Shown here piece after piece: positions 1-64,000 of a stretch of DNA of 64,000 bases (positions are counted from its first letter, which is position 1; every line of letters starts with the position of its first letter). This DNA comes from Muribaculaceae bacterium (lineage in GTDB: Bacteria > Bacteroidota > Bacteroidia > Bacteroidales > Muribaculaceae): assembly GCA_022509185.1 (NCBI GenBank), contig JAFLTS010000001.1:124001-188000 (forward strand). The letters run 5' to 3'. The notes below the pieces were generated by a model, which did not search any database, was not told the DNA's origin, and saw only the letters and a program-made list of their open reading frames with translations. The position numbers and the translations under genes were made by a program.

Positions 1-1247
1 TGTAAAATCTCGTCTCTTCTTTTCACCAGCAATTTCACAGGGTCACTTTCGTATATTCCTTCGATTAATTTTAGTTGACTTAATTCCGGGAATTTTGAGG
101 AATATTTGTTCATAACCTTTTCATGTAAGGAATTCGTCTCATCATTTATGAGTAAAACTATATTGGCAACACTGTCAGGTCTGATTCTACCAGTTTGTAT
201 TTCATTGGAGATTTTATCCAGCAATTTATTCATTGACACGACGTCAGTTATCAATAAAGAATTCCAATCAGGATATTCCGGTATCTCTTTTTCTTCTTCT
301 TTGAATATTTTTTCAATGGTTGAAATTTTTGTTTCTTCTTTCGTTTCGTCAGAAATGTTCATTTCAGGATTTTCAACGTTAGGAATATCTTGGGGTTGAA
401 TTACTTCCGAAGATTCTTTCGGAAGATAAGACCAAATGATTACAAACAAGGCGATGAAGATTATACCACCAATCCACCATCCGGCATTTATTCTTTTTGA
501 ATTTACCTTTTCCTCAGATTGTTTCCATACTTCCAAAAGTTCGGGGATTGTCACTTCCGGAGAACCGGCCATTGCAACAACCTTTACCATTCTCTCTTTC
601 AAACTCTCGGTATCTACATATTGCAGTAACTTTTCTATGATGTTTCTGACACACCGGATATCCATCTGCCTTTTGGTAAGGTTTTCTTCCTCTGAACCAA
701 AGTTCAAAGGGGTGCCCGACGTTAAATCCTGACTTGCCGTGAAGGCCTTATCAAAGTCAATAAGCATCAGATTACGGGTGTCATTCGTAATCATGATGTT
801 GTCTGTCTTGATGTCGCAGTGGATAACGTTACGAGCATGAAGGTAATCCATAACATCAAGCAACTGTCTTACCCATTTCTCAATGTTCCGGTTGCTGTGA
901 AGACGAGGGTCGGAGTCTTGAATCATCTGATGTAAAGTCTTCCCATCTACAAATTCGGTTATAAGTGTGTCATCGGTGAATTTTATGTATTGTGGGATAG
1001 ATGGATGGCGAATCGAAACCCCAAGCTCATATTCCTTTTGGAAAGCTTGACGATACCTTGAATTGAAGGCATATTCAGGTTTTAATTGTTTCACGAACAC
1101 ACGTCTGCTCTCAAACCTCGCTGAGAAAGCGTCACAAGTGGTTCCGGTAGTCTTTATCGGTTTCTTATCCACAAATACTTCCGAATTGGAGTTAATATTG
1201 CGTTCATCGTATCCGCTCGGCTGTAATATATCGTGCTTTTTTCCCAT
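1..1247 (-). CDS. Eukaryotic-type Ser/Thr protein kinase with one TM segment (3' end outside window)
   Basis: Reading the minus strand from the ATG at 1247 gives an open frame of about 415 codons that continues past the left edge. Residues ~30-210 look like a Hanks-type kinase: the ATP-binding lysine is in VFVKQL (K53), an alpha-C glutamate in FQKEYELG, and the catalytic loop is HCDIKTDN (H143, D145). The usual HRD is HCD, and the DFG motif is replaced by DFDKAF, although the metal-binding Asp is kept. One hydrophobic stretch at ~256-274 (starting WWIGGIIF) would anchor the protein, with an acidic, helical domain of unknown function after it. Related bacterial kinases sense envelope or regulatory signals; the target here is unknown. 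The gene diverges from the structured RNA at 1.4 kb. Kinase fold is quite certain; activity and role are not. Confidence 0.85.
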   Translation of the reverse strand, partial: MGKKHDILQPSGYDERNINSNSEVFVDKKPIKTTGTTCDAFSARFESRRVFVKQLKPEYAFNSRYRQAFQKEYELGVSIRHPSIPQYIKFTDDTLITEFVDGKTLHQMIQDSDPRLHSNRNIEKWVRQLLDVMDYLHARNVIHCDIKTDNIMITNDTRNLMLIDFDKAFTASQDLTSGTPLNFGSEEENLTKRQMDIRCVRNIIEKLLQYVDTESLKERMVKVVAMAGSPEVTIPELLEVWKQSEEKVNSKRINAGWWIGGIIFIALFVIIWSYLPKESSEVIQPQDIPNVENPEMNISDETKEETKISTIEKIFKEEEKEIPEYPDWNSLLITDVVSMNKLLDKISNEIQTGRIRPDSVANIVLLINDETNSLHEKVMNKYSSKFPELSQLKLIEGIYESDPVKLLVKRRDEIL

Positions 1248-1377
1248 TATTTTACCGCTAAATTAGCACAAATTCTCTGTCTATTCTTCAGATTTTTAAA
1301 ATGAACAAAGTGGACAGGAAAGTTCTTGGAGCTGATTTTATCGTTTTTTACCTTTGTCGGAAGAATTTTATAAATTC

Positions 1378-1407
1378 TTGCTGAGAACAGAAAATGCCTT
1401 ATCTTTG
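1378..1407 (+). promoter_or_regulatory. Bacteroidota promoter for the 1.4-kb RNA
   Basis: A -33 TTG at 1378-1380 is separated by 19 nt from a perfect -7 box TATCTTTG at 1400-1407. This fits the TTTG/TAnnTTTG consensus. It predicts a transcription start near 1412 and drives the structured RNA that follows. Confidence 0.8.
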
Positions 1408-1411
1408 TGAT

Positions 1412-1665
1412 GTGGTAACACAGTTGATACCACAGACATAGTTAAAAGCGTTGCGGACGCATATCTCTTCGGTCGAGAATCTGGCAGTTCAATAACCAAT
1501 GGAGAGATGTAGCACCTGCAGCGCCTCGGGTTTGTAATTCAATACCGGCTGTGATCGGTGTATTACTTACAGCGTAGGCTCTGCTCGTTGCTCGTCTTCA
1601 TTGGTAGGCAAGCCAGAGCCTTCGACCGCAGGACGAGCATGAGGCACGACCCTGCGCTTTTCTTT
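1412..1665 (+). ncRNA. Structured non-coding RNA or long leader, family unknown
   Basis: A consensus promoter sits just upstream and an intrinsic terminator ends the segment, giving an RNA of about 250 nt with no convincing ORF. Visible helices are GGTA/TACC near 1413-1431, GCGT/ACGC at 1448-1460, a GTAAT/ATTAC plus ATACCG/CGGTGT stem at 1534-1566, GGCTCTG/CAGAGCC at 1577-1583/1614-1620, and the terminator stem. The loop sequence GCTCGTC (1590-1596) is complementary to GACGAGC (1632-1638) in the terminator loop, so a kissing-loop contact is possible. No separate promoter box is visible between the terminator and the LRR gene at 1714, so this may be an attenuating leader instead of an independent RNA. 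I do not recognise it as tmRNA, RNase P or SRP RNA. Confidence 0.6.
1627..1665 (+). terminator. Intrinsic terminator of the 1.4-kb RNA
   Basis: Stem CGCAGG (1627-1632) pairs with CCTGCG (1651-1656) and is followed by CTTTTCTTTT. The 18-nt loop carries the GACGAGC complementary to an upstream loop. Confidence 0.7.
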
Positions 1666-1713
1666 TATTAACTCTCCGGTGAAAGGGGTCGGTCCGGAAA
1701 AAAATGATTTCCT

Positions 1714-4700
1714 ATGAAGAAATTTTTATCTCTTTTACTATTATTGTATCTGGGGTTAGGGATACAAATGGAAGCAGGATTAACTGTGGGTTCCCAATTT
1801 TGTCCGAATAAATATGGATATGGTCTACGATATGAAGTAATTAGCGAAAATCCTGCACAGGTGAAAGTTTACGGTGCTTATATGTTTAATGAAACTATCA
1901 TCGCAATACCAGAAACAGTAGATTATGAAGGAATTAAATATACTGTAACCGAAATAGGTGATAGTTTTTATAATCAACTTTATCATGGATTGTATAATAT
2001 TAATAAAGATGAAATAACTTCAATAACTTTGCCAAATACTATAGTTTCTATTGGTAACAATGCTTTTTCGGATTTTTCCAGTGTCTCAAATATTAATCTT
2101 CCGGAATCCTTGTTAAACTTAGGAAGTGGAGCTTTTAGTTCCTGTAGCAGTTTAAATTCAATAAATATTCCTGCTTCCGTAACTTCTATAGGTGCTGGCT
2201 GTTTTGCAGATTGTTCTTCGTTACAATCTATAATTATTCCTAATGCCATCCAAGTTATAGAAGAGAATACATTTTATAGTTGTTCTTCTTTAACATCCGT
2301 AACTCTCCCTAAATTTTCAGTTACTATAAAGGAAGGTGCTTTTAGTAATTGCAGTTCATTATCTGAGATAATATTTCCAGAGAATGAAGTTATAATTGAT
2401 ACATTTGCTTTTTATGAAACTACTGGATTAAGGAATTTAGAGATTCATGCGAATAAATGTATAATAAGGAATGAAGCCATTATTTGGTGTTCCGGATTAA
2501 CTACTATCGATATTTCAGGATCAGAAATATTCTTGGATACTTCTGCATTTGGTGGAGCGTCAAACTTAACATCATTCTCCATTGAAGGTTCAAAGATTAT
2601 AATTGAAGGCCAAGCATTCAATCAATGCGAAAATTTAATTTCCCTTTCTATAAAAGGTACTGAAGCACAAATAAACAATGGAGCATTTAACGGTTGTCCA
2701 TTACAAAGTGTTTATTTAGATTATCCTGAAATAATTGAATATTCGTTTAATGACCTAGAAACTCTAACTTCTTTGAATCTTGGAGAGAATGTTAAAAGTA
2801 TTGGTGCTTATGCTTTTATGGGGTGTAAGAATTTAACTTCTATAGAAATACCTGAACAGGTTACTTACTTAGGTGTAAGTTCCTTTGCAGGATGTACAAA
2901 CGTTAATAATCTCATTCTAGGTAATTCCTTACAACAAATAGATGCTCTTGCCTTCTCTTGGTGTGATAATTTGACCTCTCTAATTTTACCTGATAAAGTT
3001 TCTTTAATTAATAATGAAGCTTTTCGTGAATGTACAAGTTTGTCTTCAATTAGTTTCCCGGAATCATTAATAACCATAGGTTATGAAGCCTTCAGTGGGT
3101 GTTCAAGTTTATCTTCAATTAGTTTCCCGGAATCACTACTTACTATCGGTAACGGAGCTTTTAGGGAGTGTTCCGGTTTATCTTCGGTTACAATTCCTGG
3201 GGAGCAGACTTCCGTGGAATATGGAGCATTCGAGGGATGTACAAGTCTAGCTTCCTTTTCTATTATGGGTTCTGAAACAGTTATAAATGACCATGCTTTA
3301 AAGGGTTGTCCGATTGAAACTTTAAAAATTGGATGTCAGGAAATACCGAATGAATTATTCTCTGATTTTTCCACTTTAAAATCAGTGACATTCGGTGAAT
3401 CTGTTAAAACAATTGGTGCAGGTTCCTTTTATAATTGTTCAATTAAATCTTTGGAATTACCATCTTCTGTTACCTCTATTGGTTACGGGGCTTTTGATTC
3501 TAATCCAATTTCTTTTCTTTCTCTACCTAAATCCTTAAAGTCAATAGGTAACGGAGCCTTTGATTCTTGTCCGATTCAAACTTTGGAAGTTAATACAGAA
3601 TTAGAATCTTCTGATTTTATTTCACTCGACAACTTGATATCGGTAGTTTTCGGTAATGATATAACTACGATTCCAAGTTTCAGTGGAGCAAGTAAATTGG
3701 TTAACGTAACTTTACCTAAATATCTTCTTAATCTACCTGATTATGCTTTCAGTAACTGTGTTTCTCTGAAAACAATAGAACTCCCTGAAAGTCTTGAAAC
3801 CATCGGGAAAAGTGCCTTCTCTAATACTGCTTTGTCCAATCTCAATTTACCCTCAGGAATAGAGATAATCAGTGATTATCTATTTACGGACTGTAAAAAT
3901 ATAGAATCTTTCCAGATACCTATTAACATAACTTCAATAGGAAACGGCGCTTTCTCCGGAACATCTCTTACAGAAATAAATTTTCCATCCTCTCTTAACA
4001 CTATTGGTAACAACTCTTTTGCAAACACTAAGATAACTGAAATAACACTCCCGCAGACTCTTACTTCTATCGGTTACGGAGCTTTTACAGATTGTCCGGT
4101 TGAAACCCTTACCATCCTGACCAATGCTCCCGTCAATGGCGTTTTTTCATATGACCATCTTACGACTGCAATATTCGGGGAAGATGTAACTTCAATACCA
4201 AGTTTTAGTGGTGCTGCAAATCTCACAACCGTAACCTTACCCGAGACTTTAGAGAATATTCCTGAACTTGGATTCCTTAACTGCATTTCCTTACAGACTC
4301 TTCAACTTCCGGAATACTTATCTTCTATAGGAACAGGATGTTTCAGCGGTTGCACCTCTTTAAACACAATAAGACTACCGGAAAATGTAAAAAATATTCC
4401 TGCATATGCTTTTGTAAACTGTGAAAATCTTGAAAAAGTTTATTTTTCAGATAATATAGAGTCATTCGGGATGAACGCTTTTCAGAACTGTGGTAAACTT
4501 CGTTCATTAGTTATTCCTGAAGGTGTTAAGGAAATTCCTAACGGTATGTTGCAAGGTTGTGCTTCTATTAGTGAGATACTCATTCCTAATTCAGTTATAT
4601 CAATTGGTGAAAATGCTTTCCAGGGTTGTTCATCACTTGTTAACGTTGATTTGGGTACAGGAATGTACTCTATTGGAGACTTTGCTTTTGCAGAGTGTAA

Positions 4701-5541
4701 CAACATAACCAACATACACAGTATGGCTTTGAATCCCCCTTATGCTGAACAAAATACCTTCCCTATACCAGCCTATACAAGTGCTACTGTAACAGTGCGA
4801 GAACAGTCTCTTGCAACTTATAACAGAGAGAATCCTTGGTACAGATTCCAGAACTACCTTACGGTCAGCGGGGCTATATCTCTATCTCATTATAATGTTG
4901 ATATGGCCGGTAATGAAGTATTCCAGCTAGGTGTTTATGGTTCCGAAAATAAAATACTCTGGACTTCTTCAAATCCTTCCGTAGCATATGTAAATGAATG
5001 CGGTCTTATTGTGGCTATGGGTATAACAGGTGCCACAGTGGTAACGGCTCATGTGGATGATGAAGAGATTAATTGTAATGTAACGGTTTCCTCTCCTTAT
5101 CGTGACCCACAAGCTTATACTAGAGCCGGTGAAGAGGATGAAAATCAGCCTGTGGATATCATTATGGAAGGTGTCGGCGGTAACCCGCCTATGGTAAATG
5201 TAAGACTGGTACCTGTCGGTTCAAAGACTATCATTGACTGGTCTTCGTCTAATTCCGATGTGGCATCTGTAAATAATGGTCTTGTAACAGTTTACTCTGA
5301 CGGTGACGTAGATTTCGGTGTGGAAACTGAAAACGGTCTTGAAGATTTTATTGTAGTTGACACCCAGGATATTGATCAATCAGGTATTGAAGAAATATTT
5401 GCCGATGGGGATTGGATGCAGCCAATGAATGTCTATGACCTCTCAGGACGTATCTTATATTTCAATGCAACTCTTGATCAGATCAAAAACCTCGACAAAG
5501 GTCTTTACATCATCAGAGGTAAGAAAGTTTTGATTAAATAA
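1714..5541 (+). CDS. BspA-like leucine-rich-repeat surface protein with Ig-like domains and sorting tail
   Basis: 1,275 residues. A signal peptide (MKKFLSLLLLLYLGLG) is followed by a long run (residues ~50-1010) of ~23-residue LRR_5/BspA-type repeats of the form IGxxAFxxCxxLxxIxxP. Residues ~1050-1120 and ~1150-1225 resemble bacterial Ig-like (Big_2) domains, each with a WTSSNPSVA-type core. The last ~38 residues, starting MNVYDLSGRI, resemble a Por/T9SS-type C-terminal sorting tail. Such proteins are exported to the cell surface and in oral relatives bind host proteins or other bacteria; the ligand here is unknown. The gene looks more AT-rich than its neighbours and contains near-identical adjacent repeats, signs of recent repeat expansion. 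It follows the 1.4-kb RNA with no obvious promoter of its own. Confidence 0.85.
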   Translation: MKKFLSLLLLLYLGLGIQMEAGLTVGSQFCPNKYGYGLRYEVISENPAQVKVYGAYMFNETIIAIPETVDYEGIKYTVTEIGDSFYNQLYHGLYNINKDEITSITLPNTIVSIGNNAFSDFSSVSNINLPESLLNLGSGAFSSCSSLNSINIPASVTSIGAGCFADCSSLQSIIIPNAIQVIEENTFYSCSSLTSVTLPKFSVTIKEGAFSNCSSLSEIIFPENEVIIDTFAFYETTGLRNLEIHANKCIIRNEAIIWCSGLTTIDISGSEIFLDTSAFGGASNLTSFSIEGSKIIIEGQAFNQCENLISLSIKGTEAQINNGAFNGCPLQSVYLDYPEIIEYSFNDLETLTSLNLGENVKSIGAYAFMGCKNLTSIEIPEQVTYLGVSSFAGCTNVNNLILGNSLQQIDALAFSWCDNLTSLILPDKVSLINNEAFRECTSLSSISFPESLITIGYEAFSGCSSLSSISFPESLLTIGNGAFRECSGLSSVTIPGEQTSVEYGAFEGCTSLASFSIMGSETVINDHALKGCPIETLKIGCQEIPNELFSDFSTLKSVTFGESVKTIGAGSFYNCSIKSLELPSSVTSIGYGAFDSNPISFLSLPKSLKSIGNGAFDSCPIQTLEVNTELESSDFISLDNLISVVFGNDITTIPSFSGASKLVNVTLPKYLLNLPDYAFSNCVSLKTIELPESLETIGKSAFSNTALSNLNLPSGIEIISDYLFTDCKNIESFQIPINITSIGNGAFSGTSLTEINFPSSLNTIGNNSFANTKITEITLPQTLTSIGYGAFTDCPVETLTILTNAPVNGVFSYDHLTTAIFGEDVTSIPSFSGAANLTTVTLPETLENIPELGFLNCISLQTLQLPEYLSSIGTGCFSGCTSLNTIRLPENVKNIPAYAFVNCENLEKVYFSDNIESFGMNAFQNCGKLRSLVIPEGVKEIPNGMLQGCASISEILIPNSVISIGENAFQGCSSLVNVDLGTGMYSIGDFAFAECNNITNIHSMALNPPYAEQNTFPIPAYTSATVTVREQSLATYNRENPWYRFQNYLTVSGAISLSHYNVDMAGNEVFQLGVYGSENKILWTSSNPSVAYVNECGLIVAMGITGATVVTAHVDDEEINCNVTVSSPYRDPQAYTRAGEEDENQPVDIIMEGVGGNPPMVNVRLVPVGSKTIIDWSSSNSDVASVNNGLVTVYSDGDVDFGVETENGLEDFIVVDTQDIDQSGIEEIFADGDWMQPMNVYDLSGRILYFNATLDQIKNLDKGLYIIRGKKVLIK

Positions 5542-5573
5542 TTTCTACCTGAATTAATTAAAAGGCATGGTGG

Positions 5574-5602
5574 GATTAATTTCCTTCCATGCTTATTATT
5601 TT
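5574..5602 (+). terminator. Terminator after the LRR gene
   Basis: GCATGG (5575-5580) pairs with CCATGC (5587-5592) and is followed by the T-rich TTATTATTTTTC. It lies 33 nt after the LRR stop codon. Confidence 0.6.
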
Positions 5603-5654
5603 TCTTACGTAAATAGCTGAATTCGAAATTTTTACTGGTAATATGCCAGTAGGA

Positions 5655-5705
5655 GAAAAAGGAAATCGCTATATAATGCTTATTAATAGCAAGATATAGC
5701 GATTT
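5655..5705 (-). terminator. Terminator of the tRNA-Arg transcript
   Basis: On the minus strand a 12-bp stem AAATCGCTATAT/ATATAGCGATTT (5694-5705 with 5663-5674) starts a few bases after the tRNA 3' end and is followed by CCTTTTTCTCC. Confidence 0.65.
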
Positions 5706-5710
5706 TCAGG

Positions 5711-5782
5711 TATCTCCATACGGAGTCGAACCGTAATCGTCGGAACCGGAATCCGATATTCTATCCATTGAACTATGGAGAC
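5711..5782 (-). tRNA. tRNA-Arg (anticodon CCG)
   Basis: The minus strand folds as a cloverleaf: acceptor GTCTCCA/TGGAGAT with a G1-U72 wobble and discriminator A73, a D stem GTTC/GAAT, anticodon stem TCGGA/TCCGA with loop TTCCGGT (anticodon CCG), and T stem TACGG/CCGTA with loop TTCGACT. The 3' CCA is not encoded (CCT follows A73). It reads CGG arginine codons. A consensus promoter lies upstream and a hairpin terminator downstream, so it is a single-gene unit. Confidence 0.93.
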
Positions 5783-5828
5783 TTTTTACTCTCCTTTTCT
5801 TAAAAAAAGAAAACAGGATTTATGTATG

Positions 5829-5858
5829 CAAATTTAAAGATTATTTCTTTTCTCACAA
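5829..5858 (-). promoter_or_regulatory. Promoter of tRNA-Arg
   Basis: On the minus strand TTG (5858-5856) lies 19 nt before TAAATTTG (5836-5829), both matching the Bacteroidota consensus. The tRNA 5' end is about 47 nt downstream of the -7 box. Confidence 0.75.
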
Positions 5859-5866
5859 ACTTTGTA

Positions 5867-5896
5867 AATAAAATGAGGAGCCTGTTAGCTCCTCAT
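5867..5896 (-). terminator. Terminator of the nuclease gene
   Basis: ATGAGGAG and GCTCCTCAT form an 8-9-bp stem with a 7-nt loop, followed on the minus strand by TTTATTT. It lies 38 nt beyond the nuclease stop codon. Confidence 0.65.
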
Positions 5897-5934
5897 TTAT
5901 CTTTACATATCTTGAATAAGATTCACTATATTCT

Positions 5935-7479
5935 TTATTTATTCCAGTCAGAAAAGCTGTATACTGACTCTATAGAATTCTCTACATTGTCCGGAAGAGC
6001 CGGGAAGAAGTCATATCCTGTCAATGCTTCAAGATCATCTATACTCATGGCATAAGAATCCATGCTGTCGGGTGCAAGAGCATTGGGATAAACAAAGGCT
6101 ATGGCTCTCGGTTCTTTATTTTCCCTGTAATATAAGAAAGCCTTAAAGAAAGCACTGGGAACCCTCACCTGTGAAGCCCCTATCCTCTGTTGGTCGTCTT
6201 CTGAATAAATAGGGCCAGCTATAATCCAGATCGCTCCGTCACGTTTTGCCCAGCTTCTTTCCTTACTTTCCAAAGTTGCCCAAGCTTTTTCATTAATGTC
6301 TGCCTTTTGTGGACACATGTTAGCCATTACAAAACAATCTGCCATTGCCTGACTACTCCATTTCTGGTCGGCTGCAGGACACATATGGCCTCTTTGATAA
6401 CCGGTTGTATTATAAGCATAATCTTTGGTAGGACATCCCTCAAGCGAAGAGTCGGTCCAGAAATCATAATCGTTTCTGTCTTCACTTCCATTAGTCTCAG
6501 TTGAAAGCAACTCCCATGCTACATAATTAGGTGTCTTATTGTCTTTGTTGAAATTAACTGTAAAGCCTGTATATTCCTTAACCTGCTGAGCCACTCCATC
6601 AGGAAGCTTTACATAAGAGAGTGGAAACTGATAATCACCGGGCACTGCATCATATTCAGTCTGGCTGCCTGAACCGGATTCTTCTCCCAAAGTTTCATAA
6701 TCAGTCACTACAATATTAAAATATTTTGTAGTCGACCCTGATATGCCTGTGAAATATCCTGTTAACTTATAAGAAACACCATCTTTTAATTCAGCCTTCA
6801 AAGCATCTGTAGGATAGGAAACACTTCCTGCAGTCTCAGCTCCGGCTATCTCCACATTAATATAATTTCCACTGAATATCAGACTACCTTCTAACGTCAC
6901 ATAAGTGCTTAATACATATTCCGTGTCGGCTGCTGCAGCATCAACCATTGCTGCTGTATAATTTACCGGTTGTGGATAAGTGTATTCCTCTACTCCGGCT
7001 ATGCTGATGGCCGCTGAAGAATCTAGCTGAAGACCGGTACCGAAATTGGCAACTTTACCTGATGCTTCAACTATTGTACCGATCGGGAAAGAATTCAGAT
7101 CTATACTCTGATTATAAACATATATAGAACCGCCATTGTCTGTGATTACAAGGCCTCTGGCATTCACTGCTGTCACAACTGCAGTTGTTGTAAGTTCATC
7201 CCCTACTGTTAGATTCTTTATATTATCAGTTATTTCAGTCGTAATATCCGGGTTTTGCTCCCCTTCGTCTCCTTCATTTCCTTCATCACCTTCGTTACCC
7301 TCATCTCCTTCATTGCCTTCATCGCCGTTGTCTTCTCCGGCACCTCCGTTTACACTGTTGTCAAAATAAGGTTCATCATAATCCTTTACACAGGAGTTAA
7401 GAGATAGTAAAGATGTGCTTCCAAGCAAAACAAGCACAAGGAAAGAACTGATAAAATTAAATTTTGGAATTCGTATCAT
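5935..7479 (-). CDS. Surface lipoprotein: OB-fold module plus DNA/RNA non-specific endonuclease
   Basis: 514 residues. The N-terminus is a lipoprotein signal ending at a Cys in LSLNSCVKDYDEP; the acidic residues after it resemble a Bacteroidota surface-export signal. Next come an Asp/Glu-Gly-Asn repeat linker, a ~190-residue OB-fold-like module (from ITDNIKNLTVGDEL) and a C-terminal NUC domain (~residues 290-500). The active site reads YQRGHMCPAAD: the family's DRGH is QRGH here, but the general-base His (H365) and the metal-site Asn in DINEKAW (N396) are kept. The family cleaves both DNA and RNA with a divalent metal. The OB module is strongly similar to one in the lipoprotein at 10532. The gene diverges from the TonB receptor, so a joint role in degrading extracellular nucleic acid is a reasonable inference. 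Confidence 0.87.
   Translation of the reverse strand: MIRIPKFNFISSFLVLVLLGSTSLLSLNSCVKDYDEPYFDNSVNGGAGEDNGDEGNEGDEGNEGDEGNEGDEGEQNPDITTEITDNIKNLTVGDELTTTAVVTAVNARGLVITDNGGSIYVYNQSIDLNSFPIGTIVEASGKVANFGTGLQLDSSAAISIAGVEEYTYPQPVNYTAAMVDAAAADTEYVLSTYVTLEGSLIFSGNYINVEIAGAETAGSVSYPTDALKAELKDGVSYKLTGYFTGISGSTTKYFNIVVTDYETLGEESGSGSQTEYDAVPGDYQFPLSYVKLPDGVAQQVKEYTGFTVNFNKDNKTPNYVAWELLSTETNGSEDRNDYDFWTDSSLEGCPTKDYAYNTTGYQRGHMCPAADQKWSSQAMADCFVMANMCPQKADINEKAWATLESKERSWAKRDGAIWIIAGPIYSEDDQQRIGASQVRVPSAFFKAFLYYRENKEPRAIAFVYPNALAPDSMDSYAMSIDDLEALTGYDFFPALPDNVENSIESVYSFSDWNK
7261..7326 (-). repeat. Degenerate 9/18-bp tandem repeat coding the acidic linker
   Basis: Repeated units like CCTTCATCTCCTTCGTTG (plus strand) encode alternating Gly-Asp-Glu and Gly-Asn-Glu in the nuclease linker. 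Units differ at third positions. Copy number could vary by slippage without a frameshift because the unit length is a multiple of three. Confidence 0.7.
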
Positions 7480-7515
7480 ATATCATAAGAAATTTTTTCA
7501 CTATAACAATAAACG

Positions 7516-7523
7516 CAAATATA
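7516..7523 (-). promoter_or_regulatory. -7 box for the nuclease gene
   Basis: TATATTTG on the minus strand, 37 nt upstream of the nuclease ATG, followed by a C as is common here. No clear -33 TTG is visible. Confidence 0.5.
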
Positions 7524-7605
7524 ATTAAAAAATTTTAGTACGATTAATATATGATAAAATTGATATTAAGAAATTTTAAGGTTATTTTGTTAAAATTGAA
7601 CCAAG

Positions 7606-7637
7606 CTTTGGTGGATTGTAAAAAAAATTTAACTTTG
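7606..7637 (+). promoter_or_regulatory. Promoter of the TonB receptor operon
   Basis: TTG at 7608-7610 and TAACTTTG at 7630-7637 are separated by 19 nt. This predicts a leader of about 90 nt before the ATG at 7731. Confidence 0.7.
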
Positions 7638-7730
7638 CACTTTAGGAAAAACACGCATTTTATAATTGTTTCTGCTTTTAATCCGCTAATTTAATAATTA
7701 CCAAATACATTTCAATTAAACAACCAGATT

Positions 7731-10505
7731 ATGAAGAGATTGTTTCTCGTAGCCCTGGTAATACTCAGCATGGTAGGTCTGGCTGCTGCCCAGTCTAAGA
7801 CTATGACTTGCCGGGGTCTTGTGATCGATGAATTAGGAGAGCCGGTTGTGGGAGCTACCGTACAGGTAGTCGGTTCCACTACTGCCACACCCACTGACAT
7901 CGATGGTAAATTCTCACTCAAAGTTCCGGAAAATACCAAGGAACTTCAGATCAGCTATATCGGATACAAAACAGTAACTCTAAAAGCTGCTCCTGAAATG
8001 GGTGAAATAAAACTTCAACCGGACTCAAAGATGCTTCAAGACGTCGTAGTGACTTCTTCGATAGCTAAGACTCGTGAAACCCCTGTGGCGATTTCAGAAA
8101 TCACAGCCCAGGATATAGAGGTGAAACTGGGCGATAAGGAGCTTCCGGAACTGCTCAACACTACTCCGGGTGTTTGGGCCACTCCGGAAGGTGGAGGCCA
8201 TGGCGATGCTAAAATCAATATGCGTGGTTTCAAAGCTCCCAATGTAGCTGTACTTATTAATGGTATCCCTATGAACGACATGGAATGGGGAGGTGTTTAC
8301 TGGTCAAACTTCGGACATTTGCCCAATGTCACATCAAATGTTCAGACTCAGAGAGGTCTTGGAGCTGCAATTATTTCCACTCCTTCAATCGGTGGTACAA
8401 TTGCTTACACTACCAAAGGTCTTGATGCCAAGAAAGGCGGTTCTATTTGGTATGGTACCGGCAACGACGGACTTAATAACGTTGGAATGACTCTATCAAC
8501 CGGTCTCATGAAAAACGGATGGGCCCTTACAGTGATGGGTGGCCGCAGATGGGCCAACGGTTATATACAAGGAACACAATACGATGAATGGAGCTGGTTT
8601 GTAAACGTTACTAAGAAATTGGGTGACAAAAACCAGATAGCACTTACAGCCTTTGGTGCTCCTCAATGGCACAACCAGCGCTCCAGTGCGAATCTTCTTA
8701 TCAGTGAATGGCAGAACGTAGCTAATTATATGGGTAATGAATCAGCTTACCGATACAACCCCATTTTTGGTTATGACAACGAAGGACAACAACGCACTAC
8801 AGCAAGAAATCAGTTCCATAAACCTATAATTTCATTAAACCATATCTGGCAGATTAACGAATATTCTTCGCTCTCAACTGCATTATATGTTTCTCTTGCC
8901 AATGGTTTCGGTTATTCCGGTCAAGGTCGTCCACTTGATGTAAATAGTCCGAACGGCACAAACTGGCGTACTGCTTGGTATGGAACAGATGGTTATGGTA
9001 AACTTAACTGGGAATACCACGGACTTACAACAAGGCGTCCTGACGGCACTTTTGACTATGGTTCAATTCAGGATATGAATGCTGCTTCAGCCACCGGTTC
9101 AAATATGGTGATGGCAGGTAGTAACAACAACCATCAATGGTATGGATTGATATCAACTTACAAAAACGAAATTTTGCCCAACCGCCTCACAATCACCGCA
9201 GGTATCGATATGAGGTATTATATCGGTCATCACTTCAACAAGATTATTGATCTTTATAGTGGTGAATATTTTATCGATGATTCCAGCCGTGGAGGTTCAT
9301 CCATGATGAAAGAAAACAATTATTTAGCCGGCAACCCTGATTTTATCTATCAGAAACTTGGTGTAGGTGATATTGTTTATCGTAATTATTATGGTTTTGC
9401 AAACCAGGAAGGTATCTATGGTCAGGCTGAGGGAAAATATCTTGACGGTAGAATCACTACAATCATAGCCGGATCTTTAAATGTTACCACATATCAAAGA
9501 AAAGATAAATTCTATTATGATGCCGAACATGCTTGGTCGCCCAAGAAAACCTATCTGGGTGGTACTATTAAGGGAGGTATCAACTGGAATATCGACCGTC
9601 ATAACAACATCTTTGCAAATGGTGGGTATATATCAAAAGCTCCATTCTTCTCAAACGGTGTCTTTGTTTCATCTGACGTGAGCAACGCAATGAACCCTAA
9701 ATCTTTTAATGAAAAGATTGCTTCCGTTGAGGTGGGCTATAGCTATCATTCTCCTAAATTTACTATGACCTTAAACGGATATTACACCGTATGGATGGAC
9801 CAGACGAACCGTAACACCCAACGTTCGGTTTATATCAGCAGAGGTGAAAATGCAGGCGAGCGTTACACAGTCAACCTTGAAAACGTTGCTGCTATCCATA
9901 AGGGTGCGGAAATGAACTTTACTTATCTTCCAACCAACTGGTTTGAATTAAACGGTATGATTTCATGGGGTGACTGGAAATGGGGAAATAATGTAATCGG
10001 TTACTTCTACAATAGCCAGGGCCAGCCTCTTGCCGACCTCGAGGGAAATGTGGCTTCAGAAATGTTCGGTCCCGATCATATCTGGGTTAGAGTGAAACAA
10101 AAAGGAGTGCATATCGGTGGTTCAGCTCAAACCACCGGAATGCTCGGTGTAACATTCCGTCCTTTCAAGGGATTCCGTATCGGTGCTGACTGGTTGCTCA
10201 ACGCACGCAACTATTCCGATTATGCTCTCTCCGGAAGTGCTCTCAGTAGCAATGTAAATAGCACCATCACCGTGATGGAACCTTGGGAAATTCCATTTGG
10301 AAACGAACTTAACCTTAACGTGAGCTATAACTTTAAAATCGGTGGAGTTAATGCTACGGTTTATGGAAACGTAAACAACCTTCTCAATAATTACTATATC
10401 AAAGATGCCAATACAAATTATAATGAGAGGGGTGCTTGGGATAATGCTTGGGTTTATTATTCATTCGGAAGAACCTTCACAGTTCGTTTAAAGATTAATT
10501 TCTAA
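7731..10505 (+). CDS. SusC-like TonB-dependent outer-membrane receptor
   Basis: 924 residues. A signal peptide (MKRLFLVALVILSMVGLAAAQ) precedes a carboxypeptidase-regulatory-like (CarbopepD_reg_2) domain at ~25-105, with GEPVVGATVQVVGS near its start. A TonB plug follows at ~115-230 (GFKAPNVAVLINGIPMND), then a ~690-residue beta-barrel ending in an aromatic-terminated strand (FTVRLKINF). Such receptors import bulky ligands across the outer membrane using TonB energy. It is shorter than most polysaccharide SusC proteins, and the next gene, 26 nt downstream, is not a SusD homologue but an OB-fold lipoprotein. The nuclease lies divergently upstream. I infer uptake of nucleic-acid fragments, nucleotides or a co-liberated nutrient; the ligand is not shown by the sequence. 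Confidence 0.9.
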   Translation: MKRLFLVALVILSMVGLAAAQSKTMTCRGLVIDELGEPVVGATVQVVGSTTATPTDIDGKFSLKVPENTKELQISYIGYKTVTLKAAPEMGEIKLQPDSKMLQDVVVTSSIAKTRETPVAISEITAQDIEVKLGDKELPELLNTTPGVWATPEGGGHGDAKINMRGFKAPNVAVLINGIPMNDMEWGGVYWSNFGHLPNVTSNVQTQRGLGAAIISTPSIGGTIAYTTKGLDAKKGGSIWYGTGNDGLNNVGMTLSTGLMKNGWALTVMGGRRWANGYIQGTQYDEWSWFVNVTKKLGDKNQIALTAFGAPQWHNQRSSANLLISEWQNVANYMGNESAYRYNPIFGYDNEGQQRTTARNQFHKPIISLNHIWQINEYSSLSTALYVSLANGFGYSGQGRPLDVNSPNGTNWRTAWYGTDGYGKLNWEYHGLTTRRPDGTFDYGSIQDMNAASATGSNMVMAGSNNNHQWYGLISTYKNEILPNRLTITAGIDMRYYIGHHFNKIIDLYSGEYFIDDSSRGGSSMMKENNYLAGNPDFIYQKLGVGDIVYRNYYGFANQEGIYGQAEGKYLDGRITTIIAGSLNVTTYQRKDKFYYDAEHAWSPKKTYLGGTIKGGINWNIDRHNNIFANGGYISKAPFFSNGVFVSSDVSNAMNPKSFNEKIASVEVGYSYHSPKFTMTLNGYYTVWMDQTNRNTQRSVYISRGENAGERYTVNLENVAAIHKGAEMNFTYLPTNWFELNGMISWGDWKWGNNVIGYFYNSQGQPLADLEGNVASEMFGPDHIWVRVKQKGVHIGGSAQTTGMLGVTFRPFKGFRIGADWLLNARNYSDYALSGSALSSNVNSTITVMEPWEIPFGNELNLNVSYNFKIGGVNATVYGNVNNLLNNYYIKDANTNYNERGAWDNAWVYYSFGRTFTVRLKINF

Positions 10506-10531
10506 CCCTTCACCAATAATAAGGATTCAAT

Positions 10532-13015
10532 ATGAAATTTAAATATATAAAATCATTGGCCCTGGTTTGTGGAGCTGTTGCAATTACAAGCTGCACTGAA
10601 AATTCCTGGAACAATACTTTTTTAGACGATTTCGAATCCGGACCCGCTTATTCGGCTCCGGTCACCGTTGAATATCTGTTCACCAAGGATGATTACAACA
10701 CGCTTGGGGGAATGCTCTATAATATGTCTCAAACCGACGAGGAAAAGGCCGCTGCAAACAGCATAAGGAATAACTTGTTTTTCGATGAATCAAGTCCATA
10801 TCCTGCCGAAACAGCAATCCCCTATTTCCTTAATAATGAGCAATCAAATTTTTACATCTATAATAACGGATCTAAGGTACAGATAGCAGTGGCTGTAGCT
10901 CAAGGAGTTCCCGAAGAACTTACAGCTATCACCAAGGCTCCTCGTGTGTTTTTTAACTCACCTACTTCCGAGAGCCAGGCTGTTAATGCTCTAAACACTC
11001 TTTATCCGGCAGCTGCTGAAGGTGATTATGCTATAATTTCCTATGAAAATGCAGCTGCTTACACTGTTCCGGCTAAAACATCTAATCAGAAATTGACTTA
11101 CACCCGTACCTCTTCCTCAAGAGCGGATGAAGTATGGACTGTTTCAGAAGCTTTGGCTCAATTGGCAGGGGGATATACGGGACCCGGCACTGTTAAAGGT
11201 GTGATAACTAATGTTAAAAGTTTTAATGCCTCTTATGGTGAAATTGACTATTATATTGCAGACCAACCTGGAGGAGAGGAACTTTATGTCTATGGTGGAT
11301 TAGGACTTAATGGAGAAAAATTTACTTCGTTAGACGACCTATCTACGGGAGTTACAGTGGTGGTATCAGGCGACTTGAAAACTTATAACGGTACTCCTGA
11401 ATTCAATTATGGTAGCAAAATCCTCAGTATGGATGGTAATGGAAACGGTGGAAATGGAGGAGCCGGAGGTGGTGATGATAACACTGGTGATGATGAACCG
11501 GGTAATGACAATCCGTCAACCGGAGAACTTACAGACAATATCAAGAATCTGGCCGTGGGTAGCAGTCTCACAGCTACTGCAGTGGTTACCGCACAGACTT
11601 CAAGAGGAGTGATACTTACCGATAACGGAGGATCTATCCTTTATTATAACACGGGTATTGATCTTAGTAAATATCCTATCGGTACAGTTGTTAAAGTGTC
11701 TGGTGAAGTAAGCGCTTACAATCAAGGTCTTCAACTTACTGATCAGGCTGTAATAACCGTAGACGGAACAATGTCTTACACCTATCCTACGCCTGTTGAT
11801 TATACGGGTGCTATGGTTGATGAAGCTTGCGCTACATCCGGAGATTTCCTGGCCAAGTATATATCGGTTAAAGGAAAAGTGGTTTACTCTGGATCTTATA
11901 TTAATGTAGAGATTAGCGGGGCAACTGCTCAAGGTAGTGTTTATTACGCTACAGATGCAATCAAGGCTAAACTGACTGACGGTTTGACTTATAATCTCAA
12001 GGGATACTTTATGGCCGTGAGTGGCACAGGAACTAAATATTTCAACATCATTGTGACAGATGCCGAACAAACCACTGCTGATTTCAACGAAGAAAACGGT
12101 GTAAACATCATTTATGTTTATCAGGATGGTAAATGGGCGCCTGCAAAGAATGCTACAACAGTTGAGACTTCTGCTTATGCAGAAATGGGATTTGATGTAA
12201 ATAAGCTCAGTGAGCCCGCTAAATACCTTCCTAATTATATGAAACAGGCATTCCCGTATGCTTTGCCAAACACCGAAATGTTTGTGGCATATAATTTTGG
12301 TGCAGGAAGAAGTTGCAGCCTGTTGCTTTTTGATGGAAATAACTGGACTGTAAACGACAATTACTTGGAAAACAAAGTTGGTGAATTCGTAAAAAACAAC
12401 GGCACTTATACTTTCAGAAAATGGATTGGTGAGGAAGTCTTCCTGTTGTATAACCAGCCCCAGATTGCTATGAACTGTGGATACCTGATCGTGTATGGCA
12501 ATATCTGCGCTAATCCGGTTCCGGAAAGTAATTCATATGGCTACCTTGAAATTACTGACGTTGAAATTGATACCGACTCCAATTCCATAATTATGCCTAA
12601 CGGTGATAATACCTTTATGTTCATGACTTCAGCTGAATATAACGGTAATACTTACTATACTCCGGAAGGCACATTTGTGATTCTGGACTCAAACGGCAGA
12701 TATATGTATTGCAAGGAATCATACAATAACTTCAATGTAAGAGCTGATAATCCTTATATTGAGAATGACGGTTCGATTTCCGATCAATATCTGTTTACAG
12801 CAACATTGAATGAAGACGGAACCTGGACAATTAAGAATGTTCATGATTATAACGGAACTCCTGTTGACCGAGTGATCTGCTACTCTGAAAGCGCAACTTA
12901 TAAGGACTTTGCTGCATATGCAGAAGCTGACCTTGAAACAAGAGGTGCTAAGTTACCGGTACTTTATATTTCAGAAGAAACAATGCCGGATACAAACGGT
13001 GCTTCAGCTGAATAA
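10532..13015 (+). CDS. OB-fold repeat lipoprotein partnering the TonB receptor
   Basis: 827 residues. A lipoprotein signal ends at the Cys of VAITSCTEN. The regions are: an unassigned N-terminal domain (~30-190), a VSEAL-type OB-fold module (~205-300), a Gly/Asn/Asp linker, a ~190-residue module from LTDNIKNLAVGSSL that is nearly the same as that in the nuclease lipoprotein, and an unassigned C-terminal domain (~520-827). OB folds commonly bind single-stranded nucleic acid or oligosaccharide. Its place directly after a SusC-like receptor is where SusD usually sits, so I infer a surface capture protein. A strong terminator ends the two-gene operon. The exact family name is not certain; Pfam DUF5689 or DUF6359 are possibilities. 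Confidence 0.75.
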   Translation: MKFKYIKSLALVCGAVAITSCTENSWNNTFLDDFESGPAYSAPVTVEYLFTKDDYNTLGGMLYNMSQTDEEKAAANSIRNNLFFDESSPYPAETAIPYFLNNEQSNFYIYNNGSKVQIAVAVAQGVPEELTAITKAPRVFFNSPTSESQAVNALNTLYPAAAEGDYAIISYENAAAYTVPAKTSNQKLTYTRTSSSRADEVWTVSEALAQLAGGYTGPGTVKGVITNVKSFNASYGEIDYYIADQPGGEELYVYGGLGLNGEKFTSLDDLSTGVTVVVSGDLKTYNGTPEFNYGSKILSMDGNGNGGNGGAGGGDDNTGDDEPGNDNPSTGELTDNIKNLAVGSSLTATAVVTAQTSRGVILTDNGGSILYYNTGIDLSKYPIGTVVKVSGEVSAYNQGLQLTDQAVITVDGTMSYTYPTPVDYTGAMVDEACATSGDFLAKYISVKGKVVYSGSYINVEISGATAQGSVYYATDAIKAKLTDGLTYNLKGYFMAVSGTGTKYFNIIVTDAEQTTADFNEENGVNIIYVYQDGKWAPAKNATTVETSAYAEMGFDVNKLSEPAKYLPNYMKQAFPYALPNTEMFVAYNFGAGRSCSLLLFDGNNWTVNDNYLENKVGEFVKNNGTYTFRKWIGEEVFLLYNQPQIAMNCGYLIVYGNICANPVPESNSYGYLEITDVEIDTDSNSIIMPNGDNTFMFMTSAEYNGNTYYTPEGTFVILDSNGRYMYCKESYNNFNVRADNPYIENDGSISDQYLFTATLNEDGTWTIKNVHDYNGTPVDRVICYSESATYKDFAAYAEADLETRGAKLPVLYISEETMPDTNGASAE

Positions 13016-13032
13016 TAAGGAAAAATAATACA

Positions 13033-13070
13033 AGAAGGTGTGCCGTAAATCCGACACACCTTCTGATTTT
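13033..13070 (+). terminator. Terminator of the TonB receptor operon
   Basis: A 10-bp stem AGAAGGTGTG (13033-13042) with CACACCTTCT (13055-13064) is followed by GATTTTAATTT. Confidence 0.8.
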
Positions 13071-13131
13071 AATTTATCATAAATTAAGGAAAATAACGAG
13101 GTTTCGGCTTCTTATATTTCTTAAAAAAAGG

Positions 13132-13139
13132 TATATTTG
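13132..13139 (+). promoter_or_regulatory. -7 box for the OB-fold protein at 13174
   Basis: TATATTTG followed by C, 34 nt before the ATG. The sequence upstream has an AAAATAACG stretch also found before the paralogue at 15868. Confidence 0.65.
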
Positions 13140-13173
13140 CAATCAAACATAATCTAACCAAATTTTTAATCAC

Positions 13174-15729
13174 ATGAAAAAATTTTTACTAACCTTAGCG
13201 ACTTTGTTCGGGCTTGGAATGACAGCTTCAGCAGGTATAGCTAATTTCACATTCAGTGAAAATGGTTATGAAAATTCTGAGGACGTAACGGAAGTAGTCT
13301 CAGCACCAATAACCATTAATTTCGACCAAGGTGATGGCCTTAATGCTCCTAAATATTACACTTCAGGAACTGCCATTCGCGCTTATTATGGTAACACTAT
13401 CACAGTGACTTCAAGCTCCGAGGTTATTACTCAAATTGTAATTAACTTTGGAAGCGGTGATGGTAATAATATAATTACAGCAAATACTGGATCCTATGAA
13501 AATGGCATCTGGTCAGGTGAAGCTTCTACCGTAACATTTAATATTGGTTTGAATCTTGACGATAAGACAAGTGGAAACCGAAGATTAGCCGGTTTTGAAG
13601 TTACTTATGGTGAAACAGCAACTCCTCCGGTAGTAACTCCGAAACCAGAAGTACCCACGGGTGTTATTACAGTAGCTCAAGCTCTTCAATATCTTAATGA
13701 TGGAGGTGAGGCTGCTACTGTGCAAGTGAAGGGTTATATTACAAAAGTAACATCATTTAATTCAAAATATTATTCTATAACTTATTATATAGGTGACACA
13801 GCCGATGCTCCTGATGCAGAAACTCTGCAAGTATACAGTGGCAAAGGTTTAAATGGAGCAGATTTCTCTTCTCAAGATGATTTAGCCGTTGGTGCTTTAG
13901 TAACTGTTGAAGGTTCCCTTTTCTTATATAATGGAAACACTCCAGAAATTAATCAGAATAGCAAAATTCTAAGCTATCTGGGTCCTAATGGTGAAACTGA
14001 ACCGGGATCGCCTGAAGTTGATACTCCACAATTTACAGTAGCCGAAGCTATCGCTTGGCTTGAAGCAGGAAACGAGGGTAAAGCAACTGTTACCGGTTAT
14101 GTTACAAGTATTGATGAAATAGACACTGGTTCATATGGTAATGCAACTTATTATCTTGGTGATGCCGTAGATGCCACTACTACTCTTGAAGTATATAGAG
14201 GTTATGGTCTTGATGGCGCTAAGTTCACAGACGAAAATCAACTTTTAGTAGGTGCTTTTGTTAAGGTTTCAGGTAATTTAATTACGTTCACAGACGGTAC
14301 CTTGGAATTTACTTCCGGAAGCAAGATTCTTGAATATACTGCTCCTGCCGGTGGCGAAAATCCTCCAACTGAAGAACAACCTACCACACCTCCTACTCCT
14401 GAAGATGGACAACCTGTAACTTTCGATTTCACTCAATTCACTTATGGTATTGAAGGCCAGGTAGCGGGTGAAAATAATGATAACTTTATAACTACCATCC
14501 CGGCTGTTATGACTTATGGTGACGTTACCATAACTCTTAATGCCACAAATGAAGAAGGTAATAAATGGCGTTTCTGGAATGATGGTCTCCGTGCTTATAC
14601 AGCCGGCGCACCTTATTTCACAGTTGCTACTACAAACAATGAAAACATTACTGCCATTACATGGACTCTGAAAAATTCCAACATTTATATCACAGAACAA
14701 GGTTCTACAACTCCTATCACTGTTTGGACTGGTGATGCGGCTTCAGTTACTTTAGTACCCGTTAATACAGAAAATAACAATGCAATAGTTTCTATTACCG
14801 TTTATTATGGTGATATGATTTATACTCCGGAACCGGAACCTGAAACTCCGGAATTTACGGTGGCTGAAGCACTCGAATATCTTGCAGACGGAAACTCTGG
14901 CACTGCTATCGTTTCAGGTATTGTAAGTCAGGTAACTAACTTTAATTCTAACTATGGTTCAATTACCTATTATATCGTAGACGACCTTGAAGATGAAGAT
15001 GCTCTGCAGATTTATGGCGGTTTAGGGCTTGATGGCGCTAAATTCACAGCTCTTACCGATCTCCCGGTTGGTTCTAAAGTTCAGGTTAAAGGCTCTTTGA
15101 AGAATTATACCAATTCAGCAGGTGAAACTAATCCGGAAATGGATCTTAACAGTGTAATCCTCACACTTGTATTCCCGGATGACTATGTAGAACCTGAAAT
15201 TCCGGCTGCTCCGGAAGGTGTGCTTTCAGTAAAAGAGGCTGTCGAAGACTATATCATGAAAGGGTACACCGGAAATGCAATAGTTAAAGGCGTAATTTCT
15301 AAAGTTACCAATTTCTATGAAAACTATGGCCAGATCGACTATTACATCACTGATGCCAATGGAACAGTGGAAATGATGGTTTATCAAGGATTAGGATTGA
15401 ACGGTGATAAATTTACATCTCTCGATAACCTTGAAGTAGGTGCTGAAGTTGAAATTGAAGGTAACATTAAACTATATAACGCAACTCCCGAGTTTGACAG
15501 AAACAGCAAGATCTTGAAATACACTGCCCCAACTACTGGTGGTGAAGGTGAAGGTGGCGAAGGCGGCGAAGGAGAAGGCGGCGGCACTACCGGCATTAAC
15601 TCTATCAATGCTGACCTTTCAAATGCTCAAATCTTCACTCTCCAAGGTGTACGTGTTAACAATCCTGCCAAGGGTGGTATCTATATTATCCGCCAAGGAG
15701 ACAAGACTTATAAAATGGTAATCCGTTAA
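13174..15729 (+). CDS. Secreted multi-OB-fold protein with C-terminal sorting tail
   Basis: 851 residues. A signal peptide (MKKFLLTLATLFGLGMTASA) is followed by a beta-rich region, then four copies of a ~95-residue module starting ITVAQALQYL, FTVAEAIAWL, FTVAEALEYL and LSVKEAVEDY. Each contains a Y(G/S)xxxYYI..D core, a GLGLxGxxF turn and a final NSKIL-like strand, as expected for an OB fold. Another beta-sandwich-like segment separates copies 2 and 3. A Gly/Glu-rich linker leads to a tail reading IFTLQGVRVNNPAKGGIYII, typical of Por/T9SS-type sorting signals. I infer a multivalent surface or secreted binder with the same ligand class as the 10532 lipoprotein. It has its own promoter and terminator. 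Confidence 0.78.
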   Translation: MKKFLLTLATLFGLGMTASAGIANFTFSENGYENSEDVTEVVSAPITINFDQGDGLNAPKYYTSGTAIRAYYGNTITVTSSSEVITQIVINFGSGDGNNIITANTGSYENGIWSGEASTVTFNIGLNLDDKTSGNRRLAGFEVTYGETATPPVVTPKPEVPTGVITVAQALQYLNDGGEAATVQVKGYITKVTSFNSKYYSITYYIGDTADAPDAETLQVYSGKGLNGADFSSQDDLAVGALVTVEGSLFLYNGNTPEINQNSKILSYLGPNGETEPGSPEVDTPQFTVAEAIAWLEAGNEGKATVTGYVTSIDEIDTGSYGNATYYLGDAVDATTTLEVYRGYGLDGAKFTDENQLLVGAFVKVSGNLITFTDGTLEFTSGSKILEYTAPAGGENPPTEEQPTTPPTPEDGQPVTFDFTQFTYGIEGQVAGENNDNFITTIPAVMTYGDVTITLNATNEEGNKWRFWNDGLRAYTAGAPYFTVATTNNENITAITWTLKNSNIYITEQGSTTPITVWTGDAASVTLVPVNTENNNAIVSITVYYGDMIYTPEPEPETPEFTVAEALEYLADGNSGTAIVSGIVSQVTNFNSNYGSITYYIVDDLEDEDALQIYGGLGLDGAKFTALTDLPVGSKVQVKGSLKNYTNSAGETNPEMDLNSVILTLVFPDDYVEPEIPAAPEGVLSVKEAVEDYIMKGYTGNAIVKGVISKVTNFYENYGQIDYYITDANGTVEMMVYQGLGLNGDKFTSLDNLEVGAEVEIEGNIKLYNATPEFDRNSKILKYTAPTTGGEGEGGEGGEGEGGGTTGINSINADLSNAQIFTLQGVRVNNPAKGGIYIIRQGDKTYKMVIR

Positions 15730-15753
15730 TCCCTTTTATAATCTAATAATACG

Positions 15754-15785
15754 GAGGGTGTGAAAATTCACACCCTCTTTCTTTA
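15754..15785 (+). terminator. Terminator after the OB-fold protein
   Basis: An 11-bp stem GAGGGTGTGAA/TTCACACCCTC (15754-15764 with 15767-15777) is followed by TTTCTTTA. Confidence 0.85.
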
Positions 15786-15834
15786 TTTATCCTAATTTGG
15801 ATTTTGATTATTTCCAAAGACAAAGAAAATAACG

Positions 15835-15842
15835 TAAATTTG
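15835..15842 (+). promoter_or_regulatory. -7 box for the OB-fold protein at 15868
   Basis: TAAATTTG followed by C, 25 nt before the first start codon. No convincing -33 TTG at the right spacing. Confidence 0.55.
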
Positions 15843-15867
15843 CATCAGAATAACCAATTAATTTAAT

Positions 15868-17382
15868 ATGCTTATGAAAAAACTTTTACTCTCAATCGCC
15901 ACTCTGGCACTCGGATTCACAGCTTACGCCGGTGAAGTTACTTTCGACTTCACAGCTGAAAATGCTGCTCAAACATATGGGTTCCCTCCTTATAGTGTAA
16001 ATGAAGCCACGGGTGAAGGCCAGGCTGATTATATCACAGTACCCAAAGAAATCACTTCAGGTCCGGTTGTTATCATTCTTGAAGGAAAGGAAACTACTGA
16101 CAATTCAGGTGCGTGGCGTATCTGGAATGATGGTCTTCGTCAATATAAATCTCAAAACGCTCAGTTTACTGTAACTACAAATAATGGTGAAAAAATTACA
16201 GGTGTTACATGGACTGTAAGCTCAAACGACGTTTCTTTCGCCGAAGAAGGTACTGAAGAAAATATTACCGCTTGGACCGGAGAATCTGAAGGCGTTACTT
16301 TCGTTTCTACTTCTACTAAAAATAATGGAGTGAAAACTATTACCGTTACCTACGGTGACACCTCTCTTGAAATTCCTACTCTTCCCGAACCATCTGCAGA
16401 TGTTATCGACGTAGCTGAAGCTCTCGAACTCATAGAAGCCGGATATACCGGTGAGGCAACTGTCGAAGGAGTTATTATTGAGATTACTGAGGTGGAAACC
16501 GCTCAATACGGAAACGCAACTTACACAATTGCTGATAACGCTACTGATACCGAAGGCCTTAAAATCTTCAGAGGATACTGGCTTGGTGGTGCTAAATTCA
16601 CTTCTGAAGATCAGTTGGAAGTTGGTGCTGAAGTTATCGTGAAAGGTTCTCTCATGAACTATCAGAACACTACCCCGGAAATGGCACAAGGTAACGTGAT
16701 CCTTTCTTATAATGGTGAAACAGCTCAGGAACCAGAACCTGTTGAAGGTATAATTTACAACGAACCTTTCTCAACAGGGTTAGGTGAATTCACTATAGTA
16801 GACGATGAACTCCCTGAAGCACTTACTTATGTTTGGTCTTTCGACTCACAATATGGTGCTAAAGCATCAGCTTATGCCAACAGCATGTGCTATGCAGCTG
16901 AAGCTTGGTTAGTTTCTCCCGCTATTGATCTAGAAGGTTATTCAAACGTAACTTTGAGCTTATCACACGCTATTAATAAAGCCAACGGTGAGCCCGTTAC
17001 TGATTTCTGCAATGTTTATGTTGGAGAGGCAGGAACTGAGCCTTCAACCGAATGGACCAACATCTCTTCTGAAATAGAATGGCCGGCCGGTGATAATTGG
17101 ACTTTCGTAGATGTAGAAGGTGTTTCTTTAGCTGCTTTCGAAGGTAAGAAAATCCAGGTTGGTTTCCTTTATTCTTCAACAGCAGAAGTGGCCCCAACAT
17201 GGGAAATAAAGAATTTCCTTGTTGCCGGTGATGCTGACAATGGTGCAGTTGAAGGTATTGATGCTGACATCAATGCTCCGGTTTACTTCTACAATCTCCA
17301 GGGTATGAAAGTTAACAATCCTGAAAATGGAATCTTTATCCGTCGCCAGGGTAGCAAGACTACAAAAGTGATTATCCGTTAA
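15868..17382 (+). CDS. Secreted OB-fold protein with adhesin-like domain and sorting tail
   Basis: 504 residues from ATG 15868; an ATG two codons later (15874, MKKLLLSIATLALGF) is an equally good start. After the signal peptide comes a beta region (~20-165) related to the middle segment of the 13174 protein (shared WRxWNDGLR motif), one VAEAL-type OB module (~175-275), and a domain at ~290-445 resembling cleaved-adhesin/choice-of-anchor domains (AWLVSPAIDLEGYSNVTLS). The tail VYFYNLQGMKVNNPENGIFI closely matches the 13174 tail. It is probably delivered to the surface or medium with that protein. Function is inferred from modules and location only. Confidence 0.75.
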   Translation: MLMKKLLLSIATLALGFTAYAGEVTFDFTAENAAQTYGFPPYSVNEATGEGQADYITVPKEITSGPVVIILEGKETTDNSGAWRIWNDGLRQYKSQNAQFTVTTNNGEKITGVTWTVSSNDVSFAEEGTEENITAWTGESEGVTFVSTSTKNNGVKTITVTYGDTSLEIPTLPEPSADVIDVAEALELIEAGYTGEATVEGVIIEITEVETAQYGNATYTIADNATDTEGLKIFRGYWLGGAKFTSEDQLEVGAEVIVKGSLMNYQNTTPEMAQGNVILSYNGETAQEPEPVEGIIYNEPFSTGLGEFTIVDDELPEALTYVWSFDSQYGAKASAYANSMCYAAEAWLVSPAIDLEGYSNVTLSLSHAINKANGEPVTDFCNVYVGEAGTEPSTEWTNISSEIEWPAGDNWTFVDVEGVSLAAFEGKKIQVGFLYSSTAEVAPTWEIKNFLVAGDADNGAVEGIDADINAPVYFYNLQGMKVNNPENGIFIRRQGSKTTKVIIR

Positions 17383-17410
17383 TCCGAATATTCAAAAATT
17401 ATAAAAAACC

Positions 17411-17440
17411 AGGAGCGGCTTTATGGCCGCTCCTTTTCGT
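17411..17440 (+). terminator. Terminator after the 15868 gene
   Basis: AGGAGCGGC (17411-17419) pairs with GCCGCTCCT (17426-17434), then TTTCGTTT. It sits between convergent genes. Confidence 0.85.
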
Positions 17441-17459
17441 TTACCGTTAAGTGATCTTA

Positions 17460-17912
17460 TCAGAAACCGAAATAGGCATTGATGGCTGCCAGCAATTGGT
17501 CACGATCCTGGAAACCGATTATAGTATCCTGAATCTGTCCGTCTTTATTCAGAAAGACCATCATAGGAATGCTTTGAACTCCATAAGCCTGTGATAATTC
17601 AGGATTTTCATCCACATCTATTGTTACAAATGAAATCCTCCCTCTGAAGTCTTCCGCCAATTTTTCAAATATTGGCTTCAACTGACGGCATGGCGGGCAC
17701 CAGGTGGCAGAGAAATCCACTATCATCGGCTTTCCGTCTGTAGGTATGATCCTCCCCTCCTCTATCTTGTAACGAGGAATTTCTACTACCTCATTAGGTG
17801 TCATTTCCACTCTTTCCACATCAGGAATGGCTTCCTTTTCCTTATTCTCTCCTTTACATGAAAAACACAAACCGGAAACAAGCACCAATGCGCATAAAAC
17901 CACTTTTTTCAT
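17460..17912 (-). CDS. Thioredoxin-fold lipoprotein
   Basis: 150 residues. A short signal ends at a plausible lipid-attachment Cys (LCFSC, C19). Residues ~50-150 are a thioredoxin fold with the redox motif ATWCPPCRQ (C72, C75) and the cis-proline loop QSIPMMVFL. Such periplasmic proteins reduce or exchange disulfides, for example during cytochrome maturation or protein folding. CPPC in place of CGPC suggests a disulfide reductase or TlpA-like role but does not decide it. It is a single gene converging on the OB-fold block. Confidence 0.85.
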   Translation of the reverse strand: MKKVVLCALVLVSGLCFSCKGENKEKEAIPDVERVEMTPNEVVEIPRYKIEEGRIIPTDGKPMIVDFSATWCPPCRQLKPIFEKLAEDFRGRISFVTIDVDENPELSQAYGVQSIPMMVFLNKDGQIQDTIIGFQDRDQLLAAINAYFGF

Positions 17913-18082
17913 ATCTTGCGTCTTTTAATTAATATTCTGTCTTGAATAATGAACTTAAGATTTATATATTTTAAGAATTCCCTATGTTATAATATGATAA
18001 CAAAAAATGAGCCGGGAAGTTAATCCCGGCCCATAATTTTATTTAATTTAAATTCTTTACTCTTTGTTCTAAATCCTATATC

Positions 18083-19741
18083 TTAATTTATATCCTTGTC
18101 ATGTTCAAGAAGAAGTGTCATCGACGGACGGTCGCAAATCTCTGCAGGACCGAAATACTGAATCGGACCGGGATATTGATACAAGGTATTGAGTGCCAAG
18201 GTTTCCCTCATTGATGCAAACTTGAGATAAGGTTTGCCGTTAAGGTTTACCAACGCCTTTTGTATCACAGGTTTCATGTGGCCATGACGTTTTTCCATAT
18301 TCATAAGCATAGTGATTGGAATTCCTCCTGCTATCCAGTCTTCGCTCTTCTCAGTAAGATTTCTCACTGAACTCATATATCCTGTGAGTCCGGCATTTAT
18401 CAGCATAGCTGCATTGAATCCAAGAGCATAAGTATAATCTGCGTCAAAATTGGTAGGATCAGCGCATCGGCCTTCGTATCCGAAGAAGTGATGCTGGGCG
18501 TTAAACTTACCTGAGTATTCTCCTGACTCCTTCATTTCGTCAAGTCTCTTGGCTACCATTTCACTCAGAAGACTTTCTGTCTCGATAAGTGATACCTGAA
18601 CATTACCATGACTGTCACGGTCAAGACTCAGTTGGAGGGCGATATGCTTCGGAAGAGATTTATAAAGGTCGGCATTAACCGGTGTAAGGTATGAATGGAT
18701 CTTACGTAGTTTGTCCATTTCATCTAGTCCCTCCATTTCTGAAGAATGTTCAGCAAGTACATCGTTAAGCTCCGAAATTAAAGCCTTCATTGAAGGAATA
18801 AATTCTATAAGGCCTTCAGGAACAAGCACTGTACCGAAATTCCATCCCAATTTAGCCCTCTCGGTAATTACATAACAAAGGTAGCTTACGATATTATCCA
18901 GTGTCATTCTCTTGGCAAGCACCTCTTCAGATATCAGACATACATTGGGTTGTGTCTCCAAAGCACATTCGAGAGCTATATGAGATGCGCTGCGGCCCAT
19001 CAGTTTGATAAAGTGATAATATTTCTTGGCTGAGTTACAGTCTCTCTGGATATTACCAATTACTTCACTGTAAACCTTGCATGCGGTATCGAAACCGAAT
19101 GATGTTTCAATCCATTTATTTTTCAGGTCTCCGTCTATAGTCTTGGGAACTCCTATCACTTGCACACCGGCTCCGATATTCTGATAATATTCAGCCAAGA
19201 CCGCTGCATTTGTATTCGAATCGTCTCCACCTATAATAACTAATGCCTTGATATTAAGTTCTTTCAAGATCTTCAGACCCCGTTCAAACTGTTCCGGAGT
19301 TTCGAGTTTTGTACGTCCCGAACCAATGATATCAAAACCACCTGTATTACGGTATTCTTTTATATATCCTGCAGTAAGTTCCATATACTGATGGTTTATG
19401 AAACCTGAAGGACCCATCAGGAAGCCATAAAGACGATTCTCTTTATTAAGACGTTTCAAACCGTCGAAAATACCACTTACAACATTATGACCACCGGGTG
19501 CCTGTCCTCCTGAGAGTATGATTCCTACGTTAAACGGTTCTTCCACATGTTCAGGTTCTTCAGATGATTCAAACTGAACTATCGGCAAACCGTAAGTATG
19601 AGGGAAAAGTTTCTTTATTTCCTCCTGGTCTGCCACTGATTCTGTGGCCTCACCTATTCTTACTTTTACAGGACCTTGCAAGGCTTTCGGAAGCTTTGGC
19701 TGATATTCCGACCTTACTCTCTGAAGGGCACTCTTTTTCAT
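18083..19741 (-). CDS. pfp: PPi-dependent 6-phosphofructokinase
   Basis: 552 residues, matching the long PPi-PFK class. It transfers phosphate from pyrophosphate to fructose 6-phosphate, reversibly, in glycolysis and gluconeogenesis in the cytoplasm. Visible motifs are GIILSGGQAPGGHN (~73-86), GGDDSNTNAA (~171-180) and PKTIDGDLKN (~199-208). The second Asp in GGDD and the Lys in PKTIDGD mark PPi use; ATP enzymes have GGDGS. A -7 box lies 37 nt upstream of the ATG. The gene ends in an AT-rich gap before the thioredoxin gene. Confidence 0.96.
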   Translation of the reverse strand: MKKSALQRVRSEYQPKLPKALQGPVKVRIGEATESVADQEEIKKLFPHTYGLPIVQFESSEEPEHVEEPFNVGIILSGGQAPGGHNVVSGIFDGLKRLNKENRLYGFLMGPSGFINHQYMELTAGYIKEYRNTGGFDIIGSGRTKLETPEQFERGLKILKELNIKALVIIGGDDSNTNAAVLAEYYQNIGAGVQVIGVPKTIDGDLKNKWIETSFGFDTACKVYSEVIGNIQRDCNSAKKYYHFIKLMGRSASHIALECALETQPNVCLISEEVLAKRMTLDNIVSYLCYVITERAKLGWNFGTVLVPEGLIEFIPSMKALISELNDVLAEHSSEMEGLDEMDKLRKIHSYLTPVNADLYKSLPKHIALQLSLDRDSHGNVQVSLIETESLLSEMVAKRLDEMKESGEYSGKFNAQHHFFGYEGRCADPTNFDADYTYALGFNAAMLINAGLTGYMSSVRNLTEKSEDWIAGGIPITMLMNMEKRHGHMKPVIQKALVNLNGKPYLKFASMRETLALNTLYQYPGPIQYFGPAEICDRPSMTLLLEHDKDIN

Positions 19742-19777
19742 CTGTTTTTATTGATTTTTAGCGGTTGTATTTATTTG

Positions 19778-19785
19778 CAAAAATA
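19778..19785 (-). promoter_or_regulatory. -7 box for pfp
   Basis: TATTTTTG followed by C on the minus strand, 37 nt before the pfp ATG and within the gap between pfp and the flippase-like gene. Confidence 0.55.
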
Positions 19786-19804
19786 ATTATTTAAAGGCAA
19801 AAAA

Positions 19805-20935
19805 TCAAGAAGCTGCTTCATTTACAGCAATCTTGTTTTCTCTCTTTTTCTTGTTCTTTTTCATAAGTTCTATGCTTTCTTTCAGCCAGCCCGGAATTAT
19901 AGTGGCTCCTATTCCTAAGTAAACATAGTAAGAGATTATTCGCCAGAATATCGCCATGATCAATGCCATTCCTACCGAGGGTACAAGGTCGCCATAATAA
20001 TTGGAGAATATCCATTCGCTGAATCCGGATCCTCCCGGTGTCGGGCTTACCATCAGAACAACCCATATTACAAACTGACGTGCAAGGATCACCCACTGCC
20101 ATCTGTCATCAACAGGAAGAAAACCAAGAAACAAAGCATTTACAACAAGATATCGGGAAGTCCAGGAGACTGCGGTTCCTCCAAACACTTCAAGCCAAAA
20201 TATAAACGGTTTCTTCTTCAATTCCTTTGAGGTTGCAACCATATTAAACCCCAGGGTGGCAATGTCCTTGCTCCATTTTTTTAGCCATTTCCATTTCGAT
20301 ACCTTCTCCAGAAGTCTGCTGATCCATTCCGGTTTCCAGATTATTCCACAAAACAATAGAAATGTCCATAAAGTGATAATGCCATATACAATCCAGAAGG
20401 TGTACTTTATACCATGGGAAAAAGCACCGGCATCTGAGGAAAAAATATATTTGGCAGGCGTGAGGCATACCACAAGCGGACAGGAAATCACAAAGAAAAG
20501 CTCATCTAGGAAAAGCGTTGTGATCATTAGCGTGGTGGCCCTCCCGATTTCAATCCCCTGCGTGTTTAGAAAAACCATTCCCATTGAACTGCCCCCTACT
20601 GCTGAGGGAGTTACACAGGAGGTGAATTCACACAGAAAGTCTACTTTGTATGCTTTGCCCCAACTCAGCTGTCGGTTCGTTAGGGCCCTGAAACGCCATG
20701 TTAGTCCGAAATCACGACCCCACATAAAGACAAAGCCTAACAATATGCAAAGCCAGGTACGCCAGGTAAAATGTATCTCATGCCAAACATCTGAAAGATT
20801 ATCTTTTCGCGACTCATGCCAGAACATAAGCACAACTACCGTAAGACCGATGAATACGGGGAGCAATATCTTCCAAAGAGAAAAAAATTTTTTCTCTTCG
20901 TTTTTTATTTCTAATGCAGTTGTAGGTTCGTCCAT
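19805..20935 (-). CDS. Flippase-like / LPG-synthase-TM family integral membrane protein (UPF0104)
   Basis: 376 residues with about eight hydrophobic segments starting at ~19 (LLPVFIGLTVVVLMF). The motif SAVGGSSMG and the segment VLMVSPTPGGSGFSEW are typical of the AglD/UPF0104 and lysylphosphatidylglycerol-synthase TM family. The C-terminus is strongly basic (KKNKKKRENK). Family members are thought to flip or present lipid-linked substrates at the inner membrane. It is 24 nt downstream of a glycosyltransferase on the same strand, so they are likely co-transcribed and may act on the same glycolipid. Confidence 0.8.
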   Translation of the reverse strand: MDEPTTALEIKNEEKKFFSLWKILLPVFIGLTVVVLMFWHESRKDNLSDVWHEIHFTWRTWLCILLGFVFMWGRDFGLTWRFRALTNRQLSWGKAYKVDFLCEFTSCVTPSAVGGSSMGMVFLNTQGIEIGRATTLMITTLFLDELFFVISCPLVVCLTPAKYIFSSDAGAFSHGIKYTFWIVYGIITLWTFLLFCGIIWKPEWISRLLEKVSKWKWLKKWSKDIATLGFNMVATSKELKKKPFIFWLEVFGGTAVSWTSRYLVVNALFLGFLPVDDRWQWVILARQFVIWVVLMVSPTPGGSGFSEWIFSNYYGDLVPSVGMALIMAIFWRIISYYVYLGIGATIIPGWLKESIELMKKNKKKRENKIAVNEAAS

Positions 20936-20959
20936 TTCCGAAAGCAGGTTCCTTTCTCT

Positions 20960-22159
20960 TTATCTTGACCTGCTGTATGTCTTTATAGCTGTGTTATATC
21001 TGTCAAGCACTTCATCCACTATATCTTCCCAACTTCTCACCAGGGAATTTCGGGCCCGGATTCCGGTGTCCGTCAATTTTTCCCTTTCTTTGTCTAAAAG
21101 TCTTATCAGTGAGGCAATTTCTCGCTTGTTATCATTCACTAAGTAACCGTTTATTTCATCTGCAATTACTTCCGATGCGGTCGAACCCTTCAAAAGGAGT
21201 GATGGTGTGCCCATTGCAGCAGCTTCCCTCACGACTAAGGGCGCGTTATCATACAGTGAGGGGAAAAAGAAAAGATCACTTGCCGCATAAAAGTCACTCA
21301 GTTTTGCCCTGTCTGTGATAAGACCATTAAATTTTATTATCGGATTTAGACCTTTTTCCTCTATAATTTTCTCCATTTCCTGCATGGCATACCCATGTCC
21401 TATGAAATCCATTCGGATATTTCCTGCCGGTTTCAGCTCTTCAAGAGTATCAATAATCAGTTTTAGACCCTTTTCCCATATATGCTGACCTACAAAAAGT
21501 AAATGAAATTCATCTTCTTTAAATCCCAGTCTTTTCTTTGCTTTCAGTTTATAGCTCTTTACATCTTCTTGTATAAGAGATGCGAAATCATTCCCGTTTT
21601 CTACTACTGTTAGATGACCTTTATACCCATATTTCCTAACTGTTTCCTCCACTTGAGGTTGCGGTATCCACACCTCGTCGCAGGCATTGAAAAAATTTAG
21701 GATACGCTTCATGATAATGGGCACACAGAAAGGAAAATGACGGAATGAATGTTGGAGATCCGATTTGTATTTGGAATGGAACGTGCCTATTAAAGGAATT
21801 CCTTGATGTTTCTTAACGTACACTGCAAGCCTTCCCGATGAAAACGGACAATGGGCATGTACAATCTTGAAGTCCGTATTTCTAAGTCTTCGCCAGATAT
21901 AAGGATCTAATTTCGGATATCCGTAGCGGTAAGGTTGCCGGTTTTGTATAGGTAAGGATAAAAACCTCATCACATGATATGGTGAGGGTACTATCTCCGG
22001 ATTCCATGGAGTTACAATGCATGGTGTATTACCCCGGTGTGATATCCAACGGGCATAATTTTCCACCGTCAGCGTCACTCCGTCTATGATGGGAGGGAAG
22101 CTGTCGTTAAAAAGGCCGTAGAGCCCTTTGTCTTTCGGGTAGTCTTTAGAAAACCACAT
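20960..22159 (-). CDS. GT4-family glycosyltransferase
   Basis: About 399 residues from ATG 22159. An N-terminal GT4 domain contains GLFNDSFPPIIDGVTLTVEN and HAHCPFSSGRLAV, with a C-terminal GT1 domain having FVGQHIWEKGLKLI and the nucleotide-sugar loop FFPSLYDNAPLVVREAAAMG. The profile is that of alpha-mannosyl or diacylglycerol glucosyl type enzymes, cytoplasmic or peripheral on the membrane. A TTG at 22174 would add five residues, but it lies inside a TAATTTTG promoter box (22179-22172), so ATG 22159 is preferred, with a very short leader. It probably works with the flippase-like protein just downstream. Confidence 0.88.
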   Translation of the reverse strand: MWFSKDYPKDKGLYGLFNDSFPPIIDGVTLTVENYARWISHRGNTPCIVTPWNPEIVPSPYHVMRFLSLPIQNRQPYRYGYPKLDPYIWRRLRNTDFKIVHAHCPFSSGRLAVYVKKHQGIPLIGTFHSKYKSDLQHSFRHFPFCVPIIMKRILNFFNACDEVWIPQPQVEETVRKYGYKGHLTVVENGNDFASLIQEDVKSYKLKAKKRLGFKEDEFHLLFVGQHIWEKGLKLIIDTLEELKPAGNIRMDFIGHGYAMQEMEKIIEEKGLNPIIKFNGLITDRAKLSDFYAASDLFFFPSLYDNAPLVVREAAAMGTPSLLLKGSTASEVIADEINGYLVNDNKREIASLIRLLDKEREKLTDTGIRARNSLVRSWEDIVDEVLDRYNTAIKTYSRSR

Positions 22160-22171
22160 TTCCACCTTATG

Positions 22172-22179
22172 CAAAATTA
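22172..22179 (-). promoter_or_regulatory. -7 box for the glycosyltransferase
   Basis: TAATTTTG followed by C on the minus strand. It overlaps the upstream TTG start candidate and predicts a start of transcription only a few bases before ATG 22159. Confidence 0.45.
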
Positions 22180-22232
22180 AGCCATTTCAGAGTTTTAACC
22201 AAAATTAATTTTTATATGCGCCCTTTTTACCT

Positions 22233-22240
22233 TATATTTG
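22233..22240 (+). promoter_or_regulatory. -7 box for recJ
   Basis: TATATTTG followed by C, 83 nt before the recJ ATG. It is divergent from the glycosyltransferase promoter. Confidence 0.6.
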
Positions 22241-22323
22241 CACTTGAGGCTTTATATCTGCCTCAGTCTCCCTTCTCGATTTATTGTTCCGGACTTTTCC
22301 GGAGTGAAGTTCATTGAAGCATC

Positions 22324-24057
22324 ATGACAGCCAAGTGGAACTATCAGCCTCTGTCTCCTCAGCAAAAGGAGAAAGCAGAAGCCATGCTGAGTCAGTGTGG
22401 CGACGATCCCACTGTGGCTGAACTTCTCATTAGACGTGGAGTTGAAACCGGTGAAGAGGCTGCTTCTTTTTTCTCACCTTCAATTTCTGATCTTCATGAC
22501 CCTTTCCTGCTCCAGGATATGGATAAAGCTGTCAACCGCCTAAACAAGGCTATGGGAGCTAAGGAAAGAATAATGGTCTATGGAGATTATGATGTGGATG
22601 GTACTACTGCCGTTGCCCTCGTTTACAAATATCTTCAGAACTATTACAGTAACATCGAATATTATATTCCCACACGTTATGAAGAAGGGTATGGAATTTC
22701 GATGAAAAGTATAGATTATGCGGCTGAAAACGATGTCAAGCTCGTGATTGTGCTCGACTGTGGCATTAAGGCAATCCAGGAAATAGAATATGCTAAGGAG
22801 AAAGGTATAGATTTCATAATTTGCGACCATCATATGCCTGATGAAACAGTGCCTGATGCTGTGGCTATCCTTAATCCTAAAATGCCGGGGTCAAAATATC
22901 CCTGCACCCACCTATCAGGTTGTGCTGTCGGATTTAAGTTCATGCAGGCATTTGCTCAAAGCAACGGCCTTTCAAATCATAACGAACTCGAATCTTTGCT
23001 CGACCTCGTGGCTGTGAGCATTGCTGCTGATATCGTGCCTATCACCGGAGAAACCAGGGTAATGGCATATCATGGACTTAAAAGATTGAATTCTAATCCC
23101 AATCTCGGCCTTAGAAGTATTATACGCCTTTGTAAGCTCACTAATAAGGATATCACAATCAGTGATGTCATTTTCAAAATCGGACCCCGTATCAATGCTT
23201 CAGGAAGAATGCAGAGCGGTATAGAAGCTGTAGATTTACTGGTATGCCGGGATTTGCACGATGCTTACGAGAAAGGAAAGGATATCGATCAATATAACCG
23301 AGACCGTAAGGAACTTGACAAGAAGATCACAGAGGAAGCCAACGATATTATCACAAAAAACGTGAATATAGTGCAAGGCAAGAAATCCATTGTGATTTAC
23401 AATAAAGACTGGCATAAGGGTATTATAGGTATCGTGGCTTCAAGGCTTACAGAGCTTTATTATAAACCTGCTGTAGTGCTTACTTGTTCAAACGGCCTTG
23501 CAACTGGTTCCTCCAGATCAGTACAAGGCTTTGACATATACTCCGCAATAAATTCAATGCGTGATCTGCTCCAGAATTTCGGGGGACACCCTTATGCAGT
23601 AGGACTTTCTCTTAAAGAGGAAAATATTCCCGAATTCCGCAGAAGATTCGAAGAATATGTTTCCGAACACATCAAGCCTAATCAGCTGCAGCCGATGACG
23701 GAAATTGACGCCGTGATAGAGTTCGCCGATATTACTCCTACTCTTATCTCCTCGCTAAAAAAATTTAATCCTTTCGGCCCGGGAAACCAGAATCCTATTT
23801 TCTGTACGAAAAACGTTTTCGACTTCGGTACAAGCCGTCTCGTAGGCAAGAACCTGGAGCACATTAAACTTGAACTCGAAGACAATAGCACAAGCCGTGT
23901 CTTGAACGCCATAGCCTTTAATATGGCTCCATATTTCGAACATATTCATTCTCATAAGCCGATAGATATCTGCTATACTATTCAGCAGACACGTCAAGGC
24001 GACAGTCATGATTCGATACAACTCATGATAAGGGATATTCGTCCCTCCCAACAATGA
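22324..24057 (+). CDS. recJ: Single-stranded-DNA-specific exonuclease RecJ
   Basis: 577 residues, normal for RecJ. The DHH phosphoesterase core shows MVYGDYDVDGTTAV (~80-93), VLDCGIK and ICDHHMPDE (the DHH motif, ~172-180), and the DHHA1 domain has FGGHPYAVGLSL (~420). A C-terminal OB-like domain follows (from about 460). RecJ degrades ssDNA 5' to 3' in recombination and mismatch or base-excision repair. recQ begins 18 nt later on the same strand, and RecJ and RecQ act together in the RecF pathway, so this looks like a functional operon. Confidence 0.96.
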   Translation: MTAKWNYQPLSPQQKEKAEAMLSQCGDDPTVAELLIRRGVETGEEAASFFSPSISDLHDPFLLQDMDKAVNRLNKAMGAKERIMVYGDYDVDGTTAVALVYKYLQNYYSNIEYYIPTRYEEGYGISMKSIDYAAENDVKLVIVLDCGIKAIQEIEYAKEKGIDFIICDHHMPDETVPDAVAILNPKMPGSKYPCTHLSGCAVGFKFMQAFAQSNGLSNHNELESLLDLVAVSIAADIVPITGETRVMAYHGLKRLNSNPNLGLRSIIRLCKLTNKDITISDVIFKIGPRINASGRMQSGIEAVDLLVCRDLHDAYEKGKDIDQYNRDRKELDKKITEEANDIITKNVNIVQGKKSIVIYNKDWHKGIIGIVASRLTELYYKPAVVLTCSNGLATGSSRSVQGFDIYSAINSMRDLLQNFGGHPYAVGLSLKEENIPEFRRRFEEYVSEHIKPNQLQPMTEIDAVIEFADITPTLISSLKKFNPFGPGNQNPIFCTKNVFDFGTSRLVGKNLEHIKLELEDNSTSRVLNAIAFNMAPYFEHIHSHKPIDICYTIQQTRQGDSHDSIQLMIRDIRPSQQ

Positions 24058-24075
24058 TGGCTGAGAAGCCTGTAT

Positions 24076-25995
24076 ATGTCTCCCGATTCTCCCGACATAC
24101 ATGATATTCTAAAGAAACACTGGGGTTATGAGAACTTCCGACCTTTGCAGGAAGATATCATAAATTCAGTGCTGATGGGGAAAGACACCCTGGGTCTTAT
24201 GCCTACCGGAGGTGGAAAGTCTATAACCTTCCAGGTTCCGGGTCTTATGTTTGATTCCGGTATCACTATTGTAGTAACACCTCTGATTTCCTTGATGAAG
24301 GATCAGGTTGACAATCTGAAAAAACATCACATAAAGGCAGCGGCCCTTTATTCAGGAATGTCGGCTAAAGAAAACCGGATAGCTTGGGAAAAAATTGTGA
24401 ACGGCAACGCAAGGTTTCTTTATATTTCTCCCGAAAAGTTACAAAATGAACGTTTCCTTCTTGAACTCCGCAATCTGAAATTGAATTTTATCACTGTAGA
24501 TGAGGCTCATTGTATTTCTCAATGGGGATATGATTTCCGTCCCTCTTATCTTAATATAAAAAAATTAAGAAGAATTAAACCGGATGTCCCGGTTTTGGCT
24601 TTGACGGCGACAGCTCCCCCTCAAGTGGTAAACGACATTATGGCTCAGTTGGAATTCAAGGAGAAAAGAGTCTTTAAAAAAAGTTTTTCCAGAGAAAACA
24701 TCAGTTATCTTGTCAGAGAATCTGACACGAAGATACATGATGTACTCCATATCCTTTCCCGCACTTCCGGAAGTGCCATCGTTTACGTTAGAAGCAGAAA
24801 AAAAACAAAAGAAATTTCGGAATTCCTGTCCGGCTCCGGAATCTCTGCTACTTTCTATCACGCCGGACTTGATGTGCAGTTAAAGGGAGAAAGGCAAAAC
24901 CTCTGGAAAAATGGAGATATCAGGGTGATGGTGGCCACTAATGCTTTCGGAATGGGTATTGATAAACCTGATGTCCGTGTTGTGATTCATTATGACATAC
25001 CTCCTACTCTTGAAGAATATTATCAGGAAGCCGGAAGAGCCGGAAGAGATGGTGAGCCTTCTTATGCGGTATTATTGACATCAAAGACTGATAAAGGAAC
25101 TCTGCATCGAAGAGTTACCGAAACTTTCCCTGAAAGAGAAACAGTAAAAGAAACTTATGTTCAGATTTGCAATTTTCTCCATATTTCAGTTGGTGAAGGT
25201 TATGAAAATGTTAAGGAGTTCGACATTACTAAATTCACATCTCTTTTCCAACGTCAGGAAAAACAGTGCAGGAATTCCTTGAGATTACTTTCTCAAGCCG
25301 GATATATGCAGCTGATAGAAGATATTGACAAACGTTCACGGCTCAAGATACTTTGTGAAAGAGAAGAATTATATAATGTACATTTCAGTAACTCTAAAAC
25401 CGAGGAAGTGCTGAAAATGGCATTAAGGCTTTATACAGGTTTATTTGCCGATTATGTGTTTATCCGCGAGTCGGAGATTGCATATCATCTTAAATTGAAT
25501 GAAAATGATGTATATGAGGCATTGCTCGAGTTAGGGAAAATGAAAATTACAAGCTATATACCTCGCTCAGGACTTCCTCTGATTTATTTCCCGACCGCAC
25601 GTGAGGAGAAATCCTCTCTGATTATCGGGAAAAACATTTACGAAGAACGTAAAAAAATTATGGAAAACCGCACTGATGCGGTAATAGATTATTCATTCAA
25701 TTCCAGAGACTGCCGGGTGAAGAGAATGTTGGCTTATTTCGGAGAAATTAATTCCTCCCCTTGCAGAAAATGTGATGTATGCCGGAATAAGGCAAAGGCA
25801 GGTTCACAGGGTTCAGAAACCCAAAACCTAATTTCTCGAATTATGAATTACCTTGAAGAGCACCCTGAAGGAGTAAGATTTATTACCATGGCTGCTAATT
25901 GTGGGCCTGACAAAAAAGACCTGGCGGCTTCTCTTTCTTTTCTTTGTAATGAAGGATACGTGAAATGTCGTGATAATCTTTATTTCTTGAATTGA
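24076..25995 (+). CDS. recQ: ATP-dependent DNA helicase RecQ
   Basis: 639 residues. Superfamily-2 motifs are clear: Q-motif region FRPLQEDII, Walker A MPTGGGKS (K48), the box VDEAHCISQWGYDFRPSY, motif III ALTATAPP, and motif VI EAGRAGRDGE. The zinc-binding segment includes CRVKRMLAYFG and CRKCDVC near 545-575. A winged-helix/RQC region appears shortened, and no clear HRDC domain is seen. RecQ unwinds DNA 3' to 5' and supplies ssDNA to RecJ, whose gene precedes it by 18 nt. Confidence 0.95.
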   Translation: MSPDSPDIHDILKKHWGYENFRPLQEDIINSVLMGKDTLGLMPTGGGKSITFQVPGLMFDSGITIVVTPLISLMKDQVDNLKKHHIKAAALYSGMSAKENRIAWEKIVNGNARFLYISPEKLQNERFLLELRNLKLNFITVDEAHCISQWGYDFRPSYLNIKKLRRIKPDVPVLALTATAPPQVVNDIMAQLEFKEKRVFKKSFSRENISYLVRESDTKIHDVLHILSRTSGSAIVYVRSRKKTKEISEFLSGSGISATFYHAGLDVQLKGERQNLWKNGDIRVMVATNAFGMGIDKPDVRVVIHYDIPPTLEEYYQEAGRAGRDGEPSYAVLLTSKTDKGTLHRRVTETFPERETVKETYVQICNFLHISVGEGYENVKEFDITKFTSLFQRQEKQCRNSLRLLSQAGYMQLIEDIDKRSRLKILCEREELYNVHFSNSKTEEVLKMALRLYTGLFADYVFIRESEIAYHLKLNENDVYEALLELGKMKITSYIPRSGLPLIYFPTAREEKSSLIIGKNIYEERKKIMENRTDAVIDYSFNSRDCRVKRMLAYFGEINSSPCRKCDVCRNKAKAGSQGSETQNLISRIMNYLEEHPEGVRFITMAANCGPDKKDLAASLSFLCNEGYVKCRDNLYFLN

Positions 25996-26004
25996 ATATT
26001 GAAT

Positions 26005-27408
26005 ATGTTTCTGTTGAAAAAAATTCATACCTTTTTCCTCCTCATGGGATCTCTTTTTTTCTCAGTGGGAATGTTTTCTTGTGGCAAAGGTCATGACTCA
26101 ATGAATAATCATGGCAATGATATCGATACTCTGAAAGTTGTGACTCTTTATGGTCCTACTTCCTATTTCAATTATCGTGGAGAAGAGATGGGAATTGACT
26201 ATGAGAATGTTAGAAGATTTGCGGAAGATGAGGGGATGATATTGGAGATACATACCGTTAACAATATTCAGGAATTAATCTCGGCATTAAGGCTCGGAGA
26301 AGCTCATCTTGCAGCTTATCCGGTGCCTTCAATATCAGAATACAATACCGAAATTATACACAGCGGACATAAAGAGATCAGCAATCAGGTTCTTGTGCAA
26401 AGAAAAACATCAGAAAAAATAAAAGATGTAACGGAATTGATTGATAAGACAGTGACAGTAGAAAAAGATTCTAAATATTTCTACCGTCTGATAAATCTTG
26501 ATGAAGAATTAGGTGGAGGGATAAATATCGTAACTTTATATAACGATACCATCACAGCGGAAGACTTACTACAAATGGTAAATAAAGGTGAATTGGATTA
26601 TACCGTGATAGATTCTCAACTTGCCGGAATATATAAGGGAGCGTTCCCGACTCTTGATTTTTCTCTTCCCCTAAGTGCCGACCAGGCTGCCTCCTGGGCT
26701 GTGGCACCGGGACTCGACAGTCTGGCGGCTAAAATAGACAGATGGGAAAACAGAACTCACTTTCCCGATTTCGCCAAAGAAATCTATAAAAGATATTACG
26801 ACCGGACTTTGACAGAAGAATTTGACTACAATCTGACATATTTTAAGAATCTTAATTTGAAAAAAGGGAAAAAAGTGTCAAATTACGATGCTATTTTCAG
26901 GAAATATGCCAATACTGCCGGTTTTGACTGGGAACTTTTAGCAGCTATAGCTTTCTGTGAGTCAAGATATGACCCCTCCGTAGAATCACGTTTCGGAGCT
27001 TACGGTCTGATGCAGGTTATGCCGGCCACTGCCAAGGCAGTGGGAGTTGAACCGGGAAGTCTTGGATCCCCTGATGCCAACGTATTGGCTGCAGCTCGTA
27101 TCCTTGCCAAACTTGACAATACTTTTGAAAATAAAATACCGGATAAGGAGGAAAGATTGAAATTTGTAGTGGCAGCTTATAATTCCGGATTAGGGCATAT
27201 TTATGATGCAATGGCTCTGGCTGAAAAAAATGGTCTGGATGCTAATAAATGGACCGGAAATGTAAGCGTCACTGCGCTTATGAAATCACGTCCCGAATAT
27301 TATAACGATCCGGTAGTCAGACATGGTTATTTTCGTGGCAGGGAAACGGTGGATTTTGTGGAACGTGTCACAAGTATTTACGATTATATAAAATCTGAGT
27401 TAAATTAG
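26005..27408 (+). CDS. mltF: MltF-like membrane-bound lytic transglycosylase
   Basis: About 467 residues from ATG 26005; TTG 25999 would add two residues. A lipoprotein signal ends at the Cys of VGMFSCGKG. Residues ~40-265 look like a periplasmic solute-binding (SBP_bac_3) domain, and ~295-425 form a lysozyme-like SLT domain with the catalytic Glu in AFCESRYDP (about E319), then GAYGLMQVMPATA and AYNSGLGH. MltF enzymes cleave peptidoglycan glycan strands non-hydrolytically, and the N-terminal domain may regulate this. The gene follows recQ by 9 nt and precedes a DUF3332 lipoprotein. Confidence 0.92.
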   Translation: MFLLKKIHTFFLLMGSLFFSVGMFSCGKGHDSMNNHGNDIDTLKVVTLYGPTSYFNYRGEEMGIDYENVRRFAEDEGMILEIHTVNNIQELISALRLGEAHLAAYPVPSISEYNTEIIHSGHKEISNQVLVQRKTSEKIKDVTELIDKTVTVEKDSKYFYRLINLDEELGGGINIVTLYNDTITAEDLLQMVNKGELDYTVIDSQLAGIYKGAFPTLDFSLPLSADQAASWAVAPGLDSLAAKIDRWENRTHFPDFAKEIYKRYYDRTLTEEFDYNLTYFKNLNLKKGKKVSNYDAIFRKYANTAGFDWELLAAIAFCESRYDPSVESRFGAYGLMQVMPATAKAVGVEPGSLGSPDANVLAAARILAKLDNTFENKIPDKEERLKFVVAAYNSGLGHIYDAMALAEKNGLDANKWTGNVSVTALMKSRPEYYNDPVVRHGYFRGRETVDFVERVTSIYDYIKSELN

Positions 27409-27435
27409 CAGTATCAAATAATAAAAACCAAATTC

Positions 27436-27981
27436 ATGAAACGTAAAAAACTAATTCTCGCCACAGCAATTATTCTTGCAACATCTGTGGCATTTCAATC
27501 CTGTATCGGAAGTTTTTCACTCACAAATAAAGTCTTGACATGGAATAAAAATGTGAGCAATAAATTTGTAAACGAACTCGTGTTTTTTGCTTTCTGGGTG
27601 TTGCCCGTTTATGAAGTTACTGCTATCGCCGATCTTCTTGTAATTAACTCAATAGAATTCTGGAGCGGTAACAAACCTTTGGAAGCCAACAATCAAGTTA
27701 TTCCAACTGATTCTGGAAATTATTATATTGAAGCTTATGAAACCGGTTACACTGTGGTTTCACCTGATGGCCGTGAAATATGTTTCACTTTTGATAAAGA
27801 GAGCCAAACTTGGAGTTTCTTGAAAAATGAAAGTGAAAAGATCGATTTCCTCAGATTTGAAGATGAGAATCATGTAAAGATGATTGATGCAGCCGGTGAA
27901 TTCGTTGATGTGGAGCTTTCGGAAGATGGAGTTAACAATTACCGGAACCGGATTGGGGCATGGATGATGGCAATGAATTGA
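27436..27981 (+). CDS. DUF3332 lipoprotein
   Basis: 181 residues. A signal peptide ends at the Cys of VAFQSCIGSFSLT. The stretch SFSLTNKVLTWNKNVSNKF and a hydrophobic segment (FFAFWVLPVYEVTAIADLLV) are typical of DUF3332 proteins. A beta-rich C-terminal part follows. The function of the family is unknown; the place after a lytic transglycosylase suggests an envelope role. Confidence 0.8.
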   Translation: MKRKKLILATAIILATSVAFQSCIGSFSLTNKVLTWNKNVSNKFVNELVFFAFWVLPVYEVTAIADLLVINSIEFWSGNKPLEANNQVIPTDSGNYYIEAYETGYTVVSPDGREICFTFDKESQTWSFLKNESEKIDFLRFEDENHVKMIDAAGEFVDVELSEDGVNNYRNRIGAWMMAMN

Positions 27982-28099
27982 AAATAAAATCAATATAATT
28001 GGCTAAGTTTTTGCACTACAATAAAAAAAATGATTATAGCGTTAATCTAAAACATCATCTTATTGTTATAATAGTAAACACAATTAAAATTTATAGATT

Positions 28100-28303
28100 A
28101 TGAAACCACTTCACATTGTTTGTGCTGTTATCGGTGGAGCAGTTGCCGGTGCGGCTGTTGGTCTTTTGATGGCTCCTGAAAAAGGAAATGAAACCCGCAA
28201 AAGAATTATGAAAGTTCTTAAAGAAAAGGGTATCTGCCTTAAAAAAGATAAGCTCGAAGAACTTGTAGATGAGATTGAAGATCAGATTGAAAACGTGCTT
28301 TAA
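28100..28303 (+). CDS. YtxH-domain small membrane protein (copy 1)
   Basis: 67 residues: one N-terminal TM helix rich in Gly/Ala (VIGGAVAGAAVGLLMAPEKG) followed by a charged helix. The LxAPxKG step after the TM is the YtxH signature, linked to general stress proteins of unknown biochemistry. A paralogue starts 18 nt after its stop. It opens a cassette of four small envelope genes. Confidence 0.8.
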   Translation: MKPLHIVCAVIGGAVAGAAVGLLMAPEKGNETRKRIMKVLKEKGICLKKDKLEELVDEIEDQIENVL

Positions 28304-28321
28304 GCATAAAACTTCCGTATT

Positions 28322-28516
28322 ATGAAAGCATTGAATATTCTTTATGCATTCCTTGGCGGTGCCATTGTAGGATGCTCTGCAGCTCTTCTTTTTGCCCCTG
28401 AAAAAGGCGAAGATGTTAGAGCTAAAATTTGTGACCTTTTGAAAAGAAAAGGCATTAAGATCAGCGATGCTGAAGTTGACGCTCTGGTTGCTGAACTCGC
28501 CAATTCTGAAGAATAG
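28322..28516 (+). CDS. YtxH-domain small membrane protein (copy 2)
   Basis: 64 residues with the same layout as the gene before it (FLGGAIVGCSAALLFAPEKG, then a charged helix), so the pair arose by tandem duplication. The C-terminal helix ends in acidic residues. A strong terminator directly follows, so the two YtxH genes may form their own transcript. Confidence 0.8.
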   Translation: MKALNILYAFLGGAIVGCSAALLFAPEKGEDVRAKICDLLKRKGIKISDAEVDALVAELANSEE

Positions 28517-28530
28517 AATAAAGATTTTTT

Positions 28531-28569
28531 GAGAGTGAGGCTTGCTCGAAAGGCTCACTCTCATTTTTT
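28531..28569 (+). terminator. Terminator after the YtxH pair
   Basis: A 9-bp stem GAGAGTGAG (28531-28539) with CTCACTCTC (28554-28562) is followed by ATTTTTTAA. Confidence 0.85.
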
Positions 28570-28589
28570 AATCACGAACCATCGACATT

Positions 28590-28958
28590 ATGAAACCAAA
28601 AATCACCGATGAAATTAAAGAAATGTTTACCCAGAGTATAAACTGGGCTAAACTTGAGGTGGAATATCTTAAGCTCACTGCTCTGGAAAAAATCATCAGC
28701 ATTGTAAGCATGATGGTGATTGGGGTGGTTGTGCTTCTTCTCCTTCTCCCCGCAATTTTAATGTTTCTTTTTGCTTTGGCGCAAGTTTTTATCGGATTCA
28801 TGCCGGTGGCAGTGGCCTATGTTTGTGTAGGAGGCATTGTAATTTTATTCCTGGGATTGCTTGTGATCTTTAGAAAGCCTTTGGTGATTAATCCTGTGGC
28901 TAAGTTCATTAGCAAGGTTATCCTGGATCGTCCCGAAAATAAGAATTCCAAATCATAA
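28590..28958 (+). CDS. Phage-holin-superfamily (Holin III/YqjE-like) membrane protein
   Basis: 122 residues. An amphipathic N-terminal helix (about 1-40) is followed by two long TM segments (VSMMVIGVVVLLLLLPAI and VAYVCVGGIVILFLGLLVIF) and a basic C-terminus. This pattern matches the Phage_holin_3_6/YqjE family often found next to YtxH genes in Bacteroidota. No phage genes are nearby, so it is probably a cellular envelope-stress protein. Confidence 0.75.
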   Translation: MKPKITDEIKEMFTQSINWAKLEVEYLKLTALEKIISIVSMMVIGVVVLLLLLPAILMFLFALAQVFIGFMPVAVAYVCVGGIVILFLGLLVIFRKPLVINPVAKFISKVILDRPENKNSKS

Positions 28959-28968
28959 ACTTTTGAAA

Positions 28969-29307
28969 ATGAAAGAAATAAAAGAAAAGGAAAAAACCGC
29001 CCAGGAAATAATATCTCCGGGAAAGGGATTCAAAGGATACACCATCGAAGAAATAAGATTTCAAAGAGCTCTTGTTTCTATGGAAGCGGAATTCAGTAAG
29101 GCCAAAGCTCTCAAAAGCTGGGGTAACATCCAGGCTTTAAATCCCTTCATGCCGGGTCCTAATAAAAGCTCATTACCTGGAAAGGCTGGCACTGTAGCAT
29201 TAAAACTTATCAATGGATTAAATTATCTTGACTACGCTCTTTTAGGCCTTTCAGCTTTTAAGGGTGCAAAAAAAATATATTCCTTCTTCAGAGGAAAGAA
29301 AAAATAA
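28969..29307 (+). CDS. Small conserved-context protein of unknown function
   Basis: About 112 residues from ATG 28969; a TTG at 28963 would add two. It is highly basic, with a helical N-terminal part (EIRFQRALVSMEAEFSKAK), a possible hydrophobic segment near 85-100 (LDYALLGLSAFKG) and a Lys/Arg-rich end. No family recognised. It starts 10 nt after the holin-like gene and probably belongs to the same envelope operon. Confidence 0.7.
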   Translation: MKEIKEKEKTAQEIISPGKGFKGYTIEEIRFQRALVSMEAEFSKAKALKSWGNIQALNPFMPGPNKSSLPGKAGTVALKLINGLNYLDYALLGLSAFKGAKKIYSFFRGKKK

Positions 29308-29413
29308 AAATTTACCGCCTCTCATTAAACCCTGGTCTTTTTTACAGGTCATAATATATGAAAGGTAATTGTCGCAGACATTGCCCGAAATAATAAAACA
29401 ATGCTATCGCGAC

Positions 29414-29449
29414 AAAACGGGACAGGGGTCGAGGCATCTGTTCCGTTTT
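29414..29449 (+). promoter_or_regulatory. Hairpin immediately before the yaaA start codon
   Basis: AAAACGGGACAG (29414-29425) pairs with CTGTTCCGTTTT (29438-29449) over 12 bp with one G-U pair, closing a 12-nt loop 3 nt before ATG 29453. It could control ribosome access. A tiny reading frame (29358-29393, MKGNCRRHCPK) precedes it. Confidence 0.5.
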
Positions 29450-29452
29450 ATT

Positions 29453-30229
29453 ATGCTTACACTTCTTGCTGAATCAAAAACAATGGCGGCTCTTCAAGAG
29501 CCTGTTTCCTTAGAAGATATAGAAAAAAACAAACCGGTTTTGGAAGATATGGCCGTTTCTATTATGGCTCATATGGCGGAGATGTCTGTCTCCGAAATTT
29601 CTGAAATCCTGGGAATAAGTAGCCAATTGGCCATAAAGGCTCATAACCTGGCCTATGAATTTCCTCATAAATTTACCGGCTACAACGCTTTGAAAGCTTT
29701 CATCGGAGATGCATACCGAGGTTTAGATGTTGCTTCAATGTCAAAAGATTCCCTTAAGTGGGTGGATGAAGATTTAAGAATCATTTCATCAGTATATGGT
29801 ATACTGAAACCTTCTGACATTATAAAACCCTATCGGTGTGAGTTCAATAAACAGATAGCTCCCGGACATAAAACTCCAATTCAGGTTTTCAAGTCTAAAA
29901 TCACTGTAAATTTAGTTAACTATATTAAGGAAAATAAGATAACTGATATTATCGACCTTTTGCCTGGTGATGCCGACAAATGTGTAGACTGGAAGATTGT
30001 TAGGGCTTTTACCAAAGTTCATAAAATATTGATTCAGGAAGAAGGACCCGCAGGTAAACTAAAAACACCAATCGCAAAAACTTTGAAGGAATCAAGAGGA
30101 AGAATGTGTAGGGAAATTTTGGAAAACAAAATTCAGACTTTCTCTGATCTATGTTCGTTTGACTCTTCCCATTTCATTTATTCACCGGAATACTCCAAAC
30201 CCGGGTTGCCCGTATTTCTGATTGCTTAA
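29453..30229 (+). CDS. yaaA: YaaA family peroxide-stress protein (DUF328)
   Basis: 258 residues from ATG 29453, the same length as E. coli YaaA. The N-terminus MLTLLAESKTM aligns with the family start MLxLISPAKT, so the 28 residues gained from a TTG at 29369 are judged untranslated. Typical segments are NALKAFIGDAYRGLD, IISSVYGILKPSDIIKPYR and ESRGRMCREILENK. YaaA lowers intracellular iron and protects DNA during hydrogen peroxide stress. A hairpin abuts the start codon. Confidence 0.88.
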   Translation: MLTLLAESKTMAALQEPVSLEDIEKNKPVLEDMAVSIMAHMAEMSVSEISEILGISSQLAIKAHNLAYEFPHKFTGYNALKAFIGDAYRGLDVASMSKDSLKWVDEDLRIISSVYGILKPSDIIKPYRCEFNKQIAPGHKTPIQVFKSKITVNLVNYIKENKITDIIDLLPGDADKCVDWKIVRAFTKVHKILIQEEGPAGKLKTPIAKTLKESRGRMCREILENKIQTFSDLCSFDSSHFIYSPEYSKPGLPVFLIA

Positions 30230-30281
30230 GGATCCTTAATGTAAATAACCCTTTTTATTGATTGATTTTTAACCTTTTTTA

Positions 30282-30313
30282 TTGGTAATTTCTAAACCTA
30301 ATTATTATATTTG
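30282..30313 (+). promoter_or_regulatory. Promoter of the rod-like RNA
   Basis: TTG at 30282-30284 and TATATTTG at 30306-30313 are spaced by 21 nt. Transcription should start near 30320. Confidence 0.7.
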
Positions 30314-30319
30314 CATTAT

Positions 30320-30562
30320 AGATATTAGATGAGAATAAAATCCCACATCAAAGATTATTGGGAAACTCATCAAATTTTAATGAAATACCGAGAAATGCAA
30401 CTGCATCAATGGCGGGCCCCACGCGTTAGCGTTGTCCCTTGCGGGCGCAGGCGGATTACAAAGATGCAGGTGGCACTCAAATCCTGACTATCGGAGTTTC
30501 ATCATAATTTCCTTTGATGTGGACCTTATAAACCGATGGCCGTTCCACTCGTTCATCGGTTT
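30320..30562 (+). ncRNA. Rod-like structured RNA, candidate 6S RNA
   Basis: A consensus promoter and an intrinsic terminator delimit about 240 nt without an ORF. The 5' part CCACATCAAAG pairs perfectly with CTTTGATGTGG near the 3' end. Inside it ATGAAA..CCGA pairs with TCGG..TTTCAT, and CTGCATC with GATGCAG, giving a single long rod interrupted by large internal bubbles and capped by a GC-rich head containing ACGC/GCGT. The end stem ACCGATG/CATCGGT plus TTTTTATTTT is the terminator. A rod with a central bubble is the shape of 6S RNA, which binds RNA polymerase holoenzyme. The Bacteroidales-1 motif is another candidate name. Assignment is by shape only. Confidence 0.65.
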
Positions 30563-30616
30563 TTATTTTCTTGAATAATTAATTTTATAATAAAATAATA
30601 AACCCTAACTCAAACC

Positions 30617-31369
30617 ATGGAATCAGTAAAAAAAGCTCTGCTTGATCGTACCAGTGTACGTAGATATGAACGCGAGGCTATCCCGCAGGAAACAATGGAT
30701 TTTATTTTCGAAGCGATACGAAATACTCCCACAAGCTATAACGGTCAGCAATTTTCTGTGATTGATATTGATGATCAGGAATTAAAAGAGAAACTTTATG
30801 AATTAACAGGCCAGAAGCAGCTGAAAACTTGCAACCGCCTTCTCATTTTCTGCTCAGATTATCATAAGATGGAATTGCTTGCTAAAGAAAAAGGACTGGA
30901 AATGCCTCCCTTTACTGATACAATGGATGGTACTATCATAGGAATTATTGATGCTTCTTTAGCTATGATGAGCGCTGTCGTGGCTGCGCAGGCAGCAGGC
31001 CTGGGAAGCAATTGCGTAGGATATCTCCGCACTGTGGATCCAGCTAAAGTAGCTGAACTACTTAATCTTCCTAAAGGAGTTTTTGTAGTCTGTGGATTAG
31101 CATTAGGAATTCCGAGAGAACAGCCTGACCTTAAACCTAAACAAGATAAAGATACGGTTTTCTTTAAAAATGCTTATACTCAAGATTCCAAAAAACTTAC
31201 CGATGACCTTATGGAATATGACAAAATCGTAAAGCATTACAATGAAACCAGGTCTGGAGGAACTACAGAAAACGATTGGTGCGGTCATATTCTGGAATAC
31301 TATCGTCATGCAATGGATTATCGAATTCTGGATTATCTGAAGAACCAGGGATATGACATCAAAAAATGA
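30617..31369 (+). CDS. Nitroreductase-family NADPH oxidoreductase
   Basis: 250 residues. It starts VKKALLDRTSVRRYEREAIP, the FMN-binding Arg-rich motif of nitroreductases, then NTPTSYNGQQFSVIDI, and has the central helix ASLAMMSAVVAAQAAGLGS and the loop VVCGLALGIPRE. Such homodimeric flavoenzymes reduce nitro, quinone or flavin substrates; closest in style are NfsA-like enzymes. The gene precedes a nucleoside phosphorylase by 17 nt and may share its transcript. Confidence 0.9.
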   Translation: MESVKKALLDRTSVRRYEREAIPQETMDFIFEAIRNTPTSYNGQQFSVIDIDDQELKEKLYELTGQKQLKTCNRLLIFCSDYHKMELLAKEKGLEMPPFTDTMDGTIIGIIDASLAMMSAVVAAQAAGLGSNCVGYLRTVDPAKVAELLNLPKGVFVVCGLALGIPREQPDLKPKQDKDTVFFKNAYTQDSKKLTDDLMEYDKIVKHYNETRSGGTTENDWCGHILEYYRHAMDYRILDYLKNQGYDIKK

Positions 31370-31386
31370 AACCTTAATTTAGCAAC

Positions 31387-32265
31387 ATGGAAATAGAAAG
31401 ATTTATCCCTTCCTCACAACTGATTATTAATTCAGATAATTCTGCTTTCCATATTCATCTCAAACCCGAACAGTTGCGCGATAAGATAATTATGGTCGGT
31501 GATCCGGGTAGAGTGAGTATGGTCGCTTCCTATTTCGATAAAATTGATTATGATGTAAGTTCCCGTGAATTTCATGCTATAGCGGGGTCCTACAAAGGTA
31601 AGGAATTGATGTGCATATCTCACGGAATCGGGGCCGACAATATTGAAATAGTTATGACTGAACTGGATGCTTTGGCTAATATTGATTTTGCTTCCAGAAA
31701 AGTGAAAAAAGAGAAAAGAGTGCTCGAACTGGTAAGGATCGGCACTTCCGGTTCACTTCAATATGACCTCAAGATCGGAGACTATGTGATAGCACGTAGA
31801 GGAATGGGATTTGACGGTATACTGAATTTCTATGATGGACGTGACAAAGTATGTGACCTCGTATTTGAAAAAGAGTTCTGTGATTATGTAAACTGGAATC
31901 CTTTATGGGCGCGACCTTATGTAGTGGATGCCGATTCTGATTTGATTCAAAGAATCGGACGCGATGATATGTTAAGAGGCAACACAATTGCTTCCGTTGG
32001 TTTCTATGCCCCTCAGGGAAGAGAAGTAAGGTTGAAACTCAAAGATCCTGAACTGATTAAGAGAATAGAACAGTTCCGTCATAATGGAGAACCAATTACT
32101 AATTTTGAAATGGAATCTGCTTGTCTTCAAGGCATGGCAAAACTCTTGGGGCATAAGGCAATGACTGTATGTTGTATTATCGCTCAGCGACGGGAAGAAG
32201 ATGCAAGCACAGACTATAAGCCAGCAGTAGCAAAATTAGTTGAAACCGTTTTAGATAGAATCTGA
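31387..32265 (+). CDS. udp: Nucleoside phosphorylase, uridine phosphorylase-like
   Basis: 292 residues. Family motifs are MVGDPGRVSMVASYFD (phosphate loop), SHGIGADNIEIVMTELDAL, RIGTSGSLQ, the GFDG segment, and the ribose-binding NFEMESACLQGMAKLLG. The enzyme splits a nucleoside with phosphate to a base and ribose 1-phosphate in salvage. Uridine is the likely substrate, but purine specificity cannot be excluded by eye. It ends at a terminator between convergent genes. Confidence 0.88.
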   Translation: MEIERFIPSSQLIINSDNSAFHIHLKPEQLRDKIIMVGDPGRVSMVASYFDKIDYDVSSREFHAIAGSYKGKELMCISHGIGADNIEIVMTELDALANIDFASRKVKKEKRVLELVRIGTSGSLQYDLKIGDYVIARRGMGFDGILNFYDGRDKVCDLVFEKEFCDYVNWNPLWARPYVVDADSDLIQRIGRDDMLRGNTIASVGFYAPQGREVRLKLKDPELIKRIEQFRHNGEPITNFEMESACLQGMAKLLGHKAMTVCCIIAQRREEDASTDYKPAVAKLVETVLDRI

Positions 32266-32289
32266 AAAATATCGTATTCGTTTTCTTTT

Positions 32290-32320
32290 AGCCGTCTCTC
32301 TGTTTTGGGAAACGGCTTTT
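32290..32320 (+). terminator. Terminator after the nucleoside phosphorylase gene
   Basis: AGCCGT (32290-32295) pairs with ACGGCT (32312-32317), followed by TTTTAT. The tail reaches the dprA stop codon on the other strand. Confidence 0.65.
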
Positions 32321-33449
32321 ATATTGAATAACGATTTCCGGGATAGCGTGTTATAACTCCTTCAAATTCCAGTTCATTCAGAATTGCATTTAATTTAGAA
32401 GCAGGCAAACCGGTCAGTTGACAAATATTGTCTATCTGCACAGGTTCTTTACTGTATTGAAGTATTTCATAAATTTTTCGGGATTTTCCCTCCAGCTCTG
32501 GAAAAAGATTCCGTTGATTCGGAGTCACGGGAATATTCAAGGGTTGCCAACCGGTTGCCTCTATCATATCAGCAACACATTCGATTAGTCGGGCCTTATT
32601 CTTGCGGATCAACAGATTGCATCCAGAGCTTAGTTCATCTGTACTTCTTCCGGGAAGAGCCATCACCTCCCTGTTATAGACAAAGGCAAAATTTGCTGTC
32701 GACATAGCGCCTCCCTTAATATTACTTTCAACTACAACAGTCACATCCGAGATTCCTGCCACTATCCTGTTTCTCGCAAGGAAATGGGGCTTATAAGGAG
32801 TTGTGCCGAAAGGATATTCCGACAAAATTGCTCCTCCGTTTCTAATAATCTCCTTAGCAAGGTTTCGGTGAGCGGCCGGATATATCATATTCAGGCCATG
32901 TGCCATAACGGCTACTGTAGATAATCCCTTTTCCAAAGCCTTGGTATGTGCTGCGGCATCCACACCGTAGGCAAGGCCGCTTACAATTATTGCATCCGGG
33001 AAATAATCTCCTGTATCAGATAAAAATCTGTTACAAAACTCCACACCGTAAGGCGTGGGTTTCCTGGTTCCTACCACTGAAACTATGTGTTCACTTTCAA
33101 GATCAGCATCCCCTAATTTATAAAGAATAACCGGAGCATCCTCTATCTCCGCTAATCTTGAAGGATAATCCTCGTCTAAAATAAAAAGAGGCTGAATGTT
33201 ATGCCGTCTGATTGCTTCAAATTCTTTCTTGGCTCTATTATATGCTTCTTCCCGGTTTAGAGTGTCAAAATCATGATTTTGACTTATCCCAAGCTTTGTT
33301 ATTAGTTCTTTAGTAGTTAATAGAAAAAATTCTTCCGGAGAGATCTCTTTTTCCTCCATATGCTGAAGGAAAGACAGATTGATTTTTTTCAGAAAAGACA
33401 ATCCTATTCTGCTTATAACGCTCCTTTCTTCTCTCCTACCCTTTTCCAT
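32319..33449 (-). CDS. dprA: DNA-processing protein DprA
   Basis: About 376 residues from ATG 33449. A longer version from TTG 33479 would overlap the upstream gene, so the ATG 13 nt after that gene's stop is preferred. The Rossmann-like DprA core shows VVGTRKPTPYGVEF, SGLAYGVDAAAHTKAL, AHGLNMIYPAAHRNLA, LARNRIVAGISDVTVVVES and AMALPGR-type residues (MALPGRSTDELSSGCNLLI). An N-terminal helix-hairpin-like region and a C-terminal winged helix (QIDNICQLTGLPASKLNAIL) flank it. DprA loads RecA on incoming ssDNA during transformation. Confidence 0.93.
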   Translation of the reverse strand: MEKGRREERSVISRIGLSFLKKINLSFLQHMEEKEISPEEFFLLTTKELITKLGISQNHDFDTLNREEAYNRAKKEFEAIRRHNIQPLFILDEDYPSRLAEIEDAPVILYKLGDADLESEHIVSVVGTRKPTPYGVEFCNRFLSDTGDYFPDAIIVSGLAYGVDAAAHTKALEKGLSTVAVMAHGLNMIYPAAHRNLAKEIIRNGGAILSEYPFGTTPYKPHFLARNRIVAGISDVTVVVESNIKGGAMSTANFAFVYNREVMALPGRSTDELSSGCNLLIRKNKARLIECVADMIEATGWQPLNIPVTPNQRNLFPELEGKSRKIYEILQYSKEPVQIDNICQLTGLPASKLNAILNELEFEGVITRYPGNRYSI

Positions 33450-33462
33450 CTTCGGAAATTGA

Positions 33463-33876
33463 TTAGAGATAATCAGCAAAAATCTCTGCTATCTCTTCTC
33501 CTTTAGATAATTTACCCTCTTTCAATACAACTATCGTCACTTCAGCTTGCGAGACTTTTTCACCGCTTAATTTGAAAAGATCCTGATAAAAAATAAATCT
33601 GGCACCTCTCCTTTCCAGAGCTATGCAGCTGCGGAATTTATCTCCGCTTTTTAGGGGGGATAGATATTCTATCTCGATTTTCCTCACCACTGCGTCTATG
33701 CCGGCCTTATGCATTTCGATAAATGGCATTCCTACCTCCTGGCAGAATTTATGCCGGGTATGTTCCATATAATGAAGATAGTTGGCATTATTCACTATTT
33801 GTTCACAGTCAAGTTCATAATCCCTGACCTCCAGCTCTATTTCGAAACTGTATTTTAATTCTTCTGCCTTTCCCAT
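33463..33876 (-). CDS. YbgC/FadM-like acyl-CoA thioesterase
   Basis: 137 residues from ATG 33876, which overlaps nothing and lies one base after the upstream stop (TGATATG). A longer frame exists but runs through the upstream gene. The hot-dog fold is seen in LEVRDYELDCEQIVNNANYLHYMEHTR; the catalytic Asp of DxxxHVNN-type enzymes corresponds to the YELDCEQIVNN stretch, with Cys/Glu in place of the usual residues. It probably hydrolyses acyl-CoA or acyl-ACP. The gene is tightly packed with dprA (13 nt) and the membrane protein before it. Confidence 0.82.
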   Translation of the reverse strand: MGKAEELKYSFEIELEVRDYELDCEQIVNNANYLHYMEHTRHKFCQEVGMPFIEMHKAGIDAVVRKIEIEYLSPLKSGDKFRSCIALERRGARFIFYQDLFKLSGEKVSQAEVTIVVLKEGKLSKGEEIAEIFADYL

Positions 33877-33877
33877 A

Positions 33878-34429
33878 TCAATTGAATTGTCTGAGGGTTT
33901 CTTTAAAATTATCACCATTGGCAAAGGATGAGGCGGGCAACCATAACCAGCCGGGTTCAGGCGGATTAAAAAATAATAATACATAATCTGCCCCGTATTT
34001 CATTTCCTTGAAATTATCTTTTTCTAATGTTATGTCCTTCTTCTCTGAACGGCTATATCTGATATTCCTAAAATCTTCATTTTCATCTTTTCCTCCCGAA
34101 ATTGAGGAATTTTTCTCCCATTCCTCAACATCAAAAAACTCTATAATCAGCCGGGAATCTTCAAACTTGATTTTGTGCGGAATGGTATTGAAAGTGGTGA
34201 GAGGCAGCATTCCATAAAAGAAATATAGAAAAGCAATCAGCATCGGTATTATCAGGAATACCCACATTAAAGCTAACATGAAGAATCTATAGTCAAATAT
34301 AAATCCTGCCAGTAATATCAAAATGAATCCGGCTATTCCCACTATACACCAGACACCACCGTATTGCATCATTAATATAGACAGCATCTTTTTTGGTGAC
34401 ATCCGTATCACTTCAGTTTCTGAATTCAT
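33878..34429 (-). CDS. Membrane protein of unknown function
   Basis: 183 residues. Two adjacent TM segments (WCIVGIAGFILILLAGFIF and FMLALMWVFLIIPMLIAFLYF, ~27-75) are followed by a soluble beta-rich domain with a Glu/Lys/Ser-rich insert and a GWLWLPASSF motif. The layout recalls YcxB-like/PH-type membrane proteins but I cannot assign it. Its start overlaps the stop of the Ntn-hydrolase gene by 4 nt (ATGA), so translational coupling is likely. Confidence 0.75.
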   Translation of the reverse strand: MNSETEVIRMSPKKMLSILMMQYGGVWCIVGIAGFILILLAGFIFDYRFFMLALMWVFLIIPMLIAFLYFFYGMLPLTTFNTIPHKIKFEDSRLIIEFFDVEEWEKNSSISGGKDENEDFRNIRYSRSEKKDITLEKDNFKEMKYGADYVLLFFNPPEPGWLWLPASSFANGDNFKETLRQFN

Positions 34430-35556
34430 TCACTTTGTGTAAGCCTGTAACGGCGATAGGTATCAAGGTTCTTCGGTACTAATGTCTGAACATATCCTGT
34501 TCCTTGTTCATTGAATAACATCGGCATATGTATGTATTTTTCCCCGTTACCTTTGGTTATTGGGAAAACTTCAGCCTTCCTCTTTTTCACTATGTCACAT
34601 TGTGTAGAATGGCCGTCCTTCCCATTTCCCTTTAATGTGTCGTCTACTCCGGTTTCTTCACACTTAACCGGGAAAATCTCACTACAGGGCGGATAACCCA
34701 AACCAGTCCACATAACATATTGCCGGGTCAGATATTCAGGATCAAGACTTGTACCCGTTTCGATTGGCTTACACCCTTCCACCACTACTGTAGCTGTTGA
34801 AGTGTATCGAGGTATGAAATCCTGATCTATTACCCATTCACCCTCGTTCTCGCTGAAATCTTTTTTAAAAAGATCATGATAAAAAGATCGGCTTAAAGTT
34901 TCAGTCAGCACTTCGGGAGCTATTGATTTATTTGCTATATAGGGTTGTAACAGATGGTTGGCGTTGGCTTCTCTTATAAAACCATAGCCCTCGTTATCTC
35001 TTCCCGAATGACAATAATTGGTTCGGACAAGAACATGATCGGGGGCATCACTTAAATTAAATCTATTATATGAATGATTATTGGTTTCAAAGTAAGCTCC
35101 ATTACCATAAGCATCTATAACTCCAAAATTAGCTTCTACTCCCATTGGTTTAGGTAAAGAATCAAGTAAGTTGGCAAAATCCTCAACCGTTTTGCATACT
35201 TTCAAAGCCTGTGTCATAACCAGGCCCTCTTTGTCCATCTCCTTCTGAGGAACATTATCATCCTTTATGTTATATGACGCAGTATTCATAACTGCAAAGC
35301 CATATTCGTTCATCCCCATCCAGGCTTCATTTAAAAGAGTATCAGAAGCATTGTACAAAGCCACATAAGAAGAATCTCCATTCTTACCCTTCACATATTC
35401 AATCTTATTGTCAGAAGCTCCGGTATCCCTGTTTTTCCATAAGAGAGGACGTCCATAGGGATTCATATCTGCCCCTATAATAGCTGATGTACAGGCGATT
35501 GCAGGTACTACTATAAATAGAGTCAAACAAAAAACTGATGTTATACGTTTCAACAT
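34426..35556 (-). CDS. Secreted Ntn-hydrolase (C45/C69-like)
   Basis: 376 residues. A signal peptide (LTLFIVVPAIA) ends right before CTSAIIGADMNPYGRPLLWKN, in which the Cys (C22) becomes the N-terminal residue after cleavage. An exposed N-terminal Cys with this pattern is the nucleophile of choloylglycine-hydrolase/C45/C69-type Ntn-hydrolases. Other segments that fit are WMGMNEYGFAVMNTASYN, NFGVIDAYGNGAYFETNN and VRTNYCHSG. Substrates of relatives are amide bonds in bile salts, penicillin-like compounds, acyl-amides or dipeptides; which applies here is not visible. It heads a 4-gene minus-strand operon with the membrane protein, thioesterase and dprA. Confidence 0.8.
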   Translation of the reverse strand: MLKRITSVFCLTLFIVVPAIACTSAIIGADMNPYGRPLLWKNRDTGASDNKIEYVKGKNGDSSYVALYNASDTLLNEAWMGMNEYGFAVMNTASYNIKDDNVPQKEMDKEGLVMTQALKVCKTVEDFANLLDSLPKPMGVEANFGVIDAYGNGAYFETNNHSYNRFNLSDAPDHVLVRTNYCHSGRDNEGYGFIREANANHLLQPYIANKSIAPEVLTETLSRSFYHDLFKKDFSENEGEWVIDQDFIPRYTSTATVVVEGCKPIETGTSLDPEYLTRQYVMWTGLGYPPCSEIFPVKCEETGVDDTLKGNGKDGHSTQCDIVKKRKAEVFPITKGNGEKYIHMPMLFNEQGTGYVQTLVPKNLDTYRRYRLTQSE

Positions 35557-35578
35557 TATAAACTGATTGAGATAATCA

Positions 35579-35586
35579 CAAAATTA
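35579..35586 (-). promoter_or_regulatory. -7 box for the Ntn-hydrolase operon
   Basis: TAATTTTG on the minus strand, 22 nt before the start codon, in the short divergent gap with the DUF4250 gene. Confidence 0.5.
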
Positions 35587-35600
35587 ATCAAAATATACTT

Positions 35601-35780
35601 ATGACACTACCTCAAGATCCTTTTATGCTTCTCAGTTTTATTAATATGAAACTCAGAGACGGTGAATATGAAGATTTGGCTGACTTATGCAGTGTCTTGG
35701 ATTGTAATGAAGATGAATTACGAAAAACCCTGAAAGAAGCCGGTTTTGAATATGTGGAGAGTCTGAAACAATTCAAGTAA
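35601..35780 (+). CDS. DUF4250 small protein
   Basis: 59 residues reading MTLPQDPFMLLSFINMKLRD and ending GFEYVESLKQFK. The N-terminal LPxDPFxLLSFINxKLRD and the final EYxxxLxQFK match DUF4250, a family of small soluble helical proteins of unknown function common in gut Bacteroidota and Firmicutes. It lies divergent from the Ntn-hydrolase gene, is preceded by an AT-rich leader, and is followed by a long gap. Confidence 0.85.
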   Translation: MTLPQDPFMLLSFINMKLRDGEYEDLADLCSVLDCNEDELRKTLKEAGFEYVESLKQFK

Positions 35781-36350
35781 ATAAGCACTTTTTCGGCCAA
35801 TTATTAATAAATATTATAGATTACACCGGAATAGTTAAATGGGTATAAAATACCAAACATTCCTATATATATTACGTTATACTATTATAAAAGCAATATG
35901 GAAGAGTATTTAAGGTTTCGTGAGAAAGTTTAAATGCGAGAAAGTTTAGTTAGATATGTTTATAGTGGAATCGTGAGAGGGACGATGAGAATCGCCCCTT
36001 TCTTTGTAATATTCTGTTATGTAATTAAATGGTTATTCGTCCCAATACCTTCGTTGTTTATTTTAATCCTTATCCGGTTAAAATGGAGGAACCAATGGCT
36101 CCTGTGTCCGAAAATAATTAGTAAAATACTCCGAATTCAATAGGAGATATGTGCTTTCCCTCTTCTTTCAATTCTTTGGGTATTTTTACGGTTAATCACT
36201 TTTAACATGATATTAATAAAATTATATTCCGACTATTATCTTAAATTAACTTAAAATTAATGTGTTTTTAATTTATCAATATAATATCTTTTCTCTTTTT
36301 GCATTGTCTATATAAGAAAAAGTATGGATTTTGCGTATAAACCTAACAAC
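35781..36350. other. Long AT-rich intergenic region before htrA
   Basis: No convincing gene. A 69-codon frame (35934-36143) with hydrophobic segments has no clear ribosome site or family match and overlaps a short repeat at its 3' end, so it is not called. No perfect TAnnTTTG box is visible before htrA. The region may be debris of an old insertion. Confidence 0.5.
36097..36144 (+). repeat. Dispersed ~48-bp repeat, copy A
   Basis: GGCTC-5 nt-TGTCCGAAAATAAT then TAAAATACT and AATAGG. A second copy in the same orientation lies at 51187-51234. Both copies are intergenic. Confidence 0.6.
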
Positions 36351-37886
36351 ATGGTTATGATGAAAAAGAAATTCTTACCGGTCGCTTTAGCGATTTTCTC
36401 AGTTTCTGTTTCCCTTTCTGCTTGTGCTCAGTCAAGAGGTTCAGAATCTGAAGCGCTGCCTCTGCAGCAAAATAATTCTGTTTATAATAAAAATGAAAAT
36501 GAATTTATCCGCACCTCAACAAGAACTGGTTCTTTCGAGACCGATTTCACAGTAGCAGCGGAAAACACTGTTAACGAAGTAGTGTGTATAAAAAGTTATG
36601 CCACTCCTCGTCAAAGTAATTATGGTGGTTATGATCCCTTCGGAATGTTTGATTTCTTCTTCGGTCCACAGGAACGGCAGCCACAAAGACGTCAGCCGCA
36701 ACAAAGGAATTCAGAACCTGTACAGACAGGGCTGGGATCCGGTGTTATCCTTTCAGAAGACGGATATATTGTTACCAACAATCATGTAATAGATGGTGCA
36801 GAGAAACTCGAAGTCCTTTTAAACGACAACTCAACTTATGAGGCAACTGTAGTAGGTACGGATGAGGCCACTGACCTTGCTCTTATCAAAATTGATGCTA
36901 AAGGTCTTTCTCCAATTACCTTTGGCGACAGTGAAGCTGTAAAAATCGGTGAATGGGTTCTTGCCGTGGGAAATCCCTTCGGATTTAATTCCACTGTCAC
37001 TGCAGGAATAGTAAGTGCTAAGGCAAGAAGTCTTAGCCAAAATTCACGAAATGGAAGAATGGGAATAGAATCTTTTATCCAGACTGATGCAGCTCTGAAT
37101 CCGGGAAATTCAGGAGGAGCGCTTGTAAATCTTAAAGGCGAGCTCATCGGTATCAATTCTGCAATTTATTCCAATACAGGCAGTTATTCCGGCTTCTCCT
37201 TTGCCATTCCCACATCTATCGTAAAGAAGGTAATGGTTGACCTTATGCAATATGGCACAGTACAAAGAGCCGTTCTCGGCTGTAGCGTGACTGAACTTGA
37301 CGCTAAGCTTGCTAAAGAAAAGGATATCACGGCAGTGAAATCTGGATTGCTCGTAAGAGAAGTAAACGACCGTAGTACAGCGATGGAGTTAGGACTCAAG
37401 GAAAATGATGTTATTACTGCCATAAATGGTGTAGATGTTCAGAGTTTCCCGCAACTCGTGGAACAATTGAATAAATATCGCCCTGGCGACCAGATCTCCG
37501 TGACTTATTATCGCAATAATAAAAAAGAAACAAAGACCGGCACTTTACGTAACACGCAGGGAAGTACTTCCATCACCAAGAAAGGTGAATTCGCAGACAT
37601 GGGTTGCGCCTTTATGAAAGTCTCAGACGAGACTAAGAAGAAACTTGGTATTTCTGCCGGTGTAAGCGTAGCGGGTGTGAAAAACGGTCCCTTCAAAGAT
37701 GCCGGAGTGAAAGATGGTTTCGTTATAACAGAAATAAATGGCCAGAATGTCAATAGCGTAGACGATGTGGAGAGAATTTTCAACCAGATCATGAAGAGCG
37801 ACGATGAAGATAAAGTAATGTTCCTTGTTGGTCTCTATCCTAATGGAAGAAAATATTACTATGCTGTAAATCTTCAGCCGGAATAA
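36351..37886 (+). CDS. htrA: HtrA/DegQ-type periplasmic serine protease
   Basis: 511 residues from ATG 36351; ATG 36324 would add nine residues before the signal sequence. The signal ends LSACAQ, so lipidation at that Cys is possible. The trypsin-like domain has the triad His in TNNHVIDGA (H145), Asp in DEATDLALIKID (D175) and Ser in NPGNSGGALVN (S254). Two PDZ domains follow (~290-385 and ~405-500; AVKSGLLVREV, DAGVKDGFVITEING). A Gln/Arg-rich linker (QERQPQRRQPQQR) forms the LA-loop region. HtrA proteins degrade or refold misfolded envelope proteins. A strong terminator separates it from the sigma-factor pair. Confidence 0.95.
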   Translation: MVMMKKKFLPVALAIFSVSVSLSACAQSRGSESEALPLQQNNSVYNKNENEFIRTSTRTGSFETDFTVAAENTVNEVVCIKSYATPRQSNYGGYDPFGMFDFFFGPQERQPQRRQPQQRNSEPVQTGLGSGVILSEDGYIVTNNHVIDGAEKLEVLLNDNSTYEATVVGTDEATDLALIKIDAKGLSPITFGDSEAVKIGEWVLAVGNPFGFNSTVTAGIVSAKARSLSQNSRNGRMGIESFIQTDAALNPGNSGGALVNLKGELIGINSAIYSNTGSYSGFSFAIPTSIVKKVMVDLMQYGTVQRAVLGCSVTELDAKLAKEKDITAVKSGLLVREVNDRSTAMELGLKENDVITAINGVDVQSFPQLVEQLNKYRPGDQISVTYYRNNKKETKTGTLRNTQGSTSITKKGEFADMGCAFMKVSDETKKKLGISAGVSVAGVKNGPFKDAGVKDGFVITEINGQNVNSVDDVERIFNQIMKSDDEDKVMFLVGLYPNGRKYYYAVNLQPE

Positions 37887-37905
37887 TTTTAAGTGTAAAT
37901 AACTG

Positions 37906-37953
37906 AATCAGGGTTATTTTTCAACGATATTGAAAAATAATCCTGATTTTTTT
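37906..37953 (+). terminator. Terminator after htrA
   Basis: AATCAGG-TTATTTTTCA (from 37906) pairs with TGAAAAATAA-CCTGATT (to 37948), a stem of about 17 bp, followed by TTTTTG. Its T-tract touches the -33 element of the next promoter. Confidence 0.85.
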
Positions 37954-37983
37954 GCAAGTTTAAATAATAATATGTTATCTTTG
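37951..37983 (+). promoter_or_regulatory. Promoter of the tandem sigma-factor operon
   Basis: TTTG (37951-37954), a 21-nt spacer and TATCTTTG (37976-37983). A primary sigma-factor promoter that fits the sigma's own consensus. The leader to ATG 38060 is about 70 nt. Confidence 0.75.
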
Positions 37984-38059
37984 TCGTTTTGGTTAAAGCG
38001 GCATGCCGCAAACTTATGTCTACAGGTGAAACTACATTAGCGCTATTATCTGTTAATCT

Positions 38060-38923
38060 ATGAGACAACTTAAGATCACTCCGGGTAATATTACTGCCCG
38101 TGGCACACGTTCTATTGAAAAATATCTTCAGGAAATAGGCCATTGCGACCTGATCAGTGCCAATGAGGAAGTGGAACTTACACAGAGAATTAAAAAAGGT
38201 GATGTAGAGGCACGCAATAAACTTGTGATGGCCAACCTTCGATTTGTCGTCTCTGTGGCAAAACAATATCAAAATCAAGGCCTTAGCCTCGAAGACCTCA
38301 TTGATGAGGGAAATATCGGTCTGATCAGGGCAGCAGAGAAATTTGACGAAACACGAGGTTTCAAATTTATCTCTTATGCCGTTTGGTGGATTCGACAAAG
38401 CATCCTTTCAGCACTCGAAGAGCAGACAAGAATCGTAAGGCTTCCTCAGAACCAGGTGGGAATTCAGAAGAAAATTTCTCAGGCTAACATGGAATTTGAA
38501 CAAAAACATGGTCGACTCCCTTCTTCTGATGAATTAAGCGAAATCCTGGATTTGCCTGCTAACAAAATTGAAGAACTTATTAAAGTATCGGGCAAACATA
38601 TCTCAATGGATGCTCCTTTCGCTGATGGAGAAGACGGATCACTCCTTGATGTGCTTCCAAATAACGACAGTCCTAGGGCAGACTCCGTTTTAAATAAGGA
38701 AAGCCTTTCTAAAGAAATTGATAGAGCTCTTATGCAACTCTATGATAGAGAAAGAGAAATCCTTAAAATGTTTTTCGGTATAGGTTGTCAGGAAATGTCG
38801 CTCGAAGAGATAGGAGATAAATTCGACCTTACTCGTGAACGCGTACGACAGATTAAAGAGAAAGCTATTAAAAGGCTTAAAGGACAAAAAAGCCGACTCC
38901 TTCGTAGCTATCTCGGTGAATAA
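38060..38923 (+). CDS. Primary-type sigma-70 factor, divergent tandem copy
   Basis: 287 residues, the size of Bacteroidota RpoD, which lacks the long N-terminal region 1.1 of E. coli. Region 1.2 ([19 protein letters not shown]), region 2 ([32 protein letters not shown]), region 3 and region 4 ([19 protein letters not shown]) are intact. It is about 70% identical by eye to the next gene, which looks more like the usual RpoD of the order. Differences cluster in regions 1.2, 3 and the 3/4 linker, while the -7 and -33 reading helices are almost unchanged. It heads a two-gene operon; 12 nt separate the genes. It may be an alternative form with altered regulation. Confidence 0.93.
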
Positions 38924-38935
38924 TCCTAAAAGAGA

Positions 38936-39796
38936 ATGCGTCAATTAAAAATTACAAAATCAATAACCAACCGGGAAAGTGCTTCCCTGGATAAGTATCT
39001 TCAGGAAATAGGACGTGAAGAGCTTATTTCTGTGAGCGAAGAAGTAGAGCTGGCTCAAAAAATTAAAAAGGGAGACCATGCCGCTTTGGAGAAACTTACA
39101 AGGGCTAATCTGAGATTCGTTGTCTCGGTTGCTAAACAATATCAGAACCAGGGCCTTAGTCTTCCCGATCTTATTAACGAAGGGAACCTTGGCCTTATCA
39201 GAGCTGCTCAGAAATTCGACGAAACAAGAGGTTTTAAATTTATCTCTTATGCCGTTTGGTGGATTCGGCAAAGTATTCTGCAAGCATTGGCTGAGCAGAG
39301 CCGCATAGTTCGTCTTCCTTTGAATCAGGTTGGTTCCTTAAATAAGATTACTAAAGAACTTTCCAAATTTGAACAGGAAAACGAAAGAAGGCCTTCTCCC
39401 GAAGAACTGGCTGAACGTCTCGGTATGCCCGTTGATAAAATTTCTGATACCCTTAAAGTTTCCGGTCGTCATATTTCTGTAGATGCTCCTTTTGTAGAAG
39501 GAGAAGATAATTCTTTGCTTGATGTGCTTCCGAACGATGATAGCCCTATGGCAGATCAATCTTTGAATCAGGAAAGCCTTTCTAAGGAAGTTGACAGAGC
39601 CCTTAAACAGCTGTATGATAGGGAAAGAGAAATTATCAAGATGTTCTTCGGAATTGGATATCCTGAAATGACTCTGGAAGAGATCGGCGACAAGTTCGAC
39701 CTGACTCGGGAACGTGTTCGTCAAATTAAGGAAAAAGCCATAAAACGACTGAAAGGTCAGAAAAGTAAGCTATTGAAAAGCTACCTGGGCGAATAG
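38936..39796 (+). CDS. rpoD: Primary RNA polymerase sigma factor RpoD
   Basis: 286 residues. It begins [20 protein letters not shown], the standard start of Bacteroidota RpoD, and keeps all of regions 1.2, 2, 3 and 4 ([79 protein letters not shown]). It directs RNA polymerase to the TTTG/TAnnTTTG promoters seen across this window. It is the second gene of a tandem pair and probably depends on the promoter before the first copy. Its stop codon lies inside the stem of the terminator. Confidence 0.95.
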
Positions 39797-39825
39797 AGCG
39801 AAAGCTCTATTCGTCTTTATTATTT
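39791..39825 (+). terminator. Terminator of the sigma-factor operon, overlapping the stop codon
   Basis: GAATAGAGC (39791-39799) pairs with GCTCTATTC (39804-39812) around a GAAA tetraloop, then GTCTTTATTATTTT. The rpoD stop TAG is within the stem. Confidence 0.85.
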
Positions 39826-39864
39826 TATTCTATTATTGCTCTATATTTATAAAATATAATTTCC

Positions 39865-42489
39865 ATGAACACCCAATATAACCCCGCTGAAGTAGAAAAT
39901 AAATGGTATGCTTATTGGATGGAGCATGATCTCTTTCATTCCGAGCCGGATGATCGTGAGCCTTTCTGTATCGTAATACCTCCTCCAAATGTCACCGGCG
40001 TTTTGCATATGGGCCATATGCTCAACAATACTATTCAGGATATCCTTATAAGAAGAGCCAGAATGATTGGGAAAAATGCCCTTTGGGTACCCGGAACGGA
40101 TCATGCTGCTATTTCTACGGAAGCTAAAGTGGTTGCCAAGCTGGCTAATGAAGGAATTTCAAAAAATGATCTTTCAAGGGAACAATTCCTGGACCATGCA
40201 TGGGATTGGACTAAAAAATACGGAGGTATAATCCTTCAGCAACTAAGAAAATTAGGAGCATCTTGTGATTGGAGCAGAACGGCCTTTACAATGGATGAAA
40301 TTAGGTCTAAAAGTGTGATTCATGTATTCTGTGAATTATACAACCGTGGCCTTATTTATCGTGGTGTAAGAATGGTGAATTGGGATCCGCAGGCCCTTAC
40401 TGCCCTTTCTGATGAAGAGGTGATATATAAAGAAGAAAATAGCAAGCTTTATTATCTCAAATATAAGGTGGAAGGAGAGGATAATAAATATATTACTATT
40501 GCTACTACTCGTCCTGAAACAATACTTGGGGATACGGCAGTTTGTGTCAATCCCAATGATGAAAGATACAAATGGCTAAAAGGAAAGAGAGTGATTGTAC
40601 CCTTAGTGGGAAGGTCTGTTCCTGTCATTATGGACGATTATGTAGAAATGGAATTTGGAACAGGATGCCTTAAAGTCACTCCGGCTCATGATGTCAACGA
40701 CTATATGCTTGGTGACAAATACGGCCTCGAAAGCATTGATATTTTCAACGACAACGGTACCATTTCTCCAAAAGGAGGTATGTATGTTGGGATGGATCGA
40801 TTCGATGTAAGAAAACAGATATCTAAAGACCTTGAAGAAAAAGGTTTATTGGAAAAAACTGAGGATTATGTTAATAAAGTTGGACATTCTGAAAGAACCG
40901 ATGCTGTAATAGAACCTAAACTGTCTATGCAATGGTTTGTGAAAATGGATGATCTGGCAAAGCCTGCGCTTGAGGCTGTAGAAAATGGTGATATTAATTT
41001 TGTACCTACAAAATTTAAGAATATTTATCGTCACTGGATGACAACCATTAAAGACTGGTGTATATCGCGTCAGCTTTGGTGGGGTCATCAGATTCCCGCT
41101 TGGTATCTTCCCGATGGAGGTTATGTTGTGGCCGAAGATGAGGCTCAAGCGCTTCTTAAAGCTATAGAAAAGAGCGGTAATCCTGACCTTACTTTGAACG
41201 ATCTGAGAAGAGACCCGGATTGTCTCGACACATGGTTCTCTTCATGGCTCTGGCCTCTGTCACTCTTCAATGGAATTTTAGATCCGGATAACAAGGAGTT
41301 TAAATACTATTATCCCACCGCTGATCTTGTTACAGCCCCTGATATTATTTTCTTCTGGGTGGCAAGAATGATTATTGCAGGTTATGCCTTTGCTGATGAA
41401 AAACCATTCTCAAATGTATATTTCACAGGTATAGTGCGCGATAAAATCGGTCGTAAAATGTCAAAGTCTTTAGGCAATTCTCCCGATCCTCTTGATCTCA
41501 TAGACAGATTCGGAGCAGATGGAGTGAGAATGGGTCTCATGTTGGGTGCTCCGGCAGGAAATGATATTATGTATGATGATTCTCTCTGCGAACAGGGAAG
41601 AAATTTCTGTAATAAGATTTGGAATGCTTTCAGACTTGTGAAAGGATGGGAAGTCGACGATAAAAAACCTCAACCGGAAGCTTCTAAAATAGCGGTTAAC
41701 TGGTTTGAGGCTGTACTTTCTAAAGCGTTGGAAGAAACTGCTGATTTAATGGGAAAATTCAGAATTTCTGAAGCTTTGATGGTTTCTTATAAGTTATTCT
41801 GGGATGAATTCTCAGCCTGGTATCTCGAAATAATAAAACCTGCATATGGAAGTCCCGTCGATAAGGCCACTTATGAAGCTACTCTCAGATTCTTTGATTC
41901 CCTTTTAAAGCTCTTGCACCCCTTTATGCCATTTATCACGGAAGAATTATGGCAAAATCTTGAACCGAGAAAAGAGGGTGAAAGTATTATGGTAGCTTTA
42001 TTGCCCGAAGCAACCTCTTACGATGATTCAATAATTACGGAATTTGAAACCCTGAAAGAAATAATTGCAGGGATTCGTACGGTTCGCAAAAAGAAAAATA
42101 TTCCTCAAAAGGAAGCTCTTCAACTTTTGGTAAAAGGTGGACATAACGGAGATTTGAATTCAGTGATAGAAAAAATAGGTAATATAAGTTCAATCATGGA
42201 GAGCGAAGAAAAGCCGGTAGGTGCTGCTTCTTTCATTGTGGGTGCTACTGAATATAGTGTTCCACTTCAGGAATCCATAAATCTTGATGAAGAGATAAAG
42301 AAACTACAGAGCGACCTGGATTATTATAATAAATTCCTCGAAACCGTAAGAAAGAAATTGGCCAATGAGAAATTCGTTGCTAATGCTCCGGAAAATGTAG
42401 TGGCACTTGAAAGGAAGAAAGAAGCCGATGCTCTTGAGAAAATCAACACGATCAATGCTTCTATTCTTGCATTGAAAGGAATGAATTGA
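39865..42489 (+). CDS. valS: Valyl-tRNA synthetase
   Basis: 874 residues, normal for ValRS. Class I signatures are [15 protein letters not shown] (HIGH-type, ~41-55) and [12 protein letters not shown] (~532). The editing domain contains [13 protein letters not shown], and the tRNA-contact helix [11 protein letters not shown] lies in the C-terminal coiled coil (~805-870). It charges tRNA-Val in the cytoplasm. It stands alone between two terminators. Confidence 0.97.
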
Positions 42490-42514
42490 TAATGATACAA
42501 CATATTATGATGCA

Positions 42515-42545
42515 AAACCCGGATCCTCACGGACCCGGGTTTCTT
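42515..42545 (+). terminator. Terminator after valS
   Basis: AAACCCGG (42515-42522) pairs with CCGGGTTT (42535-42542), followed by CTTAATT. Confidence 0.75.
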
Positions 42546-42575
42546 AATTCATGATGTTGGTTATATAATTTCTCT

Positions 42576-43682
42576 TTAGAGTGAAAGAGGTGTATAAGGA
42601 AGATCCCAGGCCTCTGCCACTGCTTTATAAGTTACTTTACCATCCACCATATTTACACCGTCTGCCAGACCTTTATCCTGCTTGCAGGCTTCTATCCAGC
42701 CAAGATCGGCAAGTTTCAATGCATAAGGCATAGTGGCATTCGTTAGGGCAAGTGTGGATGTGAAGGGCACTGCTCCCGGAATATTGGCCACTGCATAATG
42801 AACTACTCCATCTACCTCATATGTTGGTTCGCTATGAGTAGTGGCTTTTGATGTGTCAAGACTTCCGCCCTGGTCAATTGCAACGTCTACAACTACACTA
42901 CCCTTCTTAAGAAGAGGAAGCATATCTCTTGTGATTAGATGAGGTGCTTTGGCTCCTGGAATCAAAACTGAACTGATTACAAGATCAGTTGTAGGTAATT
43001 CTACCTCGATATTATGACGGTTGCTGTATAAAGTCTTCACATTCTTCGGCATCACCTCTGCACAATGACGCAAAGTAGGCAGAGAAATATCACAGATAGT
43101 AACATCTGCACCTAAGCCGGCTGCCATCAATGCAGCATTTCTTCCTACTACACCTGCACCTAAAACAAGCACCTTAGCCGGTTTCACACCCGGAACTCCT
43201 CCTAAAAGAATTCCTTTACCTCCCTGTGGTTTCTCAAGGAAACGTGCTCCTTCCTGCACTGACATCCTTCCGGCTACTTCACTCATTGGTATTAACAGGG
43301 GTAGACTGTTGTCCCGACCTTTTACGGTTTCATATGCTATACATACACCTCCGGCCTTTATCATGGCTTCGGTCAGGGCTAAATCACTCGCAAAATGGAA
43401 ATATGTGAATAAAACCTGGCCTTTTTTCACTAATTTATATTCAGGTTCGATAGGTTCTTTCACCTTTATGATCATTTCACCGATAGCATATACATCTTCA
43501 ATGGTAGGTAGTATCTTTGCACCGGCTTTTTCATATTCTTCGTCTGCAAAACCACTGCCTTCACCGGCTGTGTGCTGAACATAAACTTCATGACCGTGAC
43601 GTACAAGTTCGCTTACTCCTGCCGGGGTTGCTCCTACGCGGTTTTCATTGTTTTTAATCTCTTTTGGAATACCTATTTTCAT
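42576..43682 (-). CDS. ald: Alanine dehydrogenase
   Basis: 368 residues. It starts MKIGIPKEIKNNENRVGATP and has the catalytic loop VKVKEP (IIKVKEPIEPEY), the NAD-binding GAGVVGRNAAL (~175) and SMAVDQGG-type segment DVAIDQGGSLDTS. It converts L-alanine to pyruvate and ammonia with NAD, in the cytoplasm. Lone gene on the minus strand, 84 nt after the SpmAB-like gene; the wide gap suggests its own promoter, though the best box (TAATTTAG) has one mismatch. Confidence 0.95.
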   Translation of the reverse strand: MKIGIPKEIKNNENRVGATPAGVSELVRHGHEVYVQHTAGEGSGFADEEYEKAGAKILPTIEDVYAIGEMIIKVKEPIEPEYKLVKKGQVLFTYFHFASDLALTEAMIKAGGVCIAYETVKGRDNSLPLLIPMSEVAGRMSVQEGARFLEKPQGGKGILLGGVPGVKPAKVLVLGAGVVGRNAALMAAGLGADVTICDISLPTLRHCAEVMPKNVKTLYSNRHNIEVELPTTDLVISSVLIPGAKAPHLITRDMLPLLKKGSVVVDVAIDQGGSLDTSKATTHSEPTYEVDGVVHYAVANIPGAVPFTSTLALTNATMPYALKLADLGWIEACKQDKGLADGVNMVDGKVTYKAVAEAWDLPYTPLSL

Positions 43683-43766
43683 GGTTTTATTTAGATTTTA
43701 TTTATTGGATTTTCCTTTCGCTAAATTAATTAAATATTGGAATTTCAAAAAATTTTAAACTAAAAA

Positions 43767-44996
43767 TCAATGGAAGAAAAAATAACTCACAACCACTGCT
43801 GCCACAGCCCCCACAATATCTGCAAAAATAGCATAACCGGCCGCATATCTCGTTTTATAGACCCCTACACTTCCGAAATAAACTGCAAGAATATAAAAAG
43901 TGGTATCTGTTGATCCTCTCACAGCTGCTGCAACCCGGCTTACAAAGGCATCAGCTCCCTGCGAATTCATTAAATCGAGCATTAACGCATTCGAGCCGCT
44001 TCCGCTTAAAGGTTTCATTAGCATCGTAGGTAAGGCTCCTACCCAATCTGCATCAATTCCCATTAAAGTGACTCCTCGTTCCACCCATTCTGTAAAAGCT
44101 CCTAAAGCACCGGAAGCCCTAAACATTCCAATGGCTACCAATATGGCCACTAAATAGGGAATAATTGTAACCGCGGTCTTGAAGCCCTCTTTAGCTCCCT
44201 CAATGAAAGTGTCGTAAACTTTGATATGTCTGCTTACTCCTGCTATAAGGAAAGAGATAATAATAGAAAACAGAATGGCATTTGCCGCAAAAGTGGAATA
44301 TAATTCAACTTTTTCCGGAGGCAGTTGAGAAAAAAACCATACGATTACAGCCACTAAAGCAGCTATTCCTCCGAGCCAGCTCCATATAACTCCGTCCATC
44401 CTGATTCTTTGTTTGATACATAAGGCTATCAGTCCGGCAAGTGTAGCTATAGCAGTGGCAATCAATATCGGTAGAAAAACATCTGTAGGATTGGCTGCTC
44501 CTCCCTGGGCTCTATACATCATTACGCTTATCGGGATTAGACAGAGACCGGAAGAATTTAATACCAGAAACATTATCATGGCATCAGTCGCTCTTTCCTT
44601 ATCTCTGTTTAAACTCTGCATTTCCTGCATGGCCCGTAGCCCCATTGGGGTGGCTGCATTGTCTAACCCGAGCATATTGGCCGATATATTCATAAATATG
44701 GCACCCATGGCCGGATGACCTTTAGGTATACCGGGGAAAAGCCTGGTGAAAAATGGATTGATTAGACGCGCAAAAAAATCTATTACTCCACCCCTTTCCC
44801 CGATTTTCATAATACCGAGCCATAGGGTGAGCACTCCGGTTAGACCCAGAGAAATCTCAAATGCAAAAGAAGCCTGGGAAAAGGAACTGTTTATGATTTC
44901 TGACCATACTGTCAGGTCGCCTTGGAAAATACTTCGTGCCACAGCCATCAGGAAGGCTACAGCTATCAGCCCGATCCATATCCAGTTGAGCACCAT
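43767..44996 (-). CDS. SpmA-SpmB fusion-type nucleoside-recognition membrane protein
   Basis: 409 residues with roughly ten TM helices. Two Gate/nucleoside-recognition halves are visible: the first with GERGGVIDFFARLINPFF and NISANMLGLDNAATPMGLRA (SpmA-like), the second with VTIIPYLVAILVAIGMFRASG and PLSGSGSNALMLDLMNSQG (SpmB-like). In spore-formers SpmA and SpmB are separate proteins affecting spore-core dehydration; in Bacteroidota they are fused and the role is unknown. It follows trpS by 49 nt on the same strand. Confidence 0.9.
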   Translation of the reverse strand: MVLNWIWIGLIAVAFLMAVARSIFQGDLTVWSEIINSSFSQASFAFEISLGLTGVLTLWLGIMKIGERGGVIDFFARLINPFFTRLFPGIPKGHPAMGAIFMNISANMLGLDNAATPMGLRAMQEMQSLNRDKERATDAMIMFLVLNSSGLCLIPISVMMYRAQGGAANPTDVFLPILIATAIATLAGLIALCIKQRIRMDGVIWSWLGGIAALVAVIVWFFSQLPPEKVELYSTFAANAILFSIIISFLIAGVSRHIKVYDTFIEGAKEGFKTAVTIIPYLVAILVAIGMFRASGALGAFTEWVERGVTLMGIDADWVGALPTMLMKPLSGSGSNALMLDLMNSQGADAFVSRVAAAVRGSTDTTFYILAVYFGSVGVYKTRYAAGYAIFADIVGAVAAVVVSYFFFH

Positions 44997-45045
44997 TTTA
45001 TTTTCCTACTTGTATTAATGATTGTAGAATCTCTTTTTTTCTTCT

Positions 45046-46146
45046 TTATATTTTCCTGATTCCCATTATTTCCTTCACCTCTCGTAAAGTCTTGGATGCC
45101 GTCTCTCGTGCTCGGTCCGCTCCTTGTTTCACTATTTTGCTCAAGTATTCATCGTTTCCTCGGATATCAAGGATCCTTTCACGTATTGGCATCGTTACCT
45201 TTAACATATCCTCGGCAAGTTGTTTTTTTAAATCTCCATAACGGATGGAGCAATCTGCATAGGAATCTCTATAATGTTTTACTACTTCCGGAGTGGAGAC
45301 AAGTTCCAATAACGTGAAAAGATTCTCTACTGGTTGACTGACTTTGGAATTAGGATCTTTAGGACCCTCGTCAGTCACTGCCCTCATTACTTTTTTCCTT
45401 AAAGTTTTTTCATCATCTATAAGGTAGATACAGTTCCCTTCACTTTTTCCCATCTTTCCACTGCCATCAAGTCCTGGAACCTTTAAAGCTCCTCCTCCGA
45501 AATTGAAATTTACAGGTTCTCCAAAATAATCTGTTTTATAGAAGGAATTAAACCGACGTGCAAAACGTCTCGTTAGTTCGAGATGTTGTTCCTGATCTTT
45601 CCCGACAGGTACATAATCCGCATGATGAATAAGTATATCTACGGCCATTAAAGTAGGATAAGTAAGCAAACCTGCATTTACTCTCTGATTTGTCTGATTG
45701 CCTATTATCTCTTTTTCTATCTCATCACTATCTGAGGTTATTCCTAAAGCTTTTCTCGCTTTTTCTTTAAAAGAGGCCGTACGCATCAACTCTCCTATTC
45801 CTACATGCATATTCATCAAAAGATACATCTCGGAAATTTCCGGAATATCACTTTGCACGTAAATAATGTTCTTTTCAGGATCAAGACCCGCTGCTATATA
45901 TTCTGCCAGGATATCTTTCACACTGGCATGCAGTTGCTTCGGGTCTGGGTTCGTTGTAAGGGCATGGAGATCGGCGATAAAATACCGGCAATCATAATCA
46001 TCCTGTAATTTTACAAACTTGTTAAGGGCTCCATAATAATTCCCTAAATGTAAATTTCCCGTGCTTCTGATGCCACTCAACACAACTTTCTTTTCATTAT
46101 CTGCTTTTTTACCTTTTTCAATGTTTTGTTTTTCTTCCTTCTCCAT
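45046..46146 (-). CDS. trpS: Tryptophanyl-tRNA synthetase
   Basis: 366 residues from ATG 46146, starting MEKEEKQNIEKGKKADNEKK with a charged extension before the core. The core has SGIRSTGNLHLGNYYGAL (HIGH-type), PVGKDQEQHLELTRR and GSGKMGKSEGNCI (KMSKS-type). A longer frame opens at TTG 46263 but overlaps the -7 promoter box (46268-46261), so it cannot be the start. The ~108-nt leader holds competing stems that might regulate expression. It charges tRNA-Trp. Confidence 0.95.
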   Translation of the reverse strand: MEKEEKQNIEKGKKADNEKKVVLSGIRSTGNLHLGNYYGALNKFVKLQDDYDCRYFIADLHALTTNPDPKQLHASVKDILAEYIAAGLDPEKNIIYVQSDIPEISEMYLLMNMHVGIGELMRTASFKEKARKALGITSDSDEIEKEIIGNQTNQRVNAGLLTYPTLMAVDILIHHADYVPVGKDQEQHLELTRRFARRFNSFYKTDYFGEPVNFNFGGGALKVPGLDGSGKMGKSEGNCIYLIDDEKTLRKKVMRAVTDEGPKDPNSKVSQPVENLFTLLELVSTPEVVKHYRDSYADCSIRYGDLKKQLAEDMLKVTMPIRERILDIRGNDEYLSKIVKQGADRARETASKTLREVKEIMGIRKI

Positions 46147-46255
46147 GTTGGCCTTTATTAATGCTGCCCCGAAAATCCGGAATCCAAGCCGGATTAAGTG
46201 GATAACTCCTCTAAAATAAAATTGTATTTTCGGGTATGTTTGCTTTATTTTTTCT
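46147..46255 (-). promoter_or_regulatory. Structured leader of trpS
   Basis: Reading the minus strand, CCCGAAAAT (46234-46226) pairs with ATTTTCGGG (46176-46168). A second stem, AATCCGG (46195-46189) with CCGGATT (46180-46174), shares bases with it at 46174-46176, so the two cannot fully coexist. This is suggestive of a switch but not proof. Confidence 0.4.
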
Positions 46256-46260
46256 TTTCG

Positions 46261-46268
46261 CAAATTTA
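46261..46268 (-). promoter_or_regulatory. -7 box for trpS
   Basis: TAAATTTG followed by C on the minus strand. It places transcription start near 46255 and rules out translation from TTG 46263. Confidence 0.6.
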
Positions 46269-46367
46269 CATAAAAAGTTCACAATCCTTTATATTACACA
46301 GCTATTAAACCGATTTCATTATGAATTGTTATATCTATAGAAAATTAACTTTATAAAAATAATAATT

Positions 46368-46919
46368 ATGGCTATAGTATTTGAAAACTTAAAGATGGAG
46401 GATTATCCCAAATTCCTCGCTCTTTATAACTCAACGTTTCCAATCGACCAGAAACGAATTTATGAAGATGAAAAGCATCTTGATAACTATATAAAGATGA
46501 AAGGTGGTAAATTCCATGCTTTCTCTGCAGTAGACGCAGACCTTTATTTAGGATTTCTTTCTTACTGGACCTTCGAGGGATATGTGTATATTGAACATTT
46601 TGCAGTAGATCCTGCTCATAGAGGGAAAAATCTGGGAAGAATGATGCTTGAACATCTTTTTAAGGAGGTGAGCCCAAATGTATTGCTTGAAACTGAACCG
46701 GGAGACACGCCGGAAGCAAAAAAACGTATTGAATTCTATGAGAAAAACGGCTTTAAAGTCCGTGAAGAAATCAATTATACCCAACCATCTTATGGTGGTA
46801 AAGGTCAGCAGGCTGTGCCTATGTTGTTAATGACTCACGGTGACGTTAACTTGCACAACATAGATTCTATAAAAGATATGTTGCAGGAAGTTTATAATGT
46901 AAACCGTGCATCAAACTGA
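46368..46919 (+). CDS. GNAT-family N-acetyltransferase
   Basis: 183 residues. The acetyl-CoA binding motif is seen in HFAVDPAHRGKNLGRMMLEHL (~84-104; R-G-K-N-L-G loop), with the later FYEKNGFKVREE typical of the GNAT fold end. The substrate is unknown. Its stop overlaps the stop of the convergent YitT gene by 9 bp. Confidence 0.88.
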   Translation: MAIVFENLKMEDYPKFLALYNSTFPIDQKRIYEDEKHLDNYIKMKGGKFHAFSAVDADLYLGFLSYWTFEGYVYIEHFAVDPAHRGKNLGRMMLEHLFKEVSPNVLLETEPGDTPEAKKRIEFYEKNGFKVREEINYTQPSYGGKGQQAVPMLLMTHGDVNLHNIDSIKDMLQEVYNVNRASN

Positions 46920-47843
46920 TTTCTTCATCCTGACTTTCATGGTGTCGAATCCTTTTCCATAAACGCCATTTACATTGGCCTGCGTGATAAAAGCTTTTTC
47001 ATCTATGCTTTTCACGATTCGGAAAATTGTAACACTTTCTATTTTTCGGCACCACACCATCAGAACTTTGATCTGTTGCTTGGAATACCAGCCTTCGGCA
47101 TCAAGCACAGTCACTCCCCGGTGAGCTTCCTGGTTTATCCTGTCAGCTATTTCACTCCATTTGGAGGAAAAAATGATAAACTGAGTAGCTTGCCGGTTGG
47201 TGTTTATTATCATGTCGCACATATAGGCAATGATAAAAGAAACAACCCAGCCATACACTATGATCGGCACTCTCTCCGTAAGCCTTTCCTGCATATCACC
47301 ATTGAAAGGCAAAAAGATCGAACACACAACAATGAGCATATCTGTAAAGATCATGGTTCTACCTATGCTTACATTACTTACCTTCGATACCATAGCAGCT
47401 ACTATGTCTGTTCCTCCGGAAGATCCATTATGAACAAACACTACTCCTATTCCCACTCCGCATAATATTGCACCAAGAATGGCGCTCATGGATGTATCAG
47501 GAATCAGAGGATGTTCTAATCTCATAAATATAGATTCGAAAACACCGATCGAAAGTGAGATTACAGTTGCTCCGAATATAGTTCTTAATACAAATGTTTT
47601 ACCGACAAGGCGGTAAGCAAAGGCAAGAAGAATCAGGTTACATGCATATTGGGTAGCTGCCACCGGAATAAATCCTCCGGAGGCGAAATAAACTAAAGTT
47701 CCAACACCCGATAACCCTCCGATCACTATCTCGTGTGGAAGGATAAATGCCGTAAATCCAATACCATACATCACCAATCCCAAAATTATGAAGATATAGT
47801 CTTTTAAATTTGTAAAGAGACTGGCTCTAATGTTTGTATTCAT
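46911..47843 (-). CDS. YitT family membrane protein (DUF2179)
   Basis: 310 residues from ATG 47843 (MNTNIRASLFTNLKDYIF). A longer GTG start at 47876 lies in the promoter -7 box. Five to six TM helices (IFIILGLVMYGIGFTAFILP; GILCGVG; VFVHNGSSGGTDIVA) are followed by a DUF2179 soluble domain (ITDRIN-type IADRINQEAHRGVTVLDAEGWY). YitT proteins are poorly characterised transporters or regulators. Its 3' end overlaps the GNAT gene tail to tail. Confidence 0.88.
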   Translation of the reverse strand: MNTNIRASLFTNLKDYIFIILGLVMYGIGFTAFILPHEIVIGGLSGVGTLVYFASGGFIPVAATQYACNLILLAFAYRLVGKTFVLRTIFGATVISLSIGVFESIFMRLEHPLIPDTSMSAILGAILCGVGIGVVFVHNGSSGGTDIVAAMVSKVSNVSIGRTMIFTDMLIVVCSIFLPFNGDMQERLTERVPIIVYGWVVSFIIAYMCDMIINTNRQATQFIIFSSKWSEIADRINQEAHRGVTVLDAEGWYSKQQIKVLMVWCRKIESVTIFRIVKSIDEKAFITQANVNGVYGKGFDTMKVRMKKSV

Positions 47844-47865
47844 TTCCTTTTGATTTTTTGCGTGG

Positions 47866-47873
47866 CAAAAATA
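47866..47873 (-). promoter_or_regulatory. -7 box for the YitT gene
   Basis: TATTTTTG followed by C on the minus strand, 22 nt before ATG 47843, divergent from a matching box for pepT. Confidence 0.5.
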
Positions 47874-47886
47874 CACAAATTTTTAT

Positions 47887-47894
47887 TATTTTTG
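47887..47894 (+). promoter_or_regulatory. -7 box for pepT
   Basis: TATTTTTG on the plus strand, 44 nt before the pepT ATG; no -33 TTG at the right spacing. Confidence 0.45.
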
Positions 47895-47938
47895 TAATAT
47901 CACATTCTCATTGCTTAAACTAATTTTTTACATAAAAA

Positions 47939-49165
47939 ATGGACTCGAAATTAATCGACAGGTTTCTTAAATACGTATCTTTTGATACACAGAGCGATGA
48001 TCTCACAAACATGACTCCCTCAACTCCGGGACAAATGGTATTTGCACAATTTTTAAAAGGTGAACTTGAAAAAATGGGCCTTGAAGAAATCTCTTTAGAC
48101 GATAATGGTTATCTTATGGCCACTCTTCCTTCTAACATTGATAAGGAAGTGCCTGTGGTGGGTTTCATAGCCCATCTTGATACTTCTCCTGACATGAGCG
48201 GGAAAAATGTAAATCCGCGGATTGTAAAAAATTATGATGGTAAAGCAATCGTTCTTAATTCAAAAGAGAATATTGTCTTAAGTCCTGATGAGTTTCCGGA
48301 ACTTTTAAATTACATCGGAGAAGATCTGATCGTTACTGATGGCACCACTCTTCTCGGTGCAGATGATAAAGCCGGTATTGCAGAAATTATTTCTGCTGTT
48401 GATCACCTCATTAATCATCCTGAAATTAAACACGGAAAAATCCGTATCGCTTTTAATCCTGATGAAGAGATTGGGTTGGGTGCTCATAAATTTGATGTGA
48501 ATCTTTTCGGGGCCGACTTCGCTTATACGATGGATGGAGGAGTCGTTGGAGAACTGGAATACGAAAATTTCAATGCGGCTTCGGCTAAAGTCACTATTAA
48601 GGGTAGAAATGTTCATCCCGGATCCGCTAAACATAAAATGATCAATTCAATGAGGGTGGCAACGCAATTTATCGTAATGTTACCAAGATGGGAAACCCCT
48701 GAACATACCGAAGGTTATGAAGGATTCTATCATCTAGTAGGAATTCAAGGCACTGTTGAGGAAACTGTCTTGAATTACATAATCCGTGATCATGACCGTG
48801 CAAGATTTGAATCAAGAAAACGCGAGATTGAACATCTTGTGAATAAAACTAATACCGAATATCCCGGTAGTACTTCCGTAGAAATTAAAGATCAGTACTA
48901 TAATATGAGGGAGAAGATTGAACCGGTGATGCATGTGATTGAAACAGCGGAAAGAGCTATGAGGGAAGCCGGAGTGGAACCCCGGGTTCAACCCATCCGG
49001 GGTGGAACGGATGGCGCTCAATTGTCATTCAAAGGTCTTCCCTGTCCCAATATTTTTGCTGGAGGAGAAAACTTCCATGGTCGATATGAATATGTTCCTG
49101 TGTCATCTATGGAGAAAGCTAAGGATGTGATAGTGAATATATGTAAGGATATTGCTGAAAAGTGA
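47939..49165 (+). CDS. pepT: Peptidase T (tripeptide aminopeptidase)
   Basis: 408 residues, M20B family. Metal ligands are in [11 protein letters not shown] (His), [10 protein letters not shown] (bridging Asp), [15 protein letters not shown] (catalytic and metal Glu) and AYTMDGG, with [10 protein letters not shown] in the lid domain. It removes the N-terminal residue of tripeptides in the cytoplasm. miaA overlaps its stop by 4 nt (GTGA). Confidence 0.96.
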
Positions 49166-50079
49166 AAAAACAGAATCTTATCGTTATTACAGGGCCGACT
49201 GCCTCCGGGAAGTCGGCTCTTGCTGTCTCTTTGGCTCAAAAACTTAATACTGAAATAATAAGCGCTGATAGTCGTCAGATTTTTAAAGGAATTCCTATTG
49301 TTACTGCTGTTCCTACTGAAGAGGAGAAAGGAGGTATTAAACATCATTTACTTGAAGTGCTTTCTCTCGACGCTTACTATTCAGCAGCAAGATTTCGGGA
49401 AGATTCGATTAATATAATCAGAGAAATTTTTTTAGAAAAAGAAAATGTTATTGTTTGTGGAGGATCAATGTTATATATTGATGCTTTGACTAACGGGATT
49501 GACGACCTCCCGACTGTACCTGACAATATTCGTGATAATTTGGCTGCTCTGTGGAAATCTAATGGGGACGAATGGCTGCTTAGACAACTTAAAGAACTTG
49601 ACCCGGTCTATTACGAAAATGCAGATCTTAAAAATTTAAAACGCATTTTTCATGCAGTGGAAATATCTATAACTGCCGGCAGGCCTTATTCTTCACTTCT
49701 CACCGGACGAATTAGTTTCCCGGAAGCACTTCCTTTCAATATTATAAAATTTTGTCTCTCGGGACCTCGGGAATTATTGTTTGAAAAAATTAATTCCAGA
49801 GTGGTTAAAATGATGGAGAAAGGTCTGGAAGAGGAAGCTTTGAGGGTGTATGATTTGCGTAATCTTAATTCATTAAATACGGTCGGTCTTAAAGAAATGT
49901 TTTCTATGATAGATGGCATTTTGAGCCGGGAGGAAGCTGTTGCCCGCATACAAAAAAATACTCGCGTCTATGCTAAGAAACAACTTACATGGCATAAACG
50001 CGATAAAACTATAAATTACCTTAATTTCTGTGATTCCCCGGAAGAAAATATAAACAATATTTTAGAATATCTTTCCTAA
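49162..50079 (+). CDS. miaA: tRNA dimethylallyltransferase
   Basis: 305 residues from a GTG start that overlaps the pepT stop (GTGA), so translation is probably coupled. The P-loop is [10 protein letters not shown] (11-20), followed by [17 protein letters not shown] and [18 protein letters not shown]. It adds an isopentenyl group to A37 of tRNAs reading UNN codons. The C-terminal ARG/RTY motif appears as [15 protein letters not shown]. An inverted repeat lies between it and the convergent barrel gene. Confidence 0.96.
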
Positions 50080-50087
50080 TCCTGGGT

Positions 50088-50786
50088 TTAAAAATCATAA
50101 CCCAGGGTGAACATCCAGCTCTTGTTTTTACCACCATCAGGATTTTTCCAAGCATTTAAAGCTCCCGCTAGATAGTGTACTCCGAAATAATAATGGTTAA
50201 ACACTCTTATGCCGGTACCCATTTTGAAACCGAAATCAAAACCACGGTGTTCGGCATCATAATATTTGTAAAAAAATGACTGGGGATCGCGATAAAGAAT
50301 GGCTACATCATTCTGTCCTGTCTCATGAAGACAAAATTGAAGATATGGTCCGAATTCAACCATCCACTTGATTTTTTCTGCCAGATTAAACTTAACAACC
50401 CCCATTATGGGCACTGTGAAATAATAAGCTCGCAGATGATCCACTTCATAATGGGTTTCTTTTGTATAAGTATCTGAAAGATAATCCACGATATTAATTA
50501 GATTCCCGCTTCTGCTTTCAAAAAACAGACCCGGTTGTAAAGACAGATACTCTTTGAAGTTCAGATTGGCCAGAACACCGGCATTGAATCCTGTTCCCCA
50601 GCTCGTAAGTATCATATTGGAATAATTCCCTGATGGGAAAGTGCGGTTGGATGTATTGAATCCGATTCGTCCGCTCAACGAGAAAAATTTTTCTGCATCT
50701 GATGTGTCAAAAAAAGGCTGGGCTTTTGCTATGTTGGGTGTCACCAGACCAATTAATACAAGTAGAGTTATTATAACTTTCTTCAT
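50088..50786 (-). CDS. PorT/OMP_b-brl family outer-membrane barrel protein
   Basis: 232 residues. A signal peptide (MKKVIITLLVLIGLVTPNIAKAQ) is followed by a beta-rich chain, with alternating hydrophobic strands and a final strand ending GYDF, as in small 8-10-stranded barrels. Segments such as FNAGVLANLNFKEYLSLQPGLFFE and VEFGPYLQFCLHE match the outer-membrane beta-barrel families found widely in Bacteroidota. Function unknown. It has its own promoter box 23 nt upstream of the ATG. Confidence 0.85.
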   Translation of the reverse strand: MKKVIITLLVLIGLVTPNIAKAQPFFDTSDAEKFFSLSGRIGFNTSNRTFPSGNYSNMILTSWGTGFNAGVLANLNFKEYLSLQPGLFFESRSGNLINIVDYLSDTYTKETHYEVDHLRAYYFTVPIMGVVKFNLAEKIKWMVEFGPYLQFCLHETGQNDVAILYRDPQSFFYKYYDAEHRGFDFGFKMGTGIRVFNHYYFGVHYLAGALNAWKNPDGGKNKSWMFTLGYDF

Positions 50787-50808
50787 AATCTTCTTTTTTA
50801 ATAGAATG

Positions 50809-50816
50809 CAAAATTA
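50809..50816 (-). promoter_or_regulatory. -7 box for the barrel protein gene
   Basis: TAATTTTG followed by C on the minus strand, 23 nt before the start codon. It separates this gene from the upstream small RNA. Confidence 0.55.
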
Positions 50817-50893
50817 TAAAAAATTTTATGATTATTATATATGTACTTCTTTTCCTCCCTCTTTTACATTAGGGCTGTAGAGTTTAATAGAAT

Positions 50894-51057
50894 AAAAAAA
50901 GCGGAAAAATGTTTCTCAACATTCCGCCGCCGGTGAGTCAGTTTGATCTTTTCACCTTCACAGGCAAGCCGATTTCACTTCATCACTACTTACAAAGTTA
51001 TATCACTATTTTGTTATTCCCTAATTGCCACACTCTTCTTCGTGTGGCTATCTTTCC
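50894..51057 (-). ncRNA. Small RNA candidate, three hairpins
   Basis: A minus-strand unit of about 165 nt with a promoter box at 51070-51063 and a terminator. Hairpins are GCCACAC/GTGTGGC near the 5' end, GGTGA/TCACC in the middle, and the end stem GCGGAA/TTCCGC (50927-50922 with 50906-50901) followed by seven T. No ORF of note. The next gene downstream has its own promoter, so this is not simply its leader. Family not recognised. Confidence 0.55.
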
Positions 51058-51062
51058 AATTG

Positions 51063-51070
51063 CAAAGTTA
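51063..51070 (-). promoter_or_regulatory. -7 box for the 51-kb small RNA
   Basis: TAACTTTG followed by C on the minus strand. A second TAACTTTG lies inside the RNA at 51000-50993 and could be an internal start. Confidence 0.5.
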
Positions 51071-51186
51071 ATAATAATTTTGCAAATCTTAAAATTTAAT
51101 CCTTATTTTAATTTCTTTTTTATGTTTAATCGTAATGATATCTAAATATTTTTTTTAAATTATCATATTCAAATGTAAGGACACAC

Positions 51187-51234
51187 GGCTCGTATGTCCG
51201 AAAATAATGAATAAAATACTTAGCATTTATTAGG
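51187..51234 (+). repeat. Dispersed ~48-bp repeat, copy B
   Basis: GGCTC-5 nt-TGTCCGAAAATAAT, TAAAATACT and TTAGG, matching 36097-36144 in order and orientation. Just upstream GGACA and TGTCC form a short inverted pair. Confidence 0.6.
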
Positions 51235-51291
51235 CCATAAGTCATAGGTTCCTAATTTCAATACTTTAGTTTTTTTATTCGGATAATTTTT

Positions 51292-52059
51292 TTAAAGCAC
51301 TGTTCCATATCCCTTTTGAGTGCGTCTCTTGTTCCTGTAAGTTAGACTGTCAAAGGGCTCGCTCTTTATCGAAATGCTATCTATAAACAATGGCAAGGCT
51401 TGTTTTTCTTTTATATGAATTGTACCGAAAATTCTCGAAACTGTCTTTCCGCTATCTGACTGGAGTTCCATTTCCAGATTCTTTTTCCCCGATAAATTCA
51501 ATACCGTAGCCTCGCCGTTTCCATCACTGTATTCCACACCAAAGGTGCTTTTCAATCCAGCAGCATTGGGCATAAAGAAACTTAACTTAAGTATATCTCC
51601 TTTTTTTATATCTGGCGATGGTATTGAAAAAGAAATGTTATCATACCCGCTGAGATCTGATAAAATAAGATGAGAAGGATACGGCCAGATATTGATCATT
51701 CCTTTCACCGGCTGATGAAGGTCTTCTGTGTAAAGTTCTCTTCTTTTCTGGATTTCTTTATCTACTTTGTCAAAGAGTTCTGAATATTCATCCATATTAC
51801 GACCATACCAGGCAAGTGTGGTATCTAAAGTTTCCTCACTTACACCGTGCAACTCCAAAACCTTTTTTCCCAATTCTACTTTTTCCTTACTTGATGGTGA
51901 TAACTGAGTAGTTGCATAAGCCTCGGCCAATTCCATGTCAACAAGGAGATTCACCATTTTTTTCTCCGGCAGAACATTTCGTGGCCGATCGCTACATGAT
52001 AGCAATAAAAACAAAGAAAATAAAATCAATGAGAGTCCTGACAATTTATTTGACATCAT
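51292..52059 (-). CDS. DUF4296 lipoprotein
   Basis: 255 residues from ATG 52059, overlapping the lspA stop by 14 nt. A signal peptide ends at the Cys of FLLLSCSDRPRNV. The N-terminal domain VLPEKKMVNLLVDMELAEA is DUF4296, a Bacteroidota lipoprotein domain of unknown function usually next to lspA. The C-terminal ~120 residues are beta-rich. Longer starts upstream lie fully within lspA and are unlikely. Confidence 0.85.
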   Translation of the reverse strand: MMSNKLSGLSLILFSLFLLLSCSDRPRNVLPEKKMVNLLVDMELAEAYATTQLSPSSKEKVELGKKVLELHGVSEETLDTTLAWYGRNMDEYSELFDKVDKEIQKRRELYTEDLHQPVKGMINIWPYPSHLILSDLSGYDNISFSIPSPDIKKGDILKLSFFMPNAAGLKSTFGVEYSDGNGEATVLNLSGKKNLEMELQSDSGKTVSRIFGTIHIKEKQALPLFIDSISIKSEPFDSLTYRNKRRTQKGYGTVL

Positions 52060-52714
52060 TCCGACTCTCCCTTTCTTTAATTGTTTTTTTACCAATCATG
52101 TTGAAAGCTCGTGATGCATCGCTTGAATAGAATAAAATTAAAAGGAAGACGCCTACACATATCGATGCATCAGCTATATTGAATATATATTGAAAAAATT
52201 CAAAATAATTGCCACCGATACCCGGTACCCACTCCGGCCAGTAAAAATCGAAAAAGGGAAAATACATCATATCAACTACTCTTCCCTCAAACCAGCCTGC
52301 ATAGCCTCCATCCGGGGGAAAAATCTGTGCTAATTGAGGCGGCATCGGATTGTTGAAGATAACTCCATAAAAAACACAATCAAAAATATTACCGGCGGCC
52401 CCGGCTGTAATCAACGCCACTGCCACATAAAAGCCAAGCCTGATATTTTCAGCATATCTTATTCTTATCACAAACCAGATGAATACACCCACTGCTATGA
52501 TTCTACCGAAGGTCAGAACGAATTTATTCCATAATTCCAGACCAAAGGCCATACCGTTGTTTTCTATGAATTTGAGATGCCACCAATTAGTAATGGGTAA
52601 ATCCTCTCCCATATAGAAAGAGGTTTTTACCCATATCTTTATTATCTGGTCGGCAAGTATCACTGCAATACATACAGCAAAAACCACCCAGAGTCGTAAT
52701 GATGCCTTACTCAC
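52046..52714 (-). CDS. lspA: Lipoprotein signal peptidase (signal peptidase II)
   Basis: 222 residues, with TM helices at VFAVCIAVILADQIIKIW, FGRIIAVGVFIWFVI, FYVAVALITAGAAGNIFD and FNIADASICVGVFLLILF. The two catalytic aspartates of this aspartyl protease are in AGNIFDCVF and NIADASI. It is longer than many LspA proteins because of an insert before the second Asp. It cleaves prolipoproteins after lipidation, needed for the many lipoproteins here. It overlaps the ileS stop by 8 nt. Confidence 0.95.
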   Translation of the reverse strand: MSKASLRLWVVFAVCIAVILADQIIKIWVKTSFYMGEDLPITNWWHLKFIENNGMAFGLELWNKFVLTFGRIIAVGVFIWFVIRIRYAENIRLGFYVAVALITAGAAGNIFDCVFYGVIFNNPMPPQLAQIFPPDGGYAGWFEGRVVDMMYFPFFDFYWPEWVPGIGGNYFEFFQYIFNIADASICVGVFLLILFYSSDASRAFNMIGKKTIKERESRNDVK

Positions 52715-55700
52715 TTTTTGATATTTTCACCTTAGCGTCAAGACCTTCTATTTCCAAAGGCACTGATTCTTCATCATCCATTGAGGATTCCAGTTTCAAA
52801 CTGTTAGCCAGTACCTGCCCGGAAATATATTCTCCGAAAGCTTCCACAGCTTCTCTTATTTCCGGAAGGTCGCTTAACACTACATTGATTTTATCTGTAA
52901 TTTCGAGTCCTGCTGATTTTCTAAGATTCTGAATACGGTTGATTAATTCACGAGCCATACCTTCTTTGCGTAATTCCGGTGTCACGGTCACATCAAGCGC
53001 CACAGTAAGATCTCCATCATTGGCTACCTGCCATCCCGGAATATCTTCTGCAAAGATATCTACATCATCAAGGGTCACCTCAGGTTCACCTTCTATGCCG
53101 GAGAATTTGAAACTTCCCTTTTTCTCCAACTCCAGAATATCTTTTTGGCTCATCGAAGATATGGCTGCTCCAAGTTGTTTCATCACTTTCCCATATTTGG
53201 GACCAAGCTTTTTGAAATCAGCCTTTACTTTCTTCACAAGACCACTTTCTTCGTTGTCTACAATCTTAAGGTCTTTTATATTAACCTCGCTCTTTATAAG
53301 ACTTTCTAATGCTTTTATGCCATCTTTCTGGCTGTCGGAAGAAACTGATACCAAAAGTGTACTTAAGGGTTGACGAACTTTCAGATTGGTCTTCCTTCTT
53401 AACGCAAGAACATTTGAAGTGACTTTCTGAGCAAGAGCCATCCTTTCTTCCAATGATCTATCTATCAGAGTAGGATCGCTTTCCGGAAAATCAGTGGTAT
53501 GAACCGATGCATATCCGTTGCCTTCCATGGCCGGTGCCACCAAATCTCTATACAATCTGTCGGAATAGAAGGGAGAGAATGGAGCCATCAACAGAGCTAC
53601 GGTTTTTAAGCATGTATAAAGAGTCTGATAGGCTGATAGTTTATTGGAATCCATCTCACCTGCCCAGAATCTTTTTCGATTTAATCTAACATACCAGTTA
53701 CTAAGATTATCGTTTACAAATTCTTCTATGGCGCGCGCTGCCTTTGTGGGTTCATAATCATCCAAAGCTTCGGTCACTTCAGCCACTAAGGAATTAAGCA
53801 ATGATAAAATCCATCTGTCTATTTCCGGTCTTTCTTTATATTCTACCTCCTTTTCTGCACCCGTAAAACCATCTACATTGGCATAAAGAGCAAAGAATTT
53901 ATAGGTATTGTATAATGTTGCAAAGAGTTTGCGAGCTACTTCTTCAACCCCCTTTTCGTCATATTTCAGATTATCCCACGGTGCTGAATTGGATATCATA
54001 TACCATCTCACCGGATCACTGCCATATTTCTCTATGTTGCCGAAAGGATCAATTGCATTACCCAGACGTTTCGACATCTTATTACCGTTTTTATCCAATA
54101 CAAGACCATTGGATATTACGGCCTTAAAAGCAACGGAATCGAACACCATTCCGGCTATGGCATGTAAAGTGAAAAACCATCCTCGGGTCTGGTCAACTCC
54201 TTCAGCAATAAAATCAGCCGGATAAACCTCATGGGTATCAAGTAGCTCTTTATTCTCAAACGGATAGTGAATTTGTGCATAAGGCATGGCTCCGGAGTCA
54301 AACCATACGTCGATAAGGTCCGTTTCTCGTTTCATAGGTTTGCCGCTTTCGGATACCAATATTATCTCATCCACATAAGGGCGATGCAAGTCGGCTTTCT
54401 CATAATTCTCTTTGGAATTATTACCCGGCTCAAATCCCTTATCTTTTAAAGGATTAGTTTTCATTATACCGGCGTTTACCGCTTTCTCTATTTCATCATA
54501 AAGCTCGCTGTAACTACCGATACAGATCTCTTCCTTGCCATCTTCGCTTCTCCAGATGGGTAACGGGGTTCCCCAATAGCGGCTCCTTGACAAATTCCAA
54601 TCCTGTAAATTTTCAAGCCATTTGCCGAAACGGCCTGTGCCGGTTGATGTCGGTTTCCACTTTATCTGTTCATTTAATTTTATCAAATTATCTCTGGAGG
54701 CAGTTGTCCTGATAAACCAACTGTCAAGTGGATAGTAAAGAACCGGTTTATCCGTTCTCCAGCAATGGGGATAATTGTGTACATGTTTCTCTATGCGGAA
54801 GGCTTTCCCCTCTTTTTTAAGTTCTATTGAGAGTTCAACATTGAGGTCTTCCATAGATTCAGCTGCCTTGGAGTCATATTTCCCATCTTTATTAAATTTA
54901 GGGTCATATGCATTCTTTACATAAGCTCCGGCATGTTTCCCATACTCATTTTGATCTATACATTTTACAACAAAATTAGGGGCAAGTTCATCTATAGGAT
55001 AGTAACGACCGGAAAGATCAACCATTGGACGCGTTTCGCCGGCTTTATCTATCATAAACAACGGTGGTATTCCGGCGGATTTAGCCACTTTGGCATCATC
55101 TGCTCCGAATGTCGGGGCTATATGAACGATACCGGTACCATCCTCTGTGGTTACATAGTCTCCTGGTATCACTCGGAAAGCAAGTTCAGAAACCTCCACA
55201 AATTTATCTGAACCACATTCAAATATTTTGTCCGGATGACTTTCACCATATTGTAAGAAGGAAGCATCGGTATGTTCATTATAAGGAACCGCCGGTTTAA
55301 CCCAAGGCATTAACTGGTAGTATTTCATACCTACAAGATCGTTTCCTTTCCATTTCTTTATTATGGTATAAGGAATAATCTTATCACCGGCTTTATAATC
55401 TTCTAATGGCTGATTCTCTCCTTCCTTTTTGAAGTAATGTGAAACTAACTCTTCAGCTAATACTACGGTAATTTTTTCCGAAGTATAAGGGTTGAAGGTC
55501 CTTATAGCCACATAATCAAAATTCGGGCCTACACACAGAGCTGTATTGGAAGGTAGGGTCCATGGTGTGGTGGTCCAGGCCATAAAATAGGGCTTCCCCC
55601 AGCCTTGTATAGATTCATCCGGTTCTTTAATCTCGAAAAGGGCTGTTGCAGTAGTGTCTTTTACATCACGATAACAACCGGGTTGATTTAGTTCATGGGT

Positions 55701-56276
55701 GCTCAGACCCGTACCGGCTGCAGGAGAATAAGGCTGAATTGTATATCCTTTGTATAGATAACCCTTTTTATATAATTCCTTCAAAAGCCACCATACACTT
55801 TCTATATATTTGCTCTCGTATGTGATATAAGGATTTTCAAGATCCACCCAATAACCCATTTTATGTGTGAGATCCGTCCATTCCTTGGTATATTTCATCA
55901 CTTCCTTTCGACAGGCGGAATTATAATCATCAACTGAAATCTTCTTGCCTATATCTTCCTTGGTGATACCCAGGTTTTTTTCTACTCCCAATTCAACCGG
56001 CAAACCGTGAGTATCCCAGCCTGCTTTCCGTTTTACATGATATCCTTTCATGGTTTTGTAGCGGCATACTATATCCTTTATTGTACGCGCCATCACATGA
56101 TGGATTCCTGGCATTCCATTGGCTGAAGGTGGACCTTCATAGAAAACATAGGTGGGACATCCTTCTCTTTCTTTCATAGAATTCTCGAATAAATTCTCTT
56201 TGTCCCAATCCTGGAGTACCTCCTTATTAACTTCGGAGAGATTTAACTGACTATTATATTCCTTAAATTTTTTCAT
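52707..56276 (-). CDS. ileS: Isoleucyl-tRNA synthetase
   Basis: 1,189 residues, the long eukaryote-like IleRS class that is often mupirocin-tolerant. Signatures are YEGPPSANGMPGIHHVMART (HIGH-type, HHVM), the editing segment WTTTPWTLPSNTALCVGPN and NKMSKRLGNAIDP (KMSKR). The C-terminal part lacks the bacterial-type zinc motif. It charges tRNA-Ile. It overlaps lspA, and in many relatives a dksA/TraR-type gene sits between them; none is present here. The ddl gene is 64 nt upstream on the same strand. Confidence 0.96.
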   Translation of the reverse strand: MKKFKEYNSQLNLSEVNKEVLQDWDKENLFENSMKEREGCPTYVFYEGPPSANGMPGIHHVMARTIKDIVCRYKTMKGYHVKRKAGWDTHGLPVELGVEKNLGITKEDIGKKISVDDYNSACRKEVMKYTKEWTDLTHKMGYWVDLENPYITYESKYIESVWWLLKELYKKGYLYKGYTIQPYSPAAGTGLSTHELNQPGCYRDVKDTTATALFEIKEPDESIQGWGKPYFMAWTTTPWTLPSNTALCVGPNFDYVAIRTFNPYTSEKITVVLAEELVSHYFKKEGENQPLEDYKAGDKIIPYTIIKKWKGNDLVGMKYYQLMPWVKPAVPYNEHTDASFLQYGESHPDKIFECGSDKFVEVSELAFRVIPGDYVTTEDGTGIVHIAPTFGADDAKVAKSAGIPPLFMIDKAGETRPMVDLSGRYYPIDELAPNFVVKCIDQNEYGKHAGAYVKNAYDPKFNKDGKYDSKAAESMEDLNVELSIELKKEGKAFRIEKHVHNYPHCWRTDKPVLYYPLDSWFIRTTASRDNLIKLNEQIKWKPTSTGTGRFGKWLENLQDWNLSRSRYWGTPLPIWRSEDGKEEICIGSYSELYDEIEKAVNAGIMKTNPLKDKGFEPGNNSKENYEKADLHRPYVDEIILVSESGKPMKRETDLIDVWFDSGAMPYAQIHYPFENKELLDTHEVYPADFIAEGVDQTRGWFFTLHAIAGMVFDSVAFKAVISNGLVLDKNGNKMSKRLGNAIDPFGNIEKYGSDPVRWYMISNSAPWDNLKYDEKGVEEVARKLFATLYNTYKFFALYANVDGFTGAEKEVEYKERPEIDRWILSLLNSLVAEVTEALDDYEPTKAARAIEEFVNDNLSNWYVRLNRKRFWAGEMDSNKLSAYQTLYTCLKTVALLMAPFSPFYSDRLYRDLVAPAMEGNGYASVHTTDFPESDPTLIDRSLEERMALAQKVTSNVLALRRKTNLKVRQPLSTLLVSVSSDSQKDGIKALESLIKSEVNIKDLKIVDNEESGLVKKVKADFKKLGPKYGKVMKQLGAAISSMSQKDILELEKKGSFKFSGIEGEPEVTLDDVDIFAEDIPGWQVANDGDLTVALDVTVTPELRKEGMARELINRIQNLRKSAGLEITDKINVVLSDLPEIREAVEAFGEYISGQVLANSLKLESSMDDEESVPLEIEGLDAKVKISKSE

Positions 56277-56340
56277 AATCTTATCTATAATCCCCTTTAT
56301 ACTTTAAACTCTTAGCTTTTTGAACTTACCATTCTAAACT

Positions 56341-57519
56341 TCACTTCTTAACACCCTTGAGTCCTCCACCCATTGCGAATATATTGGTGTCATAGGAGAA
56401 AGTTTTTCTTTCTGTATCACGTTTTCTTTTCAATCCTAAAGATATTAGTTGGTCTAAAAGTTCAGGGAAACTTATCCCGGTTTCATCCCATAAATAAAAA
56501 GAGAGGCTTCCGGGAATAGTATTTATTTCATTCACAAAAATTTCTCCCGAGTCTTTGTCTATCATGAAATCTATTCTTGAAACTCCATTGCATGCCAGTA
56601 CCCTAAACGTTTCTGAAGCTAATTCCTGAATCTTTTTAGTTGTTTCCTCAGGTAGATCAGCCGGGATTTTCTTTTTGGAAGCTTGCATTCCTGATTTTGA
56701 GCCTGATCCATATTTCTCGTCATAGGTAAGAAAATCTTTCTCTTTAATCGGTTCTTCGCATACACTGCTTCTGCGATAGTCAGCATCTCCAAGCACGCTG
56801 CAATTGATTTCCATCATATTTTCTACCATATGCTCAACAATGATACGTGAGGAGAAACGAATTGCATTTTCTATGGCTGAATCAAGACTTCTTCTGTCGG
56901 TTGCCTTACTTATACCCACACTTGAACCAAGATTAGCCGGTTTCACTATTACAGGGTAACCTAAATCTTCTTCTATTTTCTTGTCTATTTTCTCCCTGTT
57001 GGATAGCCATTCTCTGTCTGTAAACCAGACGTATTCCACCACCGGTATCCCACTCTCTCCAAGGATCATTTTCATTGTGATCTTATCCATTCCATTAGCA
57101 GAGGATAAGGTATCACATCCCACAAAAGGTATTCCAATCGTTTCTAAAACTCCTTGAAACATACCGTCTTCTCCATGTGATCCATGCAATATCGGGAATG
57201 CTACATGAAGCTCCTCTATAATTGGATTCTTTTTAGAAAATAATCCTCCCTTTGTATCACTTCTGTAAAGTTTATAATCACCATAGACAGGCTTCATATA
57301 AACTTCTTCACATTTTGATTCGAGAGTTTTCAGGTCTTTATAATTGGAAATTTCAAGTAAAGAGGGCCCGGTAAGCCATTTTCCCTGCTTGGTGATGTAC
57401 ACCGGGATCACTTCATATTTTGTTCTGTCGAATGCATTTATTGCCTGGAGAGCGGAGATCACCGATATCTCATGTTCAACCGATCTCCCACCGAAGAAAA
57501 CACCTACTTTAGTTTTCAT
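56341..57519 (-). CDS. ddl: D-alanine--D-alanine ligase, long Firmicutes-like type
   Basis: 392 residues. The start VGVFFGGRSVEHEISVISAL, the ATP-grasp segments KPANLGSSVGISKA and IIVEHMVENMMEINCSVLG, the omega-loop Lys-Tyr pair in TYDEKYGSG, and RIDFMI..FVNEINTIPGSLS are all present. The Lys-Tyr pair argues for D-Ala-D-Ala rather than D-Ala-D-lactate. The C-terminal tail (KTFSYDTNIFAMGG) and length are more like clostridial/VanG-related ligases than the ~325-residue enzyme usual in the order. It makes the dipeptide for peptidoglycan precursors. Confidence 0.9.
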   Translation of the reverse strand: MKTKVGVFFGGRSVEHEISVISALQAINAFDRTKYEVIPVYITKQGKWLTGPSLLEISNYKDLKTLESKCEEVYMKPVYGDYKLYRSDTKGGLFSKKNPIIEELHVAFPILHGSHGEDGMFQGVLETIGIPFVGCDTLSSANGMDKITMKMILGESGIPVVEYVWFTDREWLSNREKIDKKIEEDLGYPVIVKPANLGSSVGISKATDRRSLDSAIENAIRFSSRIIVEHMVENMMEINCSVLGDADYRRSSVCEEPIKEKDFLTYDEKYGSGSKSGMQASKKKIPADLPEETTKKIQELASETFRVLACNGVSRIDFMIDKDSGEIFVNEINTIPGSLSFYLWDETGISFPELLDQLISLGLKRKRDTERKTFSYDTNIFAMGGGLKGVKK

Positions 57520-57566
57520 ATAGTTACATAACGGGTTACAACCTCTTTGAGGCTTTTAAACAACCG

Positions 57567-57574
57567 CAAAATTA
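57567..57574 (-). promoter_or_regulatory. -7 box for ddl
   Basis: TAATTTTG followed by C on the minus strand, 48 nt before the ddl start codon. It may drive the ddl-ileS-lspA-DUF4296 gene run. Confidence 0.5.
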
Positions 57575-57599
57575 GCATTTTAGTGCCGAAATCACAAAT

Positions 57600-59021
57600 T
57601 CAGAGCTTGGCCGGCCATGGGAAACCATGAGGATTTACTGTTAATCCCATTCTTTCATCATTCAATCTTACTCGCAGGAATTCTTCAAGCTTCTTCCTGT
57701 CTCTTTCTAAAAATGGAGATCTGGCTTTTATAAAAACCATACTCACTGTATCCGGTGAAAAATGTTCAACGGAAGTTACCATCATTTTTGATACAGCTAT
57801 ATCCTCCACAGCAGGAAATAAAACTTTTATCTCCGGAGCTATTTCAGAACTTTGCTTATTAAACCAGTCATGATATCTTATTACATCTCGAAGGGAGTCG
57901 ATGGTGGTTTGTTTTGTAAGCAATTCCTGTTGGGCGATACTATAAAATTCTGCAAAATTTTTCTCCGGATTTGTCATAGTGGTGGTAACATTGCCAACCG
58001 AGAATCCCTGCTTTATCTGTAATATAGTCCCTCCTAATCCTAAACTGTCAAGTTTGTTTATCATTGCAAGTTGAAGGGAATCCTTAGGTAAGGCTGTTCC
58101 AATAAGAGTAACATCTATGTATTTTTTACCTCCCTCCATATATTCCTTATGGCTCAATACCTGAGTATTGGGAAATACCATTTGCTGCTCTACAAATGCC
58201 TGCGCCTTTGCCAAAAAAAGATTCTTCCTTATCATTTGATAAGTTAGGAAACAGCTTACTCCCACTGTGCAGAACACTACTATTGTAACAAAGGTCTGCA
58301 CACGTCTATTTCTGGATGTATTTTGATATACTACCGCTTTATATTTCAGTATTTTTACTCCGATCCAGGTGGCGAAGAGTATAAACACCATATTGGTGAA
58401 AAAGAGATACAAGGCTCCCAGGAAAAAATGCATCTGCATGGTGGCAAGTCCATAGCCTGCTGTACATAAGGGAGGCATAAGTGAGGTTGCGATTGCAACA
58501 CCGGGCATTACCTGACCTTTGTTGCGTGCTGCTAAACCTACAAAACCTGCTCCTCCACCGAACAAAGCTACGAATACATCATATATTGAGGGAGAAGTCC
58601 TGGCCAGCAACTGGCTCGATCCTTCGTATTGAGGAGATATTAGGAAATAAATGGCTGAGGCCGCAAGAGAACCCAATACTGCCATGGAGATATTCTTGAA
58701 ACTCCTCCTTAGTAATTCATAGTCAGCTATACCAATACCAAGGCCCATCCCAATTATCGGACCCATCAATGGAGAAATTAACATGGCGCCGATCACCACC
58801 GGTATACTGTCAGTGTTAAGTCCTAAAGATGCAACAAGTATCGCAAAAATCAATACCAGGAGTTGGCTTCCCTTGAAGTCTACACCGGAACGGATCGACT
58901 GCTCTACATCTTGCTGGGATTCCAGATCATTGGCAACATTGAAATATGAGAGCAGATCCAGCCAAAATTTCTTAAGACGCAGTTTTAGGTCACTGGTTTT
59001 CGTAGTTACTTCCTCGGCCAT
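57600..59021 (-). CDS. DUF389 (TIGR00341-like) membrane protein
   Basis: 473 residues. After a cytoplasmic start come five or six TM helices, with the family core SLGLNTDSIPVVIGAMLISP and LMGPIIGMGLGIGIADYELL, then FGGGAGFVGLAARNKGQVMPGVAIATSLMPPLCTAGYGLA. The C-terminal ~200 residues are soluble and periplasmic or cytoplasmic, ending FPWPAKL. Function unknown. It follows the C10 protease by 22 nt on the same strand. Confidence 0.88.
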   Translation of the reverse strand: MAEEVTTKTSDLKLRLKKFWLDLLSYFNVANDLESQQDVEQSIRSGVDFKGSQLLVLIFAILVASLGLNTDSIPVVIGAMLISPLMGPIIGMGLGIGIADYELLRRSFKNISMAVLGSLAASAIYFLISPQYEGSSQLLARTSPSIYDVFVALFGGGAGFVGLAARNKGQVMPGVAIATSLMPPLCTAGYGLATMQMHFFLGALYLFFTNMVFILFATWIGVKILKYKAVVYQNTSRNRRVQTFVTIVVFCTVGVSCFLTYQMIRKNLFLAKAQAFVEQQMVFPNTQVLSHKEYMEGGKKYIDVTLIGTALPKDSLQLAMINKLDSLGLGGTILQIKQGFSVGNVTTTMTNPEKNFAEFYSIAQQELLTKQTTIDSLRDVIRYHDWFNKQSSEIAPEIKVLFPAVEDIAVSKMMVTSVEHFSPDTVSMVFIKARSPFLERDRKKLEEFLRVRLNDERMGLTVNPHGFPWPAKL

Positions 59022-59043
59022 TTATTGCAAGGTTTATGGAGAT

Positions 59044-60765
59044 TCAGTAGATTATTTTCTTAAATTCTTTTCCTTTTTTTCCAATTAAAAGCTGGCCTTT
59101 CAATGGAGAGTTTATCTTTCTTCCTGTTATATCAAAATACTCGGTCTCAGCTCCCTCACTCTCTTCCCATAAGTTTTCAATCCCCGTATCAGTTTCAATC
59201 TCACTCGGTGAAATGGTGGCTTTACCATTTTCTACAACCATATATAAGCAATCTATACAACCAACAGGAACTGCCGGGAAAATATAATCCTCCTCGCCAT
59301 TTATTTTAAATATAGGATATATCTTATAACTTCCAGCTGAAAGATTGTTTGGAATTACCACTTCAAGAAGGTAATAATGAAACCATGGTTCGATGGTCAG
59401 TTCTGAAGTATAAGATTCTTGTTTGCTTCCGTCGCTTCCTTCTATAAGTATACCTGCCTCCCCTGTAACACTTACACTGCTATTGTTCTGAATTCCTTTA
59501 TATAAAGCCGGGAAAAGTGTTATACGGCTTCCTAATCTGACGGTAGCTGTAGCATCGGGCTCAGGATCTTCTCCCAATTCTTTGATAGAAAAATTGCTCA
59601 TGCAATACATTAGATATTTAGTGGCCCCGTTTACCTGAACATCCGGTCGAGATATATTGATGGTAACTTCCTGCTCGTAGTTATATCCGGAAGTAGATCC
59701 TCCAATACCTTGGTTCTCCGGAGTTAAGGCAGATAAGAGATAATAGCCGTCGCTAAGTCCTCCCCAGCCCCAGTTAATATGGAAATATCCTTTACCGTCA
59801 TAGCCGTCGCATACAAATTGATGGCCCTCATCATTTTCTGTATATCCTCCATACATCACCGGAAGACCTTGAGACAATTGATTATATATCAACTCTTCCC
59901 ATTCCTGATCAGTATAATATTCTCTTTGAGGCATCTGGACACTTTGAGAATAATTGAAGTATTTATATAATGACGATGCTATCCTTGATGCATAGGCTGC
60001 ACTGAAACCGGGCGAATAATTTGTCTCGAGGGCATAACCACACGCCATCATCAACTGGGCCACCGCCTCCGCATTTTCTTCACTGTATTCTTCATCATGG
60101 TAAAGATCAAGCATCTCATTCCAATTGAACCTTGTATCATCAAAATCAAGGTACAATGAGGTTTGGTAATTGGCAAATTGACTCCTGTATTCAAGTATTC
60201 CTCCTTGGCATATATCCGGCCACTGATGATAATACATCACCTGTGCCATAGCGGTTGCCACGCAACCCGTCATGGAATATCTCCCGGAAAATTCCGGACA
60301 CATATTATTAAATGGTGAATTCTGATTCCACTGGGAAGTCAATAATGGTACTACCGGATTCCATGAATCTGCCCTACTCTCGATTTTATTATAGAGAATA
60401 TTATTATCTGATGCAAATTTTATCTGTGAAGCATAAAAATCCAACCAATAAGAAAGTTCCGGATTTTCCTTAATATTAAAATTCCCGGTATTCGAGTAAC
60501 CCAACAAAGGAGCACCGCAATCATCAGCTGATATTATTATAAATCCCGGTTCGGTAGAAAACACATAAATAGCTTTAAACTCAGGATTTTCAGCAGCATT
60601 GATCGTTGCAACGGGAGTGGGACTTAAACTTGTTCGCGTAATGGTAATATTACAATCTTCGAGAACTCGGTCCAAAGCTTCAGCTGGATGCAGTTGTTTA
60701 GCTATAATTGGTTGCACTGACATCAATAAGGCTAACGATGCCACATTTGCTTTAATAAATCTCAT
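59044..60765 (-). CDS. C10-family (streptopain-like) cysteine protease with sorting tail
   Basis: 573 residues. A signal peptide is followed by a Spi-type pro-region (~25-140) and the catalytic domain with the nucleophile Cys in MTGCVATAMAQVMYYHQWPD (C168), the His in ENDEGHQFVCDGYD (H315) and the GYFHINWGWGG oxyanion/aromatic segment. A beta-rich region follows, and the last ~30 residues (EYFDITGRKINSPLKGQLLI) resemble a Por/T9SS-type sorting tail. Relatives include SpeB and interpain, which degrade host proteins. The pro-region should keep the enzyme inactive until secretion. Confidence 0.93.
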   Translation of the reverse strand: MRFIKANVASLALLMSVQPIIAKQLHPAEALDRVLEDCNITITRTSLSPTPVATINAAENPEFKAIYVFSTEPGFIIISADDCGAPLLGYSNTGNFNIKENPELSYWLDFYASQIKFASDNNILYNKIESRADSWNPVVPLLTSQWNQNSPFNNMCPEFSGRYSMTGCVATAMAQVMYYHQWPDICQGGILEYRSQFANYQTSLYLDFDDTRFNWNEMLDLYHDEEYSEENAEAVAQLMMACGYALETNYSPGFSAAYASRIASSLYKYFNYSQSVQMPQREYYTDQEWEELIYNQLSQGLPVMYGGYTENDEGHQFVCDGYDGKGYFHINWGWGGLSDGYYLLSALTPENQGIGGSTSGYNYEQEVTINISRPDVQVNGATKYLMYCMSNFSIKELGEDPEPDATATVRLGSRITLFPALYKGIQNNSSVSVTGEAGILIEGSDGSKQESYTSELTIEPWFHYYLLEVVIPNNLSAGSYKIYPIFKINGEEDYIFPAVPVGCIDCLYMVVENGKATISPSEIETDTGIENLWEESEGAETEYFDITGRKINSPLKGQLLIGKKGKEFKKIIY

Positions 60766-60784
60766 GTCTCTTAATTTTTATATG

Positions 60785-60792
60785 CAAAAATA
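60785..60792 (-). promoter_or_regulatory. -7 box for the C10 protease gene
   Basis: TATTTTTG followed by C on the minus strand, 20 nt before the protease start codon. Confidence 0.5.
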
Positions 60793-61046
60793 ATAAAAAA
60801 GAGACGAAGTAGTTCAATCCTTGAGGATAGGTCTTTTTTTAATTTTAATCTTCTTTTAGAATAAAATAGCGCTTTTTCGGGCTCTCCTAATAATAAACTG
60901 AATCAGTTTTATTGAAAATATCTAACTCTATAGTAATTTACTTTTTATTTAATTTTAAATTTTTAACTCATTTAACCTAAACATGTTTTCTGTAGTTTCA
61001 ATTCTCCTTTATAGGTTTTCTTTTTAGTCGTTTTGTTCCTTTTTAT

Positions 61047-61054
61047 TAATTTTG
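61047..61054 (+). promoter_or_regulatory. -7 box for dapA-dnaG
   Basis: TAATTTTG followed by C, 31 nt before the dapA ATG. The rest of the 319-bp gap (60766-61084) is AT-rich and shows nothing else convincing. Confidence 0.5.
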
Positions 61055-61084
61055 CAATATAAGATTTACATCCTCCTTTAATTT

Positions 61085-61975
61085 ATGTCTGAGGTAAATT
61101 TATCTGGTCTGGGAGTAGCGCTTGTTACTCCTTTTAAAAAGGATCTTTCTATAGATTACGAAGCTTTGGAAAAGATCTTGGAAAATATCATTGAAGGAGG
61201 AGCAGATTATATAGTGGCTTTAGGCACTACTGCTGAAACTCCCACACTTACTTTGGAGGAAAGATCTGAACTTTGCAAGTTTCTTAACAATAAAACAAAA
61301 GGTAAAATACCAATGGTGATTGGTATTGGAGGCAACAATACTTTAAGAGTGATTAGAGACATCAATAGGACTGATCTATCAGGATTTTCAGCTATTCTTT
61401 CTGTAACTCCTTTTTATAACAGACCATCTCAAGAAGGCCTTTTCCAACATTATAAAGCAATTGCAGACATTTCTCCATTACCATTAATTTTGTATAATGT
61501 GCCATCCAGAACAGGAGTCAACCTTTCCGCTCACACCACTCTGAAATTAACTCAGTACTCATCTAAGATTATTGCAATAAAAGAAGCATCCGGCAAAATG
61601 GAGCAGTGTAAGGAAATTTTAGACAACGCTCCTGAAACTTTTAGTGTGATCTCAGGGGATGATGCCTACACTTCTGATTTAATGAAAATTGGAGCTGTAG
61701 GTGTGATTTCTGTTTTGGCTAATGCTTGTCCCCGGGAAGTGAAACAGTTAGTCGATCTTTGTTTGGAAAACAGATTTAAGGAAGCTGAGATATCTCAGCA
61801 AGAATTGGCACCTCTCATTTCCGGTTTGTTTGCTGATGGAAATCCCTCCGGGGTAAAAGCTCTCTTAAATATAATGGGGCTTTCACAAAATATTTTAAGA
61901 CTTCCTTTAGTGCCTGTAAGAGATTCAGTTTTCGAGACACTTAAATTGCAATATTCTGCCATCCAAAATAGATGA
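61085..61975 (+). CDS. dapA: 4-hydroxy-tetrahydrodipicolinate synthase
   Basis: 296 residues of the (beta/alpha)8 DapA fold. Motifs are GLGVALVTPFKKDLSID, YIVALGTTAETPTLTLEER, TPFYNRPSQEGLFQHYKAI (catalytic Tyr), LYNVPSRTGVNLS and the Schiff-base Lys in IIAIKEASG. It condenses pyruvate with aspartate semialdehyde, the first step toward diaminopimelate and lysine. Its last bases overlap the dnaG start (ATGA). Confidence 0.97.
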   Translation: MSEVNLSGLGVALVTPFKKDLSIDYEALEKILENIIEGGADYIVALGTTAETPTLTLEERSELCKFLNNKTKGKIPMVIGIGGNNTLRVIRDINRTDLSGFSAILSVTPFYNRPSQEGLFQHYKAIADISPLPLILYNVPSRTGVNLSAHTTLKLTQYSSKIIAIKEASGKMEQCKEILDNAPETFSVISGDDAYTSDLMKIGAVGVISVLANACPREVKQLVDLCLENRFKEAEISQQELAPLISGLFADGNPSGVKALLNIMGLSQNILRLPLVPVRDSVFETLKLQYSAIQNR

Positions 61976-64000
61976 TTGATCCCGCTACCGTTCAAAAGAT
62001 TAAAGACACGGCTGATATAGTTGATGTTGTGAGCGACTATGTCCATTTGGTGAGACGTGGAGTAAATTACATGGGACTTTGTCCTTTTCACAACGAACGT
62101 ACTCCCTCCTTTTCTGTAAATAAAAGTCGTAATTTCTGTTATTGTTTCTCTTGTCACAAAGGTGGTGGTCCTATCAATTTCATAATGGAGAAAGAAGGTG
62201 TATCGTATCATGAAGCACTTCTTCAACTGGCACGTAAATATGGAATAGAAGTAAAAGAGAGGGAACTGACAAATGAAGAAAGGGAAAAGCAGACTCGGCG
62301 GGAAAGTATGCTCGTAGCTAACGAGTGGGCAAAAAACTACTTCGTTTCCAATCTATTGGAAAAAGATGAAGGAAAAGATATTGGCCTCTCTTATCTTTAT
62401 GGTAGAAAAATTACTCCGGAAGCTATTAAAGCCTTCGCTTTAGGTTATGCCATAGATAAATCAAACGATTTCACTCAAGAAGCTTTAAAAAAGGGATTCC
62501 CTCTTGAAATTTTAAAGGATGTGGGTCTTACCGGTACAGCACAGCAAGGTAATTTGTATGATAAATTCCGTGGTAGAGTGATTTTTCCAGTTATTAATCC
62601 TGCCGGTAAGACCGTGGCTTTCGGAGGACGGGATTTAAAAGGTGGACCCGCAAAATATATAAATTCTCCTGAATCAGATGTATACTCCAAAAGCCGTGAA
62701 CTCTATGGAATATTTCAGGCTAAAGGAGATATGGTCAGGGAAAACAAAGTTTATCTCGTTGAGGGATACCTTGATGTAATCGGAATGTGGCAGACCGGAG
62801 TTAAAAATGTAGTGGCTTCTTCCGGAACTTCCCTCACTGATGGCCAGATTGCGCTAATTCATAGATTCACGGATAATGTAACCCTTATATATGATGGAGA
62901 CTCCGCTGGAATCAAAGCCTCTTTAAGAGGTATTGATATGCTTTTGGGACATAATCTCAATGTTAAGGCTATACCTTTACCTCAGGGTGAAGACCCGGAT
63001 TCTTTAGCTGCTAAATTATCAACTGAGGAATTCAAAAAATATCTGGCCTATCATGAAGTGGATATTATTCGCTTCAAGATAAATGTCCTGCTATCCGAAA
63101 CTGTCAATGACCCGCAGAACAGATGGCAGGTGGTTAGATCTATAGTGGAAAGCTTGGCACATATTCCCGATAAAATTAAACGGGATATATACATTCAGGA
63201 ATGTAGCAACTTGCTTGATATTAAAGAATCTACTCTTAGTGCGGAAGTAGCTAAATCAAGAATAAAAATTATTGAACAGGAGAAACTCAAGCGAAGAGCT
63301 GAAGAATTAAATAAAAACTTCCCGGAAAAAGCAGAAATATCTTCCCCTCAACCCTCGTCAGTTGAAACCGCTGTTTCTCCTATTGACTCCTCCCCTCTTC
63401 ATCCTTTAGAGAAAGAGTTGATTTTCAACTGCTTGAGATATGGATTTATCACTCTTTGGGAAAACGAAAAACCTGAAGAAGGTTTCACGACAGTTGTTGA
63501 ATACGTTTCACAGGAACTTAGTTATGACAATATCTCTTTTACTCATCCTGAGTACAATAAAGTATTTTCTCACCTTTTCGATCTCCTCCCAAAATTTAAA
63601 GAAGATCTAAAAAATTACGAGCAGGAGATAAATGCTGCAATCGGTGAAAAAAGAAAGGAAGGTTATGAAAAAATTGGGGGACGTAATATCTCTCTTACAG
63701 AAATTTCTAAAGCTGAAGATAAACTTGAAGAAGAGTTGATACAACTTGCCAGAATAAAGAGAGAGAATTTCGCAAAAAATTATATTCTTGATTCACTCGG
63801 AAGCCATTATGAAGACAGTGTAAGAAAACATACAATAGAGGCTTTAGCCGAAAAACATCAGTTGAGTTCTTTATTCAAAAAAAATAAACCTGAAGAAAAG
63901 ATTGAGGATAAGGTTCTTCCGATAGTAGTGAATTCTTTGAATGTTCTGAAAAATGGTATAATTGATCAGCAGTTAAAAGAATTAATGGATGAATTGAAAG
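61972..64000 (+). CDS. dnaG: DNA primase DnaG (3' end outside window)
   Basis: 676 codons are visible from ATG 61972, and the frame runs past the right edge. It starts MIDPATVQKIKDTADIVDVV. The CHC2 zinc finger is CPFHNERTPSF..CYCFSC (~38-63), and the catalytic core contains FRGRVIFPVINPAGKTVAFG and the Toprim segment VYLVEGYLDVIGMWQTG and LIYDGDSAGIKAS. A Glu/Lys-rich helical C-terminal region follows, for helicase interaction. It makes RNA primers at the replication fork. The start overlaps the dapA stop by 4 nt. The stop is not in the window. Confidence 0.95.
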   Translation, partial: MIDPATVQKIKDTADIVDVVSDYVHLVRRGVNYMGLCPFHNERTPSFSVNKSRNFCYCFSCHKGGGPINFIMEKEGVSYHEALLQLARKYGIEVKERELTNEEREKQTRRESMLVANEWAKNYFVSNLLEKDEGKDIGLSYLYGRKITPEAIKAFALGYAIDKSNDFTQEALKKGFPLEILKDVGLTGTAQQGNLYDKFRGRVIFPVINPAGKTVAFGGRDLKGGPAKYINSPESDVYSKSRELYGIFQAKGDMVRENKVYLVEGYLDVIGMWQTGVKNVVASSGTSLTDGQIALIHRFTDNVTLIYDGDSAGIKASLRGIDMLLGHNLNVKAIPLPQGEDPDSLAAKLSTEEFKKYLAYHEVDIIRFKINVLLSETVNDPQNRWQVVRSIVESLAHIPDKIKRDIYIQECSNLLDIKESTLSAEVAKSRIKIIEQEKLKRRAEELNKNFPEKAEISSPQPSSVETAVSPIDSSPLHPLEKELIFNCLRYGFITLWENEKPEEGFTTVVEYVSQELSYDNISFTHPEYNKVFSHLFDLLPKFKEDLKNYEQEINAAIGEKRKEGYEKIGGRNISLTEISKAEDKLEEELIQLARIKRENFAKNYILDSLGSHYEDSVRKHTIEALAEKHQLSSLFKKNKPEEKIEDKVLPIVVNSLNVLKNGIIDQQLKELMDELK

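Follow-up and report, generated by a model that had tools for sequence, protein, structure and literature searches.

What does a TonB-dependent receptor import when it is flanked by a nuclease and a series of OB-fold proteins? To our knowledge, there has been little exploration of how DNA enters Bacteroidota through their outer membrane, or of whether gut commensals feed on nucleic acids, and the locus described here, found in a 64,000-nucleotide stretch of Muribaculaceae DNA (the window), bears on both. The first-pass annotation of this stretch proposed that the encoded proteins cut, bind and import extracellular DNA or RNA.

Gene order and domain composition of the locus

The five genes and their order are as originally annotated, and the reading frames and coordinates agree (Table 1). 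The named loci closest to this one come from Muribaculaceae MAGs. The nuclease gene is divergent from the receptor gene, while the genes for the OB lipoprotein and for two secreted proteins with OB modules follow downstream of the receptor. The Bacteroidota -7 box consensus is TAnnTTTG, and candidates lie toward both the nuclease and the receptor. A Pfam search of the five proteins gave no match to the SusD family or to a carbohydrate-active enzyme, in keeping with the annotated lack of SusD and glycoside hydrolases.

Table 1. Features of the locus, in window coordinates.
Feature	Position	Strand	Remarks
Nuclease lipoprotein	5935..7479	-	signal peptide and LNSC lipobox (by eye), OB module, Endonuclease_NS domain
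Endonuclease_NS catalytic domain, residues 287-497	5989..6621	-	PF01223
OB module of nuclease, residues 71-262	6694..7269	-	56% identity to lipoprotein residues 322-512
Candidate -7 box toward nuclease	7516..7523	-	TAnnTTTG pattern
Candidate -7 box TAACTTTG toward receptor	7630..7637	+	TAnnTTTG kept in 5/6 aligned relatives (by eye)
TonB-dependent receptor, 924 aa	7731..10505	+	CarbopepD_reg domain, plug, transporter-type barrel; family clade B
OB-fold surface lipoprotein, 827 aa	10532..13015	+	lipobox ITSC
Type A module of lipoprotein, residues 201-298	11132..11425	+	low-confidence model
Type B tandem OB region, residues 322-512	11495..12067	+	likely source of HIN-200/RPA matches
C-terminal beta-trefoil domain, residues 636-821	12437..12994	+	structure comparison
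Secreted protein 13174-15729	13174..15729	+	four type A OB modules, T9SS-like tail
Type A module, copy 1	13663..13974	+
Type A module, copy 2	14002..14373	+
Type A module, copy 3	14854..15168	+
Type A module, copy 4	15220..15516	+	best PF01336 match
T9SS-like tail of 13174-15729	15562..15726	+	similar to tail of 15868-17382
Secreted protein 15868-17382	15868..17382	+	one type A module, choice-of-anchor J domain, T9SS-like tail
Type A module of 15868-17382	16411..16716	+
Choice-of-anchor J domain of 15868-17382	16756..17220	+	NF038128, 49.6 bits, cut-off 30

The receptor carries a plug domain (PF07715, E 5.1e-16) together with a CarbopepD_reg domain, and its model is a beta barrel matched in Foldseek by PqqU (E 1e-39) and FhuA (E 1e-36); a plug within a predicted barrel places it among the TonB-dependent transporters. 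Its earlier description as SusC-like is rejected by score: it reaches 114.9 bits against the SusC/RagA model TIGR04056, below the cut-off of 368, with a match confined to residues 26-183. The divergent gene encodes a member of the DNA/RNA non-specific endonucleases (PF01223, E 2.5e-48), and its relatives include EXOG and other nucleases. The characteristic motif of Endonuclease_NS proteins is DRGH. This is not present in the window nuclease, which has YQRGH, retaining the histidine and carrying Q where distant members have D.

Residues 71-262 of the nuclease are 56% identical to residues 322-512 of the lipoprotein, from which the nuclease module probably has an OB fold, and a small tree calls for two or more switches of this module between nuclease and lipoprotein. 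A second module, about 100 residues long, has one copy in the lipoprotein, four copies in protein 13174-15729 and one in protein 15868-17382, so the annotated sharing of modules between the nuclease and the binding proteins is borne out. The OB family PF01336 was matched above the cut-off in protein 13174-15729 (E 2.3e-11) and under it in the lipoprotein (5.4e-4). The tails of the two secreted proteins are alike over 56 residues, and SprA, the translocon of the type IX secretion system (T9SS), is encoded in the window genome; their annotation as sorting tails agrees with this, but neither matched any tail model searched.

The best PDB matches of the lipoprotein model in Foldseek are HIN-200 domains, tandem OB folds that bind double-stranded DNA. 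These make up 34 of the 43 chains at E <= 0.001, some of the 34 being chains that we take to be HIN-200 domains, and the remainder include RPA, RADX and baculovirus LEF-3. Identities to the HIN-200 domains are 6-13% with modest TM-scores, and the two highest-ranked rows (5z7d and 4gop) align several domains at once, at an rmsd of roughly 28-31. As Foldseek reports no residue ranges, we infer that the HIN-200 matches fall at about residues 345-513. VIA-align returned rows for the beta-trefoil part only, and the missing OB rows are uninformative. The structural prediction agrees with the annotated OB folds, and places beside them a beta-trefoil, a fold that many lectins have.

Conservation of the receptor-lipoprotein pair and recurrence of nucleases

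The receptor family is present in at least 161 of 295 genomes of the class. Receptor and lipoprotein form a constant core: of the 33 named Bacteroidales loci left once redundant ones are set aside, 32 have both (30 by HMM, L003 and L020 by BLAST; the single miss is cut by a contig end), while the adjoining nuclease and secreted proteins are a mark of one subclade. The expected conservation of gene order therefore holds for the pair but not for the full set: among the 21 named Bacteroidales loci with enough flank, one of the four tested nuclease families lies within 6 kb at only 4, and at 17 none does.

Across the class, one of four nuclease or nucleotidase families was found within 6 kb at 22 of 34 well-flanked loci, compared with 0 of 32 for other Plug receptors in the same genomes (Fisher p 3e-9). 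When divided by receptor clade (see below), one of these families lies near 33 of 38 clade A receptors and 13 of 48 in clade B, that of the window, where 35 loci have none of the four; the clade B frequency still differs from the controls (one-sided p 6e-4), both p values being rough because the loci are related. The HMMs for the four families tested (Endonuclease_NS, Exo_endo_phos_3 (EEP), Endonuclease_1 and 5'-nucleotidase) were built from nucleases seen next to these receptors, and nucleases of further families therefore enter neither count. Forty class regions were hand-picked among the matches listed, before their own context was read, and 34 were retained after leaving out one duplicate and five with short flanks. 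For the controls, a single Plug match was chosen by hand for each genome among the matches listed, from 37 of the 39 genomes with G232 used twice, of which 32 of 38 were retained and six short-flanked ones left out. A further 20 order-wide loci (L164-L183), 15 with enough flank, were chosen for spread with earlier contexts known, and two 2-base placeholder regions (L220 and L221) were left out of the count.

The families beside the receptor vary between lineages, and their labels on the receptor tree require at least 12 (EEP), 6 (5'-nucleotidase), 5 (Endonuclease_1) and 3 (Endonuclease_NS) gains or losses, with loci carrying two families entered under one. Stand-alone homologues of the window nuclease are frequent in its genus, matching in 54 of 61 genomes (G019 through the OB module alone), and for this reason its position next to the receptor may be a local coincidence. 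Such a chance neighbour would fit a locus for acquiring glycans or glycoconjugates. OB folds bind sugars and proteins as well as nucleic acids, and glycans are possible ligands of the beta-trefoil and choice-of-anchor J domains. We judge a glycan locus quite unlikely, given the recurrence of unrelated nucleases at loci of this family and not at control receptors, the HIN-200 and RPA matches, the lipoprotein-like module borne by the nuclease, and five proteins without SusD or a glycoside hydrolase match. About as improbable is that nucleic acids are bound for adhesion, biofilm formation or defence (extracellular DNA being held or cut, neutrophil traps or phage DNA degraded) while the receptor imports something unrelated. 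The repeated surface OB modules do suggest an adhesive coat, and the nuclease looks by eye like a lipoprotein; however, the constant partner of the OB lipoprotein is a TonB receptor, which points to import, and the 5'-nucleotidases near some clade B receptors point to catabolism.

Two receptor clades and transformation in Riemerella

Markerless deletion of either RA0C_RS04915 or its neighbor RA0C_RS04920 abolishes transformation of Riemerella anatipestifer; the first encodes a predicted outer-membrane protein with pfam13620, the second a protein with DUF5689 and DUF5017 (PMC8459023). Normal transformation of this organism also requires TonBA and TonBB (PMC8383284). Members of our receptor family from Weeksellaceae share this architecture: at locus L172 a protein with PF13620 above the cut-off and no Plug match is followed by one with DUF5689 and a weak DUF5017 match. 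Neither Riemerella protein was among the best 120 of 2920 protein matches, the named ones being mostly from Chryseobacterium and Kaistella. In the receptor tree the Weeksellaceae type falls in clade A and the window receptor in clade B (SH-aLRT 100% each), and on this tree the two clades are best regarded as deep paralogues. By analogy of architecture, a member of clade A, the sister of the window's clade, is apparently required for Riemerella to take up DNA. The window receptor lies outside the clade of DUF5689-paired receptors, and its orthology to the Riemerella receptor, which shared architecture might have suggested, is rejected by the tree, in which Weeksellaceae members represent that architecture.

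The lipoproteins of the two clades seem from profile comparison to be linked through a DUF5017/choice-of-anchor J domain, a DUF5017-type domain being common to eight Bacteroidales lipoproteins and those of clade A (hhalign 99.9%, E 3.5e-35). Equating the OB module with DUF5689 found no support: hhalign gave a probability of only 25%, and PF18942 (DUF5689) had no match in the five proteins or the window genome.

The pair in the window could, as proposed for Riemerella, be the point at which DNA enters through the outer membrane in natural transformation, to be passed on to ComEC. Besides the deletion phenotypes, the TonB requirement and the architecture shared by Weeksellaceae members, a ComEC homologue in the window genome would agree with this, but its presence is uninformative since ComEC is near-universal (34/41). 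We consider such a role unlikely. The window receptor belongs to the other clade, and donor DNA would be degraded by a nuclease at the cell surface. Moreover, HHH_3 (PF12836) and DUF1343 had no match in the window genome (88% complete), and among the matches listed for 101 relatives, down to E 6e-7, no HHH_3 frame of 200-430 residues came from the window's genus, while such frames are present in other families of the order; the helix-hairpin-helix protein on which transformation depends in Riemerella seems to be missing from this genus.

A probable role in nucleic-acid scavenging, and comparison with known systems

It is fairly probable that the locus serves to scavenge nucleic acids at the outer membrane by way of a dedicated receptor family. 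The nuclease, tethered as a surface lipoprotein with its OB module holding the substrate, would cut extracellular DNA or RNA; the OB lipoprotein, with its tandem OB folds and beta-trefoil, would capture nucleic acid at the receptor's entrance, taking the part that SusD plays toward SusC; and the receptor would use TonB energy to take in oligonucleotides, nucleotides or nucleosides, from which the cell would draw phosphate, carbon or nitrogen. Further binding at the surface may come from the two T9SS-type OB proteins. The original cut-bind-import proposal gains support from the recurrent unrelated nucleases, the HIN-200-like tandem OB folds and the Riemerella phenotype of the sister architecture, but not as a strictly conserved gene set. 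In Flavobacterium johnsoniae, phosphate depletion induces a pair of nucleases of the Endonuclease_1 family together with a TonB-dependent transporter, at other loci (PMC8115612). Weighing against the scavenging reading are the many related loci with none of the four nuclease families beside the receptor, the Q in the nuclease motif, the low identity and modest TM-scores of the HIN-200 matches, the poor model of the lipoprotein's type A module, the 25% hhalign probability between OB modules and DUF5689, and the domains that could bind glycans.

A broader reading, plausible but tentative and taken as a whole, is that these receptors form an ancient Bacteroidota TonB-receptor family for nucleic acids, in which clade A turned to transformation and clade B to feeding. 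Clade A, whose partners are DUF5689/DUF5017 lipoproteins and a nuclease of the EEP type, would move DNA across the outer membrane by receptor instead of the usual uptake pilus; clade B would use OB or choice-of-anchor J lipoproteins with whichever nuclease a lineage has recruited; and some Flavobacteriales-type genomes would have both clades close together with one nuclease gene. Taken together, genomic context, predicted fold and the published phenotype of a pair with the same architecture tie an orphan receptor family to nucleic acids, and make DNA entry and nucleic-acid feeding testable questions in tractable commensals.

The gene set was not known to the annotation as described before, and among the matches listed from open-licence PubMed Central papers only the Riemerella papers and PMC8115612 were pertinent to such a locus; the claim needs qualifying because the sister-clade architecture was published for Riemerella in 2021. 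That pair resembles the window's in that two genes stand side by side, one of them for an outer-membrane protein bearing a carboxypeptidase-regulatory domain; the other encodes, in Riemerella, a protein with DUF5689 and DUF5017. It differs in having the architecture of clade A, whereas the window lipoprotein combines OB modules with a beta-trefoil and the window nuclease is of the Endonuclease_NS and not the EEP type. SusCD polysaccharide utilisation loci and the PusCD phosphate utilisation systems (PMC8115612) share the logic of TonB receptor, surface lipoprotein and hydrolase. The window locus departs from them in a receptor under the SusC cut-off, the lack of SusD and a hydrolase that is a nuclease. 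BtuB-BtuG is likewise a receptor-lipoprotein pair in which a non-SusD lipoprotein partners a classical TonB-dependent transporter, a likeness of arrangement. Finally, the HIN-200 proteins IFI16 and AIM2, and RPA, share tandem OB folds with the modelled window lipoprotein, a resemblance that, at 6-13% identity, would be one of fold only.

Gene content of the locus

The gene calls agree with the first-pass annotation: the nuclease lipoprotein is encoded on the minus strand and diverges from a TonB-dependent receptor, which is followed by a lipoprotein and two secreted proteins. Family scans of the five proteins gave matches to Endonuclease_NS, to CarbopepD_reg with Plug, and to the OB-fold; they found neither SusD nor a glycoside hydrolase, bearing out the absence claimed earlier. 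The description of the receptor as SusC-like does not hold: its score lies far under the SusC/RagA cut-off, by which SusC membership is rejected, and its AlphaFold model (mean pLDDT 85.2, pTM 0.80) matches classical transporters, for example PqqU, FhuA and FecA, with SusC absent among the best 50 structure matches listed. The 251 bases between the divergent genes contain a TAACTTTG box, the TAnnTTTG form of which is kept in 5/6 aligned relatives (by eye).

Features of the locus and its surroundings, in window positions unless a locus is named (window, G000:C1:124001-188000; G000, the window's own genome, is 88% complete)
Feature	Position	Strand	Remarks
BspA-type leucine-rich repeat protein	1714-5541		Large, directly upstream of nuclease; Big_2 match; T9SS tail match weak, under cut-off
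Whole locus	5935-17382		Five genes
DRGH motif Asp of nuclease	6394-6396	-	Gln in window; Glu in several close relatives; Asp further off
TonB-dependent receptor	7731-10505
OB-fold lipoprotein	10532-13015
Thioredoxin-like protein and phosphofructokinase	17460-19741		Downstream; also beside locus in L002, L006-L009 and L017
Two tandem nuclease genes, locus L005 of another genome	L005:5809-9330		Downstream of lipoprotein

Two module types recur at the locus. Type A (~100 aa) has one copy in the lipoprotein, four in the first secreted protein and a single one in the second. Type B (~190 aa) is shared by the nuclease (71-262) and the lipoprotein (322-512) at 56% identity, so the proposed sharing of modules between nuclease and binding proteins stands. 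Type B seems to have been acquired or swapped on more than one occasion, because its tree (small, with SH-aLRT support only) requires a minimum of two switches from one protein to the other: the window's two modules fall together in a weakly supported group (89), while the nuclease modules of L003 and L004 are placed with those of other lipoproteins from the subclade. Most genomes of the genus have a match to the nuclease (54/61, in G019 via only its OB module); a further, stand-alone copy lies on contig C10 of G000.

Conservation of the receptor-lipoprotein pair and its neighbours

The receptor is present in 50/101 relatives (E <= 1e-60), 33 of them among the 61 genomes of the genus, and its profile matches 161/295 class genomes at E <= 1e-80. 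In a named Bacteroidales set of 33 non-redundant loci (out of 36), ranging from Muribaculaceae to Bacteroides luti and B. ilei, the lipoprotein gene lies downstream of the receptor in 32, the one exception stopping at a contig edge. Any of four nuclease families (Endonuclease_NS, Exo_endo_phos_3, Endonuclease_1, 5'-nucleotidase) lies within 6 kb at 7/33, five of these in the window's own subclade, and secreted type A module proteins are confined within this set, as far as flanks reach, to L002-L004. Because of this distribution, the pair is the core of the locus, to which the nuclease and the secreted proteins have been added locally; of the gene order sought elsewhere, only the receptor-lipoprotein part recurs across this set. 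The downstream thioredoxin-like and phosphofructokinase neighbours are kept in several relatives, so the site is syntenic even without an adjoining nuclease. The L005 contig stops 346 bases upstream of the receptor, and a possible divergent nuclease copy would lie beyond.

With HMMs biased to the families noticed and locus sets that are not mutually independent, a nuclease lies within 6 kb at 22/34 well-flanked class loci versus 0/32 other Plug receptors taken from these genomes, at 13/15 loci of the order-wide set around G370 (Weeksellaceae included), at 3/12 among the window's order relatives and at 4/21 well-flanked named Bacteroidales loci. In B. ilei (L036) Exo_endo_phos_3 follows the lipoprotein gene; at L092 it is upstream and divergent, and at L123 and L124, where it was identified by its own HMM, it accompanies Endonuclease_NS. 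Endonuclease_1 occurs at L091, and with a 5'-nucleotidase at L074.

At L146-L148, L151, L152 and L155 a clade B receptor precedes a secreted-type Endonuclease_1 protein, and upstream there is often a lamin-tail-like protein beginning near C-ELFISEYVEG (by eye). L121 carries a recA-like gene (by eye) upstream of the receptor, in a genome of ~2.1 Mb.

Receptor clades and the role of the locus

In a quick IQ-TREE of 121 receptors, with SH-aLRT as the sole support measure and four long-branched control receptors as the root, the family separates into two clades, each at 100%: clade A has 43 rows and clade B, to which the window belongs, has 74. The downstream lipoprotein and a nuclease within 6 kb are found at 35/38 and 33/38 clade A loci, and at 28/48 and 13/48 clade B loci. 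Receptors of both clades share one locus, with a single Exo_endo_phos_3 gene, at L175, L176, L180 and L182.

The pair might alternatively serve DNA entry in natural transformation, which markerless deletion of RA0C_RS04915/RA0C_RS04920 is reported to abolish in Riemerella anatipestifer, of the Weeksellaceae (PMC8459023). The former is a predicted outer-membrane protein with pfam13620, with homologues in Flavobacteriaceae only by the authors' own search as reported there; the adjacent latter is a DUF5689/DUF5017 protein (PMC8459023). TonBA and TonBB mutants are described as transforming poorly, the TonBB effect being ascribed by the authors to iron (PMC8383284), and phosphate removal reportedly lowers transformation in R. 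anatipestifer (PMC8383284) and raises it in R. columbina (PMC7965970). The architecture of this pair is also found in Weeksellaceae members of the present family. The L172 receptor, which shares 97% identity with a protein of Marnyiella aurantia, matches PF13620, with Plug not matched at E <= 1; the lipoprotein paired with it has a strong match to DUF5689 and one under cut-off to DUF5017. NCBI lists relatives of L172 under names such as 'carboxypeptidase regulatory-like domain-containing protein [Chryseobacterium]'. Since Weeksellaceae receptors fall in clade A, the transformation phenotype most likely belongs to that sister clade, the Riemerella pair being placed by architecture, not by its own sequences. 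A shared ancestral partner gains support from hhalign, by which eight lipoproteins of Bacteroidales, each having a choice-of-anchor J region, match at 99.9% the DUF5017 portion of those in clade A.

For the window's organism, transformation is weakened as a role: ComEC is present in G000, but the HHH protein was not found in this 88% complete genome, nor is one in a 200-430 aa frame listed for its genus down to E 6e-7, and the predicted surface nuclease counts against it. Nucleic-acid scavenging appears to fit the window locus better, because of that nuclease, the module common to cutter and binder, and the 5'-nucleotidases and Endonuclease_1 proteins adjoining other clade B receptors. The surface nuclease would cut, the OB lipoprotein would bind and the receptor would import. 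Although not tied to the present receptor family in the available text of PMC8115612, Endonuclease_1 nucleases and TonB-dependent transporters are reported there to be raised in Flavobacterium johnsoniae on phosphate depletion.
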